This document shows, in pieces, positions 1 through 64,000 of a stretch of DNA of 64,000 nt. Position numbers and translations under genes: made by a program. Position 1 is the first letter of the stretch, and every line of letters begins with the position of its first letter. Origin of the DNA: Dinghuibacter silviterrae (lineage in GTDB: Bacteria; Bacteroidota; Bacteroidia; Chitinophagales; Chitinophagaceae); contig NZ_SODV01000002.1 of NCBI RefSeq assembly GCF_004366355.1, forward strand, positions 1,900,768 through 1,964,767. The letters run 5' to 3'. The notes under the pieces are model-generated. The model saw only the letters and a program-made list of their open reading frames with translations, ran no database searches and was not told the origin of the DNA.

Positions 1-2588
1 AGGTAGGTCAGGCGTTTGACGAAATCGATGCGGACCAGTTTGAAGATGTTGGTGACCCCCGCGCTGACTTCGATATAGGGGCCGTTGTTGAGGGTATACG
101 TAGACGTTACCCCGTTGGTCGTGGGGAATTTCATCTGATCCGCGGTAATGGCGGGATTGTTTTCGTCCCGCACGCCCCCGAAAAGGATCTTGCCCGCAAT
201 CACCTCGCGGAGCTTTAGCCATTTCAGCAGGGGGATCTTGTTAAAGAAGAACCCGTTGAAGTAGTGGTCGATGTCCACGCCTGCATAGTGATCGGAGACG
301 AATTCCTCGAAATTCATCAGGTTGTACTGGTCGATGTAATACGCGTAGCCCTGATTGGCCGTGTGGATGGTGAGCAGGGGAAAAGGAAGTTTTCCGCCCG
401 TCCACCCCGCGTCAAACGTGACGTCCGAATACCCGATGGGGGACATGTAGACGCGTTTGTATACGTTGAGGTGCAGGGCGTCGTAGTTGTATTGCCCGTT
501 CATCAACCCCTGGAAACCGTGGGCGTAGCGGAGGGTGATGATGGGATACCGGTTGGCGACGGAGACGCGTCCTACTTTGCCCTGATAATATTCTTCATGC
601 GGCGCCCACCGGAGCGTCAGGTTGAGCTCGGTCGTGGTCACCGATTGAACGGAGTCGTATTCATTCGGATTCAGTTCATACACGTAGGCGATGGAGCCCC
701 CGGGGTGTTGTTGCCAGTACCGGAAACCGAGGTCGTAGGATAAATGGTCCCCGAACTCGTGTACGTAGTCGACCTTAAAGATGTCGTTGTACAACCATTT
801 GGTATTGTCTCCCCGCTTCAGCGAGGAATAGCTGCTTTCCTGGTTAAAACCATCCATTTGACCCGGTGTCCGGGTGTCCCGCTGGAAGTTGGCGGTGACA
901 TAGTTCAGGGGATATTTGTAGATCGACTGGTGGTTGATCGAATAGGTGCCCCCGAAATAATACTTCCATTTATCATCCTTGGTGCCGTAGGCAACATAAG
1001 ACTCCACATAGTACCGTTTGCTCAAACGGGTCGTGCTCCTGCCGCCAAAACGGGGTTTGAAGCCTTCCACGGGGTTGAACGTATAAAAGGTGGCAAAGGG
1101 ACCGACCTCGAAGGGGCCGGCTTGTTTATACCCCGCGACCAGGAGGGTGGCGTAGTCCATGATCCTTTTGTAGGACTTCATCCCGGTCAGGCTGTCGATG
1201 TTGGAATACGCCCTCAGCTCGGCATTGGTCAGCGGTATGGTCCGGCTGGCGGCCCACTCACTATCACTCAGCACGGCCGCACCCACAGGGATGGATGTAC
1301 CCCCGCCGAGGTCGCTGACCCGGGCCGATCCGTCACGCAGTTCCTTAGCCCCGGCAACGGCGCCGGTACCCGGATTGACCACCGTCCCCGGCGTGGCAGA
1401 CACGACCACCGACGGACCCTTGAAAAGAGAATCGGGGAGGCGATCGCTGGACCGGTAGTTCGAATAAGAAAAGGCCCTTTCCCCAAACGCCCCAACCCCG
1501 TTGTTGGTGATCCCGAAGTCGGCAATCATGTCGGAAGAGGTCAGGAAATAACGGCCCGAGGTATCCCTGGAAAAGCCCTGGGTGGCCCTAAAGCCGCGGA
1601 CATAGTTCAGGTTGACGTGTTTACTGACCTCCAGCGTCGCCTTTTTGATGGCATAGCGGCCGTCCAGGGTCACAAAAAGGGTTCCCTTAAACAACAGGTC
1701 ATCCGGGTTACGGGGCAGGAAGTTCAGGCGAACCAAACGGATGCCCTCCTCCATGATCGTGTCCTGGATAAAATACATATAGAAAGTCGGGGCGGACCCG
1801 GCCACCGGGCTTAGGAACTGGGTGGTAAAAAGGGAAATATTGTTGTCGTAGATGTTGATCGGCTCGTACATGCGCGTCAGGATGTTACTGATGCCTTTCA
1901 TGTCGATGTACTCGCCGAAATTGATGCTTTTCTGCCCGACGATGATGGTCTTCTTTTTCTCCGGTTGGCGGCGGAAATAGTTGTCCGAAAGGGTTTCCGA
2001 AAGATAGATCGGGATCAGCCGCTTGCCCGGGTACTTGACCGTATCCACGTTTTCGAACAGGAAGTGGAATTGTTTCAACAACTTCGAATTCTGGATGAAC
2101 TTCGGGATGTTGTCCATCGACACCTGCATCCGCTCGTATTCCCGGTAGGTGGCGTAGGGATACCCCTTCACCTGGTTGGAATCTTTGTGGTCGATGACCT
2201 CCCGGATCAGTTCAACGGCGGGGTTGTTCTTGTTGCGGTATTTGCTTTTTTTCCACTTGACAACAACCTCCCCCATGCTTTTGTAGGCCGTGCCCATCCG
2301 GACGGTAAAGTGCTGTTCCGGGGCGGAGGTCAGCCGGAGGAGCCGGTCGGAATACCCAAGGGAGGAAATGATAATTTGCCGGGTGCCGTCGTCCACTGCG
2401 AGGCTGAATTGTCCGGCTGAATCGGTCAGGGTACCCTTTGACCCTTTGACGGCCTTGATGCTGACATTTGGTAAGGGGGCCTTTGTCGTTGAATCCACAA
2501 CAACGCCGGAGACGACCCGGACCTGCCCGTAGGTGCTCAGGCATAAACTAGTGAAAATCAATGCAATCAGGGTCCTAATATCGCTCAT
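1..2588 (-). CDS. DUF5686 / carboxypeptidase-like regulatory domain outer-membrane protein (3' end outside window)
   Basis: 862 codons are visible, read leftwards from an ATG at 2588; the C-terminus lies beyond the window start. Residues about 1-22 form a signal peptide ending at an alanine-poor STYGQ-type site. A CarboxypepD_reg-like beta-sandwich follows (about 24-105, with the typical VVDSTTKAPLPNVSI start and FSL..DDGTR strands). The rest matches what I know of the DUF5686 family: a conserved middle (motifs RREYERM-like and IYLSETLSDNYFR) and a long beta-strand-rich C-terminal half with many alternating aromatic residues, as in an outer-membrane barrel. The function of the family is not established; surface or envelope biogenesis roles are only guesses. 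No partner gene is visible upstream, where 135 nt separate it from a divergent membrane protein. Confidence 0.85.
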   Translation of the reverse strand, partial: MSDIRTLIALIFTSLCLSTYGQVRVVSGVVVDSTTKAPLPNVSIKAVKGSKGTLTDSAGQFSLAVDDGTRQIIISSLGYSDRLLRLTSAPEQHFTVRMGTAYKSMGEVVVKWKKSKYRNKNNPAVELIREVIDHKDSNQVKGYPYATYREYERMQVSMDNIPKFIQNSKLLKQFHFLFENVDTVKYPGKRLIPIYLSETLSDNYFRRQPEKKKTIIVGQKSINFGEYIDMKGISNILTRMYEPINIYDNNISLFTTQFLSPVAGSAPTFYMYFIQDTIMEEGIRLVRLNFLPRNPDDLLFKGTLFVTLDGRYAIKKATLEVSKHVNLNYVRGFRATQGFSRDTSGRYFLTSSDMIADFGITNNGVGAFGERAFSYSNYRSSDRLPDSLFKGPSVVVSATPGTVVNPGTGAVAGAKELRDGSARVSDLGGGTSIPVGAAVLSDSEWAASRTIPLTNAELRAYSNIDSLTGMKSYKRIMDYATLLVAGYKQAGPFEVGPFATFYTFNPVEGFKPRFGGRSTTRLSKRYYVESYVAYGTKDDKWKYYFGGTYSINHQSIYKYPLNYVTANFQRDTRTPGQMDGFNQESSYSSLKRGDNTKWLYNDIFKVDYVHEFGDHLSYDLGFRYWQQHPGGSIAYVYELNPNEYDSVQSVTTTELNLTLRWAPHEEYYQGKVGRVSVANRYPIITLRYAHGFQGLMNGQYNYDALHLNVYKRVYMSPIGYSDVTFDAGWTGGKLPFPLLTIHTANQGYAYYIDQYNLMNFEEFVSDHYAGVDIDHYFNGFFFNKIPLLKWLKLREVIAGKILFGGVRDENNPAITADQMKFPTTNGVTSTYTLNNGPYIEVSAGVTNIFKLVRIDFVKRLTY

Positions 2589-2723
2589 ATCGGTCGTTCA
2601 ACAGCAAGACGCGCAGGGTTATCACGGGTCCCGCCACCTATTGGCCGGCCGCCGCTGCAAGATACTGTGCCTCCATAGCTTCAGCAAAAGCAGTTCCATA
2701 AACTTTTGATAAATTGTAGATCT

Positions 2724-3611
2724 ATGAACTTTGGAAACTACATCAAATCGATCGTCAGCGACACCGTGGAAGGGTACCGGAAATGGGCCCTCCCGACCTT
2801 TACGGTGGCGTTCTTATTTAGCCTGCTCACCATCATCGCGGCCGGCGCCTTTTACCTGAAGACGCCATTGGGACAAAGACCGTACGGCTTACTCGACGTT
2901 TTTTTCGTTTTTTATTCCCCCCGTGGTGGCGAAGCCGTCTATTCCTGCGTCGATCTAAGCCGTACGGCCTGGATTGTTTGCGTTGCCTTTTTTGCCATCG
3001 GGTGGTACCGTTTGGCTTCTTCCAACGAGGCATTGCCGTCGGGTTCCGCCCGGTGGGGCGCGTTTATCCGCAGGATCAACGACAAGGATTTTTGGATCAT
3101 CCTGGGCGTGGGTGCTGGCTTGGGCGTGATGGACTATCTATTGGTCACGCTAAGGGATGCCTTGGAAGGGATCACGAATACGCGATATTCAAACAGCTCG
3201 CTGCTGAACTGGCTTTTTTTGGAACTTAGGTTGTACCTGCCCCCCTTGATCATGGCTGCGGTCCTGAAAAACCGCCTTTTTCCCCAAAGCCCCCGCTGGC
3301 GCGCCAATCGCTGGTTGTATGCCCTGGCCGGCATCTGGCTGCTGGAGGTGGTGTCCAGCCGGATGATCTGGACGATCGAACAAACGATGTCATTGCTAAG
3401 CCTGGCGTCTGTCCACACACCGGAAACGCCGGGCTTTGCCACGGTCGTGGTCGAATACCTTATTCCCGCCCCGGTCATCGCGTTTTTCTTCGTCGGGTTC
3501 GCGTCGGTGATGATCCGCCCCGGCCTGCCGGAGGGCGTGGAAGCGCCGTATGCGCTGGCAGGGACGCGGACCGCGGAAGATCCGCAGGCGGAAAGTGCAC
3601 CGCAGGCCTAA
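2724..3611 (+). CDS. polytopic membrane protein of unknown function
   Basis: 295 residues from the ATG at 2724 (an in-frame TTG 18 nt upstream is less likely). I do not recognise the family. Hydrophobic segments lie at about 22-45, 80-97, 122-145, 165-185, 203-220 and 245-272, so five to seven membrane passes are likely, with a hydrophilic Ala/Glu-rich C-terminal tail of about 25 residues. It is divergent from the DUF5686 gene and convergent with the amidohydrolase, whose stop codon overlaps its own (CTAA at 3608-3611), so it is probably a single-gene unit. The layout resembles small Bacteroidota membrane proteins with no assigned role. Confidence 0.75.
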   Translation: MNFGNYIKSIVSDTVEGYRKWALPTFTVAFLFSLLTIIAAGAFYLKTPLGQRPYGLLDVFFVFYSPRGGEAVYSCVDLSRTAWIVCVAFFAIGWYRLASSNEALPSGSARWGAFIRRINDKDFWIILGVGAGLGVMDYLLVTLRDALEGITNTRYSNSSLLNWLFLELRLYLPPLIMAAVLKNRLFPQSPRWRANRWLYALAGIWLLEVVSSRMIWTIEQTMSLLSLASVHTPETPGFATVVVEYLIPAPVIAFFFVGFASVMIRPGLPEGVEAPYALAGTRTAEDPQAESAPQA

Positions 3612-5320
3612 GGGTACACCACCTGTCCCCCGACAAGGGTCATTTCCACTTTGATCCCCCGGATAGCCGAGGGCTCTACCGTTGTCGGGTCCGCATCGAG
3701 CACGACCAAATCCGCGAACTGTCCGGGGATGATCTTTCCCTTTTTACTTTCCTCATGGGTGGTATACGCACCCCCTGCGCAATAGGCATAGATCGCGTCC
3801 TCGGCACCGATGCGCTGGTTGGCCCCTAAGACGACGCCGGACGGCGCCACCCGGTTGACCGCCCCGTCCAGCCGGTACATGGGTTCATACCGGGACACGG
3901 GGTAGTCCGAATGCATGGCCCAGGGAATGCCCTTGTCAATAGCCGACTGCGTAGGCATCATCATGGACAGCCGTTTGGCCCCATAGACCCGCAGCTGATC
4001 GCCCAATTCGTTGGCATAGCTGTGGAAAACAGGGATGACACTGTCGGCTGCCAGCCGGTCGAGGATTTCCTCATTGGTGATGCTGCAATGTTCGATCCGG
4101 TGCCGTACATCCACCCGGGGATAGCGTCTTTGCGCGTATTCAAACGCCGCCAGCACCATGTCGATTTCCCTGTCCCCGTTGGAGTGACAGGCGATCTGCA
4201 ACCCCGCCCGGTGGATCTTCAACACCAGGCTGTCCAGGGCTTTTTGGGAGCGGGCCGGCGGAATCCCGAAGTAGTCTTTTTTCCCGGTGGCCGGATCCAG
4301 GGTATCATAAGGTTCGTATAGCCAGCAGGTTTTTCCGCTGAGGGAGTTGCCGTGGAAAATCTTGATGCCTTCGATCCGGAGAAAATCGGTTTGCAGCCGC
4401 GGGATCTTCCCGCTCAACACGTCGTCTAAAAAGTCGACGCCGATATAACAATTAAACCGGAGGGGGAAGTGCTCCGCCACCAGCGTCTGGTAGATTTTTA
4501 CTTTGCCCGGGGTTGTCCAGCAATCCCCCAGGCTGGTGATACCACTCGCCAGCAGCCGGTGAAAATACAGCCGGTAGCCGTCCAGTTCTTCCTCCCGCGT
4601 GGGTTCCGGCACCGGCGCGCCCTTGGCCGTCAGGAGACCCCGCGCCGACTCCTTGATGATCCCGTCGGGTTCCCCGTCCGGGAAGCGCTCCAGCGCCCCG
4701 CCCGGCGGGTCCTTCGTCTCCTTCCCGATATGGTTCAGACGCAACAGGTAGGAATTCACCGCCGACACATGCCCGCTGGCCTGGCTGAGGATCACCGGAT
4801 GCTCGGTGGTCGCCAGGTCCAGGCTGTCCCGGATGGGCTGGGCGCCCAGCTTTATTTCGTTATAACCCACCCCCCGGATGATCATCCCTTTGGGCGTGAC
4901 CGCCGCCTTCCGCCGGAGCAGGCCGATCAAACTGCGCATAGACGACACCGTATCCAGCTCCAGTGAGGCATAAGGCTTGTCCCAGGTATAGACCGGCGCG
5001 GGGTGTTGGTGTACGTCGTTGAAACCAGGGACCACTGTCTGGCCGTGCAGGTCGATGACCTTGGTGCCCGGGCCCTCGAACGTCTTGATGGCCGTCGTGT
5101 CGCCGACGGCGAGGATGGTCGCGCCCTTGATCGCGATCGCTTGCGCCCGGTCGCCTTTGGCGCGGAGCGTGATCACGTTGCCGTTGGTCAGGATAAGATC
5201 CGCTTGCTGGGGCTGTACGCCCGCTGCCGCCAGGGCGGTCGCCTGCTGGGCCCGCGCGCCCTGCGCGGCAAGAATGCCCGCTACCAGGAAGGCCGCAAAC
5301 ACGACAAGAATATTCCTCAT
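3608..5320 (-). CDS. secreted amidohydrolase, YtcJ/Amidohydro_3 family
   Basis: 570 residues with a clear signal peptide (residues 1-25, ending ARAQ), so it acts in the periplasm or outside. The N-terminal urease-like beta domain (ADLILTNGNVITL) leads into the metal-binding strand GFNDVHQHP, giving H104 and H106. Later landmarks are ACHSNGDREI, HRIEHCSI and, near residue 470, HSDYPVS, which supplies the conserved aspartate, then a C-terminal GQFADLVVLDADP return to the beta domain. This order is typical of the YtcJ group of metal-dependent hydrolases, whose substrates are mostly unknown amides or N-formyl compounds. No neighbour hints at the substrate. Its stop codon overlaps that of the convergent gene by 4 nt. 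Confidence 0.9.
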   Translation of the reverse strand: MRNILVVFAAFLVAGILAAQGARAQQATALAAAGVQPQQADLILTNGNVITLRAKGDRAQAIAIKGATILAVGDTTAIKTFEGPGTKVIDLHGQTVVPGFNDVHQHPAPVYTWDKPYASLELDTVSSMRSLIGLLRRKAAVTPKGMIIRGVGYNEIKLGAQPIRDSLDLATTEHPVILSQASGHVSAVNSYLLRLNHIGKETKDPPGGALERFPDGEPDGIIKESARGLLTAKGAPVPEPTREEELDGYRLYFHRLLASGITSLGDCWTTPGKVKIYQTLVAEHFPLRFNCYIGVDFLDDVLSGKIPRLQTDFLRIEGIKIFHGNSLSGKTCWLYEPYDTLDPATGKKDYFGIPPARSQKALDSLVLKIHRAGLQIACHSNGDREIDMVLAAFEYAQRRYPRVDVRHRIEHCSITNEEILDRLAADSVIPVFHSYANELGDQLRVYGAKRLSMMMPTQSAIDKGIPWAMHSDYPVSRYEPMYRLDGAVNRVAPSGVVLGANQRIGAEDAIYAYCAGGAYTTHEESKKGKIIPGQFADLVVLDADPTTVEPSAIRGIKVEMTLVGGQVVYP

Positions 5321-5391
5321 GTTTTTGGAGACATAGGTACCCCTTGAATATTAGGCCCCGATTAGGTAGCTGTTAGCCTTGCCTCGTGCTT

Positions 5392-6228
5392 TTAGCGCCC
5401 ACCGGCCGGGCTGATCCTGGCCGTGGTCAACATGCCCGCATGGATGGCAAGATGCATGATCATGCCTTCCTGGGCGACACGGACGCGCATATCGTAATCC
5501 ATGCGCATATTGGTAATGAAATTTTGTAGGGTGTCATACTCCATGGTCCCTGTCCCATCGCCACCCCCCTGGATAGGAAATGGCAGCGCGTCCGAAGTCG
5601 CATTCATGTCCAACATGATGGTCAATGTAAAGTGGGCGATGCCCCCGGTGACATTCTTTAGCGTATAGGTGATCTTCTCGTTGATCCCTGCCGCCATCGG
5701 TCCGATGGGAATTTTTATGGGTACGACCTGGGTATAAGAGCCCCCTATGGCCAGTTTGGCATTGGGCAGAGGGATTTGGGTGGAAAGGGTATTGGCCATT
5801 TTTAAAAACGACGACCGCATGGCTGTATCCCCATTGGGACACTCAACCGAATCATATTGCGGCAGACCGTCGGGAATCAACTTGCCATAGGCCTTGAGAC
5901 CCAATAAACGGTGGGTCAGCGAATCCGTATCGGTGATATCCATCACGACGGGGATATGACCGGTAGGGCCAGGCCTGGCCGTGGTGATCGTACAGCCGAG
6001 CCGAGAAGACAGTTGTCGCGAGGATACGGGTGCGCCGCTTTCCTTGATCTTGTCCTGTATCTCCTGGCTGCTGCTGTCGAAGTCTATATGCATGTCATAA
6101 CGCTGGTTGATCGTCTCGGTATAGACGGTCTGGGGCAGGAAACGGATTGTAAAGGATACGGAATCCTGGGCGTTGGCCGAAGCGCTTCCGAGCATTCCTG
6201 CCAGCAAAAGAGGTAACAAGGTTTTCAT
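5392..6228 (-). CDS. secreted protein, DUF6263-like (tentative)
   Basis: 278 residues with a signal peptide (about 1-20, ASANAQ cleavage region). The mature part is beta-rich, with a YTETINQRYDMHIDFD start, a central SYTQVVPIKIPIGP stretch and a TGTMEYDTLQNFI region, which resembles Bacteroidota DUF6263 proteins from memory; I give that as a weak assignment. No catalytic motif is evident. It is transcribed away from rnpB, and a TATTTTCG sequence on its strand (6241-6234) sits 5 nt ahead of the ATG, a one-base variant of the Bacteroidota -7 motif. It stands alone: the amidohydrolase start is on the same strand 71 nt downstream of its stop, so readthrough into that gene is possible. Confidence 0.7.
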   Translation of the reverse strand: MKTLLPLLLAGMLGSASANAQDSVSFTIRFLPQTVYTETINQRYDMHIDFDSSSQEIQDKIKESGAPVSSRQLSSRLGCTITTARPGPTGHIPVVMDITDTDSLTHRLLGLKAYGKLIPDGLPQYDSVECPNGDTAMRSSFLKMANTLSTQIPLPNAKLAIGGSYTQVVPIKIPIGPMAAGINEKITYTLKNVTGGIAHFTLTIMLDMNATSDALPFPIQGGGDGTGTMEYDTLQNFITNMRMDYDMRVRVAQEGMIMHLAIHAGMLTTARISPAGGR

Positions 6229-6288
6229 GGGGACGAAAATACAAAAAATGACCCAGTGCCAGCCGGGCGGGCTCAGCCATAAAATGCG

Positions 6289-6296
6289 TACCTTCG
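6289..6296 (+). promoter_or_regulatory. -7 promoter element of rnpB
   Basis: TACCTTCG, a one-mismatch copy of TAnnTTTG, lies 4 nt before the first base of the P1 stem of RNase P RNA. The spacing fits transcription starting at about 6301. Confidence 0.6.
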
Positions 6297-6300
6297 CTCC

Positions 6301-6690
6301 GCGAGCCGTGCCATCGTTTCCGCGTCAGCGGGAAAGGAAAGTCCGGACAGCGCAGGGCAATCCACCGGTGAACAGCCGGGCTCCCTTGAGCAGGAGACAG
6401 ACAGTGCCACAGAGAATGACAGCCCGCGTCCGCGAGGGCGGGGGTGATGGTGAAAACGTGGGGTAAGAGCCCACGCGCCGTTTGCAGTAATGCAGGGGCG
6501 GGGTAAACCTTGGATGCTGAAATGCCACGTATATGTGCCTTGAAGGGCGGCCCGCCCGAGTTTTCCCGGCAACGGGGAACGGGTGCAGGGGTAGGCAGCT
6601 AGAGGGCGTCCGCAAGGGCGTTCCCAGATAAATGATGGCAGCCCCTCCGGGGGTACAGAATCCGGCTTACAGGCTTGCAAACACTTGGGG
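6301..6690 (+). ncRNA. rnpB: RNase P RNA, bacterial class A
   Basis: The catalytic RNA that trims the 5' leader of tRNA precursors. The universal landmarks occur in order on this strand: the P4/CR-I block GGAAAGTCCGGAC (about 6335-6347), an ACAGAGAATGACAG block, GGTGAAAACGTGGGGTAAGAGCCCACGC in the specificity domain, GGGTAAACC, GCTAGAGGGCG, AGATAAATGATGGCAG, and the 3' P4 partner ACAGAATCCGGCTTAC near 6655-6670. The P1 helix closes the molecule: GCGAGCC at 6301-6307 pairs with GGCTTGC at 6672-6678 with one G-U pair. The 3' end is approximate. Long reading frames across this stretch are not genes. Confidence 0.95.
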
Positions 6691-6771
6691 GCGTCCATAG
6701 GACGCCCTCTCCCTTAAATGTTGTAATATTGTACTGATTACTGATTGAATAACTCCTAAACGACTACCTCA

Positions 6772-7194
6772 ATGATGAAGACACTCCTGTGGGTATCCTG
6801 CCTGACAGTGGCAGCGGCTGCGACGAGCTGTACCAAGAAAAACTATTACACCACACCCAGCACGACCATCATCGCCCAGGCGGACAGCACCTCCTGGAAG
6901 GTGGATCAGTCGGGCGACGCCTGGACCATCAGCATCAGCATGCCAGAGATCACCAACTCGGTCAACCTCACCGACAACGTCTCGGTGGCGATTTCGTACA
7001 ATTACAACACCTCCAGCTCATCGGACATCCAGTTTGAGGCCATCCCCGAGCTCTACAACGGCTATTCCTATAGCTATGTGTATGGGGTAGGGTACCTGAG
7101 CATCTATGCACAGTCTCCATCCGGGACCGTCCCCGCGGCTACGCCGGGGGCTGTGTGGGTGAAGGTTGTGCTGACGCCGTCCAATCAGGAATAG
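6772..7194 (+). CDS. small lipoprotein of unknown function
   Basis: 140 residues (139 if the second ATG is used). A type II signal peptide ends in the lipobox AATSC, so the mature protein begins Cys-Thr-Lys-Lys. The rest is Ser/Thr/Tyr-rich and looks beta-sheeted (WTISISMPEI, VSVAISYNYN, YSYVYGVGYLSIYA, VWVKVVLTPS), suggesting a small beta-sandwich exposed on an envelope surface. I do not recognise the family. It is a single-gene unit between rnpB and a strong terminator at 7213-7246. Confidence 0.75.
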   Translation: MMKTLLWVSCLTVAAAATSCTKKNYYTTPSTTIIAQADSTSWKVDQSGDAWTISISMPEITNSVNLTDNVSVAISYNYNTSSSSDIQFEAIPELYNGYSYSYVYGVGYLSIYAQSPSGTVPAATPGAVWVKVVLTPSNQE

Positions 7195-7212
7195 GTCCGC
7201 CGCGATAAACGC

Positions 7213-7246
7213 AAAAAAGCCGGCCCCGGAAAGGGTCGGCCTTTTT
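7213..7246 (+). terminator. rho-independent terminator after the small lipoprotein gene
   Basis: An 8-bp stem GCCGGCCC/GGGTCGGC (one G-U pair, 7219-7226 and 7233-7240) is flanked by A6 before it and CTTTTTAT after it, so it could act in both directions, including for the convergent DinB gene. Confidence 0.85.
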
Positions 7247-7274
7247 ATGCGACGAGCAGCCCTAACGGGCTGCC

Positions 7275-7787
7275 TCACGGCTGTATCTCGTACCGCTCCC
7301 GCAAAATCTTTATGTGGTGCCGCATATGCCCGACGATCAAAAACGCGATGGTCAGCACATCCACCTGCTTCCCGCTGGTGGTACCCGTGCGTTCCCAGCA
7401 ATCGTCGGTAAAACTGTACAGCAGCAGCGTGCTGGCCTTCCGCACACTTAGGATTTCCTCGGAAAGGTCGGCCAGGGTGCGATGGTCCGCGGGCGCCATC
7501 CGGGCATAGTCGTCTTCTTCCCAGTTCGGAAGCGGCGTTTTGTCGCCGCGGGCGATGCGCAGGGCCCGGTAATCGAATATCCGCTCCGCGTCGATGACGT
7601 GCTGGAGCAGTTGGGCCACGGTCCACTTGCCCGGGGCGTAGGCATACCCCAGTTTGGAGGAATGGATCGCGCCAAGGAGTTCCTTGATCTCCGCCAGGTT
7701 GTGCTCCAGTGCCAGGAAAATATCGTTTTCGTCTACGAGGTCGACGTAGTTCTTGTAAGGGAGCAGTACATTTTCGGGTCTTGCCAT
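7275..7787 (-). CDS. DinB family protein
   Basis: 170 residues, the usual length of DinB/YfiT-type four-helix bundle proteins. The metal-binding histidine pattern is present: H63 in the LLQHVIDAER helix and H154/H158 in the C-terminal GHMRHHIKIL helix; the W-T-V-A-Q-LLQH stretch is also typical. Members bind a divalent metal and are thought to be thiol-dependent transferases or of unknown role; the substrate cannot be read from the sequence. The start lies 10 nt downstream of the S8 protease stop on the same strand, so the two are probably one transcript. Confidence 0.9.
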   Translation of the reverse strand: MARPENVLLPYKNYVDLVDENDIFLALEHNLAEIKELLGAIHSSKLGYAYAPGKWTVAQLLQHVIDAERIFDYRALRIARGDKTPLPNWEEDDYARMAPADHRTLADLSEEILSVRKASTLLLYSFTDDCWERTGTTSGKQVDVLTIAFLIVGHMRHHIKILRERYEIQP

Positions 7788-7797
7788 AGCCCCGAAG

Positions 7798-9498
7798 TTA
7801 ATCTTTTTTGTTCCTCTTAATATGGGTCCTGGGGATCTTGTTTTCCCCCTTCAGGGTTTCCGCCAGCTTGATGGCTGCGTACGCATTCACGATCCCGCCG
7901 CTGGTACACAGCTCGGACAGGGAGGTTTGTGTTTCCGTGCCCGGGATGGTCACCTGTTCTGCGGGCGCAATGGCGGATTTTTCGATCACATACTTGACCT
8001 GTTCGGCATTCAGGCTGGGGAAATATTCGCGGATCAGGGCGGCGACACCGGCAACAACAGGGGAGGCCATGCTGGTTCCGTCGGCGAAATCATACCCGTT
8101 GTTCAGGACGGTGGAATAGATCTTTACACCCGGTGCAAACACATTCACGCTGCGTTTGCCGTAATTGGAAAAACCCGCGACGAGTCCTCCGATCCGGTCG
8201 TCCCCGCTGGCACCGACGGTGATCCAGTTGGGGGCGGTTTCGTTGCCATCGATATAGTCGGGGGTGGGGAAGTTGTCGGTGGAATCCACGTTTTCGTGGT
8301 CGTTCCCCGCGGCGTGGACGAGGAGTACGTCTTTGCTGGCGGCGTATTTTACGGCTTCATCCACCCAGGCTTTTTGGGGAGAAAAACTTTTGCCAAAACT
8401 CATATTGATCACCTTGGCGCCGTGGTCCACGGCATAGCGGATGCCGAGGGCGATGTCCTTGTCGTGTTCGTCCCCGTCGTCGACCACCCGGACCATCATG
8501 ATTTTGACGTCGTCACAGATGCCGTCGATACCGATGTGGTTGGTCCGGTCGGCGGCGATGATCCCTGCAACATGGGTGCCGTGGAAGATGGCGTTGCCCA
8601 TGAGGTCGTTGTTGCCGTAATAGCGGTCGTTGAAGTCGGCGTAGTTGTCTTTCACCACCTCACCCCGGTAGTCTTCAGGGGCCTTGTCCAGTTCGTCCGC
8701 TTTTTCGGACTGCCCTTCATAGTAGTCGTTGAAATTCTGGATGAGCGTCTTGTTGAGGGCGTTCATTTCGTCAAAACCCTTAAAAAGGGCCATCATGACG
8801 TTTTTGGCCCGGGACAGACCGGCCGTCGTGGGGGCGTAGGCCTGTAGGTCATTGCCCGTATATTCCTGTTTGCCCAGGGTCTCGCGCATCACGCTATCGG
8901 CCGTGGGTATGTTCTGATAGAGGTGCTTCAGCGCCAGGACGGTCATCGAGGCGTTGGCGGCGTCGGCTTCCAGGCGGGACTTTACCTTTACCCATTCCTG
9001 GTATTCCCATTTCTTCTCGTCGGTCGTTGTATCGATGGCGGTGGAGTCTGCGTATTTGGCCTTGAGCTGGTGATAGATCCTGGCCCCTTCATAAGAGTCC
9101 TTGACCACGTTCCGCCCGTCTTTGCCACCGAGGAAGTTCCATCCATGTACGTCATCCACGTAGCCGTCGTGGTCGTCGTCTATACCGTTCCCGGGGATCT
9201 CGCCCGGATTTGTCCAAAGCACGGTTTTGAGGTCTTCATGAGTGGTGTCGATCCCGGAGTCGATCACCGCCACGACGACCGTGTTGTGCTTTTTCCCTGT
9301 CTTTTGCAGTTCCTGATAAGCCTGGCCAAGGGAGATGCCGTTAAAGCCATCCTTTTGCTTATCCAATAAGTGCCACCCCTTTAATGAATCGTCTCCTAAT
9401 TCACGGGCGGATCCTACACTGACCTCCTGGGCGCGGACGGTTAAAGAAAAACACCCCAACATCAAGCCCCACAAAACCTGTTTACAAAAAAGCTTCAT
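7798..9498 (-). CDS. secreted S8 (subtilisin-like) serine peptidase
   Basis: 566 residues counted from the ATG at 9498; ATG 9504 is equally possible. An ATG at 9540 is unlikely because a -7 promoter element covers it. Signal peptide at the N-terminus (LTVRAQ cleavage region). The catalytic triad is readable: Asp in VVAVIDSGID (about residue 80), His in FHGTHVAGIIAA and Ser in DGTSMASPVVAGVAALI. Between Asp and His sits a long mostly helical insertion of about 200 residues, common in Bacteroidota members. A calcium-type NGIDDDHDGYVDD loop follows the Asp. It is a secreted or periplasmic protease with unknown targets, probably co-transcribed with the downstream DinB gene. Confidence 0.93.
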   Translation of the reverse strand: MKLFCKQVLWGLMLGCFSLTVRAQEVSVGSARELGDDSLKGWHLLDKQKDGFNGISLGQAYQELQKTGKKHNTVVVAVIDSGIDTTHEDLKTVLWTNPGEIPGNGIDDDHDGYVDDVHGWNFLGGKDGRNVVKDSYEGARIYHQLKAKYADSTAIDTTTDEKKWEYQEWVKVKSRLEADAANASMTVLALKHLYQNIPTADSVMRETLGKQEYTGNDLQAYAPTTAGLSRAKNVMMALFKGFDEMNALNKTLIQNFNDYYEGQSEKADELDKAPEDYRGEVVKDNYADFNDRYYGNNDLMGNAIFHGTHVAGIIAADRTNHIGIDGICDDVKIMMVRVVDDGDEHDKDIALGIRYAVDHGAKVINMSFGKSFSPQKAWVDEAVKYAASKDVLLVHAAGNDHENVDSTDNFPTPDYIDGNETAPNWITVGASGDDRIGGLVAGFSNYGKRSVNVFAPGVKIYSTVLNNGYDFADGTSMASPVVAGVAALIREYFPSLNAEQVKYVIEKSAIAPAEQVTIPGTETQTSLSELCTSGGIVNAYAAIKLAETLKGENKIPRTHIKRNKKD

Positions 9499-9537
9499 AT
9501 GCATGTCTAGATAAAAAGAAGATAAAACGGTAAACCT

Positions 9538-9545
9538 CAAAAATA
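9538..9545 (-). promoter_or_regulatory. -7 promoter element of the S8 peptidase gene
   Basis: TATTTTTG read on the minus strand, an exact TAnnTTTG match about 33 nt before the ATG at 9504. Confidence 0.55.
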
Positions 9546-9650
9546 CGGGTTCCTGTGATGAAAGGCCCCATTTATATGATGATTGGCGTGTGATGACTTG
9601 GTGAATTCACGAATCTTTAACTGTCCGGGAATTTCCATAGATTTACCGCC

Positions 9651-11459
9651 ATGACGCGCTCCTTAACCCTGCTCACCGCCCTGGGCCTGTGTTTGACCAC
9701 CGCCCGGGCCCAGACGACCCTAGACTATTCGCTGTCCTTCTCCCATTACATGCACCACGAGGCCGTAGTGGACCTCACCGTCCACCAGGCCCCCGCCGGT
9801 CCCCTCACCTTCCGGATGAGCCGGTCGTCCCCGGGCCGCTACGCCACCCACGAGTTCGGAAAGAATGTCTATGACATCAGTGCCAAAGATGCTTCCGGCA
9901 ATCCGCTCCAGATCCGGCAGGTTGACGGGGACGTATACGAGCTCCCCCAACACGGGTCGACCGTAACGGTGGAATATACGCTTTTCGGCGACCGCACCGA
10001 CGGCACGTATGTCGGGATCGACCGTACACACGCCCACCTGAACATGCCCGGTACCATCCTTTGGCTGGCCGGCCAGGACAAGGCCCCCATCAAAATAACC
10101 TTCCAGGCGCCCGAAGGGCTGCACTGGGCCGTGGCTACACAGCTCGTCCCCACCGCCGATCCTTTTGTTTTTACCGCGCCCGGTCTTCAGTACCTGATGG
10201 ACTGTCCCACCGAGCTGTCCGATTTCCGGATGGCGAATTTCGAGGAGACAAATACGGATGGGAAAAAATTAACGTTCCGCGTGTCCCTGCACGCCGACAT
10301 CAGCGACGATACCTGGAAAACCCTGGTAGATAATGTTCGAAAAGTCGTGGAAGAAGAGAAAAAGGTATTCGGCGAATACGCCTCCTACGACTACGGTACG
10401 TACACCTTTATCCTGGACGCCAACGCCTGGGCCAGCGGAGACGGTATGGAGCACCGTAACTCCACCTGTATCACCCTCCCCATGGGCAAAGTGACCGGAG
10501 ACGATATGCCCCGCATCCTCGACGTCGTGGCCCATGAGTTCTTCCACTCCTGGAACGTCAAACGCATCCGTCCGAAAGCCATCGAGCCCTTCAACTTCAC
10601 CAAGTCCGATATGTGCGACGAGCTTTGGGTGGCTGAAGGTTTTACACAATACTACGGCAACCTTCTCCTGACCAGGGCCGGCTTTAAGACAAAGGAAGAA
10701 GAGGTGTCCCTCCTCGGGAATTACCTCAACGCCTTTTTACAAAGCCCGGGTTCCCGGTTTTTCACCCCCATCGAGTCCAGCCGCCGCGCCGTCTTTACCG
10801 ACGCAGGCGTCTCCATCGACAAAAATAATTTTGCCAATACCTTCCTGAGCTACTATGTCTATGGCGCCAACATCGCCTGCATCCTCGACCTGCACCTCCG
10901 TAAGGACTACAACAAGACGCTCGACGACTTTATGAAGGCGTTGTGGATCCACTACGGGAAGGTGGCCCGCTGGTACGACGTCCAAGACCTGGAGACCACG
11001 CTGGCGGGGCTTACGACCGCGGACTATGCCCGCGCCTTTTTTGCGAACTATGTCTATGGAATCCACCACGACGACTGGCAACCGTACTTTGCCGCCATCG
11101 GGGTACAGGTGTCCAATGACCAACAAGGCAAGGCAGGGTGGGGGAATGTCACGTACGCCACCGACGACAGTGGCCACGTCGCCATCGGGCGGGGTTGCGT
11201 GCGGGGCACCGCCTTGTACGCGGCGGGCCTGGACGCCGGGGACGCGATCCTCAGCCTGGATGGTACACCCGTCCGTTCGGCCCATGACATCAGCACCTTC
11301 CTGTCCACCGCCGCCATCGGGAAAACGGTTCAGGTCGGGTTTTCCAACCGCGGTATATCCGGGACCTTGCCCGTGACCCTGGAGGAGCGCCAGGAATACG
11401 AGGCCAAAATCGCCGCTGGTTTTGAAGCACAACAACAAGCCTGGTTAGGCGCACAATAA
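9651..11459 (+). CDS. M61 family metallopeptidase with PDZ domain
   Basis: 602 residues with a signal peptide (about 1-20, TTARAQ). An N-terminal beta domain (about 25-200) precedes the gluzincin core: the zinc motif HEFFH at 295-299 followed by SWNVKRIRP, and the third ligand in ELWVAEGFTQYY about 25 residues later. This arrangement matches the M61 glycyl-aminopeptidase family. A PDZ domain occupies about 490-580 (GCVRGTALYAAGLDAGDAILSLDG). The product is probably periplasmic. Its TAA stop shares one base with the ATG of the cupin gene (TAATG at 11457-11461), a sign of translational coupling. A TAGATTTA near-match to the -7 motif at 9638-9645 is only 5 nt from the start. Confidence 0.93.
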   Translation: MTRSLTLLTALGLCLTTARAQTTLDYSLSFSHYMHHEAVVDLTVHQAPAGPLTFRMSRSSPGRYATHEFGKNVYDISAKDASGNPLQIRQVDGDVYELPQHGSTVTVEYTLFGDRTDGTYVGIDRTHAHLNMPGTILWLAGQDKAPIKITFQAPEGLHWAVATQLVPTADPFVFTAPGLQYLMDCPTELSDFRMANFEETNTDGKKLTFRVSLHADISDDTWKTLVDNVRKVVEEEKKVFGEYASYDYGTYTFILDANAWASGDGMEHRNSTCITLPMGKVTGDDMPRILDVVAHEFFHSWNVKRIRPKAIEPFNFTKSDMCDELWVAEGFTQYYGNLLLTRAGFKTKEEEVSLLGNYLNAFLQSPGSRFFTPIESSRRAVFTDAGVSIDKNNFANTFLSYYVYGANIACILDLHLRKDYNKTLDDFMKALWIHYGKVARWYDVQDLETTLAGLTTADYARAFFANYVYGIHHDDWQPYFAAIGVQVSNDQQGKAGWGNVTYATDDSGHVAIGRGCVRGTALYAAGLDAGDAILSLDGTPVRSAHDISTFLSTAAIGKTVQVGFSNRGISGTLPVTLEERQEYEAKIAAGFEAQQQAWLGAQ

Positions 11460-11962
11460 TGGAACAAGTACAAGACCTCGTCCGCCAACTGGCGTTAAAA
11501 CCCCACCCCGAGGGGGGCTACTACCGCGAGACCTACCGCTCGCCGGGCCAGGTGCCACAGGCGGCCCTGGCCCGCCGTTTCGGGGGGGACAGGGCGTATT
11601 CGACTGCCATCTATTACCTCCTGGAAAGCGGTCACTTCTCCGGGTTTCACCGCATCGCCAGCGACGAGTGCTGGCATTTTTACCAGGGAGTGCCGCTGCA
11701 CATCTATGTATTGGAAGCCAACGGCACCGTGACCACCATCCGGCTCGGTTCCCGGCTCGACAAAGGCGAGGTCTTCCAGGCCGTCGTGCCCGCCGGGCGC
11801 TGGTTCTCCGCCCGCCCGGGGGAGCCCGACGGGTATTGCCTTGTAGGGTGCACGGTGGCACCTGGTTTTGAGTTCGACGACTTCGAGATGGCCGTCGCCG
11901 AAGACCTTGTCAAGCAGTTTCCGGGGCATGAAGCCCTGATCCGTGAACTTTGCCGCTCGTAA
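11459..11962 (+). CDS. DUF985 cupin protein
   Basis: 167 residues, the usual length of Cupin_5/DUF985 proteins. The family's signatures are present: L.PHPEGGYYRETYRS at the start, AIYYLLESGHFSGFHR, DECWHFYQGVPL and a C-terminal GFEFDDFEMA. The His/Glu set in these strands could bind a metal inside a small jelly-roll barrel. The biochemical role is unknown. Start codon overlaps the M61 peptidase stop by one base, so the two are co-translated, but no functional link is known. Confidence 0.9.
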   Translation: MEQVQDLVRQLALKPHPEGGYYRETYRSPGQVPQAALARRFGGDRAYSTAIYYLLESGHFSGFHRIASDECWHFYQGVPLHIYVLEANGTVTTIRLGSRLDKGEVFQAVVPAGRWFSARPGEPDGYCLVGCTVAPGFEFDDFEMAVAEDLVKQFPGHEALIRELCRS

Positions 11963-12127
11963 GGGGCGCGGCGCGCCCCCGGTTGTCCGCTTCCGGACGG
12001 AAAGTTGTCCGCTATTGCACAACCGGCAACGCATCTTATTTTTCCCTAAAGTTGGTAATCAGTTATTTACACCTGGCACACGGGTTTGGCAGCGCTTTGG
12101 CATTACATAGATCAAAACCAAAAAGCC

Positions 12128-12577
12128 ATGAAAAAGTTTGCAGCCATCGCCGCTATCGTTCTTACCGCCGCACAGCCGGTATTCGCAGGTAACAATACGG
12201 GGACACTCGAAGGGGAAAACACCCGCGCCATGAAAAGCTTTAACGCCAGCTACAAAGGAGCTTCGGCGATCTGGAATGAAGAGAAAAATTACACGGAAGT
12301 ACTCTTCTTCTGGAACGGACACATGATGGATTCCTTCTACGACGTAGACGGAAACCTGATCGGGACTTTCCACACGGTGGCCGCCTCGACGCTGCCGGCC
12401 AAGGTCCGCGAGCACATCGCTTCCTGGTACAAGGGGTACGAGATCAAAGAGGTTACCGTGATGCAAAAGGACGGAGAGGACGACATGACCTATGTAAAGG
12501 TCGTAAGCCCCAAGCACATCCGCGTCCTGGAGGTGAAAGCCGACGGGGACATCAACGAATTCGAGGCGCTGCGCTAG
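12128..12577 (+). CDS. secreted PepSY-like small protein
   Basis: 149 residues from the ATG at 12128, chosen because it opens the signal peptide MKKFAAIAAIVLTAAQPVFA. The mature part (TRAMKSFNASYKGASAIWNEEK...YTEVLFFWNGHMMDSFYDVDGNLI) has the layout of Bacteroidota PepSY-like / beta-lactamase-inhibitor-like modules: a short helix, a Trp-containing strand and a D-x-x-G-x-L/W turn; one and a half such units may be present. Likely periplasmic, function unknown. It ends in CTAG, shared with the convergent cls stop codon. The 165 nt upstream of it hold a GC-rich hairpin (GGGGCGC...GCGCCCC near 11967-11983) that may end the cupin transcript. Confidence 0.75.
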   Translation: MKKFAAIAAIVLTAAQPVFAGNNTGTLEGENTRAMKSFNASYKGASAIWNEEKNYTEVLFFWNGHMMDSFYDVDGNLIGTFHTVAASTLPAKVREHIASWYKGYEIKEVTVMQKDGEDDMTYVKVVSPKHIRVLEVKADGDINEFEALR

Positions 12578-14088
12578 AGAATCCCCGACAGCAGCCGGGC
12601 CACCGATTCCTGAAAACGCGTAAAGCCTCTTCGACGGCCCCAGCGAGCCGCATCGAGCCGGTCGCTGTCGTCCAGGTCCGCCAGAAATTGTTCTTTCAAC
12701 TGCACGGCCACCCCCTGGTCATAGACCAGGGCATTGGTCTCGAAGTTCAGCTCGAAGCTCCGGTTGTCCATATTGGCCGAGCCCACCATGGCCAGGCTGT
12801 CATCGACCACGATGGTCTTGGCGTGGACAAAGCCCTTCTGATAGCGGTAAATCTTGACCCCGCAGTTCAGGAGGTCCTCATAATAGGCCGACGCCGCCTT
12901 GTTGACGATCCAGGAATCCGAATGAAACGGTACCAGCATGCGCACATCCAGCCCGCCAAGGGCGGCTGTCCGGATGGCGTCGTACACCGATTCATTGGGG
13001 ATAAAATAAGGCGTCGTAATATAGACATACCGGCGGGCGTTGTGGATGATGGCATTGTTGGCCATCATGATGGTCGGGTTCAGGGAGTCCGGGCCGCTGG
13101 AGGCCATCTGGACAAGCGTTTGGCCCTGGACCTGCGAGCGGGGGAAAAAGCTGTCGTGGAATTCGACGTCTTGTCCGCTGGCAAACGACCAGTCCGATAG
13201 AAAGAGGTATTGAAGAGAGTAGACCGCGCTCCCGCGGATCTGCAGGTGGGTGTCCCTCCAGTAGACCTTTTCCCGGGCGGAGCGGCTGGCAAGGCCGGAG
13301 GGCCCGGAGTGGCCTGCGCGGCCACCGGATGGCTTCCCGGTCACCGCGTTGCTATACCGGTCTGAGATATTTATCCCCCCCACAAACCCGACGCGCCCGT
13401 CGACCACGATGATCTTGCGGTGGTTCCGGTAGTTGAGCCGGTTGGCAAAAAACCGGACCCGGTAAAAAGGGTAGACCTGCACCCCCGACGCCCGCAGGTC
13501 GCGCAAAAAGCGCCGCTTGATATCCTTGCTCCCGAAGTCATCATAGACAAAGCGCACCTCGACGCCCTCCCGGGCCTTTTCCATCAGGATGGCTTTGATC
13601 TCGTCGCCGACGATCCCATTTTCAAAGATGTAGTACTCCAGGTGGATGTGGTGCCGCGCTTCCCTGAGCGCCTTGATCACTGCCGGGAATTTGCCCTCCC
13701 CGTTGCGGAGGATTTCTACCTCGTTGTGTAAGGTCAGGGGTGAAAGGGTATCCTTGAGCAGCAGGTGAACCACGTTGCTAAAGGGCGCCAGCGCTTTCTC
13801 GTTGGCGGCCAGGTTTTCCAGCGACCGTTTGTGGATGCGCTGTTTGACCTGCTCATACCGCCGGATGTCCCGCCAGAGTTTGCGGTCGTAGATCTTGTTG
13901 ATCCTCCGGTTTTCGCCTATGCCTAGGTAGATCAGCAGCCCAATGCCGGGTAGGAAAAACAATAACATTAAATACCCTAACGCTTTTGCCGGCTGTGCAG
14001 TCTGGGTGATCACTTTGATCCCGAAGAAAACGGCGAGGATATAAAGGAAGACCACGATGAGGGTTTCCAGGAGCGCAGCGTGGGGCAT
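12574..14088 (-). CDS. cls: cardiolipin synthase (PLD superfamily)
   Basis: 504 residues. Two N-terminal membrane segments (about 8-27 and 33-55) are followed by two phospholipase D domains, each with an HKD motif: HRKIIVVDGRVGFVGG in the first and HAKTIVVDDSLAMVGSANMDNRSFELNFE in the second. The enzyme joins two phosphatidylglycerols to make cardiolipin at the inner membrane. Just after the first HKD motif there is an unusual Gly/Ser/Arg-rich loop (about 25 residues, near 13275-13360) not expected in this position. It lies 26 nt downstream of the ECF sigma gene on the same strand, so it may be partly transcribed from the sigma promoter. Its stop codon shares CTAG with the convergent secreted-protein gene. 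Confidence 0.92.
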   Translation of the reverse strand: MPHAALLETLIVVFLYILAVFFGIKVITQTAQPAKALGYLMLLFFLPGIGLLIYLGIGENRRINKIYDRKLWRDIRRYEQVKQRIHKRSLENLAANEKALAPFSNVVHLLLKDTLSPLTLHNEVEILRNGEGKFPAVIKALREARHHIHLEYYIFENGIVGDEIKAILMEKAREGVEVRFVYDDFGSKDIKRRFLRDLRASGVQVYPFYRVRFFANRLNYRNHRKIIVVDGRVGFVGGINISDRYSNAVTGKPSGGRAGHSGPSGLASRSAREKVYWRDTHLQIRGSAVYSLQYLFLSDWSFASGQDVEFHDSFFPRSQVQGQTLVQMASSGPDSLNPTIMMANNAIIHNARRYVYITTPYFIPNESVYDAIRTAALGGLDVRMLVPFHSDSWIVNKAASAYYEDLLNCGVKIYRYQKGFVHAKTIVVDDSLAMVGSANMDNRSFELNFETNALVYDQGVAVQLKEQFLADLDDSDRLDAARWGRRRGFTRFQESVARLLSGIL

Positions 14089-14114
14089 CGGGTTTTTGTG
14101 GTGAAAATACTGAA

Positions 14115-14630
14115 TTACTGCCTCAGGTGGTGCAACCGCTCCTTCAGGAACTCGTTCGCGGATGCAATCTGGTTATTGACGGTATTCTTGGAGATGGACA
14201 ACTGTACGGCAATCTCCTCGTGGCTGAGCCCCTCATTCCGGCTGAGCTTGTAGATATGTTTCCGTTTGGCCGGCAGGGCTTCGATGGCGGCTTCTATATC
14301 CTGGAGCGCCTCTTTGGTATGCAACGGTGCGGCCCCGTCCTTTTGCTGGCCGTCATCCAGTTGTTGCAGGAAACGGATGCGGGTGACCTCCCGGCGGCGG
14401 TGATCGATCACCATATTTTTTGCAAACGTGAACAACTGCCGGCGCGCATCTTCCAGCCCTCCCTGTTCAAAGGCCGTCGGCCAAAGATTTGTATAACATT
14501 GCTGCACGACGTCTTTGGCGAGGTCATGGTCTCCTAACAATTTCCGCGTGAAATGGAACAGCTGATCGAAGGAGTTTTGGTATATGTCGTGGAAGACGCG
14601 CTCTCGATGTTTGTCGAATGCAGTTCGCAT
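14115..14630 (-). CDS. ECF RNA polymerase sigma factor (FecI-like)
   Basis: 171 residues with both sigma regions: region 2 at about 15-80 (QNSFDQLFHFTRKLLGDHDLAKDVVQQCYTNLW) in pieces typical of sigma-24 and region 4 at about 115-168, ending in a helix-turn-helix (SHEEIAVQLSISKNTVNNQI). It directs RNA polymerase to a small set of promoters, and by position is expected to control the FecR/TonB receptor operon that starts 124 nt away on the other strand. A -7 motif TATTTTTG (14656-14649) drives it. Usually such sigma genes sit directly upstream of fecR on the same strand; here they are head to head. Confidence 0.92.
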   Translation of the reverse strand: MRTAFDKHRERVFHDIYQNSFDQLFHFTRKLLGDHDLAKDVVQQCYTNLWPTAFEQGGLEDARRQLFTFAKNMVIDHRRREVTRIRFLQQLDDGQQKDGAAPLHTKEALQDIEAAIEALPAKRKHIYKLSRNEGLSHEEIAVQLSISKNTVNNQIASANEFLKERLHHLRQ

Positions 14631-14648
14631 CGGTGATGATTAGTTCGA

Positions 14649-14656
14649 CAAAAATA
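14649..14656 (-). promoter_or_regulatory. -7 promoter element of the ECF sigma gene
   Basis: TATTTTTG on the minus strand, 18 nt before the sigma ATG, an exact TAnnTTTG match in the 124-nt divergent control region. Confidence 0.55.
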
Positions 14657-14754
14657 AGGGCCCCTACTACACGGCCCGCGTTAATTTTTCGGCACGTATT
14701 AAGTTAATGTTAACGGTAGTTATGGGTTCTCCTGTGTCCGTTGTGGTTCATGTA

Positions 14755-15696
14755 ATGGACTTTGAAACTTTTTGCAAATACATGAAGGGCGGGTGTTCTC
14801 CGGCGGAGCGCGCCCGTTTCGAGCAATGGTGGTCCGAACATCCCCGGGAGGTGGACGCCTGGTTCGAACGGGTGTGGGCCGAACAACCGGAACACAATAC
14901 CAGGGAACGGGCAGAGATATGGGAACACGTCAAGCCAGGGGAAGAACGCCGTGGATACTTTCGCGGGCGCCGCGGTGGCTTCTTTCGATGGGCCGCGGTC
15001 GCGGCGCTGGTGATCGGGCTCTGCGGTTACCTCCTGACACGGCACCGCCACGAGGCCGCGCCCGTCACCCTGAGCTGGGCAACGCTGACAAATGACTCCG
15101 CAAAGCCCCGTCATTACCTGCTGCCCGATAGCACCGGGGTATGGCTGAACGGGCATTCATCCCTTGCGTATAACAATAGGGACAGGCGAACGCGTTTGTC
15201 GGGAGAAGCCTTTTTCACCGTCCGGAAGGATCCCGCACGGCCCTTTAGCGTGGAGGTTCCGGGAATGGTTACCAAAGTGTTGGGTACCTCCTTTAATATC
15301 GACGCGTATCCCGGGGAACGGGCGGTGCACCTGGCCCTTGTACAAGGCGCCGTGGGGGTCTGGGCAGGGAGGGACAGCATCGTGCTAAAACCCGGGGATA
15401 TGGTCACGCTGGGCGCGCGCGGGCTTGTGAAAGGCCGGTTCGCCGTGAACGACGTCAGCGCGTGGACCCAGGGCAAGCTGGTCCTGGACCAGGTGGATCT
15501 TACCGATGTGATGCGCCGTATCACCCTGCAGACGGGCGTTACAGTTGATATAGATCCGCGTGTTGCGCGCCGGTCGCTCAAGATCAGCGGGATTTACGAC
15601 ATGAAGTCGGTAGGCAATATTCTGGCGTCTATCGCCTTTGTACATAGCCTCCGGGTCATCCGGAGACAAAAGGACCATTACTACCTGAATTACTAA
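14755..15696 (+). CDS. FecR family anti-sigma factor
   Basis: 313 residues from the ATG at 14755; upstream in-frame codons encode no recognisable part of the family. A cytoplasmic anti-sigma region (about 1-75, including CSPAERARFEQWW) is followed by a membrane helix (about 83-100, FFRWAAVAALVIGLCGYLL), the FecR domain (about 120-215, with GEAFFTVRKDPARPFSVEVPG and VTKVLGTSFNI) and a C-terminal DUF4974/STN-like module (VDLTDVMRRITLQTGVTVDID). It should hold the ECF sigma factor inactive until the periplasmic side is touched by the STN domain of the receptor encoded 17 nt downstream. First gene of the eight-gene operon. Confidence 0.92.
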   Translation: MDFETFCKYMKGGCSPAERARFEQWWSEHPREVDAWFERVWAEQPEHNTRERAEIWEHVKPGEERRGYFRGRRGGFFRWAAVAALVIGLCGYLLTRHRHEAAPVTLSWATLTNDSAKPRHYLLPDSTGVWLNGHSSLAYNNRDRRTRLSGEAFFTVRKDPARPFSVEVPGMVTKVLGTSFNIDAYPGERAVHLALVQGAVGVWAGRDSIVLKPGDMVTLGARGLVKGRFAVNDVSAWTQGKLVLDQVDLTDVMRRITLQTGVTVDIDPRVARRSLKISGIYDMKSVGNILASIAFVHSLRVIRRQKDHYYLNY

Positions 15697-15713
15697 CGGT
15701 ATAAACCAGCTAC

Positions 15714-18700
15714 ATGAAACAACGGTTGTCATACGGACTACCTGTCATCCTATTGCTTTTCCTGTCCGTGAGGGTCTTCGGGCAGGACGTATACTCCCTG
15801 GGGACGAAAGTCACCCTGAAGGCCAGCGGTCAAACCGCGGACGTCGTGCTCAAACAGCTCGGGCGTCAAACGGGATACTCGTTTTCCTTCGACGCGGATG
15901 CCCTCAAAAGAATCGTGATCAACGGGCTGGATGAGGAAAACGTGCCCCTGGGGCGTGTCTTGCGTACCTTAGGCGCCAGTTATGGGTTCGACTTCGTGCT
16001 CATCGACAAGACGATCAGCGTGCGTGTCGTCGCCCGGGCGGCCCGCCGGTTGGCCTGGTCCCGTTGGAATGGCCGGGTCACCGATGCCGCCAACGGCCAG
16101 CCTCTCGCCGGTGCGGACGTGACCGTCAGGGGGAGCAGGGAAAGCACCATCACCGGTGCGGATGGACGGTTTTCGATGGACGTACAGGAAGAATCCCCCG
16201 AGTTTGTGTTTTCGATGATCGGGTATAAGATCCGCAGCGTCCATCCCGCCGGCCCGCAAGAGGTGGCGGTCTCGCTGGCCCCGGACGTCCGGGCCATGGG
16301 CAGCGTCGTGGTGGAGGCTCGCAAGCGCGTTAATACCGAGGCCTCCCTGCTCAACGAACGCAAAAACGCGGCCGTTGTGTCGGACGGTATCTCCGCCCAA
16401 CAGATCGAGAAGACGGCCAGCATCACGACGACCCAGGCCCTGCAGAGGGTGGCCGGGGTAACGATCACAGACGACAAATACGTGGCCATCCGCGGGCTGG
16501 GCGACCGGGCGGTGATCGCCGAGCTCAACGGTGCACGGTTGTCGAGCGCCAACCCCGACCGCAGCGCGGTTCCCCTGGACCTGGTACCCGCCGGCCTGTT
16601 GGACAATATTACGGTATACAAGACGCTCACGCCCGACCACCCGGCGGACGCCTCGGCGGGGATCATCGAGCTAAAGACCAAATCCATCCCGGATTCCCTG
16701 ACGGTGCAGTTCACCGTCCAGGGTGGATTTAACTCCACGGTGGGGCTGGCCGGACAGTATAACGGGTTCTACCATGACAACCTTGGATTTTGGGGACAGC
16801 GTGTGAAGGAGCACAACCTCAGCCAGGCCTTTCTGAACCTCAACCAGCAATACCCGGGCGGCCTGATCCAGATCCAGGAGCAGTTCATCAACAGCAGGCA
16901 AAGCCCCCAGGCTACGGCCGAAGCCTACCGGATCAACAGCATCATGCAGTCCTTCGACCCGGTCCTGACGACCTCCTATCAAAAGGCGGCGCCCAACCAG
17001 ATCTATGCGGCCACCATAGGGAATGACTTCAGGGTATTCCACGGGCACTCGCTGGGGGTGATCCTCAGCGGCAGCTACTACCAGCGTACCGAGGACATCT
17101 ACAACGGCGAGCTCAACCAATACAGCCTCTACCAGGGGGTCGTAACCGGTTCCCCCGCTATCTACTCCCCCATGCACATCCCAAACTACATCACCCCCGA
17201 CTTTCCCCGCCTGGGGAAGTTCCTGAGTTACCAGGAGAGCACGGGCAAGGTAACCCTGAACTATGGGGTGCTGGCGGGGGTGGCCTACCGGTTCAACCGG
17301 GGGAACGACGTCCAGTTCCAATATATGGGCAGCCGGGGCGCCGAGGCACAGGGCAGCAACCTGACAGGGGCATGGGACAATACCGGGTTGAACTACCCGG
17401 TCTATAACGTCATCAACCAGCTCCACCAGACCTACCGGGTTTTCAACACCTTCAACCTCCAGGGGGAACACCGCCTGCTGGGCGGAAAATGGACCCCACA
17501 CCTGAGCTACAACCTCAGCTCTTCCAGGTCCGTCCAGAACGAGCCCGACTTCCGGTTTACCGACCTGGCCGACCTGCGGACGACCCGGTACGTGGATCCC
17601 AACGGGGTTGGCATCGGTTCGGATACCTATGCATTCGTTTTCGGAACGGTACACGGGCTGGGGCCGAGTGGCAGCGAGATCGGCGCGGACCCCAATGGCC
17701 GCCGCTACCGGAAGCTGGTCGAAAACAACTATAACGCAAAGGCCGACCTGGCTATTCCCTTTACCATACACGGTTTGAATCAAGAATTGAAATTCGGAGG
17801 GAACTACCTGAAACGGGACCGGACCTTTTCGGAGAACATCCTAGGTCTCCCCGGGACGAACCTGGGGGGCGATAACGGTTTGTTGAACCAACTGGGCGGC
17901 GACCTGAACGCGCTGGTGTCGTACCAAAACATCGGCCTGAAGGGCCCCTCTAATTATGATAATGAGGGACAGCCCAGGGTAGGGGGCTTTCTCTACCAGA
18001 TCCGCAAGTCCCCCAACAATTATACCGGTACCTACGAGACCGACGCCTTTTATGGCATGGCGGACCTCCACCTGACCAAACAGTTGCGGCTCATCGGTGG
18101 CGTCCGCTTCGAATCCACGGACATACAGGCGCACGTCGACACCAACCAGGTGTTCAACCCGGTGGCCGCCAACCCCTCGCTGCAGTCGGCCTACGGGGGC
18201 AACCTGTCGTTCAGTACCTCCGAACCCAACACGGGCTATTCCACGGGATACAAGCCCTATTACTCAGCTAACCTCGTCTATACATATCACAAGAACATGA
18301 ATTTCCGCGTGGCTTACAGCACGTCACTGGCGCGGCCGGAGCTGAGAGAAATCACCGATATATACGAATTCGACCCTTTCCAGTTTGCCGTTGTCGTCGG
18401 CAATCCGTCCTTAGTCAACCAACTTACAAAAAGCGCAGACTTCCGTTGGGAGTGGTTCCCCAGGGCGGGGGAGGTGTTTTCCGCCTCCGTCTTCGGGAAG
18501 CGCATCGAGCACCAGCTCACCAAAGTATTTATCTACAACTCCCAGGGCAACCAGGCTAAATTCCCCGAATTCCCGATCGTGGAATTCCAGAACGACCCGA
18601 ACATCGGCGTGGTGTACGGCGTGGAGCTGGAAGCCCGCAAGGACCTCGGGGCCATCTGGCCGGGTTTGGCCCACGTGTTTTTCGGGTCGAACCTGCTCCT

Positions 18701-19139
18701 GGCGGCGAGCTCGATCGACAAAAACCCCGAGCGGCTGAATGCAGACCGGACCAATGACCGGTTTTCACCCGCGACGAGCCCGGTGTTCGAACAGGCGCCC
18801 TATTCCATCAACGCCTACGTGGACTACGTCCATCCCCGCTGGGGAACCGACGTGACGGTGAGTTTCAACATCGTGGGAGAACGCCTCGTCCAGGTCCAAC
18901 TGGATGGAACCCCGGACATCTACGACCGGCCCATGCCGACCCTGGACTTCGTCTTTAGCCAACGGTTGGGCAAGCGCTGGCTGGCAAAGGGATTCGCCAA
19001 GAACCTCCTTAACCCGCCCTACCGGGAGGTCTACGCCGACCCGGGTAATAACGGCCAATTCCACGGCATCACCTATGTCCACCATCAATACTACAAAGGG
19101 TCCGAACTGGCCCTGGGTCTCACCTACAACTTGTTTTGA
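15714..19139 (+). CDS. TonB-dependent receptor with STN signalling domain
   Basis: 1141 residues. Order of parts: signal peptide (1-22), STN domain (about 32-95, LKASGQTADVVLKQLGRQTGY), CarboxypepD_reg-like domain (about 118-190, GRVTDAANGQPLAGADVTVRG), plug (about 215-335, with VAIRGLGDRAVIAELNGARL and ITVYKTLTPDHPADASAGIIELKTK) and a 22-strand-type barrel ending in the aromatic ALGLTYNLF. The protein takes up or senses an unknown ligand at the outer membrane using TonB energy; the STN domain normally contacts FecR. No SusD partner follows; instead the next gene, 2 nt downstream, is a DUF4397-like lipoprotein. The receptor therefore seems to work with the fasciclin/DUF4397 lipoproteins. Confidence 0.92.
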   Translation: MKQRLSYGLPVILLLFLSVRVFGQDVYSLGTKVTLKASGQTADVVLKQLGRQTGYSFSFDADALKRIVINGLDEENVPLGRVLRTLGASYGFDFVLIDKTISVRVVARAARRLAWSRWNGRVTDAANGQPLAGADVTVRGSRESTITGADGRFSMDVQEESPEFVFSMIGYKIRSVHPAGPQEVAVSLAPDVRAMGSVVVEARKRVNTEASLLNERKNAAVVSDGISAQQIEKTASITTTQALQRVAGVTITDDKYVAIRGLGDRAVIAELNGARLSSANPDRSAVPLDLVPAGLLDNITVYKTLTPDHPADASAGIIELKTKSIPDSLTVQFTVQGGFNSTVGLAGQYNGFYHDNLGFWGQRVKEHNLSQAFLNLNQQYPGGLIQIQEQFINSRQSPQATAEAYRINSIMQSFDPVLTTSYQKAAPNQIYAATIGNDFRVFHGHSLGVILSGSYYQRTEDIYNGELNQYSLYQGVVTGSPAIYSPMHIPNYITPDFPRLGKFLSYQESTGKVTLNYGVLAGVAYRFNRGNDVQFQYMGSRGAEAQGSNLTGAWDNTGLNYPVYNVINQLHQTYRVFNTFNLQGEHRLLGGKWTPHLSYNLSSSRSVQNEPDFRFTDLADLRTTRYVDPNGVGIGSDTYAFVFGTVHGLGPSGSEIGADPNGRRYRKLVENNYNAKADLAIPFTIHGLNQELKFGGNYLKRDRTFSENILGLPGTNLGGDNGLLNQLGGDLNALVSYQNIGLKGPSNYDNEGQPRVGGFLYQIRKSPNNYTGTYETDAFYGMADLHLTKQLRLIGGVRFESTDIQAHVDTNQVFNPVAANPSLQSAYGGNLSFSTSEPNTGYSTGYKPYYSANLVYTYHKNMNFRVAYSTSLARPELREITDIYEFDPFQFAVVVGNPSLVNQLTKSADFRWEWFPRAGEVFSASVFGKRIEHQLTKVFIYNSQGNQAKFPEFPIVEFQNDPNIGVVYGVELEARKDLGAIWPGLAHVFFGSNLLLAASSIDKNPERLNADRTNDRFSPATSPVFEQAPYSINAYVDYVHPRWGTDVTVSFNIVGERLVQVQLDGTPDIYDRPMPTLDFVFSQRLGKRWLAKGFAKNLLNPPYREVYADPGNNGQFHGITYVHHQYYKGSELALGLTYNLF

Positions 19140-19141
19140 TC

Positions 19142-20896
19142 ATGAAGCTGCGTAACCTGTTCGTGCTCGCCCTTATCCTCCAGGCCTGTGTCAAGAGCAA
19201 GGTAGAGAACGTCATTCCGCCCCTGTCGGTCCTGAATTCGACGCCTTCCAGCATCCGCCTGTTCAATTTCTGCGCGTACGATTTGGACGTCAAGGTGAAC
19301 AACAATCCCCTGACCTCCTTTATCACCAATTCCACCGTCGGAGGCACCGCCCTGGGTTTGAGCATCTTTCCCTCGGGCAAATGGCCCCATTCCCAGGATG
19401 GGGACCCGTGGTCCATTCCGGTGGAAATCCTGGACAAGAACGGCCGGGCGCATATCACCCTGAATTTCCGGAGTGCATCCTTCTCCAGTTCTGCTCCGGC
19501 CGGTATAGACACGGTGCTCCAGGACGATCCCCTGAATCCCAGGGATTATTATGTCATGGATGACCCGCCTTATTTCCGGTCATACCCCAGGCTGAACAGC
19601 GCGCCCAGCCAACCTCAGAATGTCAAGATCCGGATCATCAACCTGGGACAGGCGAACGATCCCCTGGGGGTTTCGGGGCCGGTCACCCTGACCTATGCGG
19701 ACGGCACCCCGGTCGGCGCCGCCACGTCCAACATAGGCATGGATTCCACCAGCGGCTACATAGAGGTGCCTTACGGGGCCTATGAATTCAAACTTTTCAA
19801 CAGCAGCGGCAGCACCGGCATCGACATCACGCATCAATTGGTGGAGTTGCCGCTGTATCCCAATTACAACACCTGTAACCCGAGACTGCAGGAGGGTATT
19901 TTTCCCCAAATGCGGACCTACAAACCCGGGGGAGTATACAGCCTGGTGATTACCCCTAACTGGTTCAGGTATAACGATTGTATCCCTGGTACGGGCGACT
20001 ACTCCACCGCCCGGATCAACGCCTATCGTACGGTAACGGAGGCGACACCGGGTGTCAATGTCACCTTCGCCCAGATGCAGGCGGTCAATGCACTGGGGTC
20101 GGGGAATGTTACCTTCCGGGTGGACGGCCAGGCGCTTGGCGGCCCGCTGGCCTTCGGGCAGCCGACGGATAATGTCATTTATGTGCAAGGCACCCACCAG
20201 GTCAGCCTGCTGGACGCCGGCGGGAACGTCCTGGTGCAGAAATCCATCACGCTTTCTCCTTACGACTATTATACGATCTGGGCCTATCCGAAGACAGACG
20301 GCACGCCGGACATCATCTTCGCCGCCTGTGACATGTCGGGAGAGATTTATTCCAGTGTATACAACAACGGGGCCGGGGGCGTCGACGACGGTACCAATGG
20401 GTCCGCCCGCATCTACCAGGTCCTGTGGCAGTGGCAGAGCCGTTTCCTCAACCTGTGCCCGGACGTGCCCTATGCGACGTTCACCGACGATTCTACCCTG
20501 ATGACCAACTTTGGCGCCGGCAACGATGGCGATGGATACCCGCAGGCCGTTACTAACCTTAGCCCTGGCTATATGCCCCCCCTCAATCCCTACATCCTTT
20601 ATTCGGAAACGATTATGTGGGGATCCCCGGACACCTGGAACACCACCGCGGGGGCGCCCCCTGCCGTGATCCGGGCCTACCAGTCCAGCCCGGGTCCCGT
20701 AGCCGAGGTCCCGGGCACCCTTTTGCTAAGCGTACCCCCCCTGAGGGTAGCGCAGGCGTGTGTCGCCAACCCCGCCTTGTATTCCCCCGGTTATGCTCCT
20801 TCGGCGGAGCCGGGCGTTTATACGACGGCGCTGGTCGGTTCCCTGTCGGGGACAGGCCCCGCGGCGCGGATGATCGTTATCAAACACAACAAATAA
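19142..20896 (+). CDS. DUF4397-like surface lipoprotein 1
   Basis: 584 residues from the ATG at 19142, 2 nt after the receptor stop. The signal peptide ends in the lipobox LQAC (Cys16), followed by Val-Lys. The mature part is Asn/Thr/Gly-rich and beta-stranded. Two or more Ig-like units can be made out: one around 30-140 (IRLFNFCAYDLDVKVNNNPL), a second around 155-260 (NVKIRIINLGQANDP ... YIEVPYGAYEFKLF), and a third around 330-400 (VTFRVDGQALGG ... YDYYTIWAYPK). The pattern, a short ligand-name strand, then V-P-x-G-x-Y/F-x-F/V, is that of DUF4397. Role unknown; probably exposed at the surface with the receptors of the same operon. Confidence 0.75.
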   Translation: MKLRNLFVLALILQACVKSKVENVIPPLSVLNSTPSSIRLFNFCAYDLDVKVNNNPLTSFITNSTVGGTALGLSIFPSGKWPHSQDGDPWSIPVEILDKNGRAHITLNFRSASFSSSAPAGIDTVLQDDPLNPRDYYVMDDPPYFRSYPRLNSAPSQPQNVKIRIINLGQANDPLGVSGPVTLTYADGTPVGAATSNIGMDSTSGYIEVPYGAYEFKLFNSSGSTGIDITHQLVELPLYPNYNTCNPRLQEGIFPQMRTYKPGGVYSLVITPNWFRYNDCIPGTGDYSTARINAYRTVTEATPGVNVTFAQMQAVNALGSGNVTFRVDGQALGGPLAFGQPTDNVIYVQGTHQVSLLDAGGNVLVQKSITLSPYDYYTIWAYPKTDGTPDIIFAACDMSGEIYSSVYNNGAGGVDDGTNGSARIYQVLWQWQSRFLNLCPDVPYATFTDDSTLMTNFGAGNDGDGYPQAVTNLSPGYMPPLNPYILYSETIMWGSPDTWNTTAGAPPAVIRAYQSSPGPVAEVPGTLLLSVPPLRVAQACVANPALYSPGYAPSAEPGVYTTALVGSLSGTGPAARMIVIKHNK

Positions 20897-20900
20897 GTAT

Positions 20901-22172
20901 ATGCGCACTTATATATGTATAGGAATCCTATTGGTGTTGGTGGGGTCTTGCAGGAAATATCCTGAAGCCAGCCCCCTGTCCGGGGCGGCCTACATCCGGG
21001 TGTTCAACGACATTGCCACGTCGGTGGACTTCCTGCACAGCCAGCAGGCGCCACCCTTCCTGACCTTTATCATGGACCCCCACCTGGACGCCGGCGGCGC
21101 CCCGGATACAGGATTGGTCGTGGGTGATTTCCTGGGTACACGGCAACTCTACAGCTTGTCCTACCCGATCAACGAAGGCAACAGCCTTGGGGTCGACCTG
21201 CAACAGATCGATAATTATTCGAACAATGTCACCATCACACCGGGATATGTCAATTATGAATATCCCGGTAACGCCCACGTCCCGACGGCCCCCGCCCTCA
21301 ATGGGTTCGACCTCTCCTCCTGGGCGCAGGTTCCCTCCGGCAAGCACCGCTTCGTTTTCGTGATCAGGCCACAGACGGATACGGCCTTCAGCCGTTTGTC
21401 AACCACGATCCGCCACCAGATCCTCATCGATACGACCCTGGACCTCCAGGCGGGCGAAGTGTATACCATGGAGGCCTTGTCCACCGACCTCGACAACAAC
21501 CGATACGGTGCGTATGTCCGCCAGGAGCAGTTCATCCACCAGGCCTTCGAACCGGATCAATTGTATGCGGGATTCGTCAACCTGTCCGGTGTTACGCCAC
21601 ATTCAGCACGTTTGGGATACTTCCCGGATTTTCCGGATTCCACCGTCATTTACTACACCTACTATATCCACAATGACTTCAACAACGGGCTTGGTGTCGA
21701 ATTTGGCCAGGATCACTACAATCCGCTCACGGGTTATAACAACAATTACTATACGACCCTCAACCAGCGGATGGCGACCCAGATTTCTTACCTGGGGCTA
21801 CCCTTACTGGACAAGAGCTATTTCTTCATCCAGGATTCTTTGCGGTCCTACGCGAATTACCTCAATAATTCGGGCTATGGGTACATGGGTAATTTCCCCT
21901 TCGTACAATTTTCGATCTACGCCCAGGACAGTACGGCCTATGCCCATAATTACCTGCCCTTTGTGCTCAACTGTGCGGCGAACCCCGTCACCTTCAACAA
22001 TTACCTGCCGGGTGTCGGCACCACGTTCCACTTTACGCCCAACCTGGACCTGCTCGTCAACGTGGGCGGACAAGTAAGCGTCTATCCCACCCTCAACATT
22101 ATGGAAATGGTCTATGACCGGGTGTACCTGATGCAAATACAAAATGCCTTCAACCAAGTTCCCAATCAATAG
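20901..22172 (+). CDS. DUF4397-like surface lipoprotein 2
   Basis: 423 residues, 4 nt after the previous stop. Lipobox VGSC with Cys17, then Arg-Lys. The N-terminal part (AAYIRVFNDIATSVDFLHSQ) begins with the strand typical of DUF4397 domains, and SGKHRFVFVIRP fits the end of the first unit; a second unit from about residue 210 (QLYAGFVNLSGVTPHSARLG) follows. Very rich in Tyr, Asn and Asp in the C-terminal half. Same orientation and near-zero spacing place it firmly in the operon. The first bases of the gene and the spacer (TAAGTATATGCGCA) are repeated exactly at the start of the third FAS1 gene. Confidence 0.72.
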   Translation: MRTYICIGILLVLVGSCRKYPEASPLSGAAYIRVFNDIATSVDFLHSQQAPPFLTFIMDPHLDAGGAPDTGLVVGDFLGTRQLYSLSYPINEGNSLGVDLQQIDNYSNNVTITPGYVNYEYPGNAHVPTAPALNGFDLSSWAQVPSGKHRFVFVIRPQTDTAFSRLSTTIRHQILIDTTLDLQAGEVYTMEALSTDLDNNRYGAYVRQEQFIHQAFEPDQLYAGFVNLSGVTPHSARLGYFPDFPDSTVIYYTYYIHNDFNNGLGVEFGQDHYNPLTGYNNNYYTTLNQRMATQISYLGLPLLDKSYFFIQDSLRSYANYLNNSGYGYMGNFPFVQFSIYAQDSTAYAHNYLPFVLNCAANPVTFNNYLPGVGTTFHFTPNLDLLVNVGGQVSVYPTLNIMEMVYDRVYLMQIQNAFNQVPNQ

Positions 22173-22176
22173 CGCC

Positions 22177-23211
22177 ATGCGAAGAACATACCTCATCGTC
22201 CTCGTGCTCCTGGCGGGCGCCTGCTCGAAAAGCCAGACATCCACGCCCGTCCCCGTCATCGAAGGGCAAACCCTCCTGCAGCGGTTGAAGAATAACTATG
22301 ACTTCAGCGAGTTTTACAATGCCCTTCAAAGGGTACACCTGGACACGCTGCTGGAAGGCCCGGGGCCCTTTACCCTCCTGGTCCCCGACAACACCGCCCT
22401 CCAGGCACAGGGCATCACCCAGGACAGCCTGAACCGCATAGATACCGGACAGCTCCGGAAGTTGCTGGCGTACCATATATTGGAGAACAATATCACCTAC
22501 GCCAGCATTCCCCAGACGATCGACTACATATACCGCAACATCGAAGGCCTGCCTTTATATTTTTCGGTACCGGTTCCCGGGAACACCCAGACACAACCCA
22601 CCGGGATACAGTTCCTGCACGTCAACGGGGTGAAAGCGACGAGCCTGGACCTGGTAGCGACCAACGGCGTCATCCAGGTGTTGAGCAGCCCGTTGTCCTA
22701 TCCTGTGCCTTCGATAAAGGAATTCCTGGTGAATAATCCGAACTACAGCATGTATGTCTCCGCGCTCCAACAGTACGGCGAGCTGAACCAACTGGACAGC
22801 GCGGGTCCATGGGTGGTGTTCGCCCCCGACAACAATGCGTTTGCGAACTGGAACATCACCATGGACACGATCACCGCGGAGACGCCGCAAACCAACTACT
22901 CCTGGCTCTGGACGGCAGGGGTCATGCCCCACGAGCTGTTCTTTGCGTCCGACATTCTTGATGGACCGGTGGAGATCGGCGCCGGTGGCTATTATTTAAC
23001 CGCCAACTATGTCATCCAGTTCGGTTATTACGGGCAGGCGGGCCTGTCCTGCTACCGGCCCAACTACATCCAGGTGTATAGCCAGGGAGGGGTATACTCC
23101 CTGGGCGACTATTGTAACGATGTCGACCCCGATCACATCGCCATGAACGGCGTGGTGCACGGGCTCGATGGCTTGCCGGTCTACCCGGATTCCACCATTG
23201 TCCAACCATAA
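22177..23211 (+). CDS. fasciclin (FAS1) lipoprotein 1, two domains
   Basis: 344 residues from the ATG at 22177, 4 nt after the upstream stop. Lipobox AGAC (Cys16), then Ser-Lys. Two FAS1 units are visible: residues about 30-165, with SEFYNALQRVHLDTLLEGPG, PFTLLVPDNTAL and LLAYHIL, and about 180-340, with YSMYVSALQQYGELNQL, PWVVFAPDNNAF and a final IAMNGVVHGLDGL, which is the usual closing strand (NG-V-I-H-x-I-D). FAS1 domains are adhesion modules in animals, plants and bacteria. The spacing of the T-V-F-A-P-x-N and the late N-G-V boxes is normal, so both domains look intact. Confidence 0.85.
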   Translation: MRRTYLIVLVLLAGACSKSQTSTPVPVIEGQTLLQRLKNNYDFSEFYNALQRVHLDTLLEGPGPFTLLVPDNTALQAQGITQDSLNRIDTGQLRKLLAYHILENNITYASIPQTIDYIYRNIEGLPLYFSVPVPGNTQTQPTGIQFLHVNGVKATSLDLVATNGVIQVLSSPLSYPVPSIKEFLVNNPNYSMYVSALQQYGELNQLDSAGPWVVFAPDNNAFANWNITMDTITAETPQTNYSWLWTAGVMPHELFFASDILDGPVEIGAGGYYLTANYVIQFGYYGQAGLSCYRPNYIQVYSQGGVYSLGDYCNDVDPDHIAMNGVVHGLDGLPVYPDSTIVQP

Positions 23212-23222
23212 ACCGACATGTC

Positions 23223-24467
23223 ATGAATCGATATATCTTGTTATCCTGTCTCCTCCTGGGCGTGGCTTGTCGCAAGGCGACCGACTACCTTATCCAGCCT
23301 TCCCATCAAATGCACAACTCCGCGGGGAACCTGGTCCAGGTGCTGGACAGCAGCGACTGCCATTTGTTCGACCAGGCATTTCACCGGGTGGGTCTGGACA
23401 CAACGCTCAAGACCAACGGCGGATACACCATTTTCGCTCCTTCCGACTCCGCCATGACCGCGGCGGGGCTCACTTCCCAGGCGATCGCCGCGCTTCCGAT
23501 CGATTCCCTGGCGCAGATCGTCCGGTACCATGTTGTCGCGGGCGCCTATAGCGACGCGGCCCTGACCTCGGCCGAGGTGAGCGTCCAGGCGGCCTCGCTC
23601 AGGGCGGATATCAGCCTCGACACGTTATTGGGAGACGTCGTTTACCAGCAGAACTTGTATATCAAGGAGAACGGAGTGGTATACATCAATGGTGAAGCGG
23701 CAGGCAACGGGATGCCCGCGGTAGCCGCCTTTAATGGCTATTTGTTTACCCTCCGAAAGGTCCTCGCGGCGCCCCGGCAGTCGCTCTGGCAGATCATTTC
23801 CTCCGATCCCCGCCTGAGCCTTTATTGTGCCGCCCTCCGAATCGACGATAGTCTGTACAACGCCTATGAGAAAACATCGCCGTCATACCCGTATTTTAAC
23901 GTTCATTATTCCGATTCGCTTTTTTTTGCCACGGTGAACATCGCCAATCCCAGTAATAGTTATCCCGAGAATCCGAACCTGCCCACCGTATTCGCCCCCA
24001 CGGATTCCGCCTTCCGCGCGGCAGGTTTTAACTCGGTGGACGATATACGGCAGTATGCCCTGAGCGCGCCTATCGGCACTGGCGGACCCACCCCCAACAA
24101 TTACACGCAACTGGTCGATATTCCCATGGACAGCATCCTGTATGCGCATGTGATCTACAACGCGAACAATGCAAGCCCGGCGGGCTACCTGGCGTTGTAC
24201 AATGACCTCCAGTTCAGCCCCCTGGTGAACCACGGGTTACAGAACACCAATTCTTTCCAGATATTGGAATCTAACTTTTATTTGTTCTACTACCAGCCGT
24301 ATCCCCTGGTGTTTTCGGTGCAGAATGGAGTCCCCTACATCCAGTGGAACCCGGCTATCTCCCCTGTGCCGTTGTCCCCCGACACGGATCCCACCCACCC
24401 GAAACACTTCATGGCCAGGAACGGAGCCCTGTATATCATCGATCAATTATTCACCTCACCCAATTAA
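23223..24467 (+). CDS. fasciclin (FAS1) lipoprotein 2, two domains
   Basis: 414 residues, 11 nt after the preceding stop. Lipobox GVAC (Cys16), then Arg-Lys. First FAS1 unit at about 30-185 (HLFDQAFHRVGLDTTLKTNG, YTIFAPSDSAMTAAGL, IVRYHVV), second at about 190-410 (SLYCAALRIDDSL, PTVFAPTDSAFRAAGF, closing FMARNGALYIIDQLF). The second unit is longer than usual because of an insertion between the helix and the T-V-F-A-P strand (about residues 215-255, Tyr/Pro/Ser-rich). It is the longest of the four paralogues. Confidence 0.85.
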   Translation: MNRYILLSCLLLGVACRKATDYLIQPSHQMHNSAGNLVQVLDSSDCHLFDQAFHRVGLDTTLKTNGGYTIFAPSDSAMTAAGLTSQAIAALPIDSLAQIVRYHVVAGAYSDAALTSAEVSVQAASLRADISLDTLLGDVVYQQNLYIKENGVVYINGEAAGNGMPAVAAFNGYLFTLRKVLAAPRQSLWQIISSDPRLSLYCAALRIDDSLYNAYEKTSPSYPYFNVHYSDSLFFATVNIANPSNSYPENPNLPTVFAPTDSAFRAAGFNSVDDIRQYALSAPIGTGGPTPNNYTQLVDIPMDSILYAHVIYNANNASPAGYLALYNDLQFSPLVNHGLQNTNSFQILESNFYLFYYQPYPLVFSVQNGVPYIQWNPAISPVPLSPDTDPTHPKHFMARNGALYIIDQLFTSPN

Positions 24468-24471
24468 GTAT

Positions 24472-25524
24472 ATGCGCATCCTTTTATTGTTGATCATCCT
24501 GGGTTCTTTTGGTGCGGTCTCCTGTACCAAGAGTCATCCCGCTTCCGCGGCGATCCAGGACAGCCTTTACGGCGAGCGTGCTTCTTTCGTGATCCAGGAC
24601 AATTTCAACTTCAGCATGTATAGTACGGGTATTACGACGACGGGCTACGCCGATACGCTTGCCGGGGCCGGTCCTTTTACGGTGCTGGCTCCCGTCAACA
24701 CGGGATGGGCGGGTACCCAGTGGAGTATCTACTTCATCGGTTATCCGCTCGGCACCTGGTCCTCTACTTTCCTCAACGATATATTCAACTATAGCATTCT
24801 GCGCGGCCGCTATTCCTTCGACTCCCTGCCGCTGGGCGACAACCAACCGATTCCCACCTACGGAGGCTTTCACGTCTGGGTCAGCAAGTACGTCAGCGGG
24901 ACGGATACCGTCGTTACGGTCAACGGGGCCCCGCTGACAGGCGTGGATATTCCCACCTCCAACGGTCTTATCCAGGCGGTTTCGCTATTGCTCAACCCGG
25001 AGGAAACCCATTCGATTACGGATTGGGTTAAAAACTTCCCCGATCTCACCATGTTTGCCGTGGCCCTGACACGCGTCGGCGCCGACAGCCTCCTGACGAA
25101 GGGCGGACCATGGACGGTGCTGGCGCCCAACAACACCGCCTTTGTGCAGGCGGCCTGGATGGGTCTTGGAATCAGTACCGTGGACAGCCTCCTGACGGCA
25201 GACACAGCGGTACTGGGCCCCCTGGTGAGGGGGCATATCATCCCGGGCAGCCGGCGGTTTCTCAACGACTTCGACCGGTGGCTGGCGGCACCGGGGGATA
25301 CCGTGATGGTGACCGCGCTGAATGGAGAGCAGGTCCGCTACTTCCAGGAACAAGCGGGCTGGGGGATCCTTCCGGACCATTTCCTGGGGGGAAGCGGCCA
25401 GGGCACTCCCGGCGGCATTCCGTCTGCCAATTCCAACCAAGTAGAAGATAAATATAGATACCAGGCGGACATCCCCAGCGAAAACGGTGTGCTTCACGTC
25501 ATCGACCAGGTCTTACAACCATGA
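24472..25524 (+). CDS. fasciclin (FAS1) lipoprotein 3, two domains
   Basis: 350 residues from the ATG at 24472, 4 nt after the previous stop. Lipobox AVSC (Cys18), then Thr-Lys. First FAS1 unit about 30-175 (FSMYSTGITTTGYADTLAGAG, PFTVLAPVNTGW), with a weak closing strand (IPTSNGLIQAVSLLL), second about 180-348 (LTMFAVALTRVGADSLLTKGG, PWTVLAPNNTAFVQAAW, LVRGHIIPG, closing SENGVLHVIDQVL). The second domain is the best conserved FAS1 module of the whole cluster. The first domain starts with an odd RASFVIQDNFN segment and its P-x-N box is less typical. Confidence 0.85.
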   Translation: MRILLLLIILGSFGAVSCTKSHPASAAIQDSLYGERASFVIQDNFNFSMYSTGITTTGYADTLAGAGPFTVLAPVNTGWAGTQWSIYFIGYPLGTWSSTFLNDIFNYSILRGRYSFDSLPLGDNQPIPTYGGFHVWVSKYVSGTDTVVTVNGAPLTGVDIPTSNGLIQAVSLLLNPEETHSITDWVKNFPDLTMFAVALTRVGADSLLTKGGPWTVLAPNNTAFVQAAWMGLGISTVDSLLTADTAVLGPLVRGHIIPGSRRFLNDFDRWLAAPGDTVMVTALNGEQVRYFQEQAGWGILPDHFLGGSGQGTPGGIPSANSNQVEDKYRYQADIPSENGVLHVIDQVLQP

Positions 25525-25528
25525 CAAT

Positions 25529-26503
25529 ATGAAAAAGAAATTAACCCTGATATTACTCCTGGCGTCTTCCTGTACCAAATATCCCGCCCCCAAAGGGGAC
25601 TTGGGCCCGGAGCTGACGCTCAGCCAGTACACCGCCCAGGACACCAATTTCCGGCTCTACAACCTGGCGCTCCAACGGTCCGGGATGGCAACGGACACCA
25701 CGTTCGCCAGCGGGGGGCCGTATACCATCTATGTGCCCATGAACGGGGCCATGCAGGGAGCGGGGTTCAACCAGCAAACCCTTGCCACGTATGACACGGC
25801 ACGGCTGCGCGGCATCCTGGAATACGGGATCTTGAACGGGCGCCTCAGCGGGGCAAGCCTGACGGGTACCTATAGCGAAACGGTCACCTGTCTGAATCCC
25901 CTGTTCCAGCCCGAATTGACGAAGAACTATTACGGCATTTTCCTGGACGGCGTCCCCGTCGTCAAACCCGATATACCCGTCTCCGAAGGGGTCATCCAGG
26001 CCACCGACCGGATGGTCCTGCCCCCTACGGGTACGCTCATGCAGGAGATAGACAGTCTTCCGGAGCTGACCATCTTTGGCGCCGCTGTCCGTCACATCGC
26101 GCGTTTCAGAAACCTTTTGGAAAATCCCGCCCCCGTCAAGAACAACGGCAACGGAACGAACTTTTACGGCATCACGTTGCTGGCGCCCAACAACAGCGCC
26201 TTCAAAGACTTCGGGTTTCCCGATACTGCTTCGATACAACAGGCGGATTCCAATTATATGTATAACCTGCTTTATGTCTACTTCTTCCCCGGGGAATATT
26301 ATACAAGCGATTTCAAGGGCGGCATAACCTTCGGAGGGCCGTACTTCAATTACTCGGGTAATGGCGCGTTGTTCAGCATAGAAGCGGACGGCATCACCTT
26401 CCAGTCCGCCGCCAACGTACAATACACCGTCCAGATCGTCAAACCGGACATCTCCGCCACCAATGGAGTGATACATGAACTGAACTATATATTATTCCCA
26501 TGA
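25529..26503 (+). CDS. fasciclin (FAS1) lipoprotein 4, two domains
   Basis: 324 residues from the ATG at 25529, 4 nt after the previous stop. The signal peptide is short, with lipobox ASSC (Cys15), then Thr-Lys. First FAS1 unit about 28-165 (FRLYNLALQRSGMATDTTFASGG, PYTIYVPMNGAM, closing VSEGVIQATDRMV), second about 170-322 (LTIFGAAVRHIARFRNLL, ITLLAPNNSAFKDFGF, closing SATNGVIHELNYILF). Its stop overlaps the start of the Oar-like receptor gene (ATGA, 26500-26503), so these two are translationally coupled. Confidence 0.85.
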   Translation: MKKKLTLILLLASSCTKYPAPKGDLGPELTLSQYTAQDTNFRLYNLALQRSGMATDTTFASGGPYTIYVPMNGAMQGAGFNQQTLATYDTARLRGILEYGILNGRLSGASLTGTYSETVTCLNPLFQPELTKNYYGIFLDGVPVVKPDIPVSEGVIQATDRMVLPPTGTLMQEIDSLPELTIFGAAVRHIARFRNLLENPAPVKNNGNGTNFYGITLLAPNNSAFKDFGFPDTASIQQADSNYMYNLLYVYFFPGEYYTSDFKGGITFGGPYFNYSGNGALFSIEADGITFQSAANVQYTVQIVKPDISATNGVIHELNYILFP

Positions 26504-29500
26504 AACTCTCTACACTGTTTCTTTTTTGCACGGGCGTTTTGCTTAGTTTACTCGCGGCGGGCCAGGAAACCGGCGGTGGCCTTACCGGGCGCATCCTCGA
26601 CACGGCTGGTGCGCCGTTGGCCGGGGCCACCGTCACCGCCGTTCACCAGCCTTCAGGGACCCATTACGAGACCGTGACCTCCCCGGATGGGCGTTATCAC
26701 CTGCCGGGGTTGCGTGTCGGCGGACCCTATATATTGAGCGTTAGTTATGCCGGTATGACCCCCAGGACGCTGGACATTGACCAGGTTCGATTGGGCGAAA
26801 CACTTACACAGAATATAGCGCTTCAACCCGCCGTGCACGAGGTCGCCGGCGTGGTCATCAAGGCGGCTTCGGCCGCGCCCAGGGCCAATACCTTTGGCGC
26901 CGGTCTGAACATCGGCCGCGACCAGCTGCGCACCATGCCGACGGCGACGCGCAGCATCACCGACATGACCCGTCTCGTGCCCCAGGGCTCAAAAGATAAT
27001 TCCTTTGCAGGCAGCAATTTCCGGTACAACAACGTCACCATCGACGGCGCCATCAACAACGACGCCATCGGCTTCAGCCCTAGCTTAGGCGGTCAGACGG
27101 GCACTTCTAACATGCCCGGTTCATCCACCCGGAACAACCCGATCTCCCTTGACGCCATCGAGGACATGCAGGTCTATCTCTCGCCCTACGACGTGACCCT
27201 GGGTAATTTCAGCGGGGGCAGCATTAACGCCGTCACCCGCAGCGGCACCAACAAAGTGACCGGCTCTATTTATACCTATGGCCGTAATGCCGCCATCACC
27301 GGACCGGACAATACCCATCAGGAGCAGGCGCGCAAAATGCCTTCCGACTTCCACGACTACCAGGTGGGCGCCCGGGTGGGGTTTCCGATCGTTAAAAACA
27401 AAGTTTTTTTCTTCACCAACGAAGAACTCACCCGCCGGGTGGATCCCATCCAGCAGGTAGCCGGTAGCGCCGCTTCTGGCGGCATCCTAAGCCTGGCAGA
27501 TGCAGACAGCATCCGGTCGCACATGATCAACACCTATGGTATCGACCCGGGAACAGCGGGGGTGTACGACGTCTATTCCAATTCCAATAAATTCTTCAAC
27601 CGCCTCGACTGGAATATCGGCCGTCGCACCCAACTCGTCTTGCGCAACAACACCATGCACTCCGAAGCCATCAATATGGAGCGCGACCAGTTCGACTTCC
27701 GTTTCGCAGGGATCGGCTATCAGCAGGTCAACAACCAGACGTCCACGGTAGCGGAACTCAAGACCCGTTTCAACAACCGCTGGTCCAACAGCTTCGTGGC
27801 AGGTTTTACGTCCATACACGACTTTCGCAACCCTTTAAGCGACCCCTCCATTCCCCAGGTGCAGATCGTGGGCCGGAGCCCCGGTTCCACCATCTTCCTG
27901 GGCACCGACCGGGAGGCCGCCATCTTCAACCAGAAACAGCGCACCATCGAGATTACCGACAACGTGACCTGGAACCTCGGCCGCCACACGATCACCATGG
28001 GGACCCACGACGAGCTGTACCACATCTCCTACGGCTTCGTCAATTCCTGGAACGGGCGCGTGACCTATCAAAGCATCGAAGACTTCCTGGCGAATAACCC
28101 CGAACGGGTGCAAGGGAACTATAACTTCGCGAACAACGCCCGCGCGTATATCCTCGCGCATCCGGGCGCCGTTTTCAACGTCAACTTGTACAGCGCCTAC
28201 CTCCAGGACGAGGTGCAGGTATCCGACCGGTTCAAGGTAACCTACGGCCTGCGCGCCGATTATGATGTAGTGCCCTCGAAGCAACCGTTGAGTGAAAAAA
28301 CGCGGACCGCCGTGTCAGACCCCAACTTTGGTTTTTCGTACACCTATACCCAGATGAACCAGATCAACCAAAGCTACCTTACCCGTCCGGAGATCTCCCC
28401 CCGCATCGGTTTCCGGGCCGATCCCCGCGGTGACCAGCGGGTCATCCTGAGGGGCGGCCTGGGTATCTTCACCAGCCGGATTCCCTTCGCCTGGCTGGGC
28501 TATGCCTTCTACAATAACGGAGACACGTACGGTTCTTTCGACCAGAAGACCGATGGCAACCCGCCCGCGCCCTTCGCCCCCGGCACCGACCCCCTGAAGC
28601 CCAACCAGGGGCAACCCGGGATCGCCGGCTTTATCGCCAACCAGGGTCGGATCGTGAACAACCCCAACGCCGGTCAGACCCAGGTAGACCTCATCGACAA
28701 CCACTTCATCATGCCCGAGGTATTGCGCGGCAGCTTCGCGGTGGACTATACCGATAGGTTCGGCTTCAAATACACGTTCGAAGCGCTCTACACAAAGACT
28801 TTGAAGGACGTATTGTTCCAACAGGTCAATATCAAGGACAACCCGACCTACTATGCGTACGACTCCGCCCTCAACCAACGGAAACAACCCATCTTCGGCG
28901 GCAGCATCAACCCCCAGTTCGCCAACGCCTACGAGCTCAGCAATACCAACCGTGGCTACCGCTACAGCCTGACCGCACAGGTCAGCCGCAAATTCCCGAA
29001 CGGCTTCCAGGCCATGGCCGCGTACACCTTCGGCCACTCCATGGACATATCCAACGGTATCCGGAACTCCATGGAGTCCAACTGGCAGGTCAACCAAGCG
29101 CTCAACCCCAACAACCCGGGCCTTGCTCCCTCCAATTTCGACCTCCGCCACCGCATCGTGGCAGACGCCGGGTATGAGGTCACCTGGCACGGCCACTGGC
29201 GGACCAGCGTCCTGTTGTTTTTCAGCGCCCAGTCCGGCGCCCCCTTTACCTATGGCTTTGTCAACTATACCGTGCAAAACACTCCTCAGCAGGTCAGCCT
29301 GGCGTATATCCCCCGCGTAGGGGAGTCGGTGAATTTCTTCCAGAGCTATACCGACAAGACCGGTCAATACCAAACCGCCGCCCAGCAAGCCGCCGCCTTC
29401 GACGCCTTTATCGACAGCAGTCCTTATTTGCGTTCCCGCCGCGGAGACTTCACGCAGCGCAACGCCGTCACCACCCCCTGGAACAACGACCTCGACTTCC

Positions 29501-29778
29501 ACTTCGGCCAGGAATTCGGGCTGGGCGGAAGCCGTGTTGTTTCTTTTACCCTCGACATCCTTAACCTAACCAACTTGCTCGACCCCAACTGGGGACGCGT
29601 GTACTTCGTACCCAATACCTACAATTCCACGGCCAGCGTGGGGCTGATCCCCTATATCCCCGCCCGCGTGTCGCAGGGGTATCCCATTTATCAGTTTATC
29701 AACCCGGGGAAGCCGTACTCGGTGGATTTTATGGCCAGCAGATGGCAGATGCAGGCGGGGGTGAGGTATAGTTTTTAA
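26500..29778 (+). CDS. Oar-like TonB-dependent receptor
   Basis: 1092 residues with a signal peptide (about 1-22) and a CarboxypepD_reg-like domain (about 27-115: TGRILDTAGAPLAGATVTAV, YHLPGLRVGGPYILSVSYAG). The plug region begins near 120 (LNIGRDQLRTMPTATRSITDM) and carries YNNVTIDGAINNDAIGF, typical of the Oar group of carboxypeptidase-regulatory TonB receptors (Oar of Myxococcus). Barrel strands follow to the C-terminal MQAGVRYSF. There is no STN domain, unlike the first receptor of the operon. Oar proteins are outer-membrane transporters, in some species used to export large proteins such as adhesins or proteases; whether this one moves the lipoproteins encoded beside it is a guess. Last gene of the operon. 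Confidence 0.9.
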   Translation: MKLSTLFLFCTGVLLSLLAAGQETGGGLTGRILDTAGAPLAGATVTAVHQPSGTHYETVTSPDGRYHLPGLRVGGPYILSVSYAGMTPRTLDIDQVRLGETLTQNIALQPAVHEVAGVVIKAASAAPRANTFGAGLNIGRDQLRTMPTATRSITDMTRLVPQGSKDNSFAGSNFRYNNVTIDGAINNDAIGFSPSLGGQTGTSNMPGSSTRNNPISLDAIEDMQVYLSPYDVTLGNFSGGSINAVTRSGTNKVTGSIYTYGRNAAITGPDNTHQEQARKMPSDFHDYQVGARVGFPIVKNKVFFFTNEELTRRVDPIQQVAGSAASGGILSLADADSIRSHMINTYGIDPGTAGVYDVYSNSNKFFNRLDWNIGRRTQLVLRNNTMHSEAINMERDQFDFRFAGIGYQQVNNQTSTVAELKTRFNNRWSNSFVAGFTSIHDFRNPLSDPSIPQVQIVGRSPGSTIFLGTDREAAIFNQKQRTIEITDNVTWNLGRHTITMGTHDELYHISYGFVNSWNGRVTYQSIEDFLANNPERVQGNYNFANNARAYILAHPGAVFNVNLYSAYLQDEVQVSDRFKVTYGLRADYDVVPSKQPLSEKTRTAVSDPNFGFSYTYTQMNQINQSYLTRPEISPRIGFRADPRGDQRVILRGGLGIFTSRIPFAWLGYAFYNNGDTYGSFDQKTDGNPPAPFAPGTDPLKPNQGQPGIAGFIANQGRIVNNPNAGQTQVDLIDNHFIMPEVLRGSFAVDYTDRFGFKYTFEALYTKTLKDVLFQQVNIKDNPTYYAYDSALNQRKQPIFGGSINPQFANAYELSNTNRGYRYSLTAQVSRKFPNGFQAMAAYTFGHSMDISNGIRNSMESNWQVNQALNPNNPGLAPSNFDLRHRIVADAGYEVTWHGHWRTSVLLFFSAQSGAPFTYGFVNYTVQNTPQQVSLAYIPRVGESVNFFQSYTDKTGQYQTAAQQAAAFDAFIDSSPYLRSRRGDFTQRNAVTTPWNNDLDFHFGQEFGLGGSRVVSFTLDILNLTNLLDPNWGRVYFVPNTYNSTASVGLIPYIPARVSQGYPIYQFINPGKPYSVDFMASRWQMQAGVRYSF

Positions 29779-29845
29779 GGCTCTGTTTTTGTATGCGGTG
29801 CCGCGCTTGTGTGCGGCGCCGCCCCCTCGGGGCGCTGCAAATTCC

Positions 29846-29853
29846 TATCTTTG
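29846..29853 (+). promoter_or_regulatory. -7 element in front of the decayed L,D-transpeptidase gene
   Basis: TATCTTTG, an exact TAnnTTTG match 20 nt before the ATG at 29874; the promoter survives although the gene is broken. Confidence 0.5.
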
Positions 29854-29873
29854 GCGGAAATTGCTATCCGGAG

Positions 29874-30275
29874 ATGAAGAACGCCCTTCTTTGCCTGGCG
29901 GCGCTATGGCCCTGCCTGTACGGATGCCATACGGCCGGCGCCGAGGCGATCGCCAGAGTGAAAAAGCGGTTACGCCTGTCCGGGGATTTTCCCCTTCCGA
30001 TACGACCCCGACCTTCGATACCGCGCTGGAGGCTGCCGTCCGCCGGGAGCAGCGTTCCTATGGTCTCCCACCCAATAAAAGACGTCCCCGGCTGGACACC
30101 CCAGCGCATCAAGGCTGCTATGCACCGCAGTAGCGAGCTCTGGGTAACACTTCCCAAGCCCATACCCGTGTATATCGTCTATTTGACGGCGTGGGTCGAC
30201 GCGACGGGGAGGGTGAATTACCGGAAGGATGTGTATGGGCATGATGCGGAGATCGAGGAGCGGATGTTCAAGTGA
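29874..30275 (+). pseudogene. remnant of a YcbB-like L,D-transpeptidase lipoprotein
   Basis: An ATG at 29874 opens a good lipoprotein signal peptide (lipobox LYGC). Around 29950-29990 the frame reads ARVKKRLRLSGDFP, the usual lead of the family's peptidoglycan-binding domain; its continuation (SDTTPTFDTALEAAVRREQ, YGL) is in a different frame at about 29996-30070. From about 30090 the first frame resumes with WTPQRIKAAM, KPIPVYIVYLTAWVD and VNYRKDVYGHD, which is the very C-terminus of these enzymes. The whole YkuD catalytic region with its HxxxSHGC motif is missing. I infer at least one frameshift and a large internal deletion. A complete family member would have several hundred residues more. 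The remaining 133-codon frame could still be translated. Confidence 0.75.
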
Positions 30276-30287
30276 GGCAAGCCTCAC
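30272..30287. repeat. inverted repeat over two convergent stop codons
   Basis: GTGAGGC-AA-GCCTCAC, a perfect 7-bp stem. One arm holds the TGA of the transpeptidase remnant and the other the TGA of the Fic gene. No T-run follows, so it is at best a weak terminator. Confidence 0.6.
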
Positions 30288-31615
30288 CTTGCGGTGGAGG
30301 CACTTTGAATTTTTTTTGCGGCGTCGATAGTAACCAGGAAGTGAATTTGACGTCCCAGCCGTTTGGGATCCAAAATGCCTTTTTCGACCAGAAAATTTAG
30401 GTCATTTCTGGCTGTTTGATTGCTGACGTCGAATTTGGACTCGATTTCAGATACAGTGAATGTTGTTTTTTCTTCATTGAGAATTTGTTGAAGCATGAAC
30501 TGTTGTCGTTCATTGTAATCGGTATTTCGAAGGAGCTGCAACATCGTCTTCTTTTCCTTGTTCTTTCGCGAAATATACTTTTTAAGTTCCTCCAAGGCAG
30601 TGCCAATGCATTTCAAATTATAGGCGACGAAATAGGTAAGATCATTTTCATCCAATTCTGTGTATTGATAAGCCCGTGCGTACTGCGACTTCGAGCCTAG
30701 AATAACCCGGGATACTGACATGTATTCGATGAGCCAATACCCTTTTTTAATTAGGTACCAGTAGAACAATGCCCGGGCAGTACGGCCATTTCCATCTGCA
30801 AATGGATGTATATATCCCGTCAAGAAATGAACAATGATGGCTTTGGATATGGGATGGAGGAAGAAGTTTTCCTTTCGTTGATCGTTTGCAAAAATGCAAA
30901 ATTCGGTCATCAGCTTCTCTAGCAAAGCGGAGGGAGGCGGGGTATGCAGAATTGTTCCGGTCTGCACGTCGATAATGCGTACATCATCTGACGTTCTGAA
31001 CGCTCCTTCCTCACGACCATCGGGAAGCGTTCCGCTGGTAATAATTTGATGGATCTGAAGGATAAGATCCGGTGTCATGGTAACATCCTTATGATCTACA
31101 ATCCACTGCATGGCAGTATAGTTATTGGCGATCATCTGCTCGGAAAGGTTCCTGGGTTTTCTATTAGATTCGAGCATCTCTTTGGCAAGCTTTCGCGTGG
31201 TCGCAGCACCTTCGAGCTGGGAAGAGGCAATAGCTTCTTCCATCAGGGAGCTGACTAGGTAGCGTTGCTTCTCGGCCGTTGGAATAAGATCGCTTGTATG
31301 GAGGCTTCCACCTAAGTTCATATCGAGGTCGTGAAGCTGCTCCTGCAAAAATGAGGGCGTGTTGAGATGCATCTCCAGCCCACTAAAATTGATGGTCTTT
31401 TGTGAGTAGCGCTGCCCTTTGACGGCACCCCAAACTTTTTTGGGATCACAGCTCCATTCTTTAGCGAGATACTTCCATTTTTCCCAATAGGGATAAGAGG
31501 ATTCTTCTATTTGTCGCAGTTCTTCAAATTTTCCTGCAGCTTGCAGTTCCTCCATGGCTTTTAACAATGCTACCCCTCCTTGGGGCATCCTGGGTGGTTT
31601 TTCGACGCTCCTCAT
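30284..31615 (-). CDS. Fic family protein (AMP transferase type) with C-terminal winged helix
   Basis: 443 residues. The complete Fic motif HPFADGNGRTAR lies at 270-281 with the catalytic His270. An N-terminal Fic_N region contains the self-inhibitory helix motif SSQLEG (131-136), whose Glu normally blocks productive ATP binding, so this is a class II Fic protein. The beta-flap (about 205-225, FRTSDDVRIIDVQTG) is present. Residues about 370-440 form a winged helix (TVSEIESKFDVSNQTARNDLNFLVEKGIL). Base composition is clearly AT-richer than the neighbours and the codons use more A/T, suggesting transfer. No antitoxin gene is adjacent. The AT-rich upstream region carries repeated sites that could be its own operator. 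Confidence 0.92.
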   Translation of the reverse strand: MRSVEKPPRMPQGGVALLKAMEELQAAGKFEELRQIEESSYPYWEKWKYLAKEWSCDPKKVWGAVKGQRYSQKTINFSGLEMHLNTPSFLQEQLHDLDMNLGGSLHTSDLIPTAEKQRYLVSSLMEEAIASSQLEGAATTRKLAKEMLESNRKPRNLSEQMIANNYTAMQWIVDHKDVTMTPDLILQIHQIITSGTLPDGREEGAFRTSDDVRIIDVQTGTILHTPPPSALLEKLMTEFCIFANDQRKENFFLHPISKAIIVHFLTGYIHPFADGNGRTARALFYWYLIKKGYWLIEYMSVSRVILGSKSQYARAYQYTELDENDLTYFVAYNLKCIGTALEELKKYISRKNKEKKTMLQLLRNTDYNERQQFMLQQILNEEKTTFTVSEIESKFDVSNQTARNDLNFLVEKGILDPKRLGRQIHFLVTIDAAKKIQSASTAR

Positions 31616-31635
31616 ATTATTTCCTAATAATTCCC

Positions 31636-31688
31636 AAAATTAGGAGTATTCAATTGTTTATTCCAAATTTTTTGAAAAATTAGGAGTA
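31636..31688. promoter_or_regulatory. pair of 13-bp direct repeats upstream of the Fic gene (operator-like)
   Basis: AAAATTAGGAGTA occurs at 31636-31648 and again at 31676-31688, 40 bp apart start to start, inside the AT-rich 117-bp gap ahead of the Fic ATG. A reversed partial copy (TCCTAAT, 31622-31628) is closer to the gene. The repeats are plausible sites for the Fic protein's own winged helix; this is inference. Confidence 0.45.
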
Positions 31689-31732
31689 ACTTGTAGAATT
31701 ATAAATAATTGATAAAGAGTGGCATATCGGAT

Positions 31733-32851
31733 TTATTTGGGCTTTGTCGTCGCCTGTTTCCACCGGAACCGCACCACCCCATTATTCTGCAGGTCCGATG
31801 TCACCCGCACATCATACTGATCCTCCCCCGCATGCACCACCATCAGCGCCGTATTCGGCGGAATATCGCCAAGGTTATCGGCAAAAAGAATGAGTTCGTT
31901 GTCCCGGTCGGGCAGGGCCGTCAGCGTGACCTTGATGGGTTGGTGCGTCAGCATGTTTTTATAGACCACCGCCTTGCCGTTGAAGTATACGGTGACCGTA
32001 TCGTGGTCGATGATCCCGTCGTCATAGAGTTCGATGCGGATCGTCGGGTCCGTGATCTCGATGGTTTGGATGAGGTTGTCCTGCCGTTGCCGCACCTGGG
32101 GCGGGGGAGGGGTCACCGGGGCCAGGACCTTCGGCGGGGCGGCGGCGAGGCGGTCGCCGCCGGATTGCATCTTTAGAGCGACGGTATCGGTGGGCGGGGG
32201 TGCCTTTTTTACCGGGGGCTTCGACCGGGACGCGACGCCGGGGTGGGGCGCTGCCGGCTTGCGCGAGGCCAGGGTATCACGCCGCGGCACGCGGTGCACG
32301 CGGGCGGAATCTGGCCGGGACGTTTTCGCCGGCGCATGCGCCACGGGCGGCCGGGCCACCGGCGGCCGCGCCGCATGCCCCGCGCCCGGCGGCACAGGCC
32401 GCAAGCTCGCAAGCGTCTTCCGCGACAGCGTCGTAAACCCAAACCCGCAGGACGACGTATACCCCGGCGCCGGCTTCCACCTCCCCTCCAGGGTTTCCTC
32501 GCCTCCTCCGTTGAAATACGTAAGTATATGTGTCTGTAAACAGTCGACCCAGCCAGGAGGCGTATTCCCCTTGATGCGGTGGGTTTCGCTCACGGTGACG
32601 GTCCGGGTGGCGGGATCGACCGTGCCGGTCACCGTGCAGATCGTGAAAATGGTGTATCCCCGGAGAAAAAAATACGTGTACGAATACCCGGTCACCTGCC
32701 CGCCCGCGGAAACCTGGAGCTCCAGCACATAGTCATCCGTCTCTGAAGAGTCAAAGGAGGTAAAGGTGCCTTTCCATTGTCCGTTGAAGTTTTGGGCGTG
32801 TGTAGAAAGGCAGAGTAGGATAGCAAGGAAACAAAAACTTAGGTGCCTCAT
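31733..32851 (-). CDS. secreted protein with lipocalin-like N-part and Pro/Ala-rich linker
   Basis: 372 residues. Signal peptide about 1-19. Residues about 22-130 look like a small beta-barrel (FNGQWKGTFTSFDSSETDDYVLELQV), followed by a low-complexity Pro/Ala/Arg linker (about 150-255, repeated PPVA). The C-terminal domain (about 262-368: IRIELYDDGIIDHDTVTVYFNGK ... NTALMVVHAG ... NNGVVRFRW) is a beta-sandwich that occurs at the end of many secreted Bacteroidota proteins, function unknown to me. The gene is divergent from thrS with only 46 nt between the two start codons, so their promoters must interleave. Confidence 0.72.
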   Translation of the reverse strand: MRHLSFCFLAILLCLSTHAQNFNGQWKGTFTSFDSSETDDYVLELQVSAGGQVTGYSYTYFFLRGYTIFTICTVTGTVDPATRTVTVSETHRIKGNTPPGWVDCLQTHILTYFNGGGEETLEGRWKPAPGYTSSCGFGFTTLSRKTLASLRPVPPGAGHAARPPVARPPVAHAPAKTSRPDSARVHRVPRRDTLASRKPAAPHPGVASRSKPPVKKAPPPTDTVALKMQSGGDRLAAAPPKVLAPVTPPPPQVRQRQDNLIQTIEITDPTIRIELYDDGIIDHDTVTVYFNGKAVVYKNMLTHQPIKVTLTALPDRDNELILFADNLGDIPPNTALMVVHAGEDQYDVRVTSDLQNNGVVRFRWKQATTKPK

Positions 32852-32868
32852 AAAAGAAAATTAAGCAT

Positions 32869-32876
32869 TAATTTTG
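32869..32876 (+). promoter_or_regulatory. -7 promoter element of thrS
   Basis: TAATTTTG, exact TAnnTTTG match, 21 nt before the thrS ATG at 32898. Confidence 0.6.
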
Positions 32877-32897
32877 CAAATTCGGCAGACGAACTTT

Positions 32898-34835
32898 ATG
32901 ATCAAAATCACATTCCCGGACGGCGCAGTTCGTTCGTATGAAAACGGAGTAACCGCACTGGACATAGCCAAATCGATCTCGGAAGGATTGGCCAGAAAAG
33001 TATTGGCGGCAAACGTCAATGGACAGGTTTGGGACGCGACCCGCCCCATACAGGAGGATGCTACGCTAAAGCTCCTGACTTGGGACGACGCGGACGGCAA
33101 GTCCACCTTTTGGCACTCTTCGGCACACTTGCTGGCCGAGGCGGTAGAAGCCACTTTTCCCGGCGTCAAGTTCTGGGTGGGCCCCCCCGTGGAAAACGGG
33201 TTTTACTATGATATGGACCTGGGGGACCGGCACATCACCGAGGAAGACCTCGCCAGGCTGGAGGTAAAGATGGCCGAGCTGGCCAAACAAAACAACGCCT
33301 ACACCCGTCAGGAGATCTCCAAGGCGGACGCGGTCAAATATTTTAGCGACAAAGGAGACGAGTACAAGCTGGACCTGCTGGAAGGCCTCCAGGACGGCTC
33401 GATCACCTTTTATTCCCAGGGGGCATTTACCGACCTCTGCCGGGGGCCCCATATCCCCGCCACCGGGGCGATCAAAGCGATCAAGCTCACCAACATCGCG
33501 GGTGCCTACTGGAAAGGAAGTGAGAAAAATAAGATGCTGACACGCGTGTACGGCGTTACTTTTCCTCAACAAAAAGAACTCGACGAATACCTCGCGCTGC
33601 TGGAAGAACAAAAGAAGCGCGACCACCGGAAACTGGGCAAGGACCTGGGGATCTTTACGTTCGACGATGACATCGGACCGGGCCTGGTGCTTTGGATGCC
33701 CAACGGGACCATCATCATCGAGGAACTGGAAAAGCTGGCGAAGGAAACCGAATCCAGGGCGGGCTACAAACGCGTGGTCACGCCCCATATCGCCAAGGAA
33801 AACCTGTACCTGACCAGCGGGCACCTGCCTTATTACAAGGACAGTATGTATCCCCCCATGGAGATGGACGGGACCAACTACTACCTGAAGGCGATGAACT
33901 GCCCTCACCACCATAAGATCTACGCGGCCGAACCCCGGAGCTATAAGGACCTGCCCCTGCGGCTGGCCGAATACGGGACTTGTTACCGGTACGAACAGTC
34001 CGGGGAGCTCTTCGGGCTGATGCGGGTGCGCTGTCTGCACATGAACGACGCCCACATCTATTGTTCCAAGGAGCAGTTTGCGAGCGAGTTCGAGGCGGTC
34101 AACCAGATGTACCTGAAGTATTTCAAGCTCTTCGGGATCGACAAATACGTGATGCGGTTGTCCCTGCACGAACCGTCCAAGCTGGGTCAGAAGTACGTGG
34201 ACGCCCCCGAACTCTGGCTGGAAACCGAGGCCATGGTCCGGAAAGTCCTCCAGGATACCGGGACGCCCTTTATCGAGGTGCCCGACGAGGCCGCCTTTTA
34301 TGGCCCCAAAATCGACGTTCAGATTTGGAGCACGATCGGGCGTGAGTTTACCCTGGCCACCAACCAGGTCGACTTTAGCCAGGGCCGGAGCTTTAAACTG
34401 GAATATACGACCCGGGACAACAAGACGGATACCCCGCTGATCATCCACCGGGCGCCCCTGGGCACCCACGAACGCTTTATCGGCTTCCTCCTGGAGCACT
34501 ACGCGGGGAAATTCCCCGTCTGGCTGGCGCCCACCCAGGTTAAAGTGTTGCCCATCAGCGACAAATTCATGGATTACGCCCGGAAGGTGGAAGCAGCCCT
34601 AAGGGACGCAGGGGTCCGTGCCGAGATCGACGACCGGAGCGAAAAGATTGGGAAAAAGATCCGCGACACCGAGCTCGCCAAGGTTCCGTATATGGTTGTA
34701 TTGGGGGAAAAGGAGGAAGCGGCCGGACAGGTTTCCATCCGCCGCCAGGGGAAAGGGGACCTGGGCAGTCAACCCCTGGACTCCTTTATTCGTTCAGTAG
34801 AAGAGGAAGCAAGACTCCGACTTTCGGAAAATTAG
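32898..34835 (+). CDS. thrS: threonine--tRNA ligase
   Basis: 645 residues from the ATG at 32898 (FPDGAVRSYENG follows at once, the normal start of the TGS domain; an upstream in-frame TTG adds nothing conserved). Parts in order: TGS domain (1-60), editing/SAD domain (about 65-230, with WHSSAHLLAEAV and the FTDLCRGPH motif), class II catalytic core (about 240-535, with the zinc-binding MNCPHHH, the GTCYRYEQSGEL region and IHRAPLGTHERFIGFLLEHY as motif 3) and the anticodon-binding domain (about 545-640). Charges tRNA-Thr and edits mischarged Ser-tRNA. First gene of the thrS-infC pair. Confidence 0.98.
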   Translation: MIKITFPDGAVRSYENGVTALDIAKSISEGLARKVLAANVNGQVWDATRPIQEDATLKLLTWDDADGKSTFWHSSAHLLAEAVEATFPGVKFWVGPPVENGFYYDMDLGDRHITEEDLARLEVKMAELAKQNNAYTRQEISKADAVKYFSDKGDEYKLDLLEGLQDGSITFYSQGAFTDLCRGPHIPATGAIKAIKLTNIAGAYWKGSEKNKMLTRVYGVTFPQQKELDEYLALLEEQKKRDHRKLGKDLGIFTFDDDIGPGLVLWMPNGTIIIEELEKLAKETESRAGYKRVVTPHIAKENLYLTSGHLPYYKDSMYPPMEMDGTNYYLKAMNCPHHHKIYAAEPRSYKDLPLRLAEYGTCYRYEQSGELFGLMRVRCLHMNDAHIYCSKEQFASEFEAVNQMYLKYFKLFGIDKYVMRLSLHEPSKLGQKYVDAPELWLETEAMVRKVLQDTGTPFIEVPDEAAFYGPKIDVQIWSTIGREFTLATNQVDFSQGRSFKLEYTTRDNKTDTPLIIHRAPLGTHERFIGFLLEHYAGKFPVWLAPTQVKVLPISDKFMDYARKVEAALRDAGVRAEIDDRSEKIGKKIRDTELAKVPYMVVLGEKEEAAGQVSIRRQGKGDLGSQPLDSFIRSVEEEARLRLSEN

Positions 34836-34882
34836 AGTAGATTTACACCCGTCACCAATTTAAAAAAACAGTTTTTCGTTTA

Positions 34883-35476
34883 ATGGCATTACCACAAAGA
34901 GGAAGATTTAATGGCCCGTTTGTCAGAAGGCAAGTGGAGCCGGAACACCGAATCAACGATCGCATCAGGGTCCCCCAGGTTAGGCTGGTGGGCGACAACG
35001 TAACCGTCGGCGTTTACCCGACAGACCAGGCCAGGAGAATGGCCTTCGACCAGGGCCTTGACCTGGTAGAAATCTCTCCCACGGCGGATCCCCCCGTTTG
35101 CAAAATCATCGACTATAACAAGTTCCTTTACGAGAAGAAGCGGAAGGAAAAGGAAATGAAGGCGAAGAGCAAGGCTTCCGAAGTAAAGGAAGTCCGCTTC
35201 ACGCCCAATACCGACGACCACGACTTCGACTTCAAGGTGAAACACGCATTGAAGTTCCTCGAAGAAGGCAATAAGGTTAAAGCATACGTCCAGTTCAAGG
35301 GCCGTGCCATCATGTTCAAGGAACGCGGTGAGCTGATCCTGCTGAAATTCGCGGAACGCCTCGCAGAACACGGGGTCCTGGAAGGGATGCCGAAGATGGA
35401 AGGCAAGCGTATGCTGACGATGTTCGCCCCCAAACCCGCCAGCGCCAAGAAAAAGAAGGAAGGCGGCGCCGCTTAA
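34883..35476 (+). CDS. infC: translation initiation factor IF-3
   Basis: 197 residues. The N-domain begins at about 22 ([16 protein letters not shown]) and contains [23 protein letters not shown], the family signature; a Lys-rich linker ([14 protein letters not shown]) leads to the C-domain ([22 protein letters not shown] ... [11 protein letters not shown]). It starts with ATG, unlike the rare start codons of many IF-3 genes, with 18-20 extra residues before the N-domain. It keeps the 30S subunit free and checks the initiator codon. 47 nt follow the thrS stop. Its TAA overlaps the TAA of convergent proA (TTAA). The ribosomal protein genes that normally follow are 2.9 kb away. Confidence 0.97.
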
Positions 35477-36753
35477 CCCGGCCGCACTTGTCCGTCTCCC
35501 CGGACGATCCATTTGTAACTCGTCAGGGCCTCCAACCCCATAGGCCCCCTCGCGTGCAGCTTTTGCGTGCTGATCCCGATCTCCGCCCCGAGCCCGAATT
35601 GGGCGCCGTCCGTGAATGCCGTGGAGGTGTTCACATACACCGCCGCTGCGTCCACCGCGTGTACGAAACGGTCCGCGTGCGCGGTGTCCTCCGTCAGGAT
35701 GGCCTCGCTGTGCCCGGAGCTGTGTTTGCGGATATATTCGAGGGCTTCTTCAAAACTGTCCACCGTTTTTATGGCGAGCGTCATTGCCAGGAATTCTGTG
35801 CCGAAGTCGGTTTCGGTCGCGGGTTTCAGCAGCGTGGCCGGATAGCGGCCGTTCAGCGCTTCCAGCGCACGGGGATCGGCGCGGAGTTCGACGCCGTGTG
35901 CGGCGCCCCCGGCGCCGGCTTCGCCATGCGCCGCTGCACCGGCCATCGCCCCCACCAACTGCGGCAACGCCCCCAGCAGCGCGGAATGCACGAGCAAACA
36001 ATCAAGCGCGTTGCACACACTCACCCTCCGGGTCTTCGCATTGTGGATGACCGCAGCGGCTTTCGCAAGATCGGCAGACGCATCCACGAATGTGTGCACC
36101 ACGCCCGCCCCGGTTTCAATCACCGGCACCCGCGCGTTCTCGCGCACGTATTGAATGAGCTGGTTGCTTCCCCGTGGGATGACCACGTCCACCCAGCCGA
36201 CGGCTTGAAGAAGCGCCGTAGTGGACGCGCGTTCGGGCGGCAGCAGTTGCACCACGTCGGGGTGGATGCCAAAGCGCTCCAGGACCCCGTGGATCACGCG
36301 CACGATGGCGCGGTTGGAGTCGTCGGCGTCGCTGCCTCCCTTGAGCAGGGCGACGTTTCCCGTTTTGAAACAAAGCGAGAAGGCGTCGGCCGTGACGTTG
36401 GGCCGCGCCTCATAGATCATGCCCACCACACCCAGCGGCACGGAGATACGGGTGATGTGTAAGCCGTTGTTCAGCGTCTTTTCTTCGAGCGAGTGACCCA
36501 AAGGGGAGGGGAGGGACGCGACGTTGGCCATGTCCGCGGCGATCCCTGCGATACGCGTCTCCGTGAGTAAGAGCCGGTCGTATTTGGGATCGGCGGGGTC
36601 CATGCGCGCGCAATCGAGGGCGTTGGCTGCTAAAATATCCGGCGAAGACCCGACAAGGGCCTGCGCTATCGCGGACAATACTTCGTTGGTTATCTCAGGG
36701 GTGAGTATATGCAGATGGCGCACCGCGTCGCGCGCCCGTTCGAAATAGTTCAT
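35473..36753 (-). CDS. proA: glutamate-5-semialdehyde dehydrogenase (gamma-glutamyl phosphate reductase)
   Basis: 426 residues, normal for ProA. Aldehyde-dehydrogenase fold with the family's landmarks: [46 protein letters not shown], the catalytic cysteine in [15 protein letters not shown] (near residue 250), and a C-terminal [25 protein letters not shown] followed by [16 protein letters not shown]. Reduces gamma-glutamyl phosphate with NADPH in proline synthesis. A Gly/Ala-rich loop (about 272-290, [17 protein letters not shown]) looks like a local insertion. It is coupled to proB by an ATGA overlap. Confidence 0.97.
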
Positions 36754-37838
36754 CCTTTTGTGTCTTCCTGTATGTAAAGGTAGTCATAATGCACCAGGGG
36801 CGGTTCGTTGTGCTTGCCGATGAGCCCCCGCGCGGTTTCGGAGCCATACCGCGCCATGCCCAGCCCGATGAGGTGATCATGCGCGTCGGCGATCTCCACC
36901 ACGTCGTTCTTGTTGAAGTCCCCGGTGATGCGGGTGATGCCCACGGGCAGCAGGCTGGAGGCCTTCGAGCCCAGCAATGCCGCGCGGGCACCGTCGTTTA
37001 TAAAAACGCGACCTTTAGCGGACGCGTGCGCGATCCAGCGCTTCTGGCCCGAGGGTTTCCGCAAAGGAAGAAAACGCGTATGCGGAACACTGCCATTCAA
37101 GACACCGGCAAGGATATGGTCTTTTTTCCCATTGGCGATGTGTACGGCGATGCCCAGCCTGGCCGTCTTGCGGGCCATGTGCGACTTGGTGAGCATGCCC
37201 CCGCGGCCGAAGTTGGACTTGGAGGTGCTGATATACCCCGAAAGATCCGATAAGGTCGGGAGCACTTCTTCGAGCAACACCGACCCCGGATCGCGTGGAT
37301 CCCCCGTGTACAAGCCGTCTACATTGGACAGAATAATGAGCGCATTCGCCCCGATCATGGAAGCAATAAGCCCCGCGAGCTCGTCGTTGTCCGTAAACAT
37401 CAGCTCCGACACGGAGATCACGTCGTTCTCGTTGACGACCGGGATGATCTGTTCGCTCAGCAGGATCTCCAAACAACTCAGCATATTCCGGTAGTGCGTC
37501 TTGTCCCGGAAGTCCTCTTTAGTCACCAATACCTGGGAAACCACCAGGTCGAAGCCGCGGAAAAGGTCTGCATACCGGCGGATCAGCTCCACCTGGCCCA
37601 CCGAGGCCAGGAGCTGCCGGGCGGCGACTTCGTCGGCCCGCTCGGGGACGGACACGAGCGCCCTCCCGGAGGCCACCGCCCCCGAGGAGACCACCACGAC
37701 CTCCCGGCCTTCCTTTTTCAGCGATGCGATCTCCTCCACGAGGCGCTCCATCCGGAGTCTGTCCGGAAGTCCGTCCGGGCCCGTGAGCACGTTCGACCCG
37801 ATTTTGATCACCAGTCTTTTATAATCCATACCTGGCAT
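36750..37838 (-). CDS. proB: glutamate 5-kinase
   Basis: 362 residues from 37838; an ATG at 37829 would give a start at [11 protein letters not shown], closer to most family members. The amino-acid kinase domain (about 4-255) shows [21 protein letters not shown], the NENDVIS substrate motif, FTDNDELAG and the [21 protein letters not shown] region; a PUA domain follows (about 275-355, [27 protein letters not shown]). Phosphorylates glutamate for proline synthesis; the enzyme is usually inhibited by proline. Transcribed with proA. Together with pruA near 53 kb the window holds both the building and breaking arms of proline metabolism. Confidence 0.97.
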
Positions 37839-37842
37839 TTCC

Positions 37843-37850
37843 TACATTTG
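37843..37850 (+). promoter_or_regulatory. -7 promoter element of the YjbR gene
   Basis: TACATTTG, exact TAnnTTTG match, 31 nt before the ATG at 37882 and only 5 bp from the divergent proB start. Confidence 0.55.
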
Positions 37851-37881
37851 CGGATCGCAAGATACTTAAACCCCGGGCAAT

Positions 37882-38223
37882 ATGACCGCAGACGACCTCC
37901 GGGCGCTAACCGCCGACCTGCCAAAGGTGACCGAAGACATCAAATGGGAAGACAACCTCACTTTCCTGGTGGGGGACAAGATTTTCGCCATCGCCGGTCT
38001 CGCCGGCAACCGGGTGGGTTTCAAGGTCTCGGAGGAGGACTTTGCCGAGCTTACCGGCAGGGACGACATCATACAAGCCCCCCATTTCGCCCGGGGCCAG
38101 TGGGTCCAGGTGAACCGCCCCGGGGCCCTGTCCCGCCAGGAATGGAAGGACTATTTGAAGAAATCCTACACGCTCGTCCTGGAAAAACTCCCCAAAAAGA
38201 CCCGGAAAGAATTGGGGATCTGA
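37882..38223 (+). CDS. MmcQ/YjbR family protein
   Basis: 113 residues, the standard length. Family landmarks: [35 protein letters not shown] and the C-terminal [11 protein letters not shown]...L...[25 protein letters not shown], which matches the CyaY-like alpha/beta fold of this group (sometimes called double wing DNA-binding). Its function is unknown. It lies between proB and the rpmI leader and is the only gene in the 2.9-kb insertion that points the same way as the translation genes around it. Confidence 0.88.
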
Positions 38224-38234
38224 AGTTTGTTCCC

Positions 38235-38242
38235 TACCTTTG
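38235..38242 (+). promoter_or_regulatory. -7 promoter element of rpmI-rplT, with TTG upstream
   Basis: TACCTTTG matches TAnnTTTG, and a TTG at 38212-38214 is 20 nt upstream, the classic Bacteroidota -33/-7 spacing. It leaves a leader of about 105 nt before rpmI, long enough for autoregulation by L20, though no target structure could be confirmed. Confidence 0.6.
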
Positions 38243-38354
38243 CCGACCGAATTTCACGGAGATTTTATTGTTTGATGCCCGAAACGTTAACAATTATCTC
38301 AACGGCAAGCCCTTAGGAAAGGCTCGGCCACACACTGTAAAACGCTTAGTAACA

Positions 38355-38552
38355 ATGCCCAAGGTTAAAACACACTCCAGAGCGAAAAAGACGTTCAAGG
38401 TAACCGGTTCCGGCGAGATCGCCTTTGCCAAGGCCTTCAAGAGCCACCTGCTCACGAAGAAGTCCAAAAAAAGGAAGCGTTCCCTGCGGGGCGGCGCGCT
38501 CGTACACAAGGCCAACCTGCCTTTTGTAAAGCGCCTGTTGCGTTTGAAGTAG
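38355..38552 (+). CDS. rpmI: 50S ribosomal protein L35
   Basis: 65 residues, the normal length, starting [19 protein letters not shown] and ending in a Lys/Arg-rich tail ([17 protein letters not shown]). The ATG at 38355 is chosen because the family always starts with this P-K-x-K-T-H sequence; the in-frame codons upstream belong to the leader. Part of the large ribosomal subunit; followed by rplT after 35 nt. Confidence 0.97.
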
Positions 38553-38587
38553 ACAACCATTTAATTACCGTTTAAAATTTATTCGAT

Positions 38588-38932
38588 ATGCCACGCTCAG
38601 TCAATGCAGTAGCATCCAGGGCCAGAAGGAAAAAGATACTGAAACAAGCCAAGGGCTTCTACGGCAAGCGCAAGAACGTGTACACCGTAGCCAAGAACGT
38701 CCTGGAAAAGGGCCTGCAATACCGCTACGTCGGCCGCAAACTCAAAAAGCGCGAGTATCGCGCCCTCTGGATCGTCCGTATCAACGCGGCCGTCCGGGAA
38801 CAAGGCCTGAGCTACTCCCAGTTCATCCACAAACTGAACGAAAAAGGGATTACCCTCGACCGTAAGGTCCTCGCCGACCTGGCCATGAACGAGCCTGAAA
38901 CCTTTAAGAGCCTGGTGGCTTCCGTAAAGTAG
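38588..38932 (+). CDS. rplT: 50S ribosomal protein L20
   Basis: 114 residues. The standard long N-terminal helix ([29 protein letters not shown]) and the conserved [19 protein letters not shown] and [14 protein letters not shown] blocks are present. It binds 23S rRNA early in 50S assembly, and in several bacteria also represses rpmI-rplT by binding its leader. A strong terminator at 38956-38986 ends the unit. Confidence 0.98.
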
Positions 38933-38955
38933 ACGCGCCAAAGTTTATCTATAGA

Positions 38956-38986
38956 TTGGCCGCCCCCCTGGGCGGTCTTTTTTTTT
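38956..38986 (+). terminator. rho-independent terminator of rpmI-rplT
   Basis: GGCCGCCC/GGGCGGTC stem with a short loop, then nine T residues. Confidence 0.9.
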
Positions 38987-39008
38987 GCACGGAAACTGCG
39001 AAAAAATA

Positions 39009-39016
39009 TACTTTTG
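39009..39016 (+). promoter_or_regulatory. -7 promoter element of the arginine decarboxylase gene
   Basis: TACTTTTG, exact TAnnTTTG match, 46 nt before the ATG at 39063. Confidence 0.55.
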
Positions 39017-39062
39017 TAGCCATTTTCTAACCCAAAAGCCTCAAAAAACGAGAGAACTGTCA

Positions 39063-40463
39063 ATGAACAACACGTACACCGACCTGGTGCATCAGACGTT
39101 CCACTTCCCGCAGGAAGATTTTAAGATTGAAGACGACTACCTTCGTTACAATGACGTAGACGTGAAAGCCCTGATCGACAAGTACGGGACGCCGTTGAAA
39201 TTGACCTATCTCCCAAAGATCGGACAGCAGATCGGCAAGGCTAAAAAGTGGTTTGACAATGCGTTCAAGCGCCACAAATACGAGGGGAAATACTACTACT
39301 GTTATTGTACCAAAAGCTCGCATTTCTCCTTTGTCGTGGAGGAGGCCCTCAAACACGACATCCACCTGGAGACGTCCTACGCTTACGATATAGAGATCAT
39401 CAACCGGTTGTACGAACGCCGGAAGATCAATAAGGACATCCACATCATTTGCAACGGCTTCAAGCAGCGGGCGTATACGTCCCGTATTGCCAAGCTGATC
39501 AACAGCGGTTTCAAAAACGTCATCCCGGTTCTCGACAACAAGGAAGAACTGGAAATGTACAAACGGTCAGTCAAGGAACCCTTCAAACTGGGGATCCGCG
39601 TGGCCGCGGAAGAAGAACCGTCGTTTCCTTTTTATACGTCGCGTCTGGGCATCCGCGCCCGGGACATCCTGGAATTCTACGTCGACAAGATCGAGGGCTA
39701 CGAACACAAGTTCCAGCTCAAGATGCTCCATATCTTCCTGAACAAGGGGATCAAGGACGACATCTACTACTGGTCCGAGCTCAACAAGATCGCCAACCTG
39801 TATTGCCAGCTGAAAAAGATCTGCCCCGAACTGGACTCGATCAATATCGGCGGCGGCTTCCCGATCAAGCACTCCCTGGCCTTCGAATACGATTACCAGT
39901 TCATGATCAACGAGATCGTCTCGACGATCAAAAAGGCTTGTAAAAGGTCGAAGGTGCCCGTTCCCAACATCTTTACGGAATTCGGCAGCTTTACCGTCGG
40001 CGAGAGCATGGCGCACATTTACAGCGTCATCGCCGAAAAGACCCAGAACGACCGCGAGATCTGGTACATGATCGATTCCAGTTTTATCACCACCCTCCCG
40101 GATACCTGGGGTATAGGCGAAAAATTCCTCATGCTCCCCATCAACAAGTGGGGTAATGAATACCAACGCGTGGTCCTGGGAGGGATCACCTGCGACAGCC
40201 ACGACTACTACGATTCGGAAGAGCACATCAACGAAGTGTTTCTTCCAAAGGTCAACGGTGATAAGGAGCCTCTCTATGTCGGCTTCTTCCACACCGGAGC
40301 CTATCAGGATCAGATCAGTGGCTATGGAGGTATCAAACACTGTCTCATCCCTTCTCCCAAGCACATCATCGTCGGCTACGACAAAAGCGGGAAGCTCACG
40401 GATTGGGTCTACGCCAAGGAGCAGACGGCGCAGAGCATGCTGAAGATTCTCGGGTATTATTAG
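39063..40463 (+). CDS. speA: arginine decarboxylase, Bacteroidota short form
   Basis: 466 residues from the ATG at 39063; the in-frame codons upstream lie in the promoter region. It belongs to PLP fold type III (alanine-racemase-like) decarboxylases: the PLP lysine is in YYYCYCTKSSH (about residue 84), SINIGGGFPI supplies the glycine loop that holds the phosphate, and CDSHDYYD near residue 380 carries the substrate-binding Cys-Asp. The length is that of the shortened biosynthetic arginine decarboxylase found in Bacteroidota, shorter than E. coli SpeA; diaminopimelate or ornithine decarboxylase are less likely alternatives. It would make agmatine for polyamine synthesis. The stop codon overlaps that of the convergent methyltransferase gene (TTAG). 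Confidence 0.85.
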   Translation: MNNTYTDLVHQTFHFPQEDFKIEDDYLRYNDVDVKALIDKYGTPLKLTYLPKIGQQIGKAKKWFDNAFKRHKYEGKYYYCYCTKSSHFSFVVEEALKHDIHLETSYAYDIEIINRLYERRKINKDIHIICNGFKQRAYTSRIAKLINSGFKNVIPVLDNKEELEMYKRSVKEPFKLGIRVAAEEEPSFPFYTSRLGIRARDILEFYVDKIEGYEHKFQLKMLHIFLNKGIKDDIYYWSELNKIANLYCQLKKICPELDSINIGGGFPIKHSLAFEYDYQFMINEIVSTIKKACKRSKVPVPNIFTEFGSFTVGESMAHIYSVIAEKTQNDREIWYMIDSSFITTLPDTWGIGEKFLMLPINKWGNEYQRVVLGGITCDSHDYYDSEEHINEVFLPKVNGDKEPLYVGFFHTGAYQDQISGYGGIKHCLIPSPKHIIVGYDKSGKLTDWVYAKEQTAQSMLKILGYY

Positions 40464-41341
40464 CGGTGCGGCTCCAGGATCCACGTCTCGCGGATCCGGT
40501 GACGCTGCACCAGCGGTATCGGCGGCACCTGCTGCCCCTTCCGGCGCAGGAGCTCGCGCGAGCGGATCATATCCGGCTCGGGCGTAGCCTTGTACGCCAG
40601 TTTCAACCCGCAACTGCGGAAAAAGGTCTCCGCTTCGCCGAAGCTGCCGAATTTATTTTCGTTCACGTGGTGATCGGCCAGGAACTTGGAGATTTCGGGG
40701 GTGACTTCGGACAGGGCCGCCATCTCGTTTTCCATCTTACGCACATAGACGTCCGCGGTGACCCAGTAGCCGCCCCTTTCTTTTAACACAGACCGGATGA
40801 TCCGGCACATGCGGCGTTTTTCTTCCTCGTCCAGGTAAACCAGCAACCCTTCGTTGACTAAGGCCAGCGGACCCGGGGGGAAACGCCGTATCAGCGCCCG
40901 GAAGGCGTCTTCGTCCAATACGTTGAGCGGTTTGACCAGGAGCTGTCCGACAGGGGCGTCGGCTAAGGTCCGCATCAGCGGCTGGAGGAGCGTTTCCTTG
41001 ATCGCGATCACTTCCGGCAGGTCCGTATCGATGTAAAAGCGGTCTTCGTAAAGCACCTGGTGCAAACCGCGGAACGAGTAACCGGAGGACACTTCCAGGA
41101 TGTTCGTCAGCCCCATCATGCTCAAAGCCGCGTCGATCGACCAATACCGGACGTCGAAGTGCATCAGCCGTTTTAGAAAGGTAGGGGTGACCCGCTCGTC
41201 GCTTTCCTGAGGCAGCTCATCTTCTCCAAAGACCAGACCGGCCGCGGCCCTGGCAAAAGGAATGTCCGTAAGCGCCTTCATCCAAAGAAGGGACTTTGCG
41301 GAAGGGCTGATGGTGCTGTAGTCTTTTGTCGGCGCGTCCAT
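40460..41341 (-). CDS. class I SAM methyltransferase, leucine carboxyl methyltransferase (LCM/PPM) family
   Basis: 293 residues from the ATG at 41341. Landmarks of the LCM-like group: SPSAKSLLWMKALTDIPFA near the start, the SAM loop NILEVSSGYSFRGL, the acidic ribose-binding YIDTDLPEVIAIK, and ALVNEGLLVYLDEEEK with the motif E-G-L-x-x-Y-L typical of the family. In bacteria such enzymes are found in polyketide and other small-molecule routes, but many stand alone, as here. Substrate unknown. Divergent from the zeta-toxin-like gene with only 30 nt between their start codons. Confidence 0.82.
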   Translation of the reverse strand: MDAPTKDYSTISPSAKSLLWMKALTDIPFARAAAGLVFGEDELPQESDERVTPTFLKRLMHFDVRYWSIDAALSMMGLTNILEVSSGYSFRGLHQVLYEDRFYIDTDLPEVIAIKETLLQPLMRTLADAPVGQLLVKPLNVLDEDAFRALIRRFPPGPLALVNEGLLVYLDEEEKRRMCRIIRSVLKERGGYWVTADVYVRKMENEMAALSEVTPEISKFLADHHVNENKFGSFGEAETFFRSCGLKLAYKATPEPDMIRSRELLRRKGQQVPPIPLVQRHRIRETWILEPHR

Positions 41342-41371
41342 GAACAATAAATATACGAATTTGTGTGCTGT

Positions 41372-41920
41372 ATGCCCCACTTATATATCATCGCGGGCCC
41401 GCACGGCGCAGGCAAAACCAAAGCCACCACGACGGTGTTGCCTAACGTCTTTCATTGCGACGTATGCCTGGACGTGGATGACATGCCCTTGGGGGTGTCT
41501 CCTTTTTACCCCGGATATTTCGAGCTTCCCGGTGCCAAGAGCCGGATGAATGTGGCGGACCTGATGGCAAAAAGGGAGGACTTTGCGATAAAAACGACGC
41601 TGGCGGATGGGCACCAAGCCCGCCTGGTCGGGATCGCCCGGAAGAGAGAATATGGGGTGACGATGGTCTACTATTGGCTCCCGTCGCCAGAAATGTCAAA
41701 AAAACGGGTAAAAAAGAACATCCCTGAGGACAAAATCGTCGATACGTACTACAAAAGCATCCGGAACCTGGTGCGTCATATCCTCCCTCTCTGCGACAAT
41801 TGGATGATTATCAATAATGGCGGTGACGCTCCCGTAGGGATTGCCGTTGGCAAAAGGGATGAGGAGAAGACGATCTTACAACCCGAAGACTGGCAAAAGA
41901 TACAGGAGCAGGCCCGGTAA
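41372..41920 (+). CDS. zeta-toxin-like P-loop kinase (COG4185 type)
   Basis: 182 residues from the ATG at 41372 (a GTG at 41363 adds three residues). Walker A is LYIIAGPHGAGKTKATTT, with the usual N of NGAGKTT replaced by H. SPFYPGYFELPGAKSRM, DFAIKTTLADGH and YYWLPSPEMSKKRVKKN correspond to the nucleotide/UDP-sugar-binding E-T-T-L and the R-V lid of zeta/COG4185 proteins; the usual ETTL glutamate is a lysine here (KTTL). Such proteins phosphorylate UDP-N-acetylglucosamine when they are real toxins. No epsilon antitoxin is encoded next to it, so it may be a chromosomal housekeeping relative. Its stop abuts the convergent argS stop without overlap. Confidence 0.8.
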   Translation: MPHLYIIAGPHGAGKTKATTTVLPNVFHCDVCLDVDDMPLGVSPFYPGYFELPGAKSRMNVADLMAKREDFAIKTTLADGHQARLVGIARKREYGVTMVYYWLPSPEMSKKRVKKNIPEDKIVDTYYKSIRNLVRHILPLCDNWMIINNGGDAPVGIAVGKRDEEKTILQPEDWQKIQEQAR

Positions 41921-43693
41921 TTACATCCGCTCCGGCACGGCAATCCCGAGCAGCGACAACGCAAACGCCAGCACATTCCCCGTCATTTGCGCCAGCCCCA
42001 GCCGGAGGTGGCGTTTAGCGGGGTTTTCGGCATTGCCGATCGAGTGCTCTGCGTAAAACGAGTTGAACACCTGCCCCAGCCGGAAGGCGTAATTGGCGAT
42101 CAACGAAGGATCGTGGTCCGAACCCGCGGTCTCGACGACGGAGGGGAATTGTTCCAGCACGACCAGCAATTCTTTTTCCAACGGCAGCAAAGCGGTTGAA
42201 AAACCGCCCGCAGGCGCCCCTTCCTTCCGCAGGACCGACCGGATACGCGCGTATACGTACTGGATAAAGGTCGCGGTAAACCCGTGCAGGTCGATGGACT
42301 CCTCCGGGTTAAACAACATTCTTTTGCGGGGATCCACCCGGAGCAGGAAAAACTTCAGGGCGCCCAGGCCCAGGGTATGATACAGGTCCTCGCGTTCGGC
42401 GGCGGTAAACCCGTCCACCTTGCCCAGCTCCTCGGTTTTGACCCGGGCGAGGTTGACCATCTCTGCGACGATGTCGTCCGCGTCCACCACCGTGCCTTCC
42501 CGGGTTTTCATACGACCCGTGGGCAGCTCCACCATGCCGTAGCTCAGGTGGTAAATGCCATCCGCCCCAGGAATACCGAGGCGCTGGCAGATCAGCTTGA
42601 GTACTTTGAAGTGATAATTTTGCTCATCCCCCACGACGTAGATGCTCTGGTTGCAGTGGTATTCGTTGTATTTGAACTCCGCCAAACCAATGTCCTGGGT
42701 GATGTATACCGACGTGCCGTCCCGGCGGCGGACGATCTTCTGGTCCAGCCCTTCGTCGGTCAGGTCGATCCAGACACTGCCGTCCTCCTTCTGGAAAAAG
42801 ACACCCTTTTCCAGCCCTACATCCACCATATCCTTCCCCAGCAGGTAGGTCTCGCTTTCGTAATAGGTCTTGTCAAAGTCGCTCCCGATGGCACGGTAGG
42901 TATCCGCAAAACCCGCGTACACCCAGGCGTTCATCTGGCTCCACAGCGCGATCACATCGGGTTGGCCCGCCTCCCAGTCGACCAGCATCTGCTGTGCCGC
43001 CTTCATGACCGGCGCCTCTTTTTCCGCCTCTTCCTGCGGCATGCCCCCCGCTACCAGCGCCGCCGTTTCTTTTTTATGTTCTTCTCCGAAAAGCACATAA
43101 TAGTCACCCACGAAGTGGTCCCCCTTCGTCCCCGTGGACGCCGGGGTCGCGCCATGCGCAAACCGCTGCCAGGCCACCATGCTTTTACAGATATGGATGC
43201 CCCGGTCGTTGGCGATACACGTCTTGACGACTTCATACCCGCAGGCCTTGAGGATTTCCGCCGTGCTCCAACCCAGGAAGTTGTTCCGGAGGTGGCCTAA
43301 GTGGAGGGGTTTGTTGGTGTTCGGGGAAGAGTATTCGACCATCACGCGTTCGCCCTTCGGCGCCCCGGCCCCGTAGCGGGCGTCTTGAAAAGCGTTGCCA
43401 AGCAACTCCGTCCAATAGCTATCGGTTACGGTCAGGTTCAGAAATCCTTTGATGACATTGTACGCGCTAAAGAGCCCCGGGTTTTGCGCCACCAGGTACT
43501 CTCCCAGCTCCTTCCCCAGACCGTCCGGAGACTTCCGCAGTTTTTTGACCAGCGCAAAAACAACGACCGTATAGTCGCCTTCGAATTCCGGCTTGGTCTG
43601 GTTGATTTGGAAATCCCTGACGTCCGTCTCGATGCCATACAACGCGGTCAGGGCCGCTTTTACTGAATCGCCTATGATGTTTGTGATAGCCAT
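41921..43693 (-). CDS. argS: arginine--tRNA ligase
   Basis: 590 residues, class I enzyme. Order: N-terminal Add-1 domain (about 1-95), the catalytic start VEYSSPNTNKPLHLGHLRNNFLG, whose HLGH is the HIGH motif, a connective insertion (about 190-290), the KMSK equivalent in GRMKTREGTVVDADD (about residue 395-410), and the DALR anticodon-binding domain at the C-terminus (FIQYVYARIRSVLRK ... RLGLAQMTGNVLAFALSLLGI). Charges tRNA-Arg. It starts 70 nt after the stop of the DUF4412-like gene, but a terminator lies between them. Confidence 0.98.
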   Translation of the reverse strand: MAITNIIGDSVKAALTALYGIETDVRDFQINQTKPEFEGDYTVVVFALVKKLRKSPDGLGKELGEYLVAQNPGLFSAYNVIKGFLNLTVTDSYWTELLGNAFQDARYGAGAPKGERVMVEYSSPNTNKPLHLGHLRNNFLGWSTAEILKACGYEVVKTCIANDRGIHICKSMVAWQRFAHGATPASTGTKGDHFVGDYYVLFGEEHKKETAALVAGGMPQEEAEKEAPVMKAAQQMLVDWEAGQPDVIALWSQMNAWVYAGFADTYRAIGSDFDKTYYESETYLLGKDMVDVGLEKGVFFQKEDGSVWIDLTDEGLDQKIVRRRDGTSVYITQDIGLAEFKYNEYHCNQSIYVVGDEQNYHFKVLKLICQRLGIPGADGIYHLSYGMVELPTGRMKTREGTVVDADDIVAEMVNLARVKTEELGKVDGFTAAEREDLYHTLGLGALKFFLLRVDPRKRMLFNPEESIDLHGFTATFIQYVYARIRSVLRKEGAPAGGFSTALLPLEKELLVVLEQFPSVVETAGSDHDPSLIANYAFRLGQVFNSFYAEHSIGNAENPAKRHLRLGLAQMTGNVLAFALSLLGIAVPERM

Positions 43694-43707
43694 TGGGGGG
43701 GCAAAAA

Positions 43708-43732
43708 TAAAAAAAAAGCGGGCATTGCCCGC
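43708..43732 (-). terminator. rho-independent terminator of the DUF4412-like gene
   Basis: Read on the minus strand, GCGGGCA-A-TGCCCGC is followed by a run of nine or more T. It ends the transcript from 44549 before argS. Confidence 0.85.
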
Positions 43733-43763
43733 TTTTCAAGCTTTTTACACACTCCGGCGCCGG

Positions 43764-44549
43764 TTAGTCACCGGGCGGAGGCCCACCAGGCCCGCCGCCA
43801 GGCCCCCCGCGGAACCCGCCAAAGCCCTGCCCGCGGGGCCGCTCACTCTCCGGTTTTACGTCATAACCCTTGGGTACGTCAAATTCGCTGTCTTTGATGT
43901 CCGCGTTGACCGTAACCTTGGTCACCTTGTATTGGATCGTTGCCCCGTTAAAGACGGTTGTCGTAAAGGCCATAGGGAAACCTTTCAACTGGTTAAAACC
44001 GCCGAAGCCAAACCCACGCCCGCCGGTTTGGATCGGTTCCTTTATCGGTAAGTCCTCGGTATACCAAATTTCGGTGACGATATTGCGCCCCGCGAAAGAC
44101 GTCTTCGCCAACGCTTTTTTGCACTTATACCCCGCGATCGTCATCGTAGTATCGATATAGTCGATGTTCGTGGAAGGCCTCGGACGGGGATTCCCCGCGG
44201 AATCCAGCCGTGGTTGCCGGGGCGTCGTCCGGGGCGTGTCTATGGAATAGTACCCATATTTCCGGCCCTGGTTCTCGTACAACTGGGTGGTCTTTTTAGC
44301 ATCCTTATCCACCAGTACGATCGTATGCTGCACGTCCGACTTTGACTCGGACTTGACGTGATTACCCTTGATGTAAACCATGATGCTTGTTTCCTGAGGC
44401 GGGTTCGGATCGTCCCCGCCGTCCGGGGGGGTAAAAACCTGGGTGGCCTTGATGATCATAGGCGCCGTTTCCTGCGCCTGTCCCCGCTTTGTCTGGAGCG
44501 TGAGTGAGACTCCCACCGCGAGTGTGACCCATAAAAATTGCTTTGTCAT
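43764..44549 (-). CDS. secreted DUF4412/LolA-like protein with Gly-rich tail
   Basis: 261 residues, signal peptide about 1-25 (GQAQ). The mature part has the features I associate with the Bacteroidota DUF4412 group: an early IMVYIKGNHVKSES strand, TIVLVDKDAKKTTQLYE, the IAGYKCKKA strand with one Cys, the EIWYTEDLPI strand and LKGFPMAFTTTV. The fold is probably like lipoprotein-carrier LolA. The last 45 residues are Gly/Pro-rich (QGFGGFRGGPGGGPGGPP). Function unknown; single-gene unit. Confidence 0.72.
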   Translation of the reverse strand: MTKQFLWVTLAVGVSLTLQTKRGQAQETAPMIIKATQVFTPPDGGDDPNPPQETSIMVYIKGNHVKSESKSDVQHTIVLVDKDAKKTTQLYENQGRKYGYYSIDTPRTTPRQPRLDSAGNPRPRPSTNIDYIDTTMTIAGYKCKKALAKTSFAGRNIVTEIWYTEDLPIKEPIQTGGRGFGFGGFNQLKGFPMAFTTTVFNGATIQYKVTKVTVNADIKDSEFDVPKGYDVKPESERPRGQGFGGFRGGPGGGPGGPPPGD

Positions 44550-44724
44550 TGCTTGGTTGCTTTTTTAAGAGTCCTTAAAGTTACACCAAAGGTGCAAAAC
44601 CTAAAAAACTCCGCTGCCAAAGGCCACAATGCATAGATAAACGGGCGTACGGGCAAAAAAATTGGGTCAGTGAGAACACCGACCCGCAAGAGACATGAGA
44701 AAACTAATAACTGAAACTTTCTGC

Positions 44725-45216
44725 TTATTTAGAACTTGCAACTTCCATACCATACTGGCGGGCAAATTGCTGATGCGTTGATTTGTCGGTAGCAATTAAC
44801 AATTTAGTTAAGGATTCAGCCTTGACGGGCGTGCCTTCGAACGCCACCTTCTCTTGATGAGCGGCGGTCAGAGAGCGGTCTGCATTCCTGACAGCAGCCT
44901 CGGACAAGTGGTTGTAGGAGGAAGCGCACACCTGCAGATCCGTCAGGGCGTCGGCCTTGGCGACGGCGGCGTGGTCCGCGTTATGGGCTGCATAAGCAAA
45001 GGTGATGTCGGCGTCGGCGTTGGCGGCAGCCGCATTCAGTTCGACGGCAGCCTGGGCGAATTCGGCGGCGGAAATAGCAGCCGGAGCGTTGTCACGGTTG
45101 GCTTTCACAGCAGCGGTGGTGCAGCAGGAGTCCTTTTTCGTCGAATCCATGTTCCCGGCAAATGTGGGAACGGCGATCAAAAGGAATAAGCCGGTAGTAT
45201 TGATAATCTGTTTCAT
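44725..45216 (-). CDS. secreted Ala-rich helical protein
   Basis: 163 residues from the ATG at 45216, which opens the signal peptide MKQIINTTGLFLLIAVPTFAG. The mature protein has an early Cys-Cys pair (KDSCCTTAAV) and one later Cys (LQVCASSYN) and then long Ala-rich segments (about 50-130: ISAAEFAQAAVELNAAAANADADITFAYAAHNADHAAVAKADAL) that are probably helical hairpins. I do not recognise the family. It looks like a small periplasmic or secreted bundle with a possible metal or thiol role through the cysteines, but this is only a guess. Single-gene unit with its own -7 element. Confidence 0.65.
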   Translation of the reverse strand: MKQIINTTGLFLLIAVPTFAGNMDSTKKDSCCTTAAVKANRDNAPAAISAAEFAQAAVELNAAAANADADITFAYAAHNADHAAVAKADALTDLQVCASSYNHLSEAAVRNADRSLTAAHQEKVAFEGTPVKAESLTKLLIATDKSTHQQFARQYGMEVASSK

Positions 45217-45252
45217 ATAAAATGTTTTACTTTTTTCGGTTTGTTTGTGATA

Positions 45253-45260
45253 CAAAGATA
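45253..45260 (-). promoter_or_regulatory. -7 promoter element of the Ala-rich protein gene
   Basis: TATCTTTG on the minus strand, exact TAnnTTTG match, 36 nt before the ATG at 45216. Confidence 0.55.
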
Positions 45261-45651
45261 TGTCTTTAAACTGGTACTATGCAATGCAAGATACTATGTC
45301 TGGCAATTTTGGCTATATGAGCGGTCATTTTTCGTGACCGGTAGTTTTTTTCTTTCGGATGTCTGTTTTTACTGCAGGTAGAAAGGCTTTTCCCTAATTG
45401 AAGTCTGGTTCTAGGAGCAGTTTCCAAGCAAGCCTACGTTAGCGGGCTAAAAAAGAGGGCAAGTGGTCAAATCGTTTTCTTTTGGTACCGGATGGCGCCG
45501 CAAAGCTACGAATTTTTCTTAATATCAATGCATCTAACTGTGAATAAATTGTAAAATCCAGCACTTTTCAAAAACCTAGAATGAGACGCAATTGGCGGGA
45601 AAAAGTTACATCCGGCGCCCGCTTTTGGGAGGAGCGGCCGCCCGGAGGGGG
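45261..45651. other. AT-rich gene-free stretch
   Basis: I see no gene, repeat or RNA here. It is plainly AT-richer than the surroundings between about 45240 and 45590 and ends with a GC-rich segment just before the HExxH protein stop (45600-45651). It may hold the end of the kinase-HExxH transcript, but there is no clear terminator hairpin. Confidence 0.4.
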
Positions 45652-46314
45652 CTAGCGGGCCAGTCCCTGCACTGCGGCCTCGACACTATCTCTGGCAGGG
45701 GGGCGGCGGAGCAGGTCCCGTATGTCCTGGTGCTCAAGGTCCAATAAGTAGGTCACATAGAGGGCATACCGGTCGTACGCCTGGGGCGAACGCGCCCGGT
45801 AAACGTCAAGCAGGCGCGAAATGGACCGGGGATCACCAATATAGTCCGCATAGCCTTCCCAAAGCCAGGTGGGCTCACGAAGGCTCCAGCGGCCCACATA
45901 ATGGGACTCCAGGCTGTGGGTGATCTCATGGGCAATAAAATAGGAGAGGGGACGCGGATCGCCCGGAACCCGGTCGAAATCCGGGCTTGCCGGACGTATA
46001 AAGATGTTGCGGGTGAGCCGGTTGTCGCAAAGACCGCCGAGGTTGGTCCGGCCGCGGGTAAAGAAGCCAAACTGGAAAACACTGCCGCAGACGAATACCC
46101 GTTGGGTGATCGTCGTGTCATCAAGGGGAGAGCGCCGTAGCAGGTTGTTTACCTCGTCAAAAAGGGAGGAAGGAACGGCGCGGGAAGCATAGATCGTGAT
46201 ATTCCCCCGCCGGGCCTTAAAAGGGAAAAAAGGCTGGGGGTAGAGCAGGCACAACAAATACAACAGTAACAACCCCACTATGCCCATCGTTATCCTTCGC
46301 AAGGTCCGGCTCAT
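45652..46314 (-). CDS. membrane-anchored gluzincin-like (HExxH) protein
   Basis: 220 residues from the ATG at 46314, chosen because it overlaps the stop of the upstream kinase as ATGA; an ATG at 46329 is also possible. One N-terminal membrane helix (about 8-28, [18 protein letters not shown]). A zinc motif HEITH lies at about residue 130, followed 15-20 residues later by [13 protein letters not shown] whose Glu would be the third ligand, so the layout is that of a gluzincin metalloprotease. An NVFVCGS/NIFIRP-like pair of strands precedes it. Catalysis is unproven and the family is not named. Coupled translation with the sensor kinase suggests a shared role, perhaps processing its signal. Confidence 0.72.
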
Positions 46315-49300
46315 GCGGAGGTACTCCATCTTTTGAGGCTCTGCAGGAGCTGGTCGAGCTGGATGGGTTTGGAGACATAGTCGTTCATCCCCGCGTCGAG
46401 ACAGATCTGCCGGTCGCCTTCCATGGCGTTGGCGGTCATGGCGATGATCACCGGCTGCTGGCCGCCCCGCTCCCGGATAAAACGGGTCGCCTGGAGACCA
46501 TCCACCTCCGGCATGCTGACGTCCATCAGGATCACGTCGTACGTGTCTGTGGCGCTTTTGTCCACGGCTTCCCTCCCGTTAAAAGCCTTGTCGGGCGCAT
46601 ACCCGAGCTTTTGGAGGATGTGTTCGACCAGTTTCTGATTGACGGGATTGTCTTCGGCAACAAGGATGCGCAACGGGTGTTCTTTTGCAAAAGCAGGGTC
46701 GAGTTGTTTGCGGTGCTGAGGGGTTTCCATTTTCTTGCCGGGTTGAAGGGCGTCCTGGACGGCTGCCAGGAGTAATGTTTGACGGACCGGTTTGTGAAGG
46801 ACGGCCCTGAAAGGGTTTTCCTTTTGGGGATAGATATCGTCCGCGGTAGAGCTGAGCAGGATGACCGGGGTGCCGGGCAGGACCCCGGTCATCGCCGCCC
46901 CGACTTCCTTGCCGTTCATGACGGGCATGTGCAGGTCGGTCAGGACCAGGTCGAAGCGGTGTCCGTCGTGGGCCAGGGCAAGGGCGTCCGTGCCTGATGA
47001 TACCGTCGCCACGGTCATCCCCCATTTGGACAGTTGCTTGTCCAATATTTGTAAATTGGTAGCGTTGTCATCGATCACCAGGACCGTTTTGCCTTTAAGA
47101 GAAGGCGGTTGGCTCGGCTGTCGCGCCGGAAAACCGGACGCCGCCCGCCGGGTCCGGATCGTAAAGCGGAATTCCGTACCTATGTCCTCTTTGCTCTTCA
47201 CGCCGATGGTACCGCCCATCAGGGTGACGAGCTTTTCGCAGATGACCAGCCCCAGCCCCGTGCCACCGTATTGCCGGGTCGTGGAGGCGTCCACCTGCGA
47301 GAAGGCCTTGAAAAGCCGGTGAAGCTTCTCGTCGGGGATACCGATGCCGGTGTCCCGCACCGTAAAGACCAGCTCGACGGGGTCGCCGGACCGGGCCACA
47401 CCCACGTGCAGAAACACCTCCCCCTTCCGGGTGAACTTAACCGCATTGGACACCAAATTGGTCAACACCTGCCGGAGCCGGATCATATCCCCCCGGATGA
47501 CCGGGGGAACGTCATCGTCAATGTCACACACCAGGTCTATACCGGCTTCGGCCGCGCGGGGTCCGAACAGCTCCAGGACTTCTTCCACGCAAACTTCCAG
47601 GGAGAACTCCCGGTCCTCCAACTCCATGTGACCGGCTTCGATCTTGGAGAAGTCGAGGATGTCGTTGATGACCGACAGCAGTGTTTCCCCCGAGTGTTGT
47701 ATGGTGGCGACGAAGTCTTGCTGTTCCTTGCTGAGGTCCGATTCGGACAGAAGGGAGGACATACCGATGATCCCGTTGAGGGGCGTCCGGATCTCGTGGC
47801 TCATCATAGCCAGGAAAATGCTTTTAGCCTCGTTGGCCTCCCGTTCTTTTTTGATGGCCTGGGCGAGCTGATCGGTGCGTTCGCCGACCTGGTTTTCCAG
47901 CGCCTCTTTTTGCTGGCGGATGATCCGGACGCGAAGCGCGATGATCCCGTAAATCAACGCCACGCCGGCCAGGATGCCTATGGTCCTGAACCACCAGGTG
48001 TCCCACCAGGGCGGAAGGACCTCCAGCTTTACGGTCAGGGGTTTGTCCGACCATGCTCCGCTATTATTGAGTCCTTTGACCTCGAAAACGTAGTGCCCCG
48101 GATCCAGGTTGGTATAGGTGACCGAATGCCGCAAACCGGCGTCGTTCCAATTCTTCTCAAAACCCTCCAAACGATACATATACCGCTTGCGGTCCCCGGT
48201 CGTATAATTCAGGGAGGCGAACTCGAAGGTCAGGACGGAATGGTCGAAGGGTAGTGTAATCGCGTCATCCCCGGATTCCTGGATATGATAAACCTCGGTT
48301 CCTCCCGAGTCCAGGCTGATTTCCTTGTTGAAAAGGGAAAACTTGGTGAGGACAAGGGGCGGGTCGAAAGGGTTGTTCCGGAGACTGTCCGGGTAAAAAG
48401 CCGTAAACCCCCCGGTGCCTCCAAAGTAGAGTTTGCCGTCCGCCGCTTTCCAGGCCGAGTGGGCGATAAACTCTCCCGGCTGGATGCCGAAGGCGGCGGA
48501 GTAATTGCGTGCGGTACCGGAGACCAGGTCGAAAAAGGAGATCCCCTTGTCCGTACTCAGCCATAAATGCCCCTGGCTGTCTTCCAGTACGGCATGGATG
48601 ATGTTCCCGCCCAGGCCATCCTTGGCAAGAAACACTTTGAACCGCCCCGTTTTCCTGTCCCAACGGTCGAGGCCATAATTGGTGGCGATCCAGATATTGC
48701 CGAGGTGGTCTTCCCTGAGGTCGTTGACGGCATTGTTGCTGAGACTGTTCCGGGCCGTGTCGTGTGTATAGTGAAGAAAGGTCCGGGTTTTCTTATTCCA
48801 GACGTCCAGGCCCTTGTCAAAGGTCCCGATCCAAAGAAGGCCCTGGTCGTCCGTCATTAATTTCTGGATACCGTTGCCGGAAAGGCTCTGGGTGACCGGG
48901 AGGGACGCGTCGTGCCGGAAGTGTTCAAATTTGCCCGTGGCCTCGTCAAAGCGGTCCAGCCCCGTCCCATAACTGGCGATCCATATACTTCCATCCGCGT
49001 CGAGGGCCAGGGTGGATATATTGTCCGACGAAAGGCTGCCCGCGTCGAGGGGATTATTGTGGAAGTTCCGGAGGAAACGGCCGTTCCGGTCAAAAACGGT
49101 CAGACCGTTGGCGACCGTGCCGGTCCATATCTGTCCCTTACGGTCTTCCAACACACACGCCACATAGTCGCTGCTGATAGAGTGGGGATCCCGGGGATGA
49201 TATTGGATGGCCTGGAACCGGTCGGTCTTTTCATCAAAAATGTCCAGGCCGCCCCCGTCGGTACCGATCCAGATCTTCCCCGGTGTACCTAAGAAGTCCA

Positions 49301-50393
49301 GGACGTTGTTGCTGCTCAGGCTGGATGGGTCGGTTTCCCTGCGGTAGAGGAGGAACTGCCGGGTGTCCCAGTTAAATTCGTTCACCCCGCCGCTAAAGGT
49401 ACCCACCCACATATTGCCATCCTTATCCTGGAGAATGGAATAAATGGAATTGCTGCTCAGGCTATAGGTATCCATGTCGTCTTCTACCAGGCCGGTAAAG
49501 GTATCGGCGCCGGGTGCCAGGAGGTTCAGCCCCCCGTTTTCCGTCCCCACCCAAAGGACATGGTCCCGGTCCTCGCCGATGGAAAAAACCATGTTGTTGG
49601 AAAGGCTGCCCGGTCTTTCGGTATGCTGGTAGTGCCGGAAAGTTTCCTGCTCCGGTTGCCAGAGGTCCAGGCCCCCTCCGCCCGTACCAATCCAAAGGCG
49701 ATGCCCGCTATCCTGGAACAGGGCGCGGACATAATTACCCGCCAGGGTAGTGGTGTCCCCCTCGCGGTGCCGGAACCAGGTCATTTTCCCGGTGGAGGGG
49801 TCGTATCGTTCCAACCCTCCCTGGGCTGAACCAAGCCAAACCGTTCCTTTGTCGTCCCTGAGAATACAGGTGACATTGTCCTCTCCCAAATGCGTCAGGG
49901 TTCGCCCGTCCTGTACCAGGTAGGCTCCATGATTTTCCGTACCTATCCACACGCTGTGGCCGCCATTGGAGGCAACGCAATTGATAAAGTTGTCCGGTAT
50001 CCTGTCGGCGGGCGACTTGCCCCGGTTGTAGGGCGTAAACTTTCCGTTGAGGGGGTCGAAACGGCAAATCCCTCCTCCCCAGGTCGCCACCCATGGACGC
50101 CCGTCCGGGCTTCCCAGGAGTCCTTTGACAAAGTTGTTGGGAAGACTGTTGGAATCGGCGGGATCGTTTTTAAAAGAAATGAACTGATACCCGTCCCAAC
50201 GGTTGACGCCATCCTTCGTGCCCAAGTATATAAATCCCCTTTTGCCCTGGAGAATGCAGGTAACATTGCTTTGGGAAAGACCGTTTGCCGTACCGAGACG
50301 CCGGAATTTCACCCGGTGGTATTGCCCCAAGGCCGAGGTACCAAAAAAGACCAGGCTCAACGTTAGACAAAGTATGGATGGACGCAAAGACAA
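46311..50393 (-). CDS. hybrid sensor histidine kinase with Reg_prop propeller and two receiver domains
   Basis: 1360 residues. No ATG is available near the 5' end; the best start is the TTG at 50393 (the next codon but one, at 50387, is also TTG). Order: signal peptide (about 1-23), about a dozen Reg_prop repeats forming two seven-bladed propellers (about 25-690, motifs [18 protein letters not shown]), a Y_Y_Y domain (about 700-785), one membrane helix (about 795-815), HisKA with [10 protein letters not shown] (His about 867), HATPase_c (about 960-1085), then receiver 1 (VLVIDDN, about 1103) and receiver 2 (ILVAEDN, about 1241, with [13 protein letters not shown]). Unlike many Bacteroidota hybrid systems it has no AraC-type DNA-binding domain, so a separate output is needed. 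Confidence 0.92.
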
Positions 50394-50412
50394 GGGTAGC
50401 GTTTGGATGATA

Positions 50413-50420
50413 CAAACATA
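50413..50420 (-). promoter_or_regulatory. -7 promoter element of the hybrid kinase gene
   Basis: TATGTTTG on the minus strand, 19 nt before the TTG start at 50393. It faces the prfB promoter within 53 bp. Confidence 0.5.
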
Positions 50421-50432
50421 ACAAAAAACCGA

Positions 50433-50440
50433 TACCTTTG
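50433..50440 (+). promoter_or_regulatory. -7 promoter element of prfB
   Basis: TACCTTTG, exact TAnnTTTG match, only 6 nt before the prfB ATG, so the mRNA should have almost no leader. Confidence 0.6.
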
Positions 50441-50446
50441 TCCGCT

Positions 50447-51539
50447 ATGACAATAGAGCAGATAAAAGATATGAGGGACCGCCTGGGCGTTCTGGGGAGG
50501 TATCTTTGACGTCCCTGACAAAAGGGAAAAAATCGCCAGGGACAAGCAACTAACCCTGGCGCCGGGGTTCTGGGACGACAATGAGCGCGCCACCCAGATC
50601 CTGAAAGACATCAAGGTCAACGAATATTGGGTCAAACTCTACGAAAGCGTAGAGGCTTCCATAGAAGACTTCACGGTACTTTTCGACTTCTGGAAGGAAG
50701 GGGAGGGCTCTGAAACGGAGGTCCGCCAGGCGTATGACAAGGCCCTCCAGGTTATCGAGGAGGCCGAATTCAAAAGCACCCTGAACCAGCCCGAAGACGA
50801 GCTCCCGGGCATCGTCCAGATCAATTCCGGGGCGGGCGGGACCGAAAGCCAGGACTGGGCGGAAATGCTCATGCGGATGTACCGTATGTACGGCGAGAAA
50901 CAAGGCTGGGGCGTCACCGAGCTGGACCTCCAGGAAGGAGAAGGCGCCGGGATCAAAAGCGCCACCCTCCAGTTCGACGGACCTTTTGCTTTTGGCTTCC
51001 TGAAGGCCGAAAGCGGTGTCCATCGCCTGGTCCGCATATCCCCCTTCGATTCCAATGCCCGCCGGCATACTTCTTTTGCGTCGGTTTTTGTTTACCCACT
51101 TGTAGACGACTCCATAGAAATTGAAGTAAACCCGGCCGACCTCGAATGGGAATTCTACCGGTCAGGGGGTAAAGGAGGCCAAAACGTCAACAAGGTCGAA
51201 ACCGCCGTGCGCCTGAAACACATCCCGTCCGGGATCATCGTCGAGTGCCAGCAGGCCCGGACCCAGGGGGAAAACCGGGAAAAGGCGCTCAAGATGCTCA
51301 AATCCCGCCTTTACGAGGAAGAACTGAGACGCCGGGAAGAGCTCAAAAACGCCACCAACGCCTCCAAAAAGAAGATCGAGTGGGGATCCCAGATCCGCAG
51401 CTACGTTTTCCATCCCTATAAGATGATCAAAGACCACCGTACCGACTACGAGGTCAACAACATCGGACCCGTCATGGACGGGGAGCTGGAAGGCTTTATC
51501 AAGGCGTACCTGATGATGGCGAAGGAAGCGGACGTTTAG
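50447..51539 (+). CDS. prfB: peptide chain release factor 2 with programmed +1 frameshift
   Basis: The first 20 codons (50447-50506) end in CTT followed by an in-frame TGA (50507-50509); shifting by +1 at CTT lets reading go on in the frame of 50508-51539. The site AGG-TAT-CTT-TGA-C is the well-known RF2 signal, with the Shine-Dalgarno-like GGGGAGG just upstream. The complete protein has about 363 residues. Downstream are [16 protein letters not shown], the GGQ catalytic motif in [18 protein letters not shown], and the [17 protein letters not shown] stretch. RF2 reads UGA and UAA and the shift makes its own level self-limiting. A 41-nt antisense overlap links its end to the convergent isoprenoid-synthase-like gene. 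Confidence 0.97.
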
Positions 51540-52503
51540 CCATACGGTAGGTGTATCTGAGCCACGCGGCCAGGTTCTGCCGCTTTTCCATATCGATCAC
51601 CAGTTCTTGCCGGGTATACCCGGTGAATGGCGGCGTTAGTTCCGCAAACTGATCGAGGGCGATCATCCCAAACGCGGAAATGCCCGCCATGGCCAGCCGG
51701 AAGGGCCCTTTACGCCGCTCGGTCACCTCCAGGCTTTCCACGGCATGGAACATCCCCACGACCTGGTCTTCGAAAAAGACACGGAAAACCGCGACGTCCC
51801 GCATCCGGAGCGGTAATGTATCCATTTGGTCCCCCAAATCCTTGTAGATGTCAAAAAGGTCGTTGGTCAGTTGGATGATGGTGCCGATCCGGTACCAGCA
51901 GTCCCGCTCGGCCGGGGTAGGGGTGACTTCCAGGTAAAAGCTGCACAGCAGCACCGAGAGGCCGCCCTTGCGGAAGGTAATTTCGCGGAGGGCGTCTTCG
52001 GAGAGCACCCCTGTCCGGGCCTGCTTCTTCGAATCCCACTGCGCCTGGAAAAGCTTCCGCGTCAGCGCGTCATAGACGGTCCGCTCATGCACAAAGCTCC
52101 GCAGTTGCAGGTGCGCGTCCCGAAACACCGCCTCGTCGAAATTCCGCGGCTCGAACCGCTCCGGCGCAAACGACAACGCCAGGAGTTCGTCTTCCGGTAA
52201 CGCCAGCACGTCGGTAAAGTCGTCAAACAGGGAACTGCACACGAAATAGTAAATAAACCGTTCTTTTTCCGCTTCGGTCGTCCGGCGCCCGCGCAGGGCG
52301 GTAAAGGCGTCGCACATCATCGGATTGTAGATGCCATAGCTGACCGCGATCTTCCTGCGGGTTTTATCGCTAAACCGCCCGTCATATTTCCGTTCGACCT
52401 CCGCCAGCAACGCATACGCCCTCCGGGTCTCGATCCGGCGTTGCCGGATGATATAGAACGCGGTGCGGAGAACCTGGGCCAGGAACCGGAAAAAATAACC
52501 CAT
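51499..52503 (-). CDS. class I isoprenoid-synthase-like protein
   Basis: 334 residues from the ATG at 52503 (a TTG at 52512 would add three). All-helical, with two acidic motifs in the right places for a trans-isoprenoid or terpene synthase fold: [11 protein letters not shown] (about 90-100) as the DDxxD metal motif and [15 protein letters not shown] (about 218-232) as an NSE-like NDxxDxxxD motif. It does not look like a normal prenyl elongating enzyme (no second DDxxD) or like squalene or phytoene synthase from memory. The start region is hydrophobic ([18 protein letters not shown]), suggesting membrane contact. No other isoprenoid or terpene gene is near it. Substrate unknown. Confidence 0.65.
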
Positions 52504-52527
52504 AAGCTGCAAGAAAGGTACAATTCG

Positions 52528-52535
52528 TAATTTTG
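52528..52535 (+). promoter_or_regulatory. -7 promoter element of pruA
   Basis: TAATTTTG, exact TAnnTTTG match, 15 nt before the pruA ATG at 52551. Confidence 0.55.
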
Positions 52536-52550
52536 CCGAAATTATTTTCC

Positions 52551-54176
52551 ATGACCATCGGAGAGTTTTTTTATCCCCTGCCCGCCAACGAGCCCGTTTT
52601 GGGCTACGCGCCAGGGAGTAAAGAGAAGGAGTTGTTACAAAAGGCGATACAGGAAATGAAGGCCCACAAGGCCGACATTCCCATGTACATTGGTTCGGAG
52701 GAGGTGAAAACCGGTAAGACGGTCAGCCTGCACCCTCCGCACGAACACCATCACGTGCTGGGGCATTTCCACACGGGCAATACCGCGCACTTCAACAAAG
52801 CCATCGACGCCGCGCTCGCCGCGCGCAAGGCCTGGGCCGAACTGAGCTGGGCCAACCGGGCGAATATCTTCCTGAAAGCCGCCGACCTGCTGGCCACCAA
52901 ATACCGTTACCAGGTCAACGCCGCCACGATGCTCGGCCAAAGCAAAAACGCCTACCAGGCTGAAATCGACAGCGCCTGCGAACTGATCGACTTCCTGAGG
53001 TTCAACGTCCACTACCTCGGCGAGATCTACCGCCAGCAACCGATCAGCAGCCCCGGGGTACACAACCGGCTGGAGTTCCGCCCCCTGGAAGGTTTTGTCG
53101 TCGCGATCACGCCCTTTAACTTCACCGCCATTGCCGGCAACCTGCCCTCCGCCCCTGCGCTTTGCGGAAACGTGGTGGTCTGGAAGCCTTCCGATACCCA
53201 GGTCCTCGCGGCCTGGTGGGTCATGAAGGTCTTTAAGGAAGCCGGGTTGCCCGACGGGGTGATTAACCTCGTCTATGGAGACGGCCCCGAATTCGGGAAT
53301 GCGGTGTTCGCCCACCGGGACTTTGCCGGTGTCCACTTCACTGGGTCCACCCGCACCTTCAACCACATCTGGAAAACCATAGGCGAAAACGTCGCCGGCT
53401 ACCGGACCTATCCCCGGATCGTCGGGGAAACCGGCGGCAAGGACTTTGTCCTCGTACACAAAAGCGCCCACGCAGACGCTGTCGTCACCGGCCTGGCCCG
53501 GGGCGCCTTTGAATACCAGGGGCAAAAGTGTTCCGCGGCCTCCCGGGCGTATATCCCCTCCAACCTCGCCCCCGAGATAAAAGCCGGTCTCCAGAAGGCG
53601 CTCCAGTCCATGAAAATGGGCACCGTGGAAGACTTCGGCAACTTTATCAACGCCGTCATCGACGAGCGTTCCTTTGACAAGATCGCCGGCTATATCGACA
53701 AGGCTAAAAACGACCCTGCAGCGCGGATCATCGCGGGCGGCACCTACGACAAAACCGCCGGGTACTTTATCGAACCCACCGTCATCGAAACCAGCGACCC
53801 CCGCTTCGTCACCATGTGCGAAGAAATCTTCGGCCCCGTCCTGACGCTCTATGTATACGAGGCCGACGCCTTCGAGCAAGCCATGGACCTCGTCGACAAC
53901 ACGTCGCCCTACGCGCTCACCGGGGCCGTCTTCGCCCAGGACCGCGCCGCCGTCGAACGCGCCACGCACCGCCTGAGCCACAGCGCCGGGAACTTTTACA
54001 TCAACGACAAACCCACCGGGGCCGTCGTCGGTCAGCAACCCTTTGGCGGCGCCCGGGCATCCGGTACCAATGACAAGGCCGGTTCCGCCCTTAACCTCTA
54101 CCGTTGGTTGAGCGCCCGCACGATAAAAGAAAACTATAACCCACCCGTGGATTATAGATATCCTTTTCTGGGGTAA
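52551..54176 (+). CDS. pruA: L-glutamate gamma-semialdehyde dehydrogenase (P5C dehydrogenase)
   Basis: 541 residues from the ATG at 52551, the length of the single-function group 1 enzyme. Aldehyde dehydrogenase signatures are complete: FVVAITPFNFTAIAGNLPSAPAL, VVWKPSDTQ, FTGSTRTFNHIWK, VGETGGKDFVLVH with the general-base Glu, and the catalytic cysteine in EYQGQKCSAASRAYIP (about residue 325). The C-terminus NFYINDKPTGAVVGQQPFGGARASGTNDKAG is characteristic of P5C dehydrogenases. Oxidises glutamate semialdehyde to glutamate in proline breakdown. No proline dehydrogenase (putA-like) gene is adjacent, so that step is elsewhere. Confidence 0.96.
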   Translation: MTIGEFFYPLPANEPVLGYAPGSKEKELLQKAIQEMKAHKADIPMYIGSEEVKTGKTVSLHPPHEHHHVLGHFHTGNTAHFNKAIDAALAARKAWAELSWANRANIFLKAADLLATKYRYQVNAATMLGQSKNAYQAEIDSACELIDFLRFNVHYLGEIYRQQPISSPGVHNRLEFRPLEGFVVAITPFNFTAIAGNLPSAPALCGNVVVWKPSDTQVLAAWWVMKVFKEAGLPDGVINLVYGDGPEFGNAVFAHRDFAGVHFTGSTRTFNHIWKTIGENVAGYRTYPRIVGETGGKDFVLVHKSAHADAVVTGLARGAFEYQGQKCSAASRAYIPSNLAPEIKAGLQKALQSMKMGTVEDFGNFINAVIDERSFDKIAGYIDKAKNDPAARIIAGGTYDKTAGYFIEPTVIETSDPRFVTMCEEIFGPVLTLYVYEADAFEQAMDLVDNTSPYALTGAVFAQDRAAVERATHRLSHSAGNFYINDKPTGAVVGQQPFGGARASGTNDKAGSALNLYRWLSARTIKENYNPPVDYRYPFLG

Positions 54177-54181
54177 CTTTG
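54174..54181 (+). promoter_or_regulatory. -7 promoter element of pyrR
   Basis: TAACTTTG, exact TAnnTTTG match, 5 nt before the pyrR ATG; it overlaps the pruA stop codon (54174-54176). Confidence 0.55.
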
Positions 54182-54186
54182 GCCCT

Positions 54187-54714
54187 ATGGCAAGGATCAT
54201 CCTAGACCCCGACCAATTGAAACTGACCATTCAACGCCTGGCGCACCAGCTCACGGAGGATGGATTGGACGTAAAACAAACTGTTTTTATCGGCATACAG
54301 CCCCGCGGTATCAAGTTTGCGGATAGGGTCGTCGACCAGATCCGCAAACTTCTCCCCGGGCAAAAGGTACAATACGGCAAGCTCGACATCACCTTTTACC
54401 GGGACGACGTCCGGGACGGGATACACCTCCCCAACCAAACATCCATCGACTTTTCCATAGAGGGCAAGACCGTCATCCTTATCGACGACGTCCTCTATAC
54501 CGGCCGGACCATCCGCTCCGCCCTCGACGCCCTCCAGGACTTCGGACGCCCGGCACGGGTAGCGCTTTGCGCCTTGATCGACAGACGGTTCAGCAGGGAA
54601 TTGCCCATACAACCTGATTTTTGCGGGAAAACCATCGATTCTATTGTCAGCCAGCGGGTGATTGTCGAATGGGAGCATGAGCGCGTGGTGCTCCACGAGG
54701 GCGCTGGCGCGTAA
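54187..54714 (+). CDS. pyrR: PyrR-type bifunctional regulator / uracil phosphoribosyltransferase
   Basis: 175 residues, a normal PyrR length. The PRPP-binding motif VILIDDVLYTGRTIRSAL is intact and the flexible loop and GKLDITFYRDD region match PyrR rather than other phosphoribosyltransferases. In Bacillus it binds a pyr leader RNA and causes attenuation; here neither its own nor pyrB's promoter seems to leave room for such a leader, so the RNA-binding role is not supported by the sequence and the enzyme role (UMP from uracil) may dominate. 10 nt follow pruA; pyrB follows after a 192-nt GC-rich gap. Confidence 0.92.
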   Translation: MARIILDPDQLKLTIQRLAHQLTEDGLDVKQTVFIGIQPRGIKFADRVVDQIRKLLPGQKVQYGKLDITFYRDDVRDGIHLPNQTSIDFSIEGKTVILIDDVLYTGRTIRSALDALQDFGRPARVALCALIDRRFSRELPIQPDFCGKTIDSIVSQRVIVEWEHERVVLHEGAGA

Positions 54715-54770
54715 GCGCCGCAGGCGCCGTCGCTCGCGGCGAAGCCGCAGGGGCCCCGGCCCGCCGCCGC

Positions 54771-54846
54771 CGCCGCTCGCCGCCACCGCTCACCGCCGCT
54801 CACCGCCGCCGCTCACCGCCGCCGCGCACCGCTCATCGCCGCCGTG
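54771..54846. repeat. GC-rich low-complexity repeat between pyrR and pyrB
   Basis: Variants of CCGCTCACCGCCG recur four to five times, imperfectly and in one direction, inside a GCC-rich tract. No gene is convincing here. Confidence 0.6.
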
Positions 54847-54862
54847 CCCGCTGTGCGAAATT

Positions 54863-54883
54863 TTTGCGCCGCAGTTGCGCAAA
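54863..54883. repeat. inverted repeat upstream of pyrB
   Basis: TTTGCGC (54863-54869) and GCGCAAA (54877-54883) form a 7-bp stem with a 7-nt loop, just upstream of the pyrB -7 element (54890). It could be an operator or a weak hairpin; nothing else supports either. Confidence 0.4.
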
Positions 54884-54889
54884 TTCTCC

Positions 54890-54897
54890 TAGTTTTG
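54890..54897 (+). promoter_or_regulatory. -7 promoter element of pyrB
   Basis: TAGTTTTG, exact TAnnTTTG match, 9 nt before the pyrB ATG at 54907. Confidence 0.55.
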
Positions 54898-54906
54898 CGC
54901 CTTAAG

Positions 54907-55830
54907 ATGCAGTTGTCCACGAAACATCTCCTGGGGATACGGGCGCTCACCCGTGAAGACATCGAGCTCATTCTTTCCACCGCCGAACAATTCAAAGACG
55001 TTTTACAAAGACCCGTCAAAAAGGTCCCCTCCCTCCGGGACGTGACGATCGTCAACCTTTTTTACGAGAACTCCACGCGGACGCGGATCTCCTTCGAGCT
55101 CGCGGAAAAACGCCTCTCCGCCGACACCATCAACTTTACCGCCAGCGGTTCCTCGGTGTCCAAAGGAGAAACCCTCCTGGATACCGTCAACAACATCCTG
55201 TCGATGAAGGTGGACATGGTCGTCATGCGGCACAGCGCCAGCGGCGCGCCCCACTTCCTCGCGCAGCACATCCCGGCGGCGATCGTCAACGCCGGGGACG
55301 GGATCAATGAACACCCCACGCAGGGACTCCTGGATGCCCTGTCCATGAAACAGGCGCTGGGCACCCTGGAAGGCATCCGGGTCGCCATCATCGGCGACAT
55401 CATGCATTCCCGTGTCGCCATGAGCAACATCTACCTCCTCAAAAAGATGGGCGCAGAGGTCATGGTTGCTGGTCCCCCCACGCTCATCCCGCCCTATATC
55501 CAGGAAGCCTTCGGGGTAAAGGTCGTCTACAAGGTCAGGGAAGCCCTCGAATGGTGTGACGTCGCCAACGTCCTGCGCATACAGCTCGAACGCCAAAGCC
55601 AGCCCCTGTTCAGCTCCCTGCGCGAATACAACCTCGCTTACGGGGTCAGCCGCCGGTTGCTCGACGGGTTAAAAAAGGACATCTTCATCATGCACCCCGG
55701 CCCTATCAACCGCGGCGTGGAACTGGACAGCGACGTGGCCGACTCCGGGCATTCGCTCATCCTCCAGCAGGTGGAGAACGGGGTCGCCGTGCGCATGGCC
55801 GTGCTGTACCTCCTCGCCGGTAAAAACTAG
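54907..55830 (+). CDS. pyrB: aspartate carbamoyltransferase catalytic subunit
   Basis: 307 residues from the ATG at 54907, where the normal LSTKHLLGIRALTREDI start begins. Carbamoyl-phosphate site FYENSTRTRISFELAEKRL, the HPTQGLLDA and RVAIIGDIMHSRVAMSN blocks, and the C-terminal IMHPGPINRGVELDSDVADS are all present. Catalyses the first committed step of pyrimidine synthesis. No pyrI regulatory subunit gene is adjacent. The unit continues into the small membrane protein gene 3 nt downstream. Confidence 0.97.
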   Translation: MQLSTKHLLGIRALTREDIELILSTAEQFKDVLQRPVKKVPSLRDVTIVNLFYENSTRTRISFELAEKRLSADTINFTASGSSVSKGETLLDTVNNILSMKVDMVVMRHSASGAPHFLAQHIPAAIVNAGDGINEHPTQGLLDALSMKQALGTLEGIRVAIIGDIMHSRVAMSNIYLLKKMGAEVMVAGPPTLIPPYIQEAFGVKVVYKVREALEWCDVANVLRIQLERQSQPLFSSLREYNLAYGVSRRLLDGLKKDIFIMHPGPINRGVELDSDVADSGHSLILQQVENGVAVRMAVLYLLAGKN

Positions 55831-55833
55831 CTC

Positions 55834-56172
55834 ATGCGAACGATACTTTTGCTGATCGCCTCCAACATTTTCATGACCATCGCCTGGTACGGCCACCTGA
55901 AATGGTTTGAGAAAACACCCCTCCCCAAAGTCATCCTCATCAGTTGGGGCATCGCCCTTCTCGAATATTGTTTCCAGGTACCCGCTAACAGGATCGGCTA
56001 CGAGGTTGAAGGCTATAGCGCCTTTCAGTTGAAGATGATCCAGGAGATTATTACCCTCACCATTTTTTGTTTTTTCACCATCCTTGTATTGAAGGAACAG
56101 CTTCGCTGGAACCACCTCGTAGCTTTCGGGTTTATCCTCGTGGGGGCCTATTTCATGTTCAAAAAATTCTAG
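55834..56172 (+). CDS. DUF486 small membrane protein (DMT type)
   Basis: 112 residues with four membrane segments (about 2-20, 32-50, 64-86, 92-110). Typical DUF486 features include IFMTIAWYGHLK near the start, the WGIALLEYCFQVPANRIGY segment and a C-terminal GFILVGAYFMFKKF. The fold is that of the small-drug-transporter half-unit; these proteins have no proven substrate. It starts 3 nt after pyrB, so it is on the pyrB transcript. Confidence 0.85.
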   Translation: MRTILLLIASNIFMTIAWYGHLKWFEKTPLPKVILISWGIALLEYCFQVPANRIGYEVEGYSAFQLKMIQEIITLTIFCFFTILVLKEQLRWNHLVAFGFILVGAYFMFKKF

Positions 56173-56210
56173 GGCCACGGCCTTTGCGGGCCCCTGCTGC
56201 GGCGGCGCCC

Positions 56211-56672
56211 CTACAGCGGGTACGCCGTCTCACTCTTCGTCTCCGACAGCACGAAAAAGCTCTGCACCGTCGTCACATTCGGCAGGTTCGCCAGCTTGTT
56301 CCGGTAGAAATGCTGGTACTCTTCCATATCGGTCGTGGCGATCCGGAGGATAAAATCGAATGTCCCCGTCATTTGAAAACACTCCATCACCTCCGGGAAC
56401 CGCGCGACCGCCTGCTCGAACCCTTCCAGGGTCTGGAGCGTATGGTCGTGGAGAAGGACGTGTGCAAAGGCGATCAGCGCCTTGTGGATTTTTTTCCTGT
56501 CCAGGATCGCGACCGTGCGCAGGATAAAGCCCTCCTCCTTTAGGCGCCGCGTCCTTTCATGGATGGTGGCGACCGATTTGTGCAGCTTGAACGCAATTTC
56601 CTTGTGCGTCAGGTCCGCGTTCTTTTGTAACAGCCCTAAAATTTTAAGGTCAACATCGTCCAGGCCCGTCAT
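56211..56672 (-). CDS. Lrp/AsnC family transcriptional regulator
   Basis: 153 residues, the family norm. N-terminal winged helix (about 3-60, LDDVDLKILGLLQKNADLTHKEIAFKLHKSVATIHERTRRLKEEG in pieces) and the RAM effector domain (about 70-145, GTFDFILRIATTDMEEYQHFYRNKL). Lrp proteins sense amino acids and bind divergent control regions; the cysteine-synthase-family gene starts 85 nt away on the other strand, so that gene is a likely target. The space between is AT-rich with runs of A and T (AAAATTTCC, TTTTTCC), fit for Lrp binding. Confidence 0.93.
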   Translation of the reverse strand: MTGLDDVDLKILGLLQKNADLTHKEIAFKLHKSVATIHERTRRLKEEGFILRTVAILDRKKIHKALIAFAHVLLHDHTLQTLEGFEQAVARFPEVMECFQMTGTFDFILRIATTDMEEYQHFYRNKLANLPNVTTVQSFFVLSETKSETAYPL

Positions 56673-56757
56673 AAATTGAAATTATTGAGGAAAATTAGGG
56701 GTTTTTCCATAAAATTTCCGCTTTTTCGGACAATCGTTGTTTGACATAACGGTGGAA

Positions 56758-57837
56758 ATGATCTTTGAGCAAATAAAAACGCTTTTTATGCTGGAAGCGG
56801 TCACCACCATCGAAGAAACCTTCCGCCCCCTGTGGCACCTGGTCGGCAACACGCCGATGCTGGAGCTGGACTACCTGTACAAGGGGCAGGCCGGGAGGAT
56901 TTATGTCAAGTGTGAACACTACAACCTGACCGGGAGCGTCAAAGACCGGATGGCCCTCTACATCCTGTACAAAGCGTACCGGGAGGGCCGGATACAACCG
57001 GGGGACACCATCATCGAAGCCACCAGCGGTAATACCGGAATTGCTTTCGCGGCGATCGGAAAGGCGCTCGGCCACCCCGTCACGATCATCATGCCCAACT
57101 GGCTGTCCCGGGAACGCGTGGACATCATCCGGAGCCTGGGCGCAGAGGTCATCCTGATCAGCAAGGAAGAAGGCGGCTTCAAGGGCAGCATCGAGCTCAG
57201 CGAACGCCTCGCCGAAAAAGGCCGTGTCTTCCTGCCCCGCCAATTCGCCAACGAGGGGAATGCCGAAGCCCACGAACACACGACCGGCGTCGAGATATGG
57301 GAACAACTGGAAGCAATGGACATGTTCCCGGACGCCTTTGTCGCCGGTGTAGGCACCGGAGGGACCGTGATGGGGGTAGGCGCCTTCCTGAAACGGATGA
57401 ATCCCCTCGTACGGATCCATCCCCTCGAACCCGCCGAGTCCCCCACACTATCGGTCGGGCATAAAGTAGGGAGCCACCGCATACAAGGTATATCCGACGA
57501 ATTCATCCCCCCGATCGTCCGTCTCGACGAACTCGACACCGTCGTGCAGGTACACGACGGCGACGCCATTCTCATGGCCCAAAAGCTCTCCCGGCAACTG
57601 GGCCTCGCCGTGGGCATTTCCTCCGGCGCCAACGTCATCGGGGCCATCCAGCTCGCCCTGCGGCTGGGCAAGGATGCGACCGTCGTGACCCTGCTGGCCG
57701 ACAGCAATAAAAAATACCTCAGCACGGACCTCGTCCGCGAGGAGCCCGTGCAACCGGGGTACCTGTCCACCGATACCGATTTTGTCGGGTACCGGCCCAT
57801 TCCCCGGCTGAAAGAACCCGTTTTTGGGGGACTGTAA
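56758..57837 (+). CDS. PLP-dependent cysteine synthase / cystathionine beta-synthase family enzyme
   Basis: 359 residues from the ATG at 56758; ATG 56788 is also possible, and the family core begins only at VGNTPMLEL. The PLP lysine is in [11 protein letters not shown], the phosphate loop is [15 protein letters not shown], and the C-terminal [10 protein letters not shown] and [10 protein letters not shown] blocks are standard. It has no CBS domains at its C-terminus. From this alone I cannot choose between O-acetylserine sulfhydrylase (CysK/CysM) and a cystathionine beta-synthase-like enzyme. The position next to the Lrp regulator fits amino-acid metabolism. Confidence 0.88.
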
Positions 57838-57857
57838 ACTCGTTAACCATATCAACT

Positions 57858-58310
57858 ATGAGCAAAATAGGACTACTCGCCTTTCTGGGCTTATGCTTAG
57901 TCGCCTCGAAGGCCGGCGCCCAGATCCTAAAGCCCGTCACCTGGAGCTACGGCGCCAAAAAAGTCAGCGCCACCGAGGCCATCGTTTTCTTCAAAGCCAC
58001 CATCGACCAGGGCTGGCACGTATATTCCCAGCACATCAAAGACGGCGGCCCCGTCAAGACCTCATTCACCTTTACGCCCTCCAAGGACTTCACCCTCGAC
58101 GGCCCCACCGCTGAGCCCAAACCCGTCGTCCGCATGGAAAAGGCGTTCAACATGGAGATCGGCTTTTTCGAACACGCCGTCATCTTCTCGCAGAAAGTAA
58201 AGCTCAAGACCGGCGCCACCACCGTGAGCGGCACCCTCGAATACATGACGTGCAACGACAACCAGTGCCTGCCGCCCGAAGACATCCAATTCAACGTTCC
58301 CGTAAAATAA
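57858..58310 (+). CDS. secreted DsbD N-terminal-domain-like protein
   Basis: 150 residues, signal peptide about 1-21. The mature part is a single Ig-like domain with the signs of the DsbD alpha domain: IDQGWHVYSQHIKDGG and the cysteine pair in EYMTCNDNQCLPPED, separated as in the DsbD active site. In E. coli this domain is fused to the membrane part and hands electrons to periplasmic partners. Here it is a separate gene ending 6 nt before the next gene, which carries the membrane and thioredoxin parts. Confidence 0.88.
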   Translation: MSKIGLLAFLGLCLVASKAGAQILKPVTWSYGAKKVSATEAIVFFKATIDQGWHVYSQHIKDGGPVKTSFTFTPSKDFTLDGPTAEPKPVVRMEKAFNMEIGFFEHAVIFSQKVKLKTGATTVSGTLEYMTCNDNQCLPPEDIQFNVPVK

Positions 58311-58316
58311 TTGTCA

Positions 58317-60305
58317 ATGAAGTGGTTCTGGTTAGTGCTGCTGCTCGCAGCGACGAGTGCCCTGCGCGCCCAGGATACGTCGGGCGTGGATTTTACACCG
58401 ATGAATGCGCCCGCGCCCGCGCCTGGCGCAGCCGCGAAAGCGGCCGCCAAAGCGGCGGCGCGCCCCACAGGGGTCGCGACCGTCGCCCCGGCGGCAACAC
58501 CGTCCGCGGCCCAAGCGGCGTCGCCCGCGGCCCTCAGCCAGGCCGGGGCGGCGACCGCGGCGCGCGGCGTCACTGCGACAGGCGCCGCAACGTCTGCGCC
58601 GGGCGGCCCCACTGCGACAGGCGCCGCAACGTCTGCGCCGGGTGGCCCCACTGCGACAGGCGCCGCAACGTCTGCGCCGGGTGGCCCCACTGCGACAGGC
58701 GCCGCAACGTCTGCGCCGGGCGGCCCCACACAGGCGAGCGCCACCGCCGCGGCGCGCGGCGCCTCCGCGAAAGCCGCCCTTGCGGCCCCCGCGAAAGCGG
58801 CCCCCGCGAAAGCGGCCCCGCCTCTGGCCTCCCGCTGGACAGTGTTTGTAGAGGGTATGGCCGGGGGTGTGGCCGCTTTTTTTATGCCGTGCATCTTCCC
58901 GATGCTGCCGCTCACGGTGAGCTTTTTTACAAAGGGCGCGAGCAAGGGTAAGGGTGTACGCCGGGCCGCGGTCTATGGTTTAAGCATCGTTGGTATCTAT
59001 GTGGCGCTGGGGTTGGCGGTGACCGCAATTTTTGGAGCCGACGCCCTCAACAACCTGTCCACAAACGGGCTATTCAACTTTTTCTTTTTCCTGCTGCTTG
59101 TCGCATTTGCCGCTTCTTTTCTGGGCGGCTTTGAGATCACGCTTCCTTCTTCCTGGGTCAACAAAATGGATGCGGGCGCAGGCCGCGGGGGTATGGCCGG
59201 CATCTTTTTTATGGCCGGGACGCTGGCGCTGGTGTCCTTTAGCTGTACCGGGCCGATCATCGGGACATTGCTCGTGCAGACAGCGACCACGGGGGCGCTT
59301 CTTGGTCCCGCCGTAGGCATGTTGGGTTTTTCGCTGGCGCTGGCGCTGCCGTTCACGTTGTTTGCGCTCTTTCCCACCTGGCTCGCACGGTTGCCACGGT
59401 CGGGTGGTTGGCTCAACAGCGTCAAGGTGGTCCTGGGCTTCCTGGAGCTGGCGCTTTCGCTGAAGTTCCTGAGCAACGTCGACCTGGCCTATCATTGGCG
59501 CTGGTTTGACCGGGAGGTTTTCCTGGTGCTTTGGATCGTGATTTTTGCGCTGATGGGTTTTTATATACTAGGAAAAATAAGGCTTGGCCATGACGACGCG
59601 CCGGCCGCTTTGTCTGTGCCCCGGTTGTTCCTGTCCATCGTCATCCTGGCATTTACCATGTATATGATACCGGGGCTTTGGGGCGCTCCCCTGAAGTCGA
59701 TCAGTGCGCTTTTGCCGCCCATGGCGACGCAGGATTTTGACCTGTCCGCGCTGTCGGCGGGGCTGCCGGGCGCGGCCGTGTATGGCGCCGCGGGCGCAAA
59801 CGGCGTCACATCGGGTGCTGCCGCAAGCGGCGGCGCCGCCGCCCCGCACAAATACGCCTCCCTCTTTGACCGCCCCCACGGCTTCGACCCCTACTTCGAC
59901 TATGCCGAGGCCCTGGCCGCCGCGCGGGCGGCCCACAAGCCCATGTTAATCGATTTCACAGGCCACGCCTGCGTGAATTGCAGGAAAATGGAGGCCAATG
60001 TGTGGACAGATGCTACAGTTGCGCAGCGGATCAATACCAGCTTCGTTGTACTACAGTTATACGTGGACGACAAAACGGACCTCGACACAACGGAAAACAC
60101 CCCGGACGGACGGGTACTCCGGACCCTGGGCAATAAATGGAGCTTTCTGCAGACGTCGAAGTTCGGGGCCAATTCCCAGCCCTACTACGTTTTGCTGGAC
60201 CCCGCCACAGAGGAGCCCCTGGTGGCTCCGCAAGGCGCCAACTTCGATCCCCGCGCGTACCTGGGGTACCTGGACAGCGGGCTCGCGGTCTACCGCCCCC
60301 AATAA
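58317..60305 (+). CDS. dsbD: DsbD-like thiol:disulfide interchange protein (membrane and thioredoxin domains)
   Basis: 662 residues from the ATG at 58317 (a TTG at 58311 is possible). Parts: signal peptide (about 1-20), a low-complexity Ala/Pro/Thr linker (about 25-170) holding four copies of a 13-residue repeat, then the DsbD/CcdA membrane domain with about eight helices (about 180-470), including the Cys of FFMPCIFPMLPL and the Cys of VSFSCTGPIIG, a second short linker, and a C-terminal thioredoxin-like domain with the redox motif CVNC in ACVNCRKME (near residue 560). It carries electrons from cytoplasmic thioredoxin to the periplasm. The DsbD alpha domain is provided by the gene just upstream. 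Confidence 0.92.
   Translation: MKWFWLVLLLAATSALRAQDTSGVDFTPMNAPAPAPGAAAKAAAKAAARPTGVATVAPAATPSAAQAASPAALSQAGAATAARGVTATGAATSAPGGPTATGAATSAPGGPTATGAATSAPGGPTATGAATSAPGGPTQASATAAARGASAKAALAAPAKAAPAKAAPPLASRWTVFVEGMAGGVAAFFMPCIFPMLPLTVSFFTKGASKGKGVRRAAVYGLSIVGIYVALGLAVTAIFGADALNNLSTNGLFNFFFFLLLVAFAASFLGGFEITLPSSWVNKMDAGAGRGGMAGIFFMAGTLALVSFSCTGPIIGTLLVQTATTGALLGPAVGMLGFSLALALPFTLFALFPTWLARLPRSGGWLNSVKVVLGFLELALSLKFLSNVDLAYHWRWFDREVFLVLWIVIFALMGFYILGKIRLGHDDAPAALSVPRLFLSIVILAFTMYMIPGLWGAPLKSISALLPPMATQDFDLSALSAGLPGAAVYGAAGANGVTSGAAASGGAAAPHKYASLFDRPHGFDPYFDYAEALAAARAAHKPMLIDFTGHACVNCRKMEANVWTDATVAQRINTSFVVLQLYVDDKTDLDTTENTPDGRVLRTLGNKWSFLQTSKFGANSQPYYVLLDPATEEPLVAPQGANFDPRAYLGYLDSGLAVYRPQ
58572..58727 (+). 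repeat. 39-bp tandem repeat (4 copies) in the dsbD linker
   Basis: Four adjoining 39-bp units start at 58572, 58611, 58650 and 58689. They differ only at one base (C or T before GGCCCC). Each encodes TATGAATSAPGGP, so copy number changes keep the frame. Confidence 0.95.
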
Positions 60306-60709
60306 CACCGTTCTCATTCTCATGTCTATATCGGCGATCCATCTTTATGGGTTGCCTTTTTTTTGCCCGCGCGGGAGACGCGTCTTCGCGGTCGCCACGT
60401 GACCCGCGCCGCGCCTTCGCGCCCGCCGCGCGACCAGTGTGGTATTCCCCAAAAGTTTGGTTTTTTACGCCCCACTCCCCGTTATTTTTTCATCACCTGG
60501 AAAGTCTTGGCATAGTTTATGTTAAAACTTTGGCGGAAAAAGGAAATGCTCTGTTAAACTTTGTAGTTATTGCATAGTCTTAACTCCACCCAGGGGCACT
60601 TCTCTTTAATCCCGCGTAACCAACGGTTGTACTTAAACCTTTTTTTGTTTCCATAGAGACCTGCACTTTGCTCACTGCTATTTAATTCCAAACAAAAACA
60701 TCATTGTGT
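60306..60709. other. intergenic region between dsbD and the DUF4382 gene
   Basis: 404 nt with no convincing gene. The first part (to about 60440) is GC-rich; the second is AT-rich and contains GTTAAACTTTG and GTTAAAACTTTG, two near-copies about 35 nt apart (around 60521 and 60553), with TTG-containing sequence, which may be promoter-related. Confidence 0.45.
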
Positions 60710-61561
60710 ATGAAAAGCATGAAGTGGTTTTCATTGGCAGCGCTTTGCGTCGGAGGAGCCATCGTCGTATTCTCCGCTTGCCAAAAAAGCTCGTCGTCCG
60801 CGGGAAGTTCGGTTCCTGCGAACCAGCAAAAGTTTAACATGTACCTGACCGATGGCCCTGTGAACTTCCAGCAAGTGAACATCGACATCGAATCCATCGC
60901 AGTAGAGGTAGAAGCGGATTCCTGTGTGAACTCCGGTGTTTGGGGCAACAGGGATAACGACGATACTGCCTGCTTCCACTGGGACTCTTTAAATATCACG
61001 CCGGGTGTGTATAACATCCTGAACTTTAAAAACGGGATCGATACACTGTTCTCCGCTACCAACATCCCCAAAGGGAAGATCCTCAAAATCCGGTTCAAGC
61101 TGGGTACCGACAACAGCGTCATGGCGGACAGCGTCCTGTTTAAACTCGACCTGTTCTGGGGGAACACCTTTACCATCGACGTGGACGACTGCCAGCAACT
61201 GGACGAAAATACCCTCGGTCTGTGGGTTGACTTCGACGCCGCACACTCGATCATCGAGGTGGCTCATCAGCACTTTGCCCTGCGCCCTGTCATCCGTCTC
61301 TTTACCAAAGCCAACAGCGGCGCGGTTGAAGGCGCGGTACTGCCTGGCGCCGCCGATCCCTTTGTGAGTGTGGTTTCCGGGACCGACACCCTGATCGCCC
61401 TGCCGGAATGGAATGGCCGCTGGGAAATCCGCGGTATCAAAACGAGCACCGTTGACGTGAACTTCTATGCGACGGCCAACGGATACAAAGACACCACTAT
61501 CAGCAATGTAACTATAGATCCAGGTAAGACAGTGAACCTGGGTACAGTATACCTGCACTGA
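60710..61561 (+). CDS. DUF4382 lipoprotein
   Basis: 283 residues from the ATG at 60710. Lipobox FSAC, then Gln-Lys. The mature part fits DUF4382: KFNMYLTDGPVNFQQVNIDIESIAVEV near the start, ITPGVYNILNFKNGIDTLFSATNIPKGKI, LKIRFKLG and the later WVDFDAAHSIIE; an Ig-like module (about 210-280, GAVEGAVLPGAADPFVSVVSGTDTL ... VYLH) follows, probably a carboxypeptidase-regulatory-type fold. Likely on the outer membrane or periplasm side; role unknown. Ended by a strong terminator. Confidence 0.85.
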   Translation: MKSMKWFSLAALCVGGAIVVFSACQKSSSSAGSSVPANQQKFNMYLTDGPVNFQQVNIDIESIAVEVEADSCVNSGVWGNRDNDDTACFHWDSLNITPGVYNILNFKNGIDTLFSATNIPKGKILKIRFKLGTDNSVMADSVLFKLDLFWGNTFTIDVDDCQQLDENTLGLWVDFDAAHSIIEVAHQHFALRPVIRLFTKANSGAVEGAVLPGAADPFVSVVSGTDTLIALPEWNGRWEIRGIKTSTVDVNFYATANGYKDTTISNVTIDPGKTVNLGTVYLH

Positions 61562-61602
61562 GTTAGTCAATACCCTATTTGGTACCCTGTAGGTAAAATG
61601 CC

Positions 61603-61636
61603 GCCGCCCCTTCTTGTAAGGGGCGGCTATTTTTTT
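61603..61636 (+). terminator. rho-independent terminator of the DUF4382 gene
   Basis: 8-bp stem GCCGCCCC/GGGGCGGC with a 9-nt loop, then TATTTTTTT. Confidence 0.88.
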
Positions 61637-61679
61637 GCGCCAGCCGAAGTGGGAGAATTTCGGCTGGCGCAAAAAAATA
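61628..61679. repeat. perfect 21-bp inverted repeat
   Basis: TATTTTTTTGCGCCAGCCGAA at 61628-61648 is answered by its exact reverse complement at 61659-61679, with a 10-nt loop. The T-run of the preceding terminator forms the base of this second hairpin, so the two structures are mutually exclusive. It is a strong bidirectional terminator candidate. Confidence 0.9.
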
Positions 61680-61693
61680 TCTTGTGCGTTGCG

Positions 61694-61717
61694 GCAAGGG
61701 GGGCGCGCCCCCCTTGC
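61694..61717. repeat. 24-bp perfect palindrome
   Basis: GCAAGGGGGGCG followed at once by its reverse complement CGCCCCCCTTGC. It lies 15 bp downstream of the 21-bp inverted repeat and 76 bp before the next gene. Confidence 0.85.
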
Positions 61718-61772
61718 AACCCCCCGCGGTAGCGGCGCGCCCCGAAATCGTTGGCGAAACATTATCTTTACG

Positions 61773-61780
61773 CCAGATGG
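61773..61780 (+). promoter_or_regulatory. -7-like element before the propeller sensor gene
   Basis: TATCTTTA, one base off TAnnTTTG, 12 nt before the ATG at 61793. Confidence 0.4.
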
Positions 61781-61792
61781 GATAATTGTCGT

Positions 61793-64000
61793 ATGAACAG
61801 TAAATGGCTCTTGACTTGCTTGCTTTGCCTGGGCGCTGCCGTGGGGTACGCCCAGGGCTCCGTCCGCTATCTGGGTATTGAAAGCGGGTTGTCGAATAAT
61901 GCGGTGACCCAGATTTACCAGGACAACCGGGGATTGATGTGGTTTGGGACCTACGACGGGCTGAACCGGTATGACGGCTATAAATTTAAAGTATTCAGAA
62001 ACAGGATAGGGGACAGCAGTTCCCTGATGGATAACAACGTTAACCGGATCGAGGGGGCGCCGGACAGCCGTTTGTGGGTGGGCGGGCGCAGGGGGTTGAG
62101 CATCTTCAACCCGGTCACCGAAACCTTTACGACGCCGCGGGTCGAGCAGGAGGGGGCGTACCAGCCGCTGACCGACAATATTCTTTCGATCAAATCGATT
62201 GGGCAGCACCATGTATTGGTGGGGACGGAACACCTGGGGTTGTTTGAGTTTGACGCACCGGGTGACCTGGGGGTGCGCATACCGTTCCCGGGAGAGCAGG
62301 GGTACCAGGTGACGGCGGTGGCTGCGGATACCCTGCACCGTCAGCATTGGGTCTTTGTCCAGGGCGTGGGCCTTTATCGTTTTGAAAACCGGCGGCTCCA
62401 GGTGGTCTCCACGTCCATTCCAAAAGCCAACAGCATCACGACCGACCGGACAGGGAGCGTCTGGCTGGGTACAGACAGCGGTTTGTATAAGTACGACACA
62501 AGAGGCGGCAGCATTTCCGGGAACTATCTTCCTACGATCAGTAAGGTGGTCAATTTGTACACGGACCGGCAGGGCGTGCTTTGGATTGCCTGTGACGGCA
62601 GCGGCATCCTTTTGATACACCCGGGAGACCTAAAAGCGCAGCCGCTGGTGTTTCGCGACCGCCGGCAGGGTTTGAGCAGCAATGCGGTGTATGCCATCTA
62701 CGAGGACAAGGATGACCGGAAATGGATCGGGACGCTGCGCGGGGGGGTGAACATCATCGACCCCTCGGGGAATCCATTCGAAACACATACTTTTCCTACC
62801 AATAATTCCTTCGGGCAGATCAACAACTTTATCTTTTCGTTTGCCGAAGCGACGGATGGAAATATCTGGGTGGGCACCGACGGGGCGGGGTTGCGAAAAT
62901 GGAACAGGAAAACGAATGCGACGGAAATGTTTACCGCCGGCGGAAAAGGCGCGATTGGAAGCAATTTCGTTACCTCCATCCTCCTGGACAGCCGGCAACA
63001 TACGTGGGTTGGGACCTGGCTGGGGGGACTCAGCCGGTACAACCCCGCAAACGAGACTTTTACTCGCTATACCTGTTACAACCCCCTGACCAAATCCGAG
63101 GAGAACAATGTGTGGATCGTCTATGAGGACAAGGCCCACCGGCTTTGGGTCAGCACCAGCAACAACGGCACCTTGTATCTGTACGACGAAGCGAGAGACC
63201 GGTTCGACCCCATCGACCCGGCGGGGCTGAGCAACCTCCAATGTCTCGCCGAGGACCAACGGGGCAATTTTTGGGGCGGCACCTATACCTCCCTTGTCAA
63301 GATCGACCGTACCACCAGGAAACACGTGTTTTACCAGACGGGTTACCCGGTTCGTTGTATCCTGGAAGATGCCTGGGGCAATTTCTGGGTGGGTACGGAC
63401 GGCGGCGGACTTTTGCTGTTTGACCGGGACAAGGAAAAGTTTACCCGGTATACGGACGCGGACGGGTTGGCGAGTAACGCCATCCTCCAGATGCTGGAGG
63501 ATAAAAAGGGAGACCTTTGGCTGAGTACCTTCAACGGGCTCATCCGGTTTGATACAAAACGGCGGACCGTCCGGAACTTTACGCAGACCGACGGTTTGCA
63601 AAGCAACCAGTTCTCCTATAAGGCCTGGGGTACATTGCGCTCCGGGGAATTTTTATTTGGAGGCATCCGCGGGTTTAATATTTTTTTCCCCGACAGTGTA
63701 CACACCGATGTGGAAACGGCGCCCTTGCTGGTGACGGGGATCCGCGTAAACAACGAACCCGTGTCCGCGCACGTGCGCTGGATCACCAGGGCGGATGCCG
63801 GGGCCATCCGGGAAATCACCGTGCCTTACGAGGAAAACACCCTTTCGGTCGACTACGCGGCACTGGACTATACGTCCCCGGGCAAAATCAGCTACAGCTA
63901 CAAGCTCGAAGGCTGGGACAAAGAATGGCTGAGTGCGGGTGACCAGCGTACGGCCACGTATACCCGCCTCCCGGAGGGTAGCTATGTGCTGACGATCAAG
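61793..64000 (+). CDS. Reg_prop propeller sensor protein (cut by window end)
   Basis: 736 codons are visible from the ATG at 61793; the gene runs past the window end. A signal peptide (about 1-21, VGYAQG) precedes repeated propeller motifs (GLSNNAVTQIYQDNRGLMWFG, KWIGTLRGGVNII, NFWVGTDGGGLLLF and similar) through about residue 640, and the Y_Y_Y domain starts near 690 (YTSPGKISYSYKLEGWDKEW). This is the N-terminal sensor of a two-component or hybrid kinase; the rest should hold a membrane helix and kinase or LytTR/HTH output. It shares architecture, not close identity, with the kinase at 46-50 kb. Confidence 0.88.
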   Translation, partial: MNSKWLLTCLLCLGAAVGYAQGSVRYLGIESGLSNNAVTQIYQDNRGLMWFGTYDGLNRYDGYKFKVFRNRIGDSSSLMDNNVNRIEGAPDSRLWVGGRRGLSIFNPVTETFTTPRVEQEGAYQPLTDNILSIKSIGQHHVLVGTEHLGLFEFDAPGDLGVRIPFPGEQGYQVTAVAADTLHRQHWVFVQGVGLYRFENRRLQVVSTSIPKANSITTDRTGSVWLGTDSGLYKYDTRGGSISGNYLPTISKVVNLYTDRQGVLWIACDGSGILLIHPGDLKAQPLVFRDRRQGLSSNAVYAIYEDKDDRKWIGTLRGGVNIIDPSGNPFETHTFPTNNSFGQINNFIFSFAEATDGNIWVGTDGAGLRKWNRKTNATEMFTAGGKGAIGSNFVTSILLDSRQHTWVGTWLGGLSRYNPANETFTRYTCYNPLTKSEENNVWIVYEDKAHRLWVSTSNNGTLYLYDEARDRFDPIDPAGLSNLQCLAEDQRGNFWGGTYTSLVKIDRTTRKHVFYQTGYPVRCILEDAWGNFWVGTDGGGLLLFDRDKEKFTRYTDADGLASNAILQMLEDKKGDLWLSTFNGLIRFDTKRRTVRNFTQTDGLQSNQFSYKAWGTLRSGEFLFGGIRGFNIFFPDSVHTDVETAPLLVTGIRVNNEPVSAHVRWITRADAGAIREITVPYEENTLSVDYAALDYTSPGKISYSYKLEGWDKEWLSAGDQRTATYTRLPEGSYVLTIK

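Follow-up and report, generated by a model that had tools for sequence, protein, structure and literature searches.

A conserved sigma/FecR-headed cassette of a TonB receptor, FAS1 and DUF4397 lipoproteins and an Oar-like barrel in Chitinophagaceae: a possible SusD-less uptake system

SusD-type lids are a hallmark of outer-membrane capture in Bacteroidota. To our knowledge, few SusD-free solutions to capture have been described, and FAS1 lipoproteins, DUF4397 lipoproteins and Oar-like barrels are largely unexplained in these bacteria. In the Fec system, the genes behind the regulatory switch are those of the ABC importer fecBCDE. The TonB transporters XusAB and BtuBG work with a surface lipoprotein other than SusD, and XusA has an N-terminal carboxypeptidase-like domain; the available sections of the source describe one lipoprotein for these systems (a beta-propeller in XusB) and no second barrel (PMC13142918). 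FecIRA signalling employs an ECF sigma factor and FecR together with a TonB receptor whose signalling domain is N-terminal, and Oar of Myxococcus xanthus takes part in the TonB-energised, Oar-dependent secretion of the protease PopC, as outlined in the available part of one paper (PMC11658791). Two barrels and four surface lipoproteins have been reported to form one machine in the extracellular dome (BamG-K) of the Bacteroidota BAM, which belongs to different families from the proteins discussed here and is a precedent for architecture only (PMC12578637, available sections).

The locus studied here lies in a 64,000-nt stretch of the Dinghuibacter silviterrae genome (the window), where its open reading frames occupy positions 14115-29778. 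It comprises a divergent ECF sigma factor, FecR, a TonB receptor (TBDT1), six predicted lipoproteins (D1, D2 and F1-F4) and an Oar-like barrel:

14115..14630, minus strand: ECF sigma factor, 171 aa, divergent (Pfam Sigma70_r4_2, TIGR02937)
14755..15696, plus strand: FecR-type anti-sigma/transducer (Pfam FecR; ATG read at 14755, longest frame from 14707)
15714..19139, plus strand: TBDT1, STN-CarboxypepD_reg-Plug-TonB barrel receptor, 1141 aa (Pfam)
19142..20896, plus strand: D1, predicted lipoprotein, 584 aa (DUF4397, one domain above the cut-off plus related segments)
20901..22172, plus strand: D2, predicted lipoprotein, 423 aa, the cassette marker (no Pfam family)
22177..23211, plus strand: F1, predicted lipoprotein, two FAS1 matches, the second partial (Fasciclin)
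23223..24467, plus strand: F2, predicted lipoprotein, one FAS1 and a sub-threshold second (Fasciclin)
24472..25524, plus strand: F3, predicted lipoprotein, two FAS1 (Fasciclin)
25529..26503, plus strand: F4, predicted lipoprotein, two FAS1, clade A only (Fasciclin)
26500..29778, plus strand: Oar-like outer-membrane barrel with CarboxypepD_reg, 1092 aa (OMP_b-brl_4)

The frame coordinates bear out the tight spacing given in the original prediction, with gaps of 17 nt between FecR and TBDT1, 2 between TBDT1 and D1, 4 between D1 and D2, 4 between D2 and F1, 11 between F1 and F2, 4 between F2 and F3 and 4 between F3 and F4, and a 4-nt overlap of F4 with the Oar-like gene. Promoter-like sites (13, against 8.8 with sd 3.0 in shuffles) and terminator-like sites (15, against 15.4 with sd 3.8) are near background over 14000-30400. 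No SusD match was found in D1, D2 or F1-F4 by a Pfam scan that detects SusD at three other loci (L008, L074 and L083), and no glycan-active enzyme was found among the cassette proteins by Pfam and NCBIfam scans, in line with the predicted lack of SusD and of glycan or peptide enzymes. The accompanying statement that the locus has no transporter holds only for inner-membrane transporters, because the TonB receptor is itself a transporter.

SusC-SusD loci with FAS1 genes, such as L008 in the same genome, resemble the cassette in having a CarboxypepD_reg/Plug TonB receptor followed by lipoproteins that include FAS1 proteins. Unlike them, the cassette has no SusD and no enzymes, carries two D-type lipoproteins in SusD's place, adds an Oar-like second barrel and has three or four FAS1 proteins per cassette. 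Behind its switch stand lipoproteins and a second barrel, where Fec has an ABC importer, and there are six lipoproteins in place of the one of XusAB or BtuBG. No published description of the cassette was found in the open-licence literature searched, in agreement with the original prediction, which knew of no described system of this composition.

TBDT1 matches CarbopepD_reg_2, Plug and the TonB barrel above their Pfam cut-offs, and scores 217.8 bits against TIGR01782 in NCBIfam (below the cut-off of 310). Membership of the SusC family was rejected for TBDT1, since TIGR04056 gives 66.2 bits against a cut-off of 368.25 and matches the N-terminal part only (residues 119-253). The receptor alignment holds 24 of 26 members, leaving out L026 (incomplete in the stretch first taken) and L051 (overlong start), and among the 24 members scanned at E<=0.01, Plug and CarbopepD_reg_2 each occur in 24, STN in 19 and the TonB barrel in 16. 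The only relatives of TBDT1 at E<=1e-150 among 119 genomes of the class are the two copies in its own genome; this strict sequence search suggests only that the cassette receptors form a tight group. In the PDB sequence search TBDT1 matches only isolated carboxypeptidase-like N-terminal domains, and the Oar-like barrel has no match. The likeness of the latter to Oar, named in the original prediction, is here drawn by Pfam only, from OMP_b-brl_4 (189 bits) and CarboxypepD_reg; OMP_b-brl_4 is present in 25/25 homologues scanned, and none of these 25 has Plug at E<=0.01.

D1 matches DUF4397 with 39.5 bits in Pfam, and the same family (PF14344) is found at E<=0.01 in 13 of 14 D1 homologues scanned. 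Its segments b and d are alike (hhalign, probability 81.9), and hhalign found no relation between D1 and D2 segments. D2 reaches only 15.4 bits against the DUF4397 cut-off of 30.6 and none of its 14 scanned homologues matches at E<=0.01, and it was therefore rejected as a member, so that of the two DUF4397-like proteins originally proposed only D1 stands. The family scans of D1 and D2 each covered 14 of 26 members. The best PDB match of D1 in the sequence search has an E-value of 0.17 and D2 has no chain at E<=1; models of the two predicted from three-row alignments have a mean pLDDT of 39.5 and 35.5, respectively, too low for interpretation. Both proteins directly follow the receptor, the place that SusD takes in L008, L074 and L083, and the locus could on this ground be read as an ordinary Sus-like utilisation locus with D1 or D2 as a very divergent SusD. 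We regard this as highly improbable, as scans of 14 homologues each of D1 and D2 gave no SusD match, TIGR04056 does not class TBDT1 as SusC, D1 contains DUF4397 and the cassette is devoid of enzymes.

The four FAS1 lipoproteins score between 65 and 94 bits against Fasciclin in Pfam. The FAS1 pair that had been assigned to all four is seen in F3 (91.3 bits) and F4 (84.2 bits), each with two stretches; F1 (94.1 bits) also has two stretches, the second of them covering only positions 2-41 of 123 with 22.9 bits, and F2 (65.3 bits) has a single stretch above the cut-off, its C-terminal half alone reaching 16.2 bits (cut-off 22). F1 was scanned from one codon past its ATG and FecR from 14761, two codons past its ATG.

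D1 and D2 matched the same 9 of 147 genomes of the family, at 12 neighbouring places each, and their pairing and kept order exceed chance. Homologues of D2 mark at least 24 loci in 17 of 394 sampled Chitinophagaceae genomes, and were found in 2 of 395 genomes of a phylum sample, both Chitinophagaceae; copy numbers per genome are lower bounds, with at most four candidates scored in each. Among the carriers is a cultured strain, Chitinophaga niastensis DSM 24859 (L022). Across the 26 D2-marked loci compared in all, the order sigma-FecR-TonB receptor-D1-D2-F1-(F2)-F3-(F4)-Oar is kept in 25, which excludes an arrangement unique to one strain. The exception (L056) is without sigma, FecR and an adjoining Oar-like gene and keeps the lipoproteins. 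F4 is present in six loci, which make up clade A, that of the window, and is missing in the 20 loci of clade B. In clade B, 18 of 20 loci have an IPT/TIG-type lipoprotein after Oar or, in one, after F3; it is a 711-731-aa lipoprotein after Oar in 17 loci and a 386-aa TIG protein in one further locus, and TIG domains were found in all eight of these extra lipoproteins scanned. When flanks are compared between loci, the TIG lipoprotein is the only widely conserved flanking gene, and no conserved flanking uptake or enzyme gene was seen. Five genomes carry 12 copies of the cassette, and two copies of one subclade, the subclades being drawn by eye after viewing a midpoint-rooted tree, never occur in the same genome.

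In a comparison that covered FecR and seven structural genes (TBDT1, D1, D2, F1, F2, F3 and Oar), the identity matrices of the seven are correlated, with Mantel rho of 0.66-0.91 and p<=0.002, and these seven genes evolve together. Mean pairwise identity is 57% for TBDT1 and 64% for Oar, and 29-40% for the lipoproteins. This contrast between conserved receptors and divergent lipoproteins would be expected if varied capture proteins served a common transporter core, and the fixed gene order despite the fall of the lipoproteins to 29-40% mean identity is strong evidence that the cassette is a functional unit. Of 134 cassette lipoprotein genes, 130 show a lipobox when no charge filter is applied, and four are missed. 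The D1 lipobox of the window escapes a stricter lipobox pattern. With Plug in 24/24 receptors scanned, these lipoboxes and the correlated divergence, TBDT1 has the feature of a plug-bearing TonB receptor co-encoded with lipoproteins. Among the 130, 107 have a lysine two residues past the cysteine (C+2) and 106 an acidic residue somewhere from C+3 to C+6, so that the N-termini come close to the surface-export signal of Capnocytophaga lipoproteins, given as C-X-K-(D/E)2-X in the available part of the source, a consensus that may not be that of the host (PMC5080379). In the window's six lipoproteins the lysine is present and the (D/E)2 pair absent.

The position of the Oar-like gene after the lipoproteins in 25/26 loci, and its being the most conserved protein compared, would also suit a role in export, with this barrel or TBDT1 responsible for exporting the lipoproteins or another cargo, or for assembling them at the surface, as the PopC secretion of Myxococcus suggests (PMC11658791, available part). 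We consider such a role improbable: unlike in M. xanthus, no conserved cargo gene beyond the lipoproteins lies beside the Oar-like barrel, the lipoprotein N-termini resemble those of general surface lipoproteins, and L056 retains its lipoproteins without an adjoining Oar.

The sigma factor matches PF08281 (Sigma70_r4_2) with 49.1 bits in Pfam, and in NCBIfam scores 58.1 bits against TIGR02937 (above the cut-off of 42.9) and 108.9 bits against TIGR02985 (below the cut-off of 126.4); FecR matches PF04773 with 54.6 bits. An ECF sigma gene and FecR adjoin the receptor in 25/26 loci. The sigma gene is divergent in 3 of these 25 and codirectional in 22, the divergent orientation being local to the window's genus. 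STN is weak in the window's own TBDT1 (18.7 bits, E 0.0016, below the Pfam cut-off of 28.4), and its detection at E<=0.01 in 19 of 24 family members scanned upholds the proposal that a sigma/FecR/STN-receptor arrangement heads the lipoprotein cassette. FecR co-varies weakly with the other cassette proteins (rho 0.27-0.46), its alignments being poor (mean identity 26%). A spaced-dyad search of the region ahead of TBDT1, covering the 14 loci in which this region is longer than 75 nt, did not exceed shuffles and revealed no common promoter motif.

FAS1 lipoproteins also come after SusC-SusD pairs at three loci: L008, which lies in the window's own genome, L074 and L083. Twenty FAS1 neighbourhoods outside the cassette were drawn from among the higher-ranking FAS1 relatives, several places being skipped, and Pfam was run on the genes of three (L069, L074 and L083). 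At E<=1e-3 neither D1 nor D2 has a match in any of the 20, and FAS1 elsewhere was therefore rejected as a marker of the same system. Nor is FAS1 a reliable marker of uptake, because a SusC-SusD pair beside the FAS1 gene is Pfam-confirmed in only two of the 20 (L074 and L083) and most of the others, judged by eye, have no TonB receptor adjoining FAS1. This scarcity of adjoining receptors favours a reading in terms of adhesion or matrix, in which lipoproteins with FAS1 and DUF4397 domains attach to surfaces, to polymers or to neighbouring cells, the barrels serve to anchor or display these lipoproteins, and sigma/FecR turns the coat on. The four FAS1 proteins of the window and the fast divergence of the lipoproteins would suit surface contact, no widely conserved gene flanks the cassette except that of the TIG lipoprotein, and FAS1 in marine Bacteroidota is read as an adhesion domain in the available parts of two papers (PMC10199937; PMC2668756). 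We nevertheless hold adhesion to be rather unlikely, as FAS1 lipoproteins occur beside SusC-SusD pairs at three sites and the two best-conserved members are Oar and a TonB receptor with a Plug domain; a passive anchor would need neither plug nor STN. The original prediction had left ligand capture and matrix building side by side; the cassette looks more like Sus-type capture and import than a matrix builder, because FAS1 lipoproteins follow SusC-SusD pairs and, in clade B, TIG lipoproteins come after Oar.

On balance, we lean towards the cassette being a SusD-less, lipoprotein-assisted TonB-dependent uptake complex with its own cell-surface-signalling switch, for which XusAB and BtuBG offer a favourable precedent. 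Points against it are the weak STN match in the window's own TBDT1, the missing (D/E)2 pair in the window's lipoproteins, the weak co-variation of FecR, the genes missing from L056, the poor reliability of FAS1 as an uptake marker and its published reading as an adhesion domain, and the finding of neither a common promoter motif nor a conserved uptake or enzyme gene in the flanks. Beyond the gene content, order, correlated divergence, lipobox signals and domain assignments observed here, we infer surface exposure, complex formation, uptake and autoregulation for its products. In such an uptake complex, D1, D2 and F1-F4 would be anchored in the outer membrane, probably facing outward, and may form a capture layer or lid over TBDT1, with the Oar-like barrel as a putative second, co-evolving outer-membrane subunit. 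A ligand entering TBDT1 would be signalled via the STN domain to FecR, which would release the ECF sigma factor and so switch on transcription of the cassette. As a guess, the ligand may be a polymer or an organic complex, and the subclades that share a genome may each have a different one.

More tentatively, the cassette may represent a class of outer-membrane machine that has not been described before and that, within the genomes sampled, is confined to Chitinophagaceae. In it a signalling TonB receptor and an Oar-like barrel would evolve together and carry a FAS1/DUF4397 capture layer of several lipoproteins that replaces SusD, under a sigma factor of its own and with several ligand-specific subclades within one genome. 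For Oar-like barrels, as for lipoproteins of the FAS1 and DUF4397 kinds, the cassette supplies roles that can be tested.

The sequence alone had been read as an ECF sigma/FecR operon with two TonB receptors, two DUF4397-like lipoproteins and four lipoproteins of two FAS1 (Pfam Fasciclin) domains each. Open frames bear out this gene set and its intergenic gaps:

Window 14115-29778: cassette of a divergent ECF sigma gene, FecR, a TonB receptor (TBDT1), two predicted lipoproteins (D1, D2), four FAS1 predicted lipoproteins (F1-F4) and an Oar-like outer-membrane barrel (Oar)

Pfam and NCBIfam back the sigma, FecR, TonB receptor, FAS1 and barrel assignments of the window proteins. The DUF4397 assignment stands for D1, which matches the family in 13 of 14 homologues scanned, but not for D2, which has no Pfam family and gave no DUF4397 match at E<=0.01 in any of 14 homologues. 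The FAS1 count needs amending for F2, where the second domain is sub-threshold and a single one exceeds the Pfam cut-off. D1 homologues end in KHNK or a near variant (window 20882-20896; KHNK in 9/14, KHN plus another residue in 4/14, KHTK in 1/14). Downstream of Oar lies a small frame (window 29874-30275), for which a Pfam match at E<=0.05 was not found and whose end resembles an L,D-transpeptidase C-terminus.

The cassette is a real, conserved unit and, as far as sampled, is restricted to Chitinophagaceae. A single-sequence D2 search matched 9 of 147 family genomes, and a D1 search returned the same nine, at 12 places, each next to one of the 12 genes for D2. With a D2 profile, scoring up to four candidates per genome in both the family and phylum searches, at least 24 places were located, spread over 17 of 394 genomes of the family; in the phylum sample the profile matched 2 of 395 genomes, both Chitinophagaceae. 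A contig scan confirmed two of ten candidate stretches, from Chitinophaga niastensis (L022) and a Chitinophagaceae MAG (L023), bringing the set to 26 loci, the closest pair of which share 91% D2 identity. Inspection of all 26 revealed sigma, FecR, TBDT1, D1, D2, F1, F3 and Oar in fixed order in 25; the order is not unique to one strain. F2 is absent from L023 and L059, and F4 is present in 6/26 loci. The cassette at L056 (4032-15350) keeps TBDT1 to F3 without sigma, FecR or an adjoining Oar in the stretch read, and is a reduced or rearranged version.

The gaps between TBDT1 and Oar are mostly <40 nt (largest 63), which suggests that these genes form one transcript. The distance from FecR to TBDT1 is 15-207 nt in all but one of 25 loci, the exception being a locus whose frame is overlong. 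The sigma gene is divergent in 3/25 and codirectional in 22/25. The identity matrices of TBDT1, D1, D2, F1, F2, F3 and Oar correlate with rho of 0.66-0.91, each reaching the lowest p-value that 499 permutations allow, whereas FecR correlates with the other parts at just 0.27-0.46; mean identity is 57% and 64% for the receptors TBDT1 and Oar and 29-40% for the lipoproteins. Judged by these matrices, the cassette parts are evolving together.

A midpoint-rooted tree of TBDT1, D1, D2 and Oar splits the loci into clade A, with F4 (six loci including the window), and clade B (20 loci, 18 with an extra gene). Multiple copies occur in five genomes, which together have 12 and in no case two of one subclade, the subclades being drawn by eye; this pattern has the look of specialised paralogues. 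The Dinghuibacter silviterrae genome has one copy per clade, the window and L006 (1394-18307, contig C1), a second full cassette that lacks F4 and ends in a TIG lipoprotein. The extra gene is the one flanking gene widely common to the loci. In 17 of them it follows Oar and its lipoprotein-like product has 711-731 aa; in L056 it follows F3 as the last gene and encodes a TIG-only form of 386 aa. IPT/TIG domains occur in all eight products scanned of the 18, with NHL repeats over the cut-off in 6/8. In the fetched flanks, the gene was not seen at L057, at L058 or at the six loci with F4, where the flanks reach 1.6-6.2 kb beyond Oar. When these flanks were compared, every other frame matched two other loci at most, apart from two that lie upstream of L029 and look like the extra gene, and the neighbours in the flanks give no pointer to a ligand. 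A second, divergent sigma/FecR pair lies beside the cassette at L051 (110-1847) and upstream of L058.

Of 24 TBDT1 proteins scanned, all contain a plug and a carboxypeptidase-like domain and 19 an STN domain, the make-up of a signalling TonB receptor. Combined with FecR and sigma, it matches the Fec arrangement as set out in part of PMC11658791, and the cassette would be under Fec-type control. Most cassette-family lipoproteins, in a tally confined to them, carry C-X-K plus acidic residues at the N-terminus, close to the signal C-X-K-(D/E)2-X shown to direct surface export in Capnocytophaga (excerpt of PMC5080379); the window's six retain the K and lack the acidic pair.

FAS1 lipoproteins also follow a SusC-SusD pair (SusD by Pfam) at L008 and, in two other genomes, at L074 and L083. 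At L008 (1305-7819; same genome, C2:236000-248000), a TonB receptor, SusD, a FAS1 protein and a protein without Pfam match stand in a row, by its genes a normal Sus pair accompanied by FAS1. Counting against FAS1 as a sign of uptake, L074 and L083 are the only two of 20 FAS1 neighbourhoods examined elsewhere than in the cassette with a confirmed SusC-SusD pair, and in most of the remainder, by eye, no TonB receptor adjoins the FAS1 gene. At L069 (7643-10437) a double-FAS1 protein adjoins a histidine kinase and a LytTR response regulator (Pfam), possibly a separate FAS1 signalling module; translations of L070 and L071 look similarly laid out. Another family shows, in several of its genomes (L076, L077, L078, L082, L086), a FAS1 protein of ~320-460 aa in similar neighbourhoods, where in some cases the neighbours look like mnmA, pyrG and yidC.

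The domain set, the lipoprotein signals, the FAS1 genes after SusC-SusD and the precedent of XusAB and BtuBG, where a non-SusD lipoprotein is the lid of a TonB receptor (sections of PMC13142918), together make a complex for capture and import our preferred reading; in it, D1/D2 and the FAS1 proteins would take the place of SusD at the TonB receptor. The Oar-like barrel may serve import, export or as a scaffold. Export through it is a live rival because Oar secretes PopC in Myxococcus (passages of PMC11658791). Adhesion is the stronger of the two rivals: a mussel-symbiont study gave this reading to a FAS1 gene that a Bacteroidota symbiont transcribes highly (excerpt of PMC10199937), and Fasciclin is listed among adhesion domains in a marine single-cell genome study (part of PMC2668756). 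In open-licence full-text literature we found no description of this composition, which is weak evidence of absence, and no joint mention of fasciclin, TonB-dependent and DUF4397 or of FAS1 domain, SusC and SusD. On the capture-and-import reading, the cassette would be a new form of lipoprotein-assisted TonB system, likely with Fec-type control.
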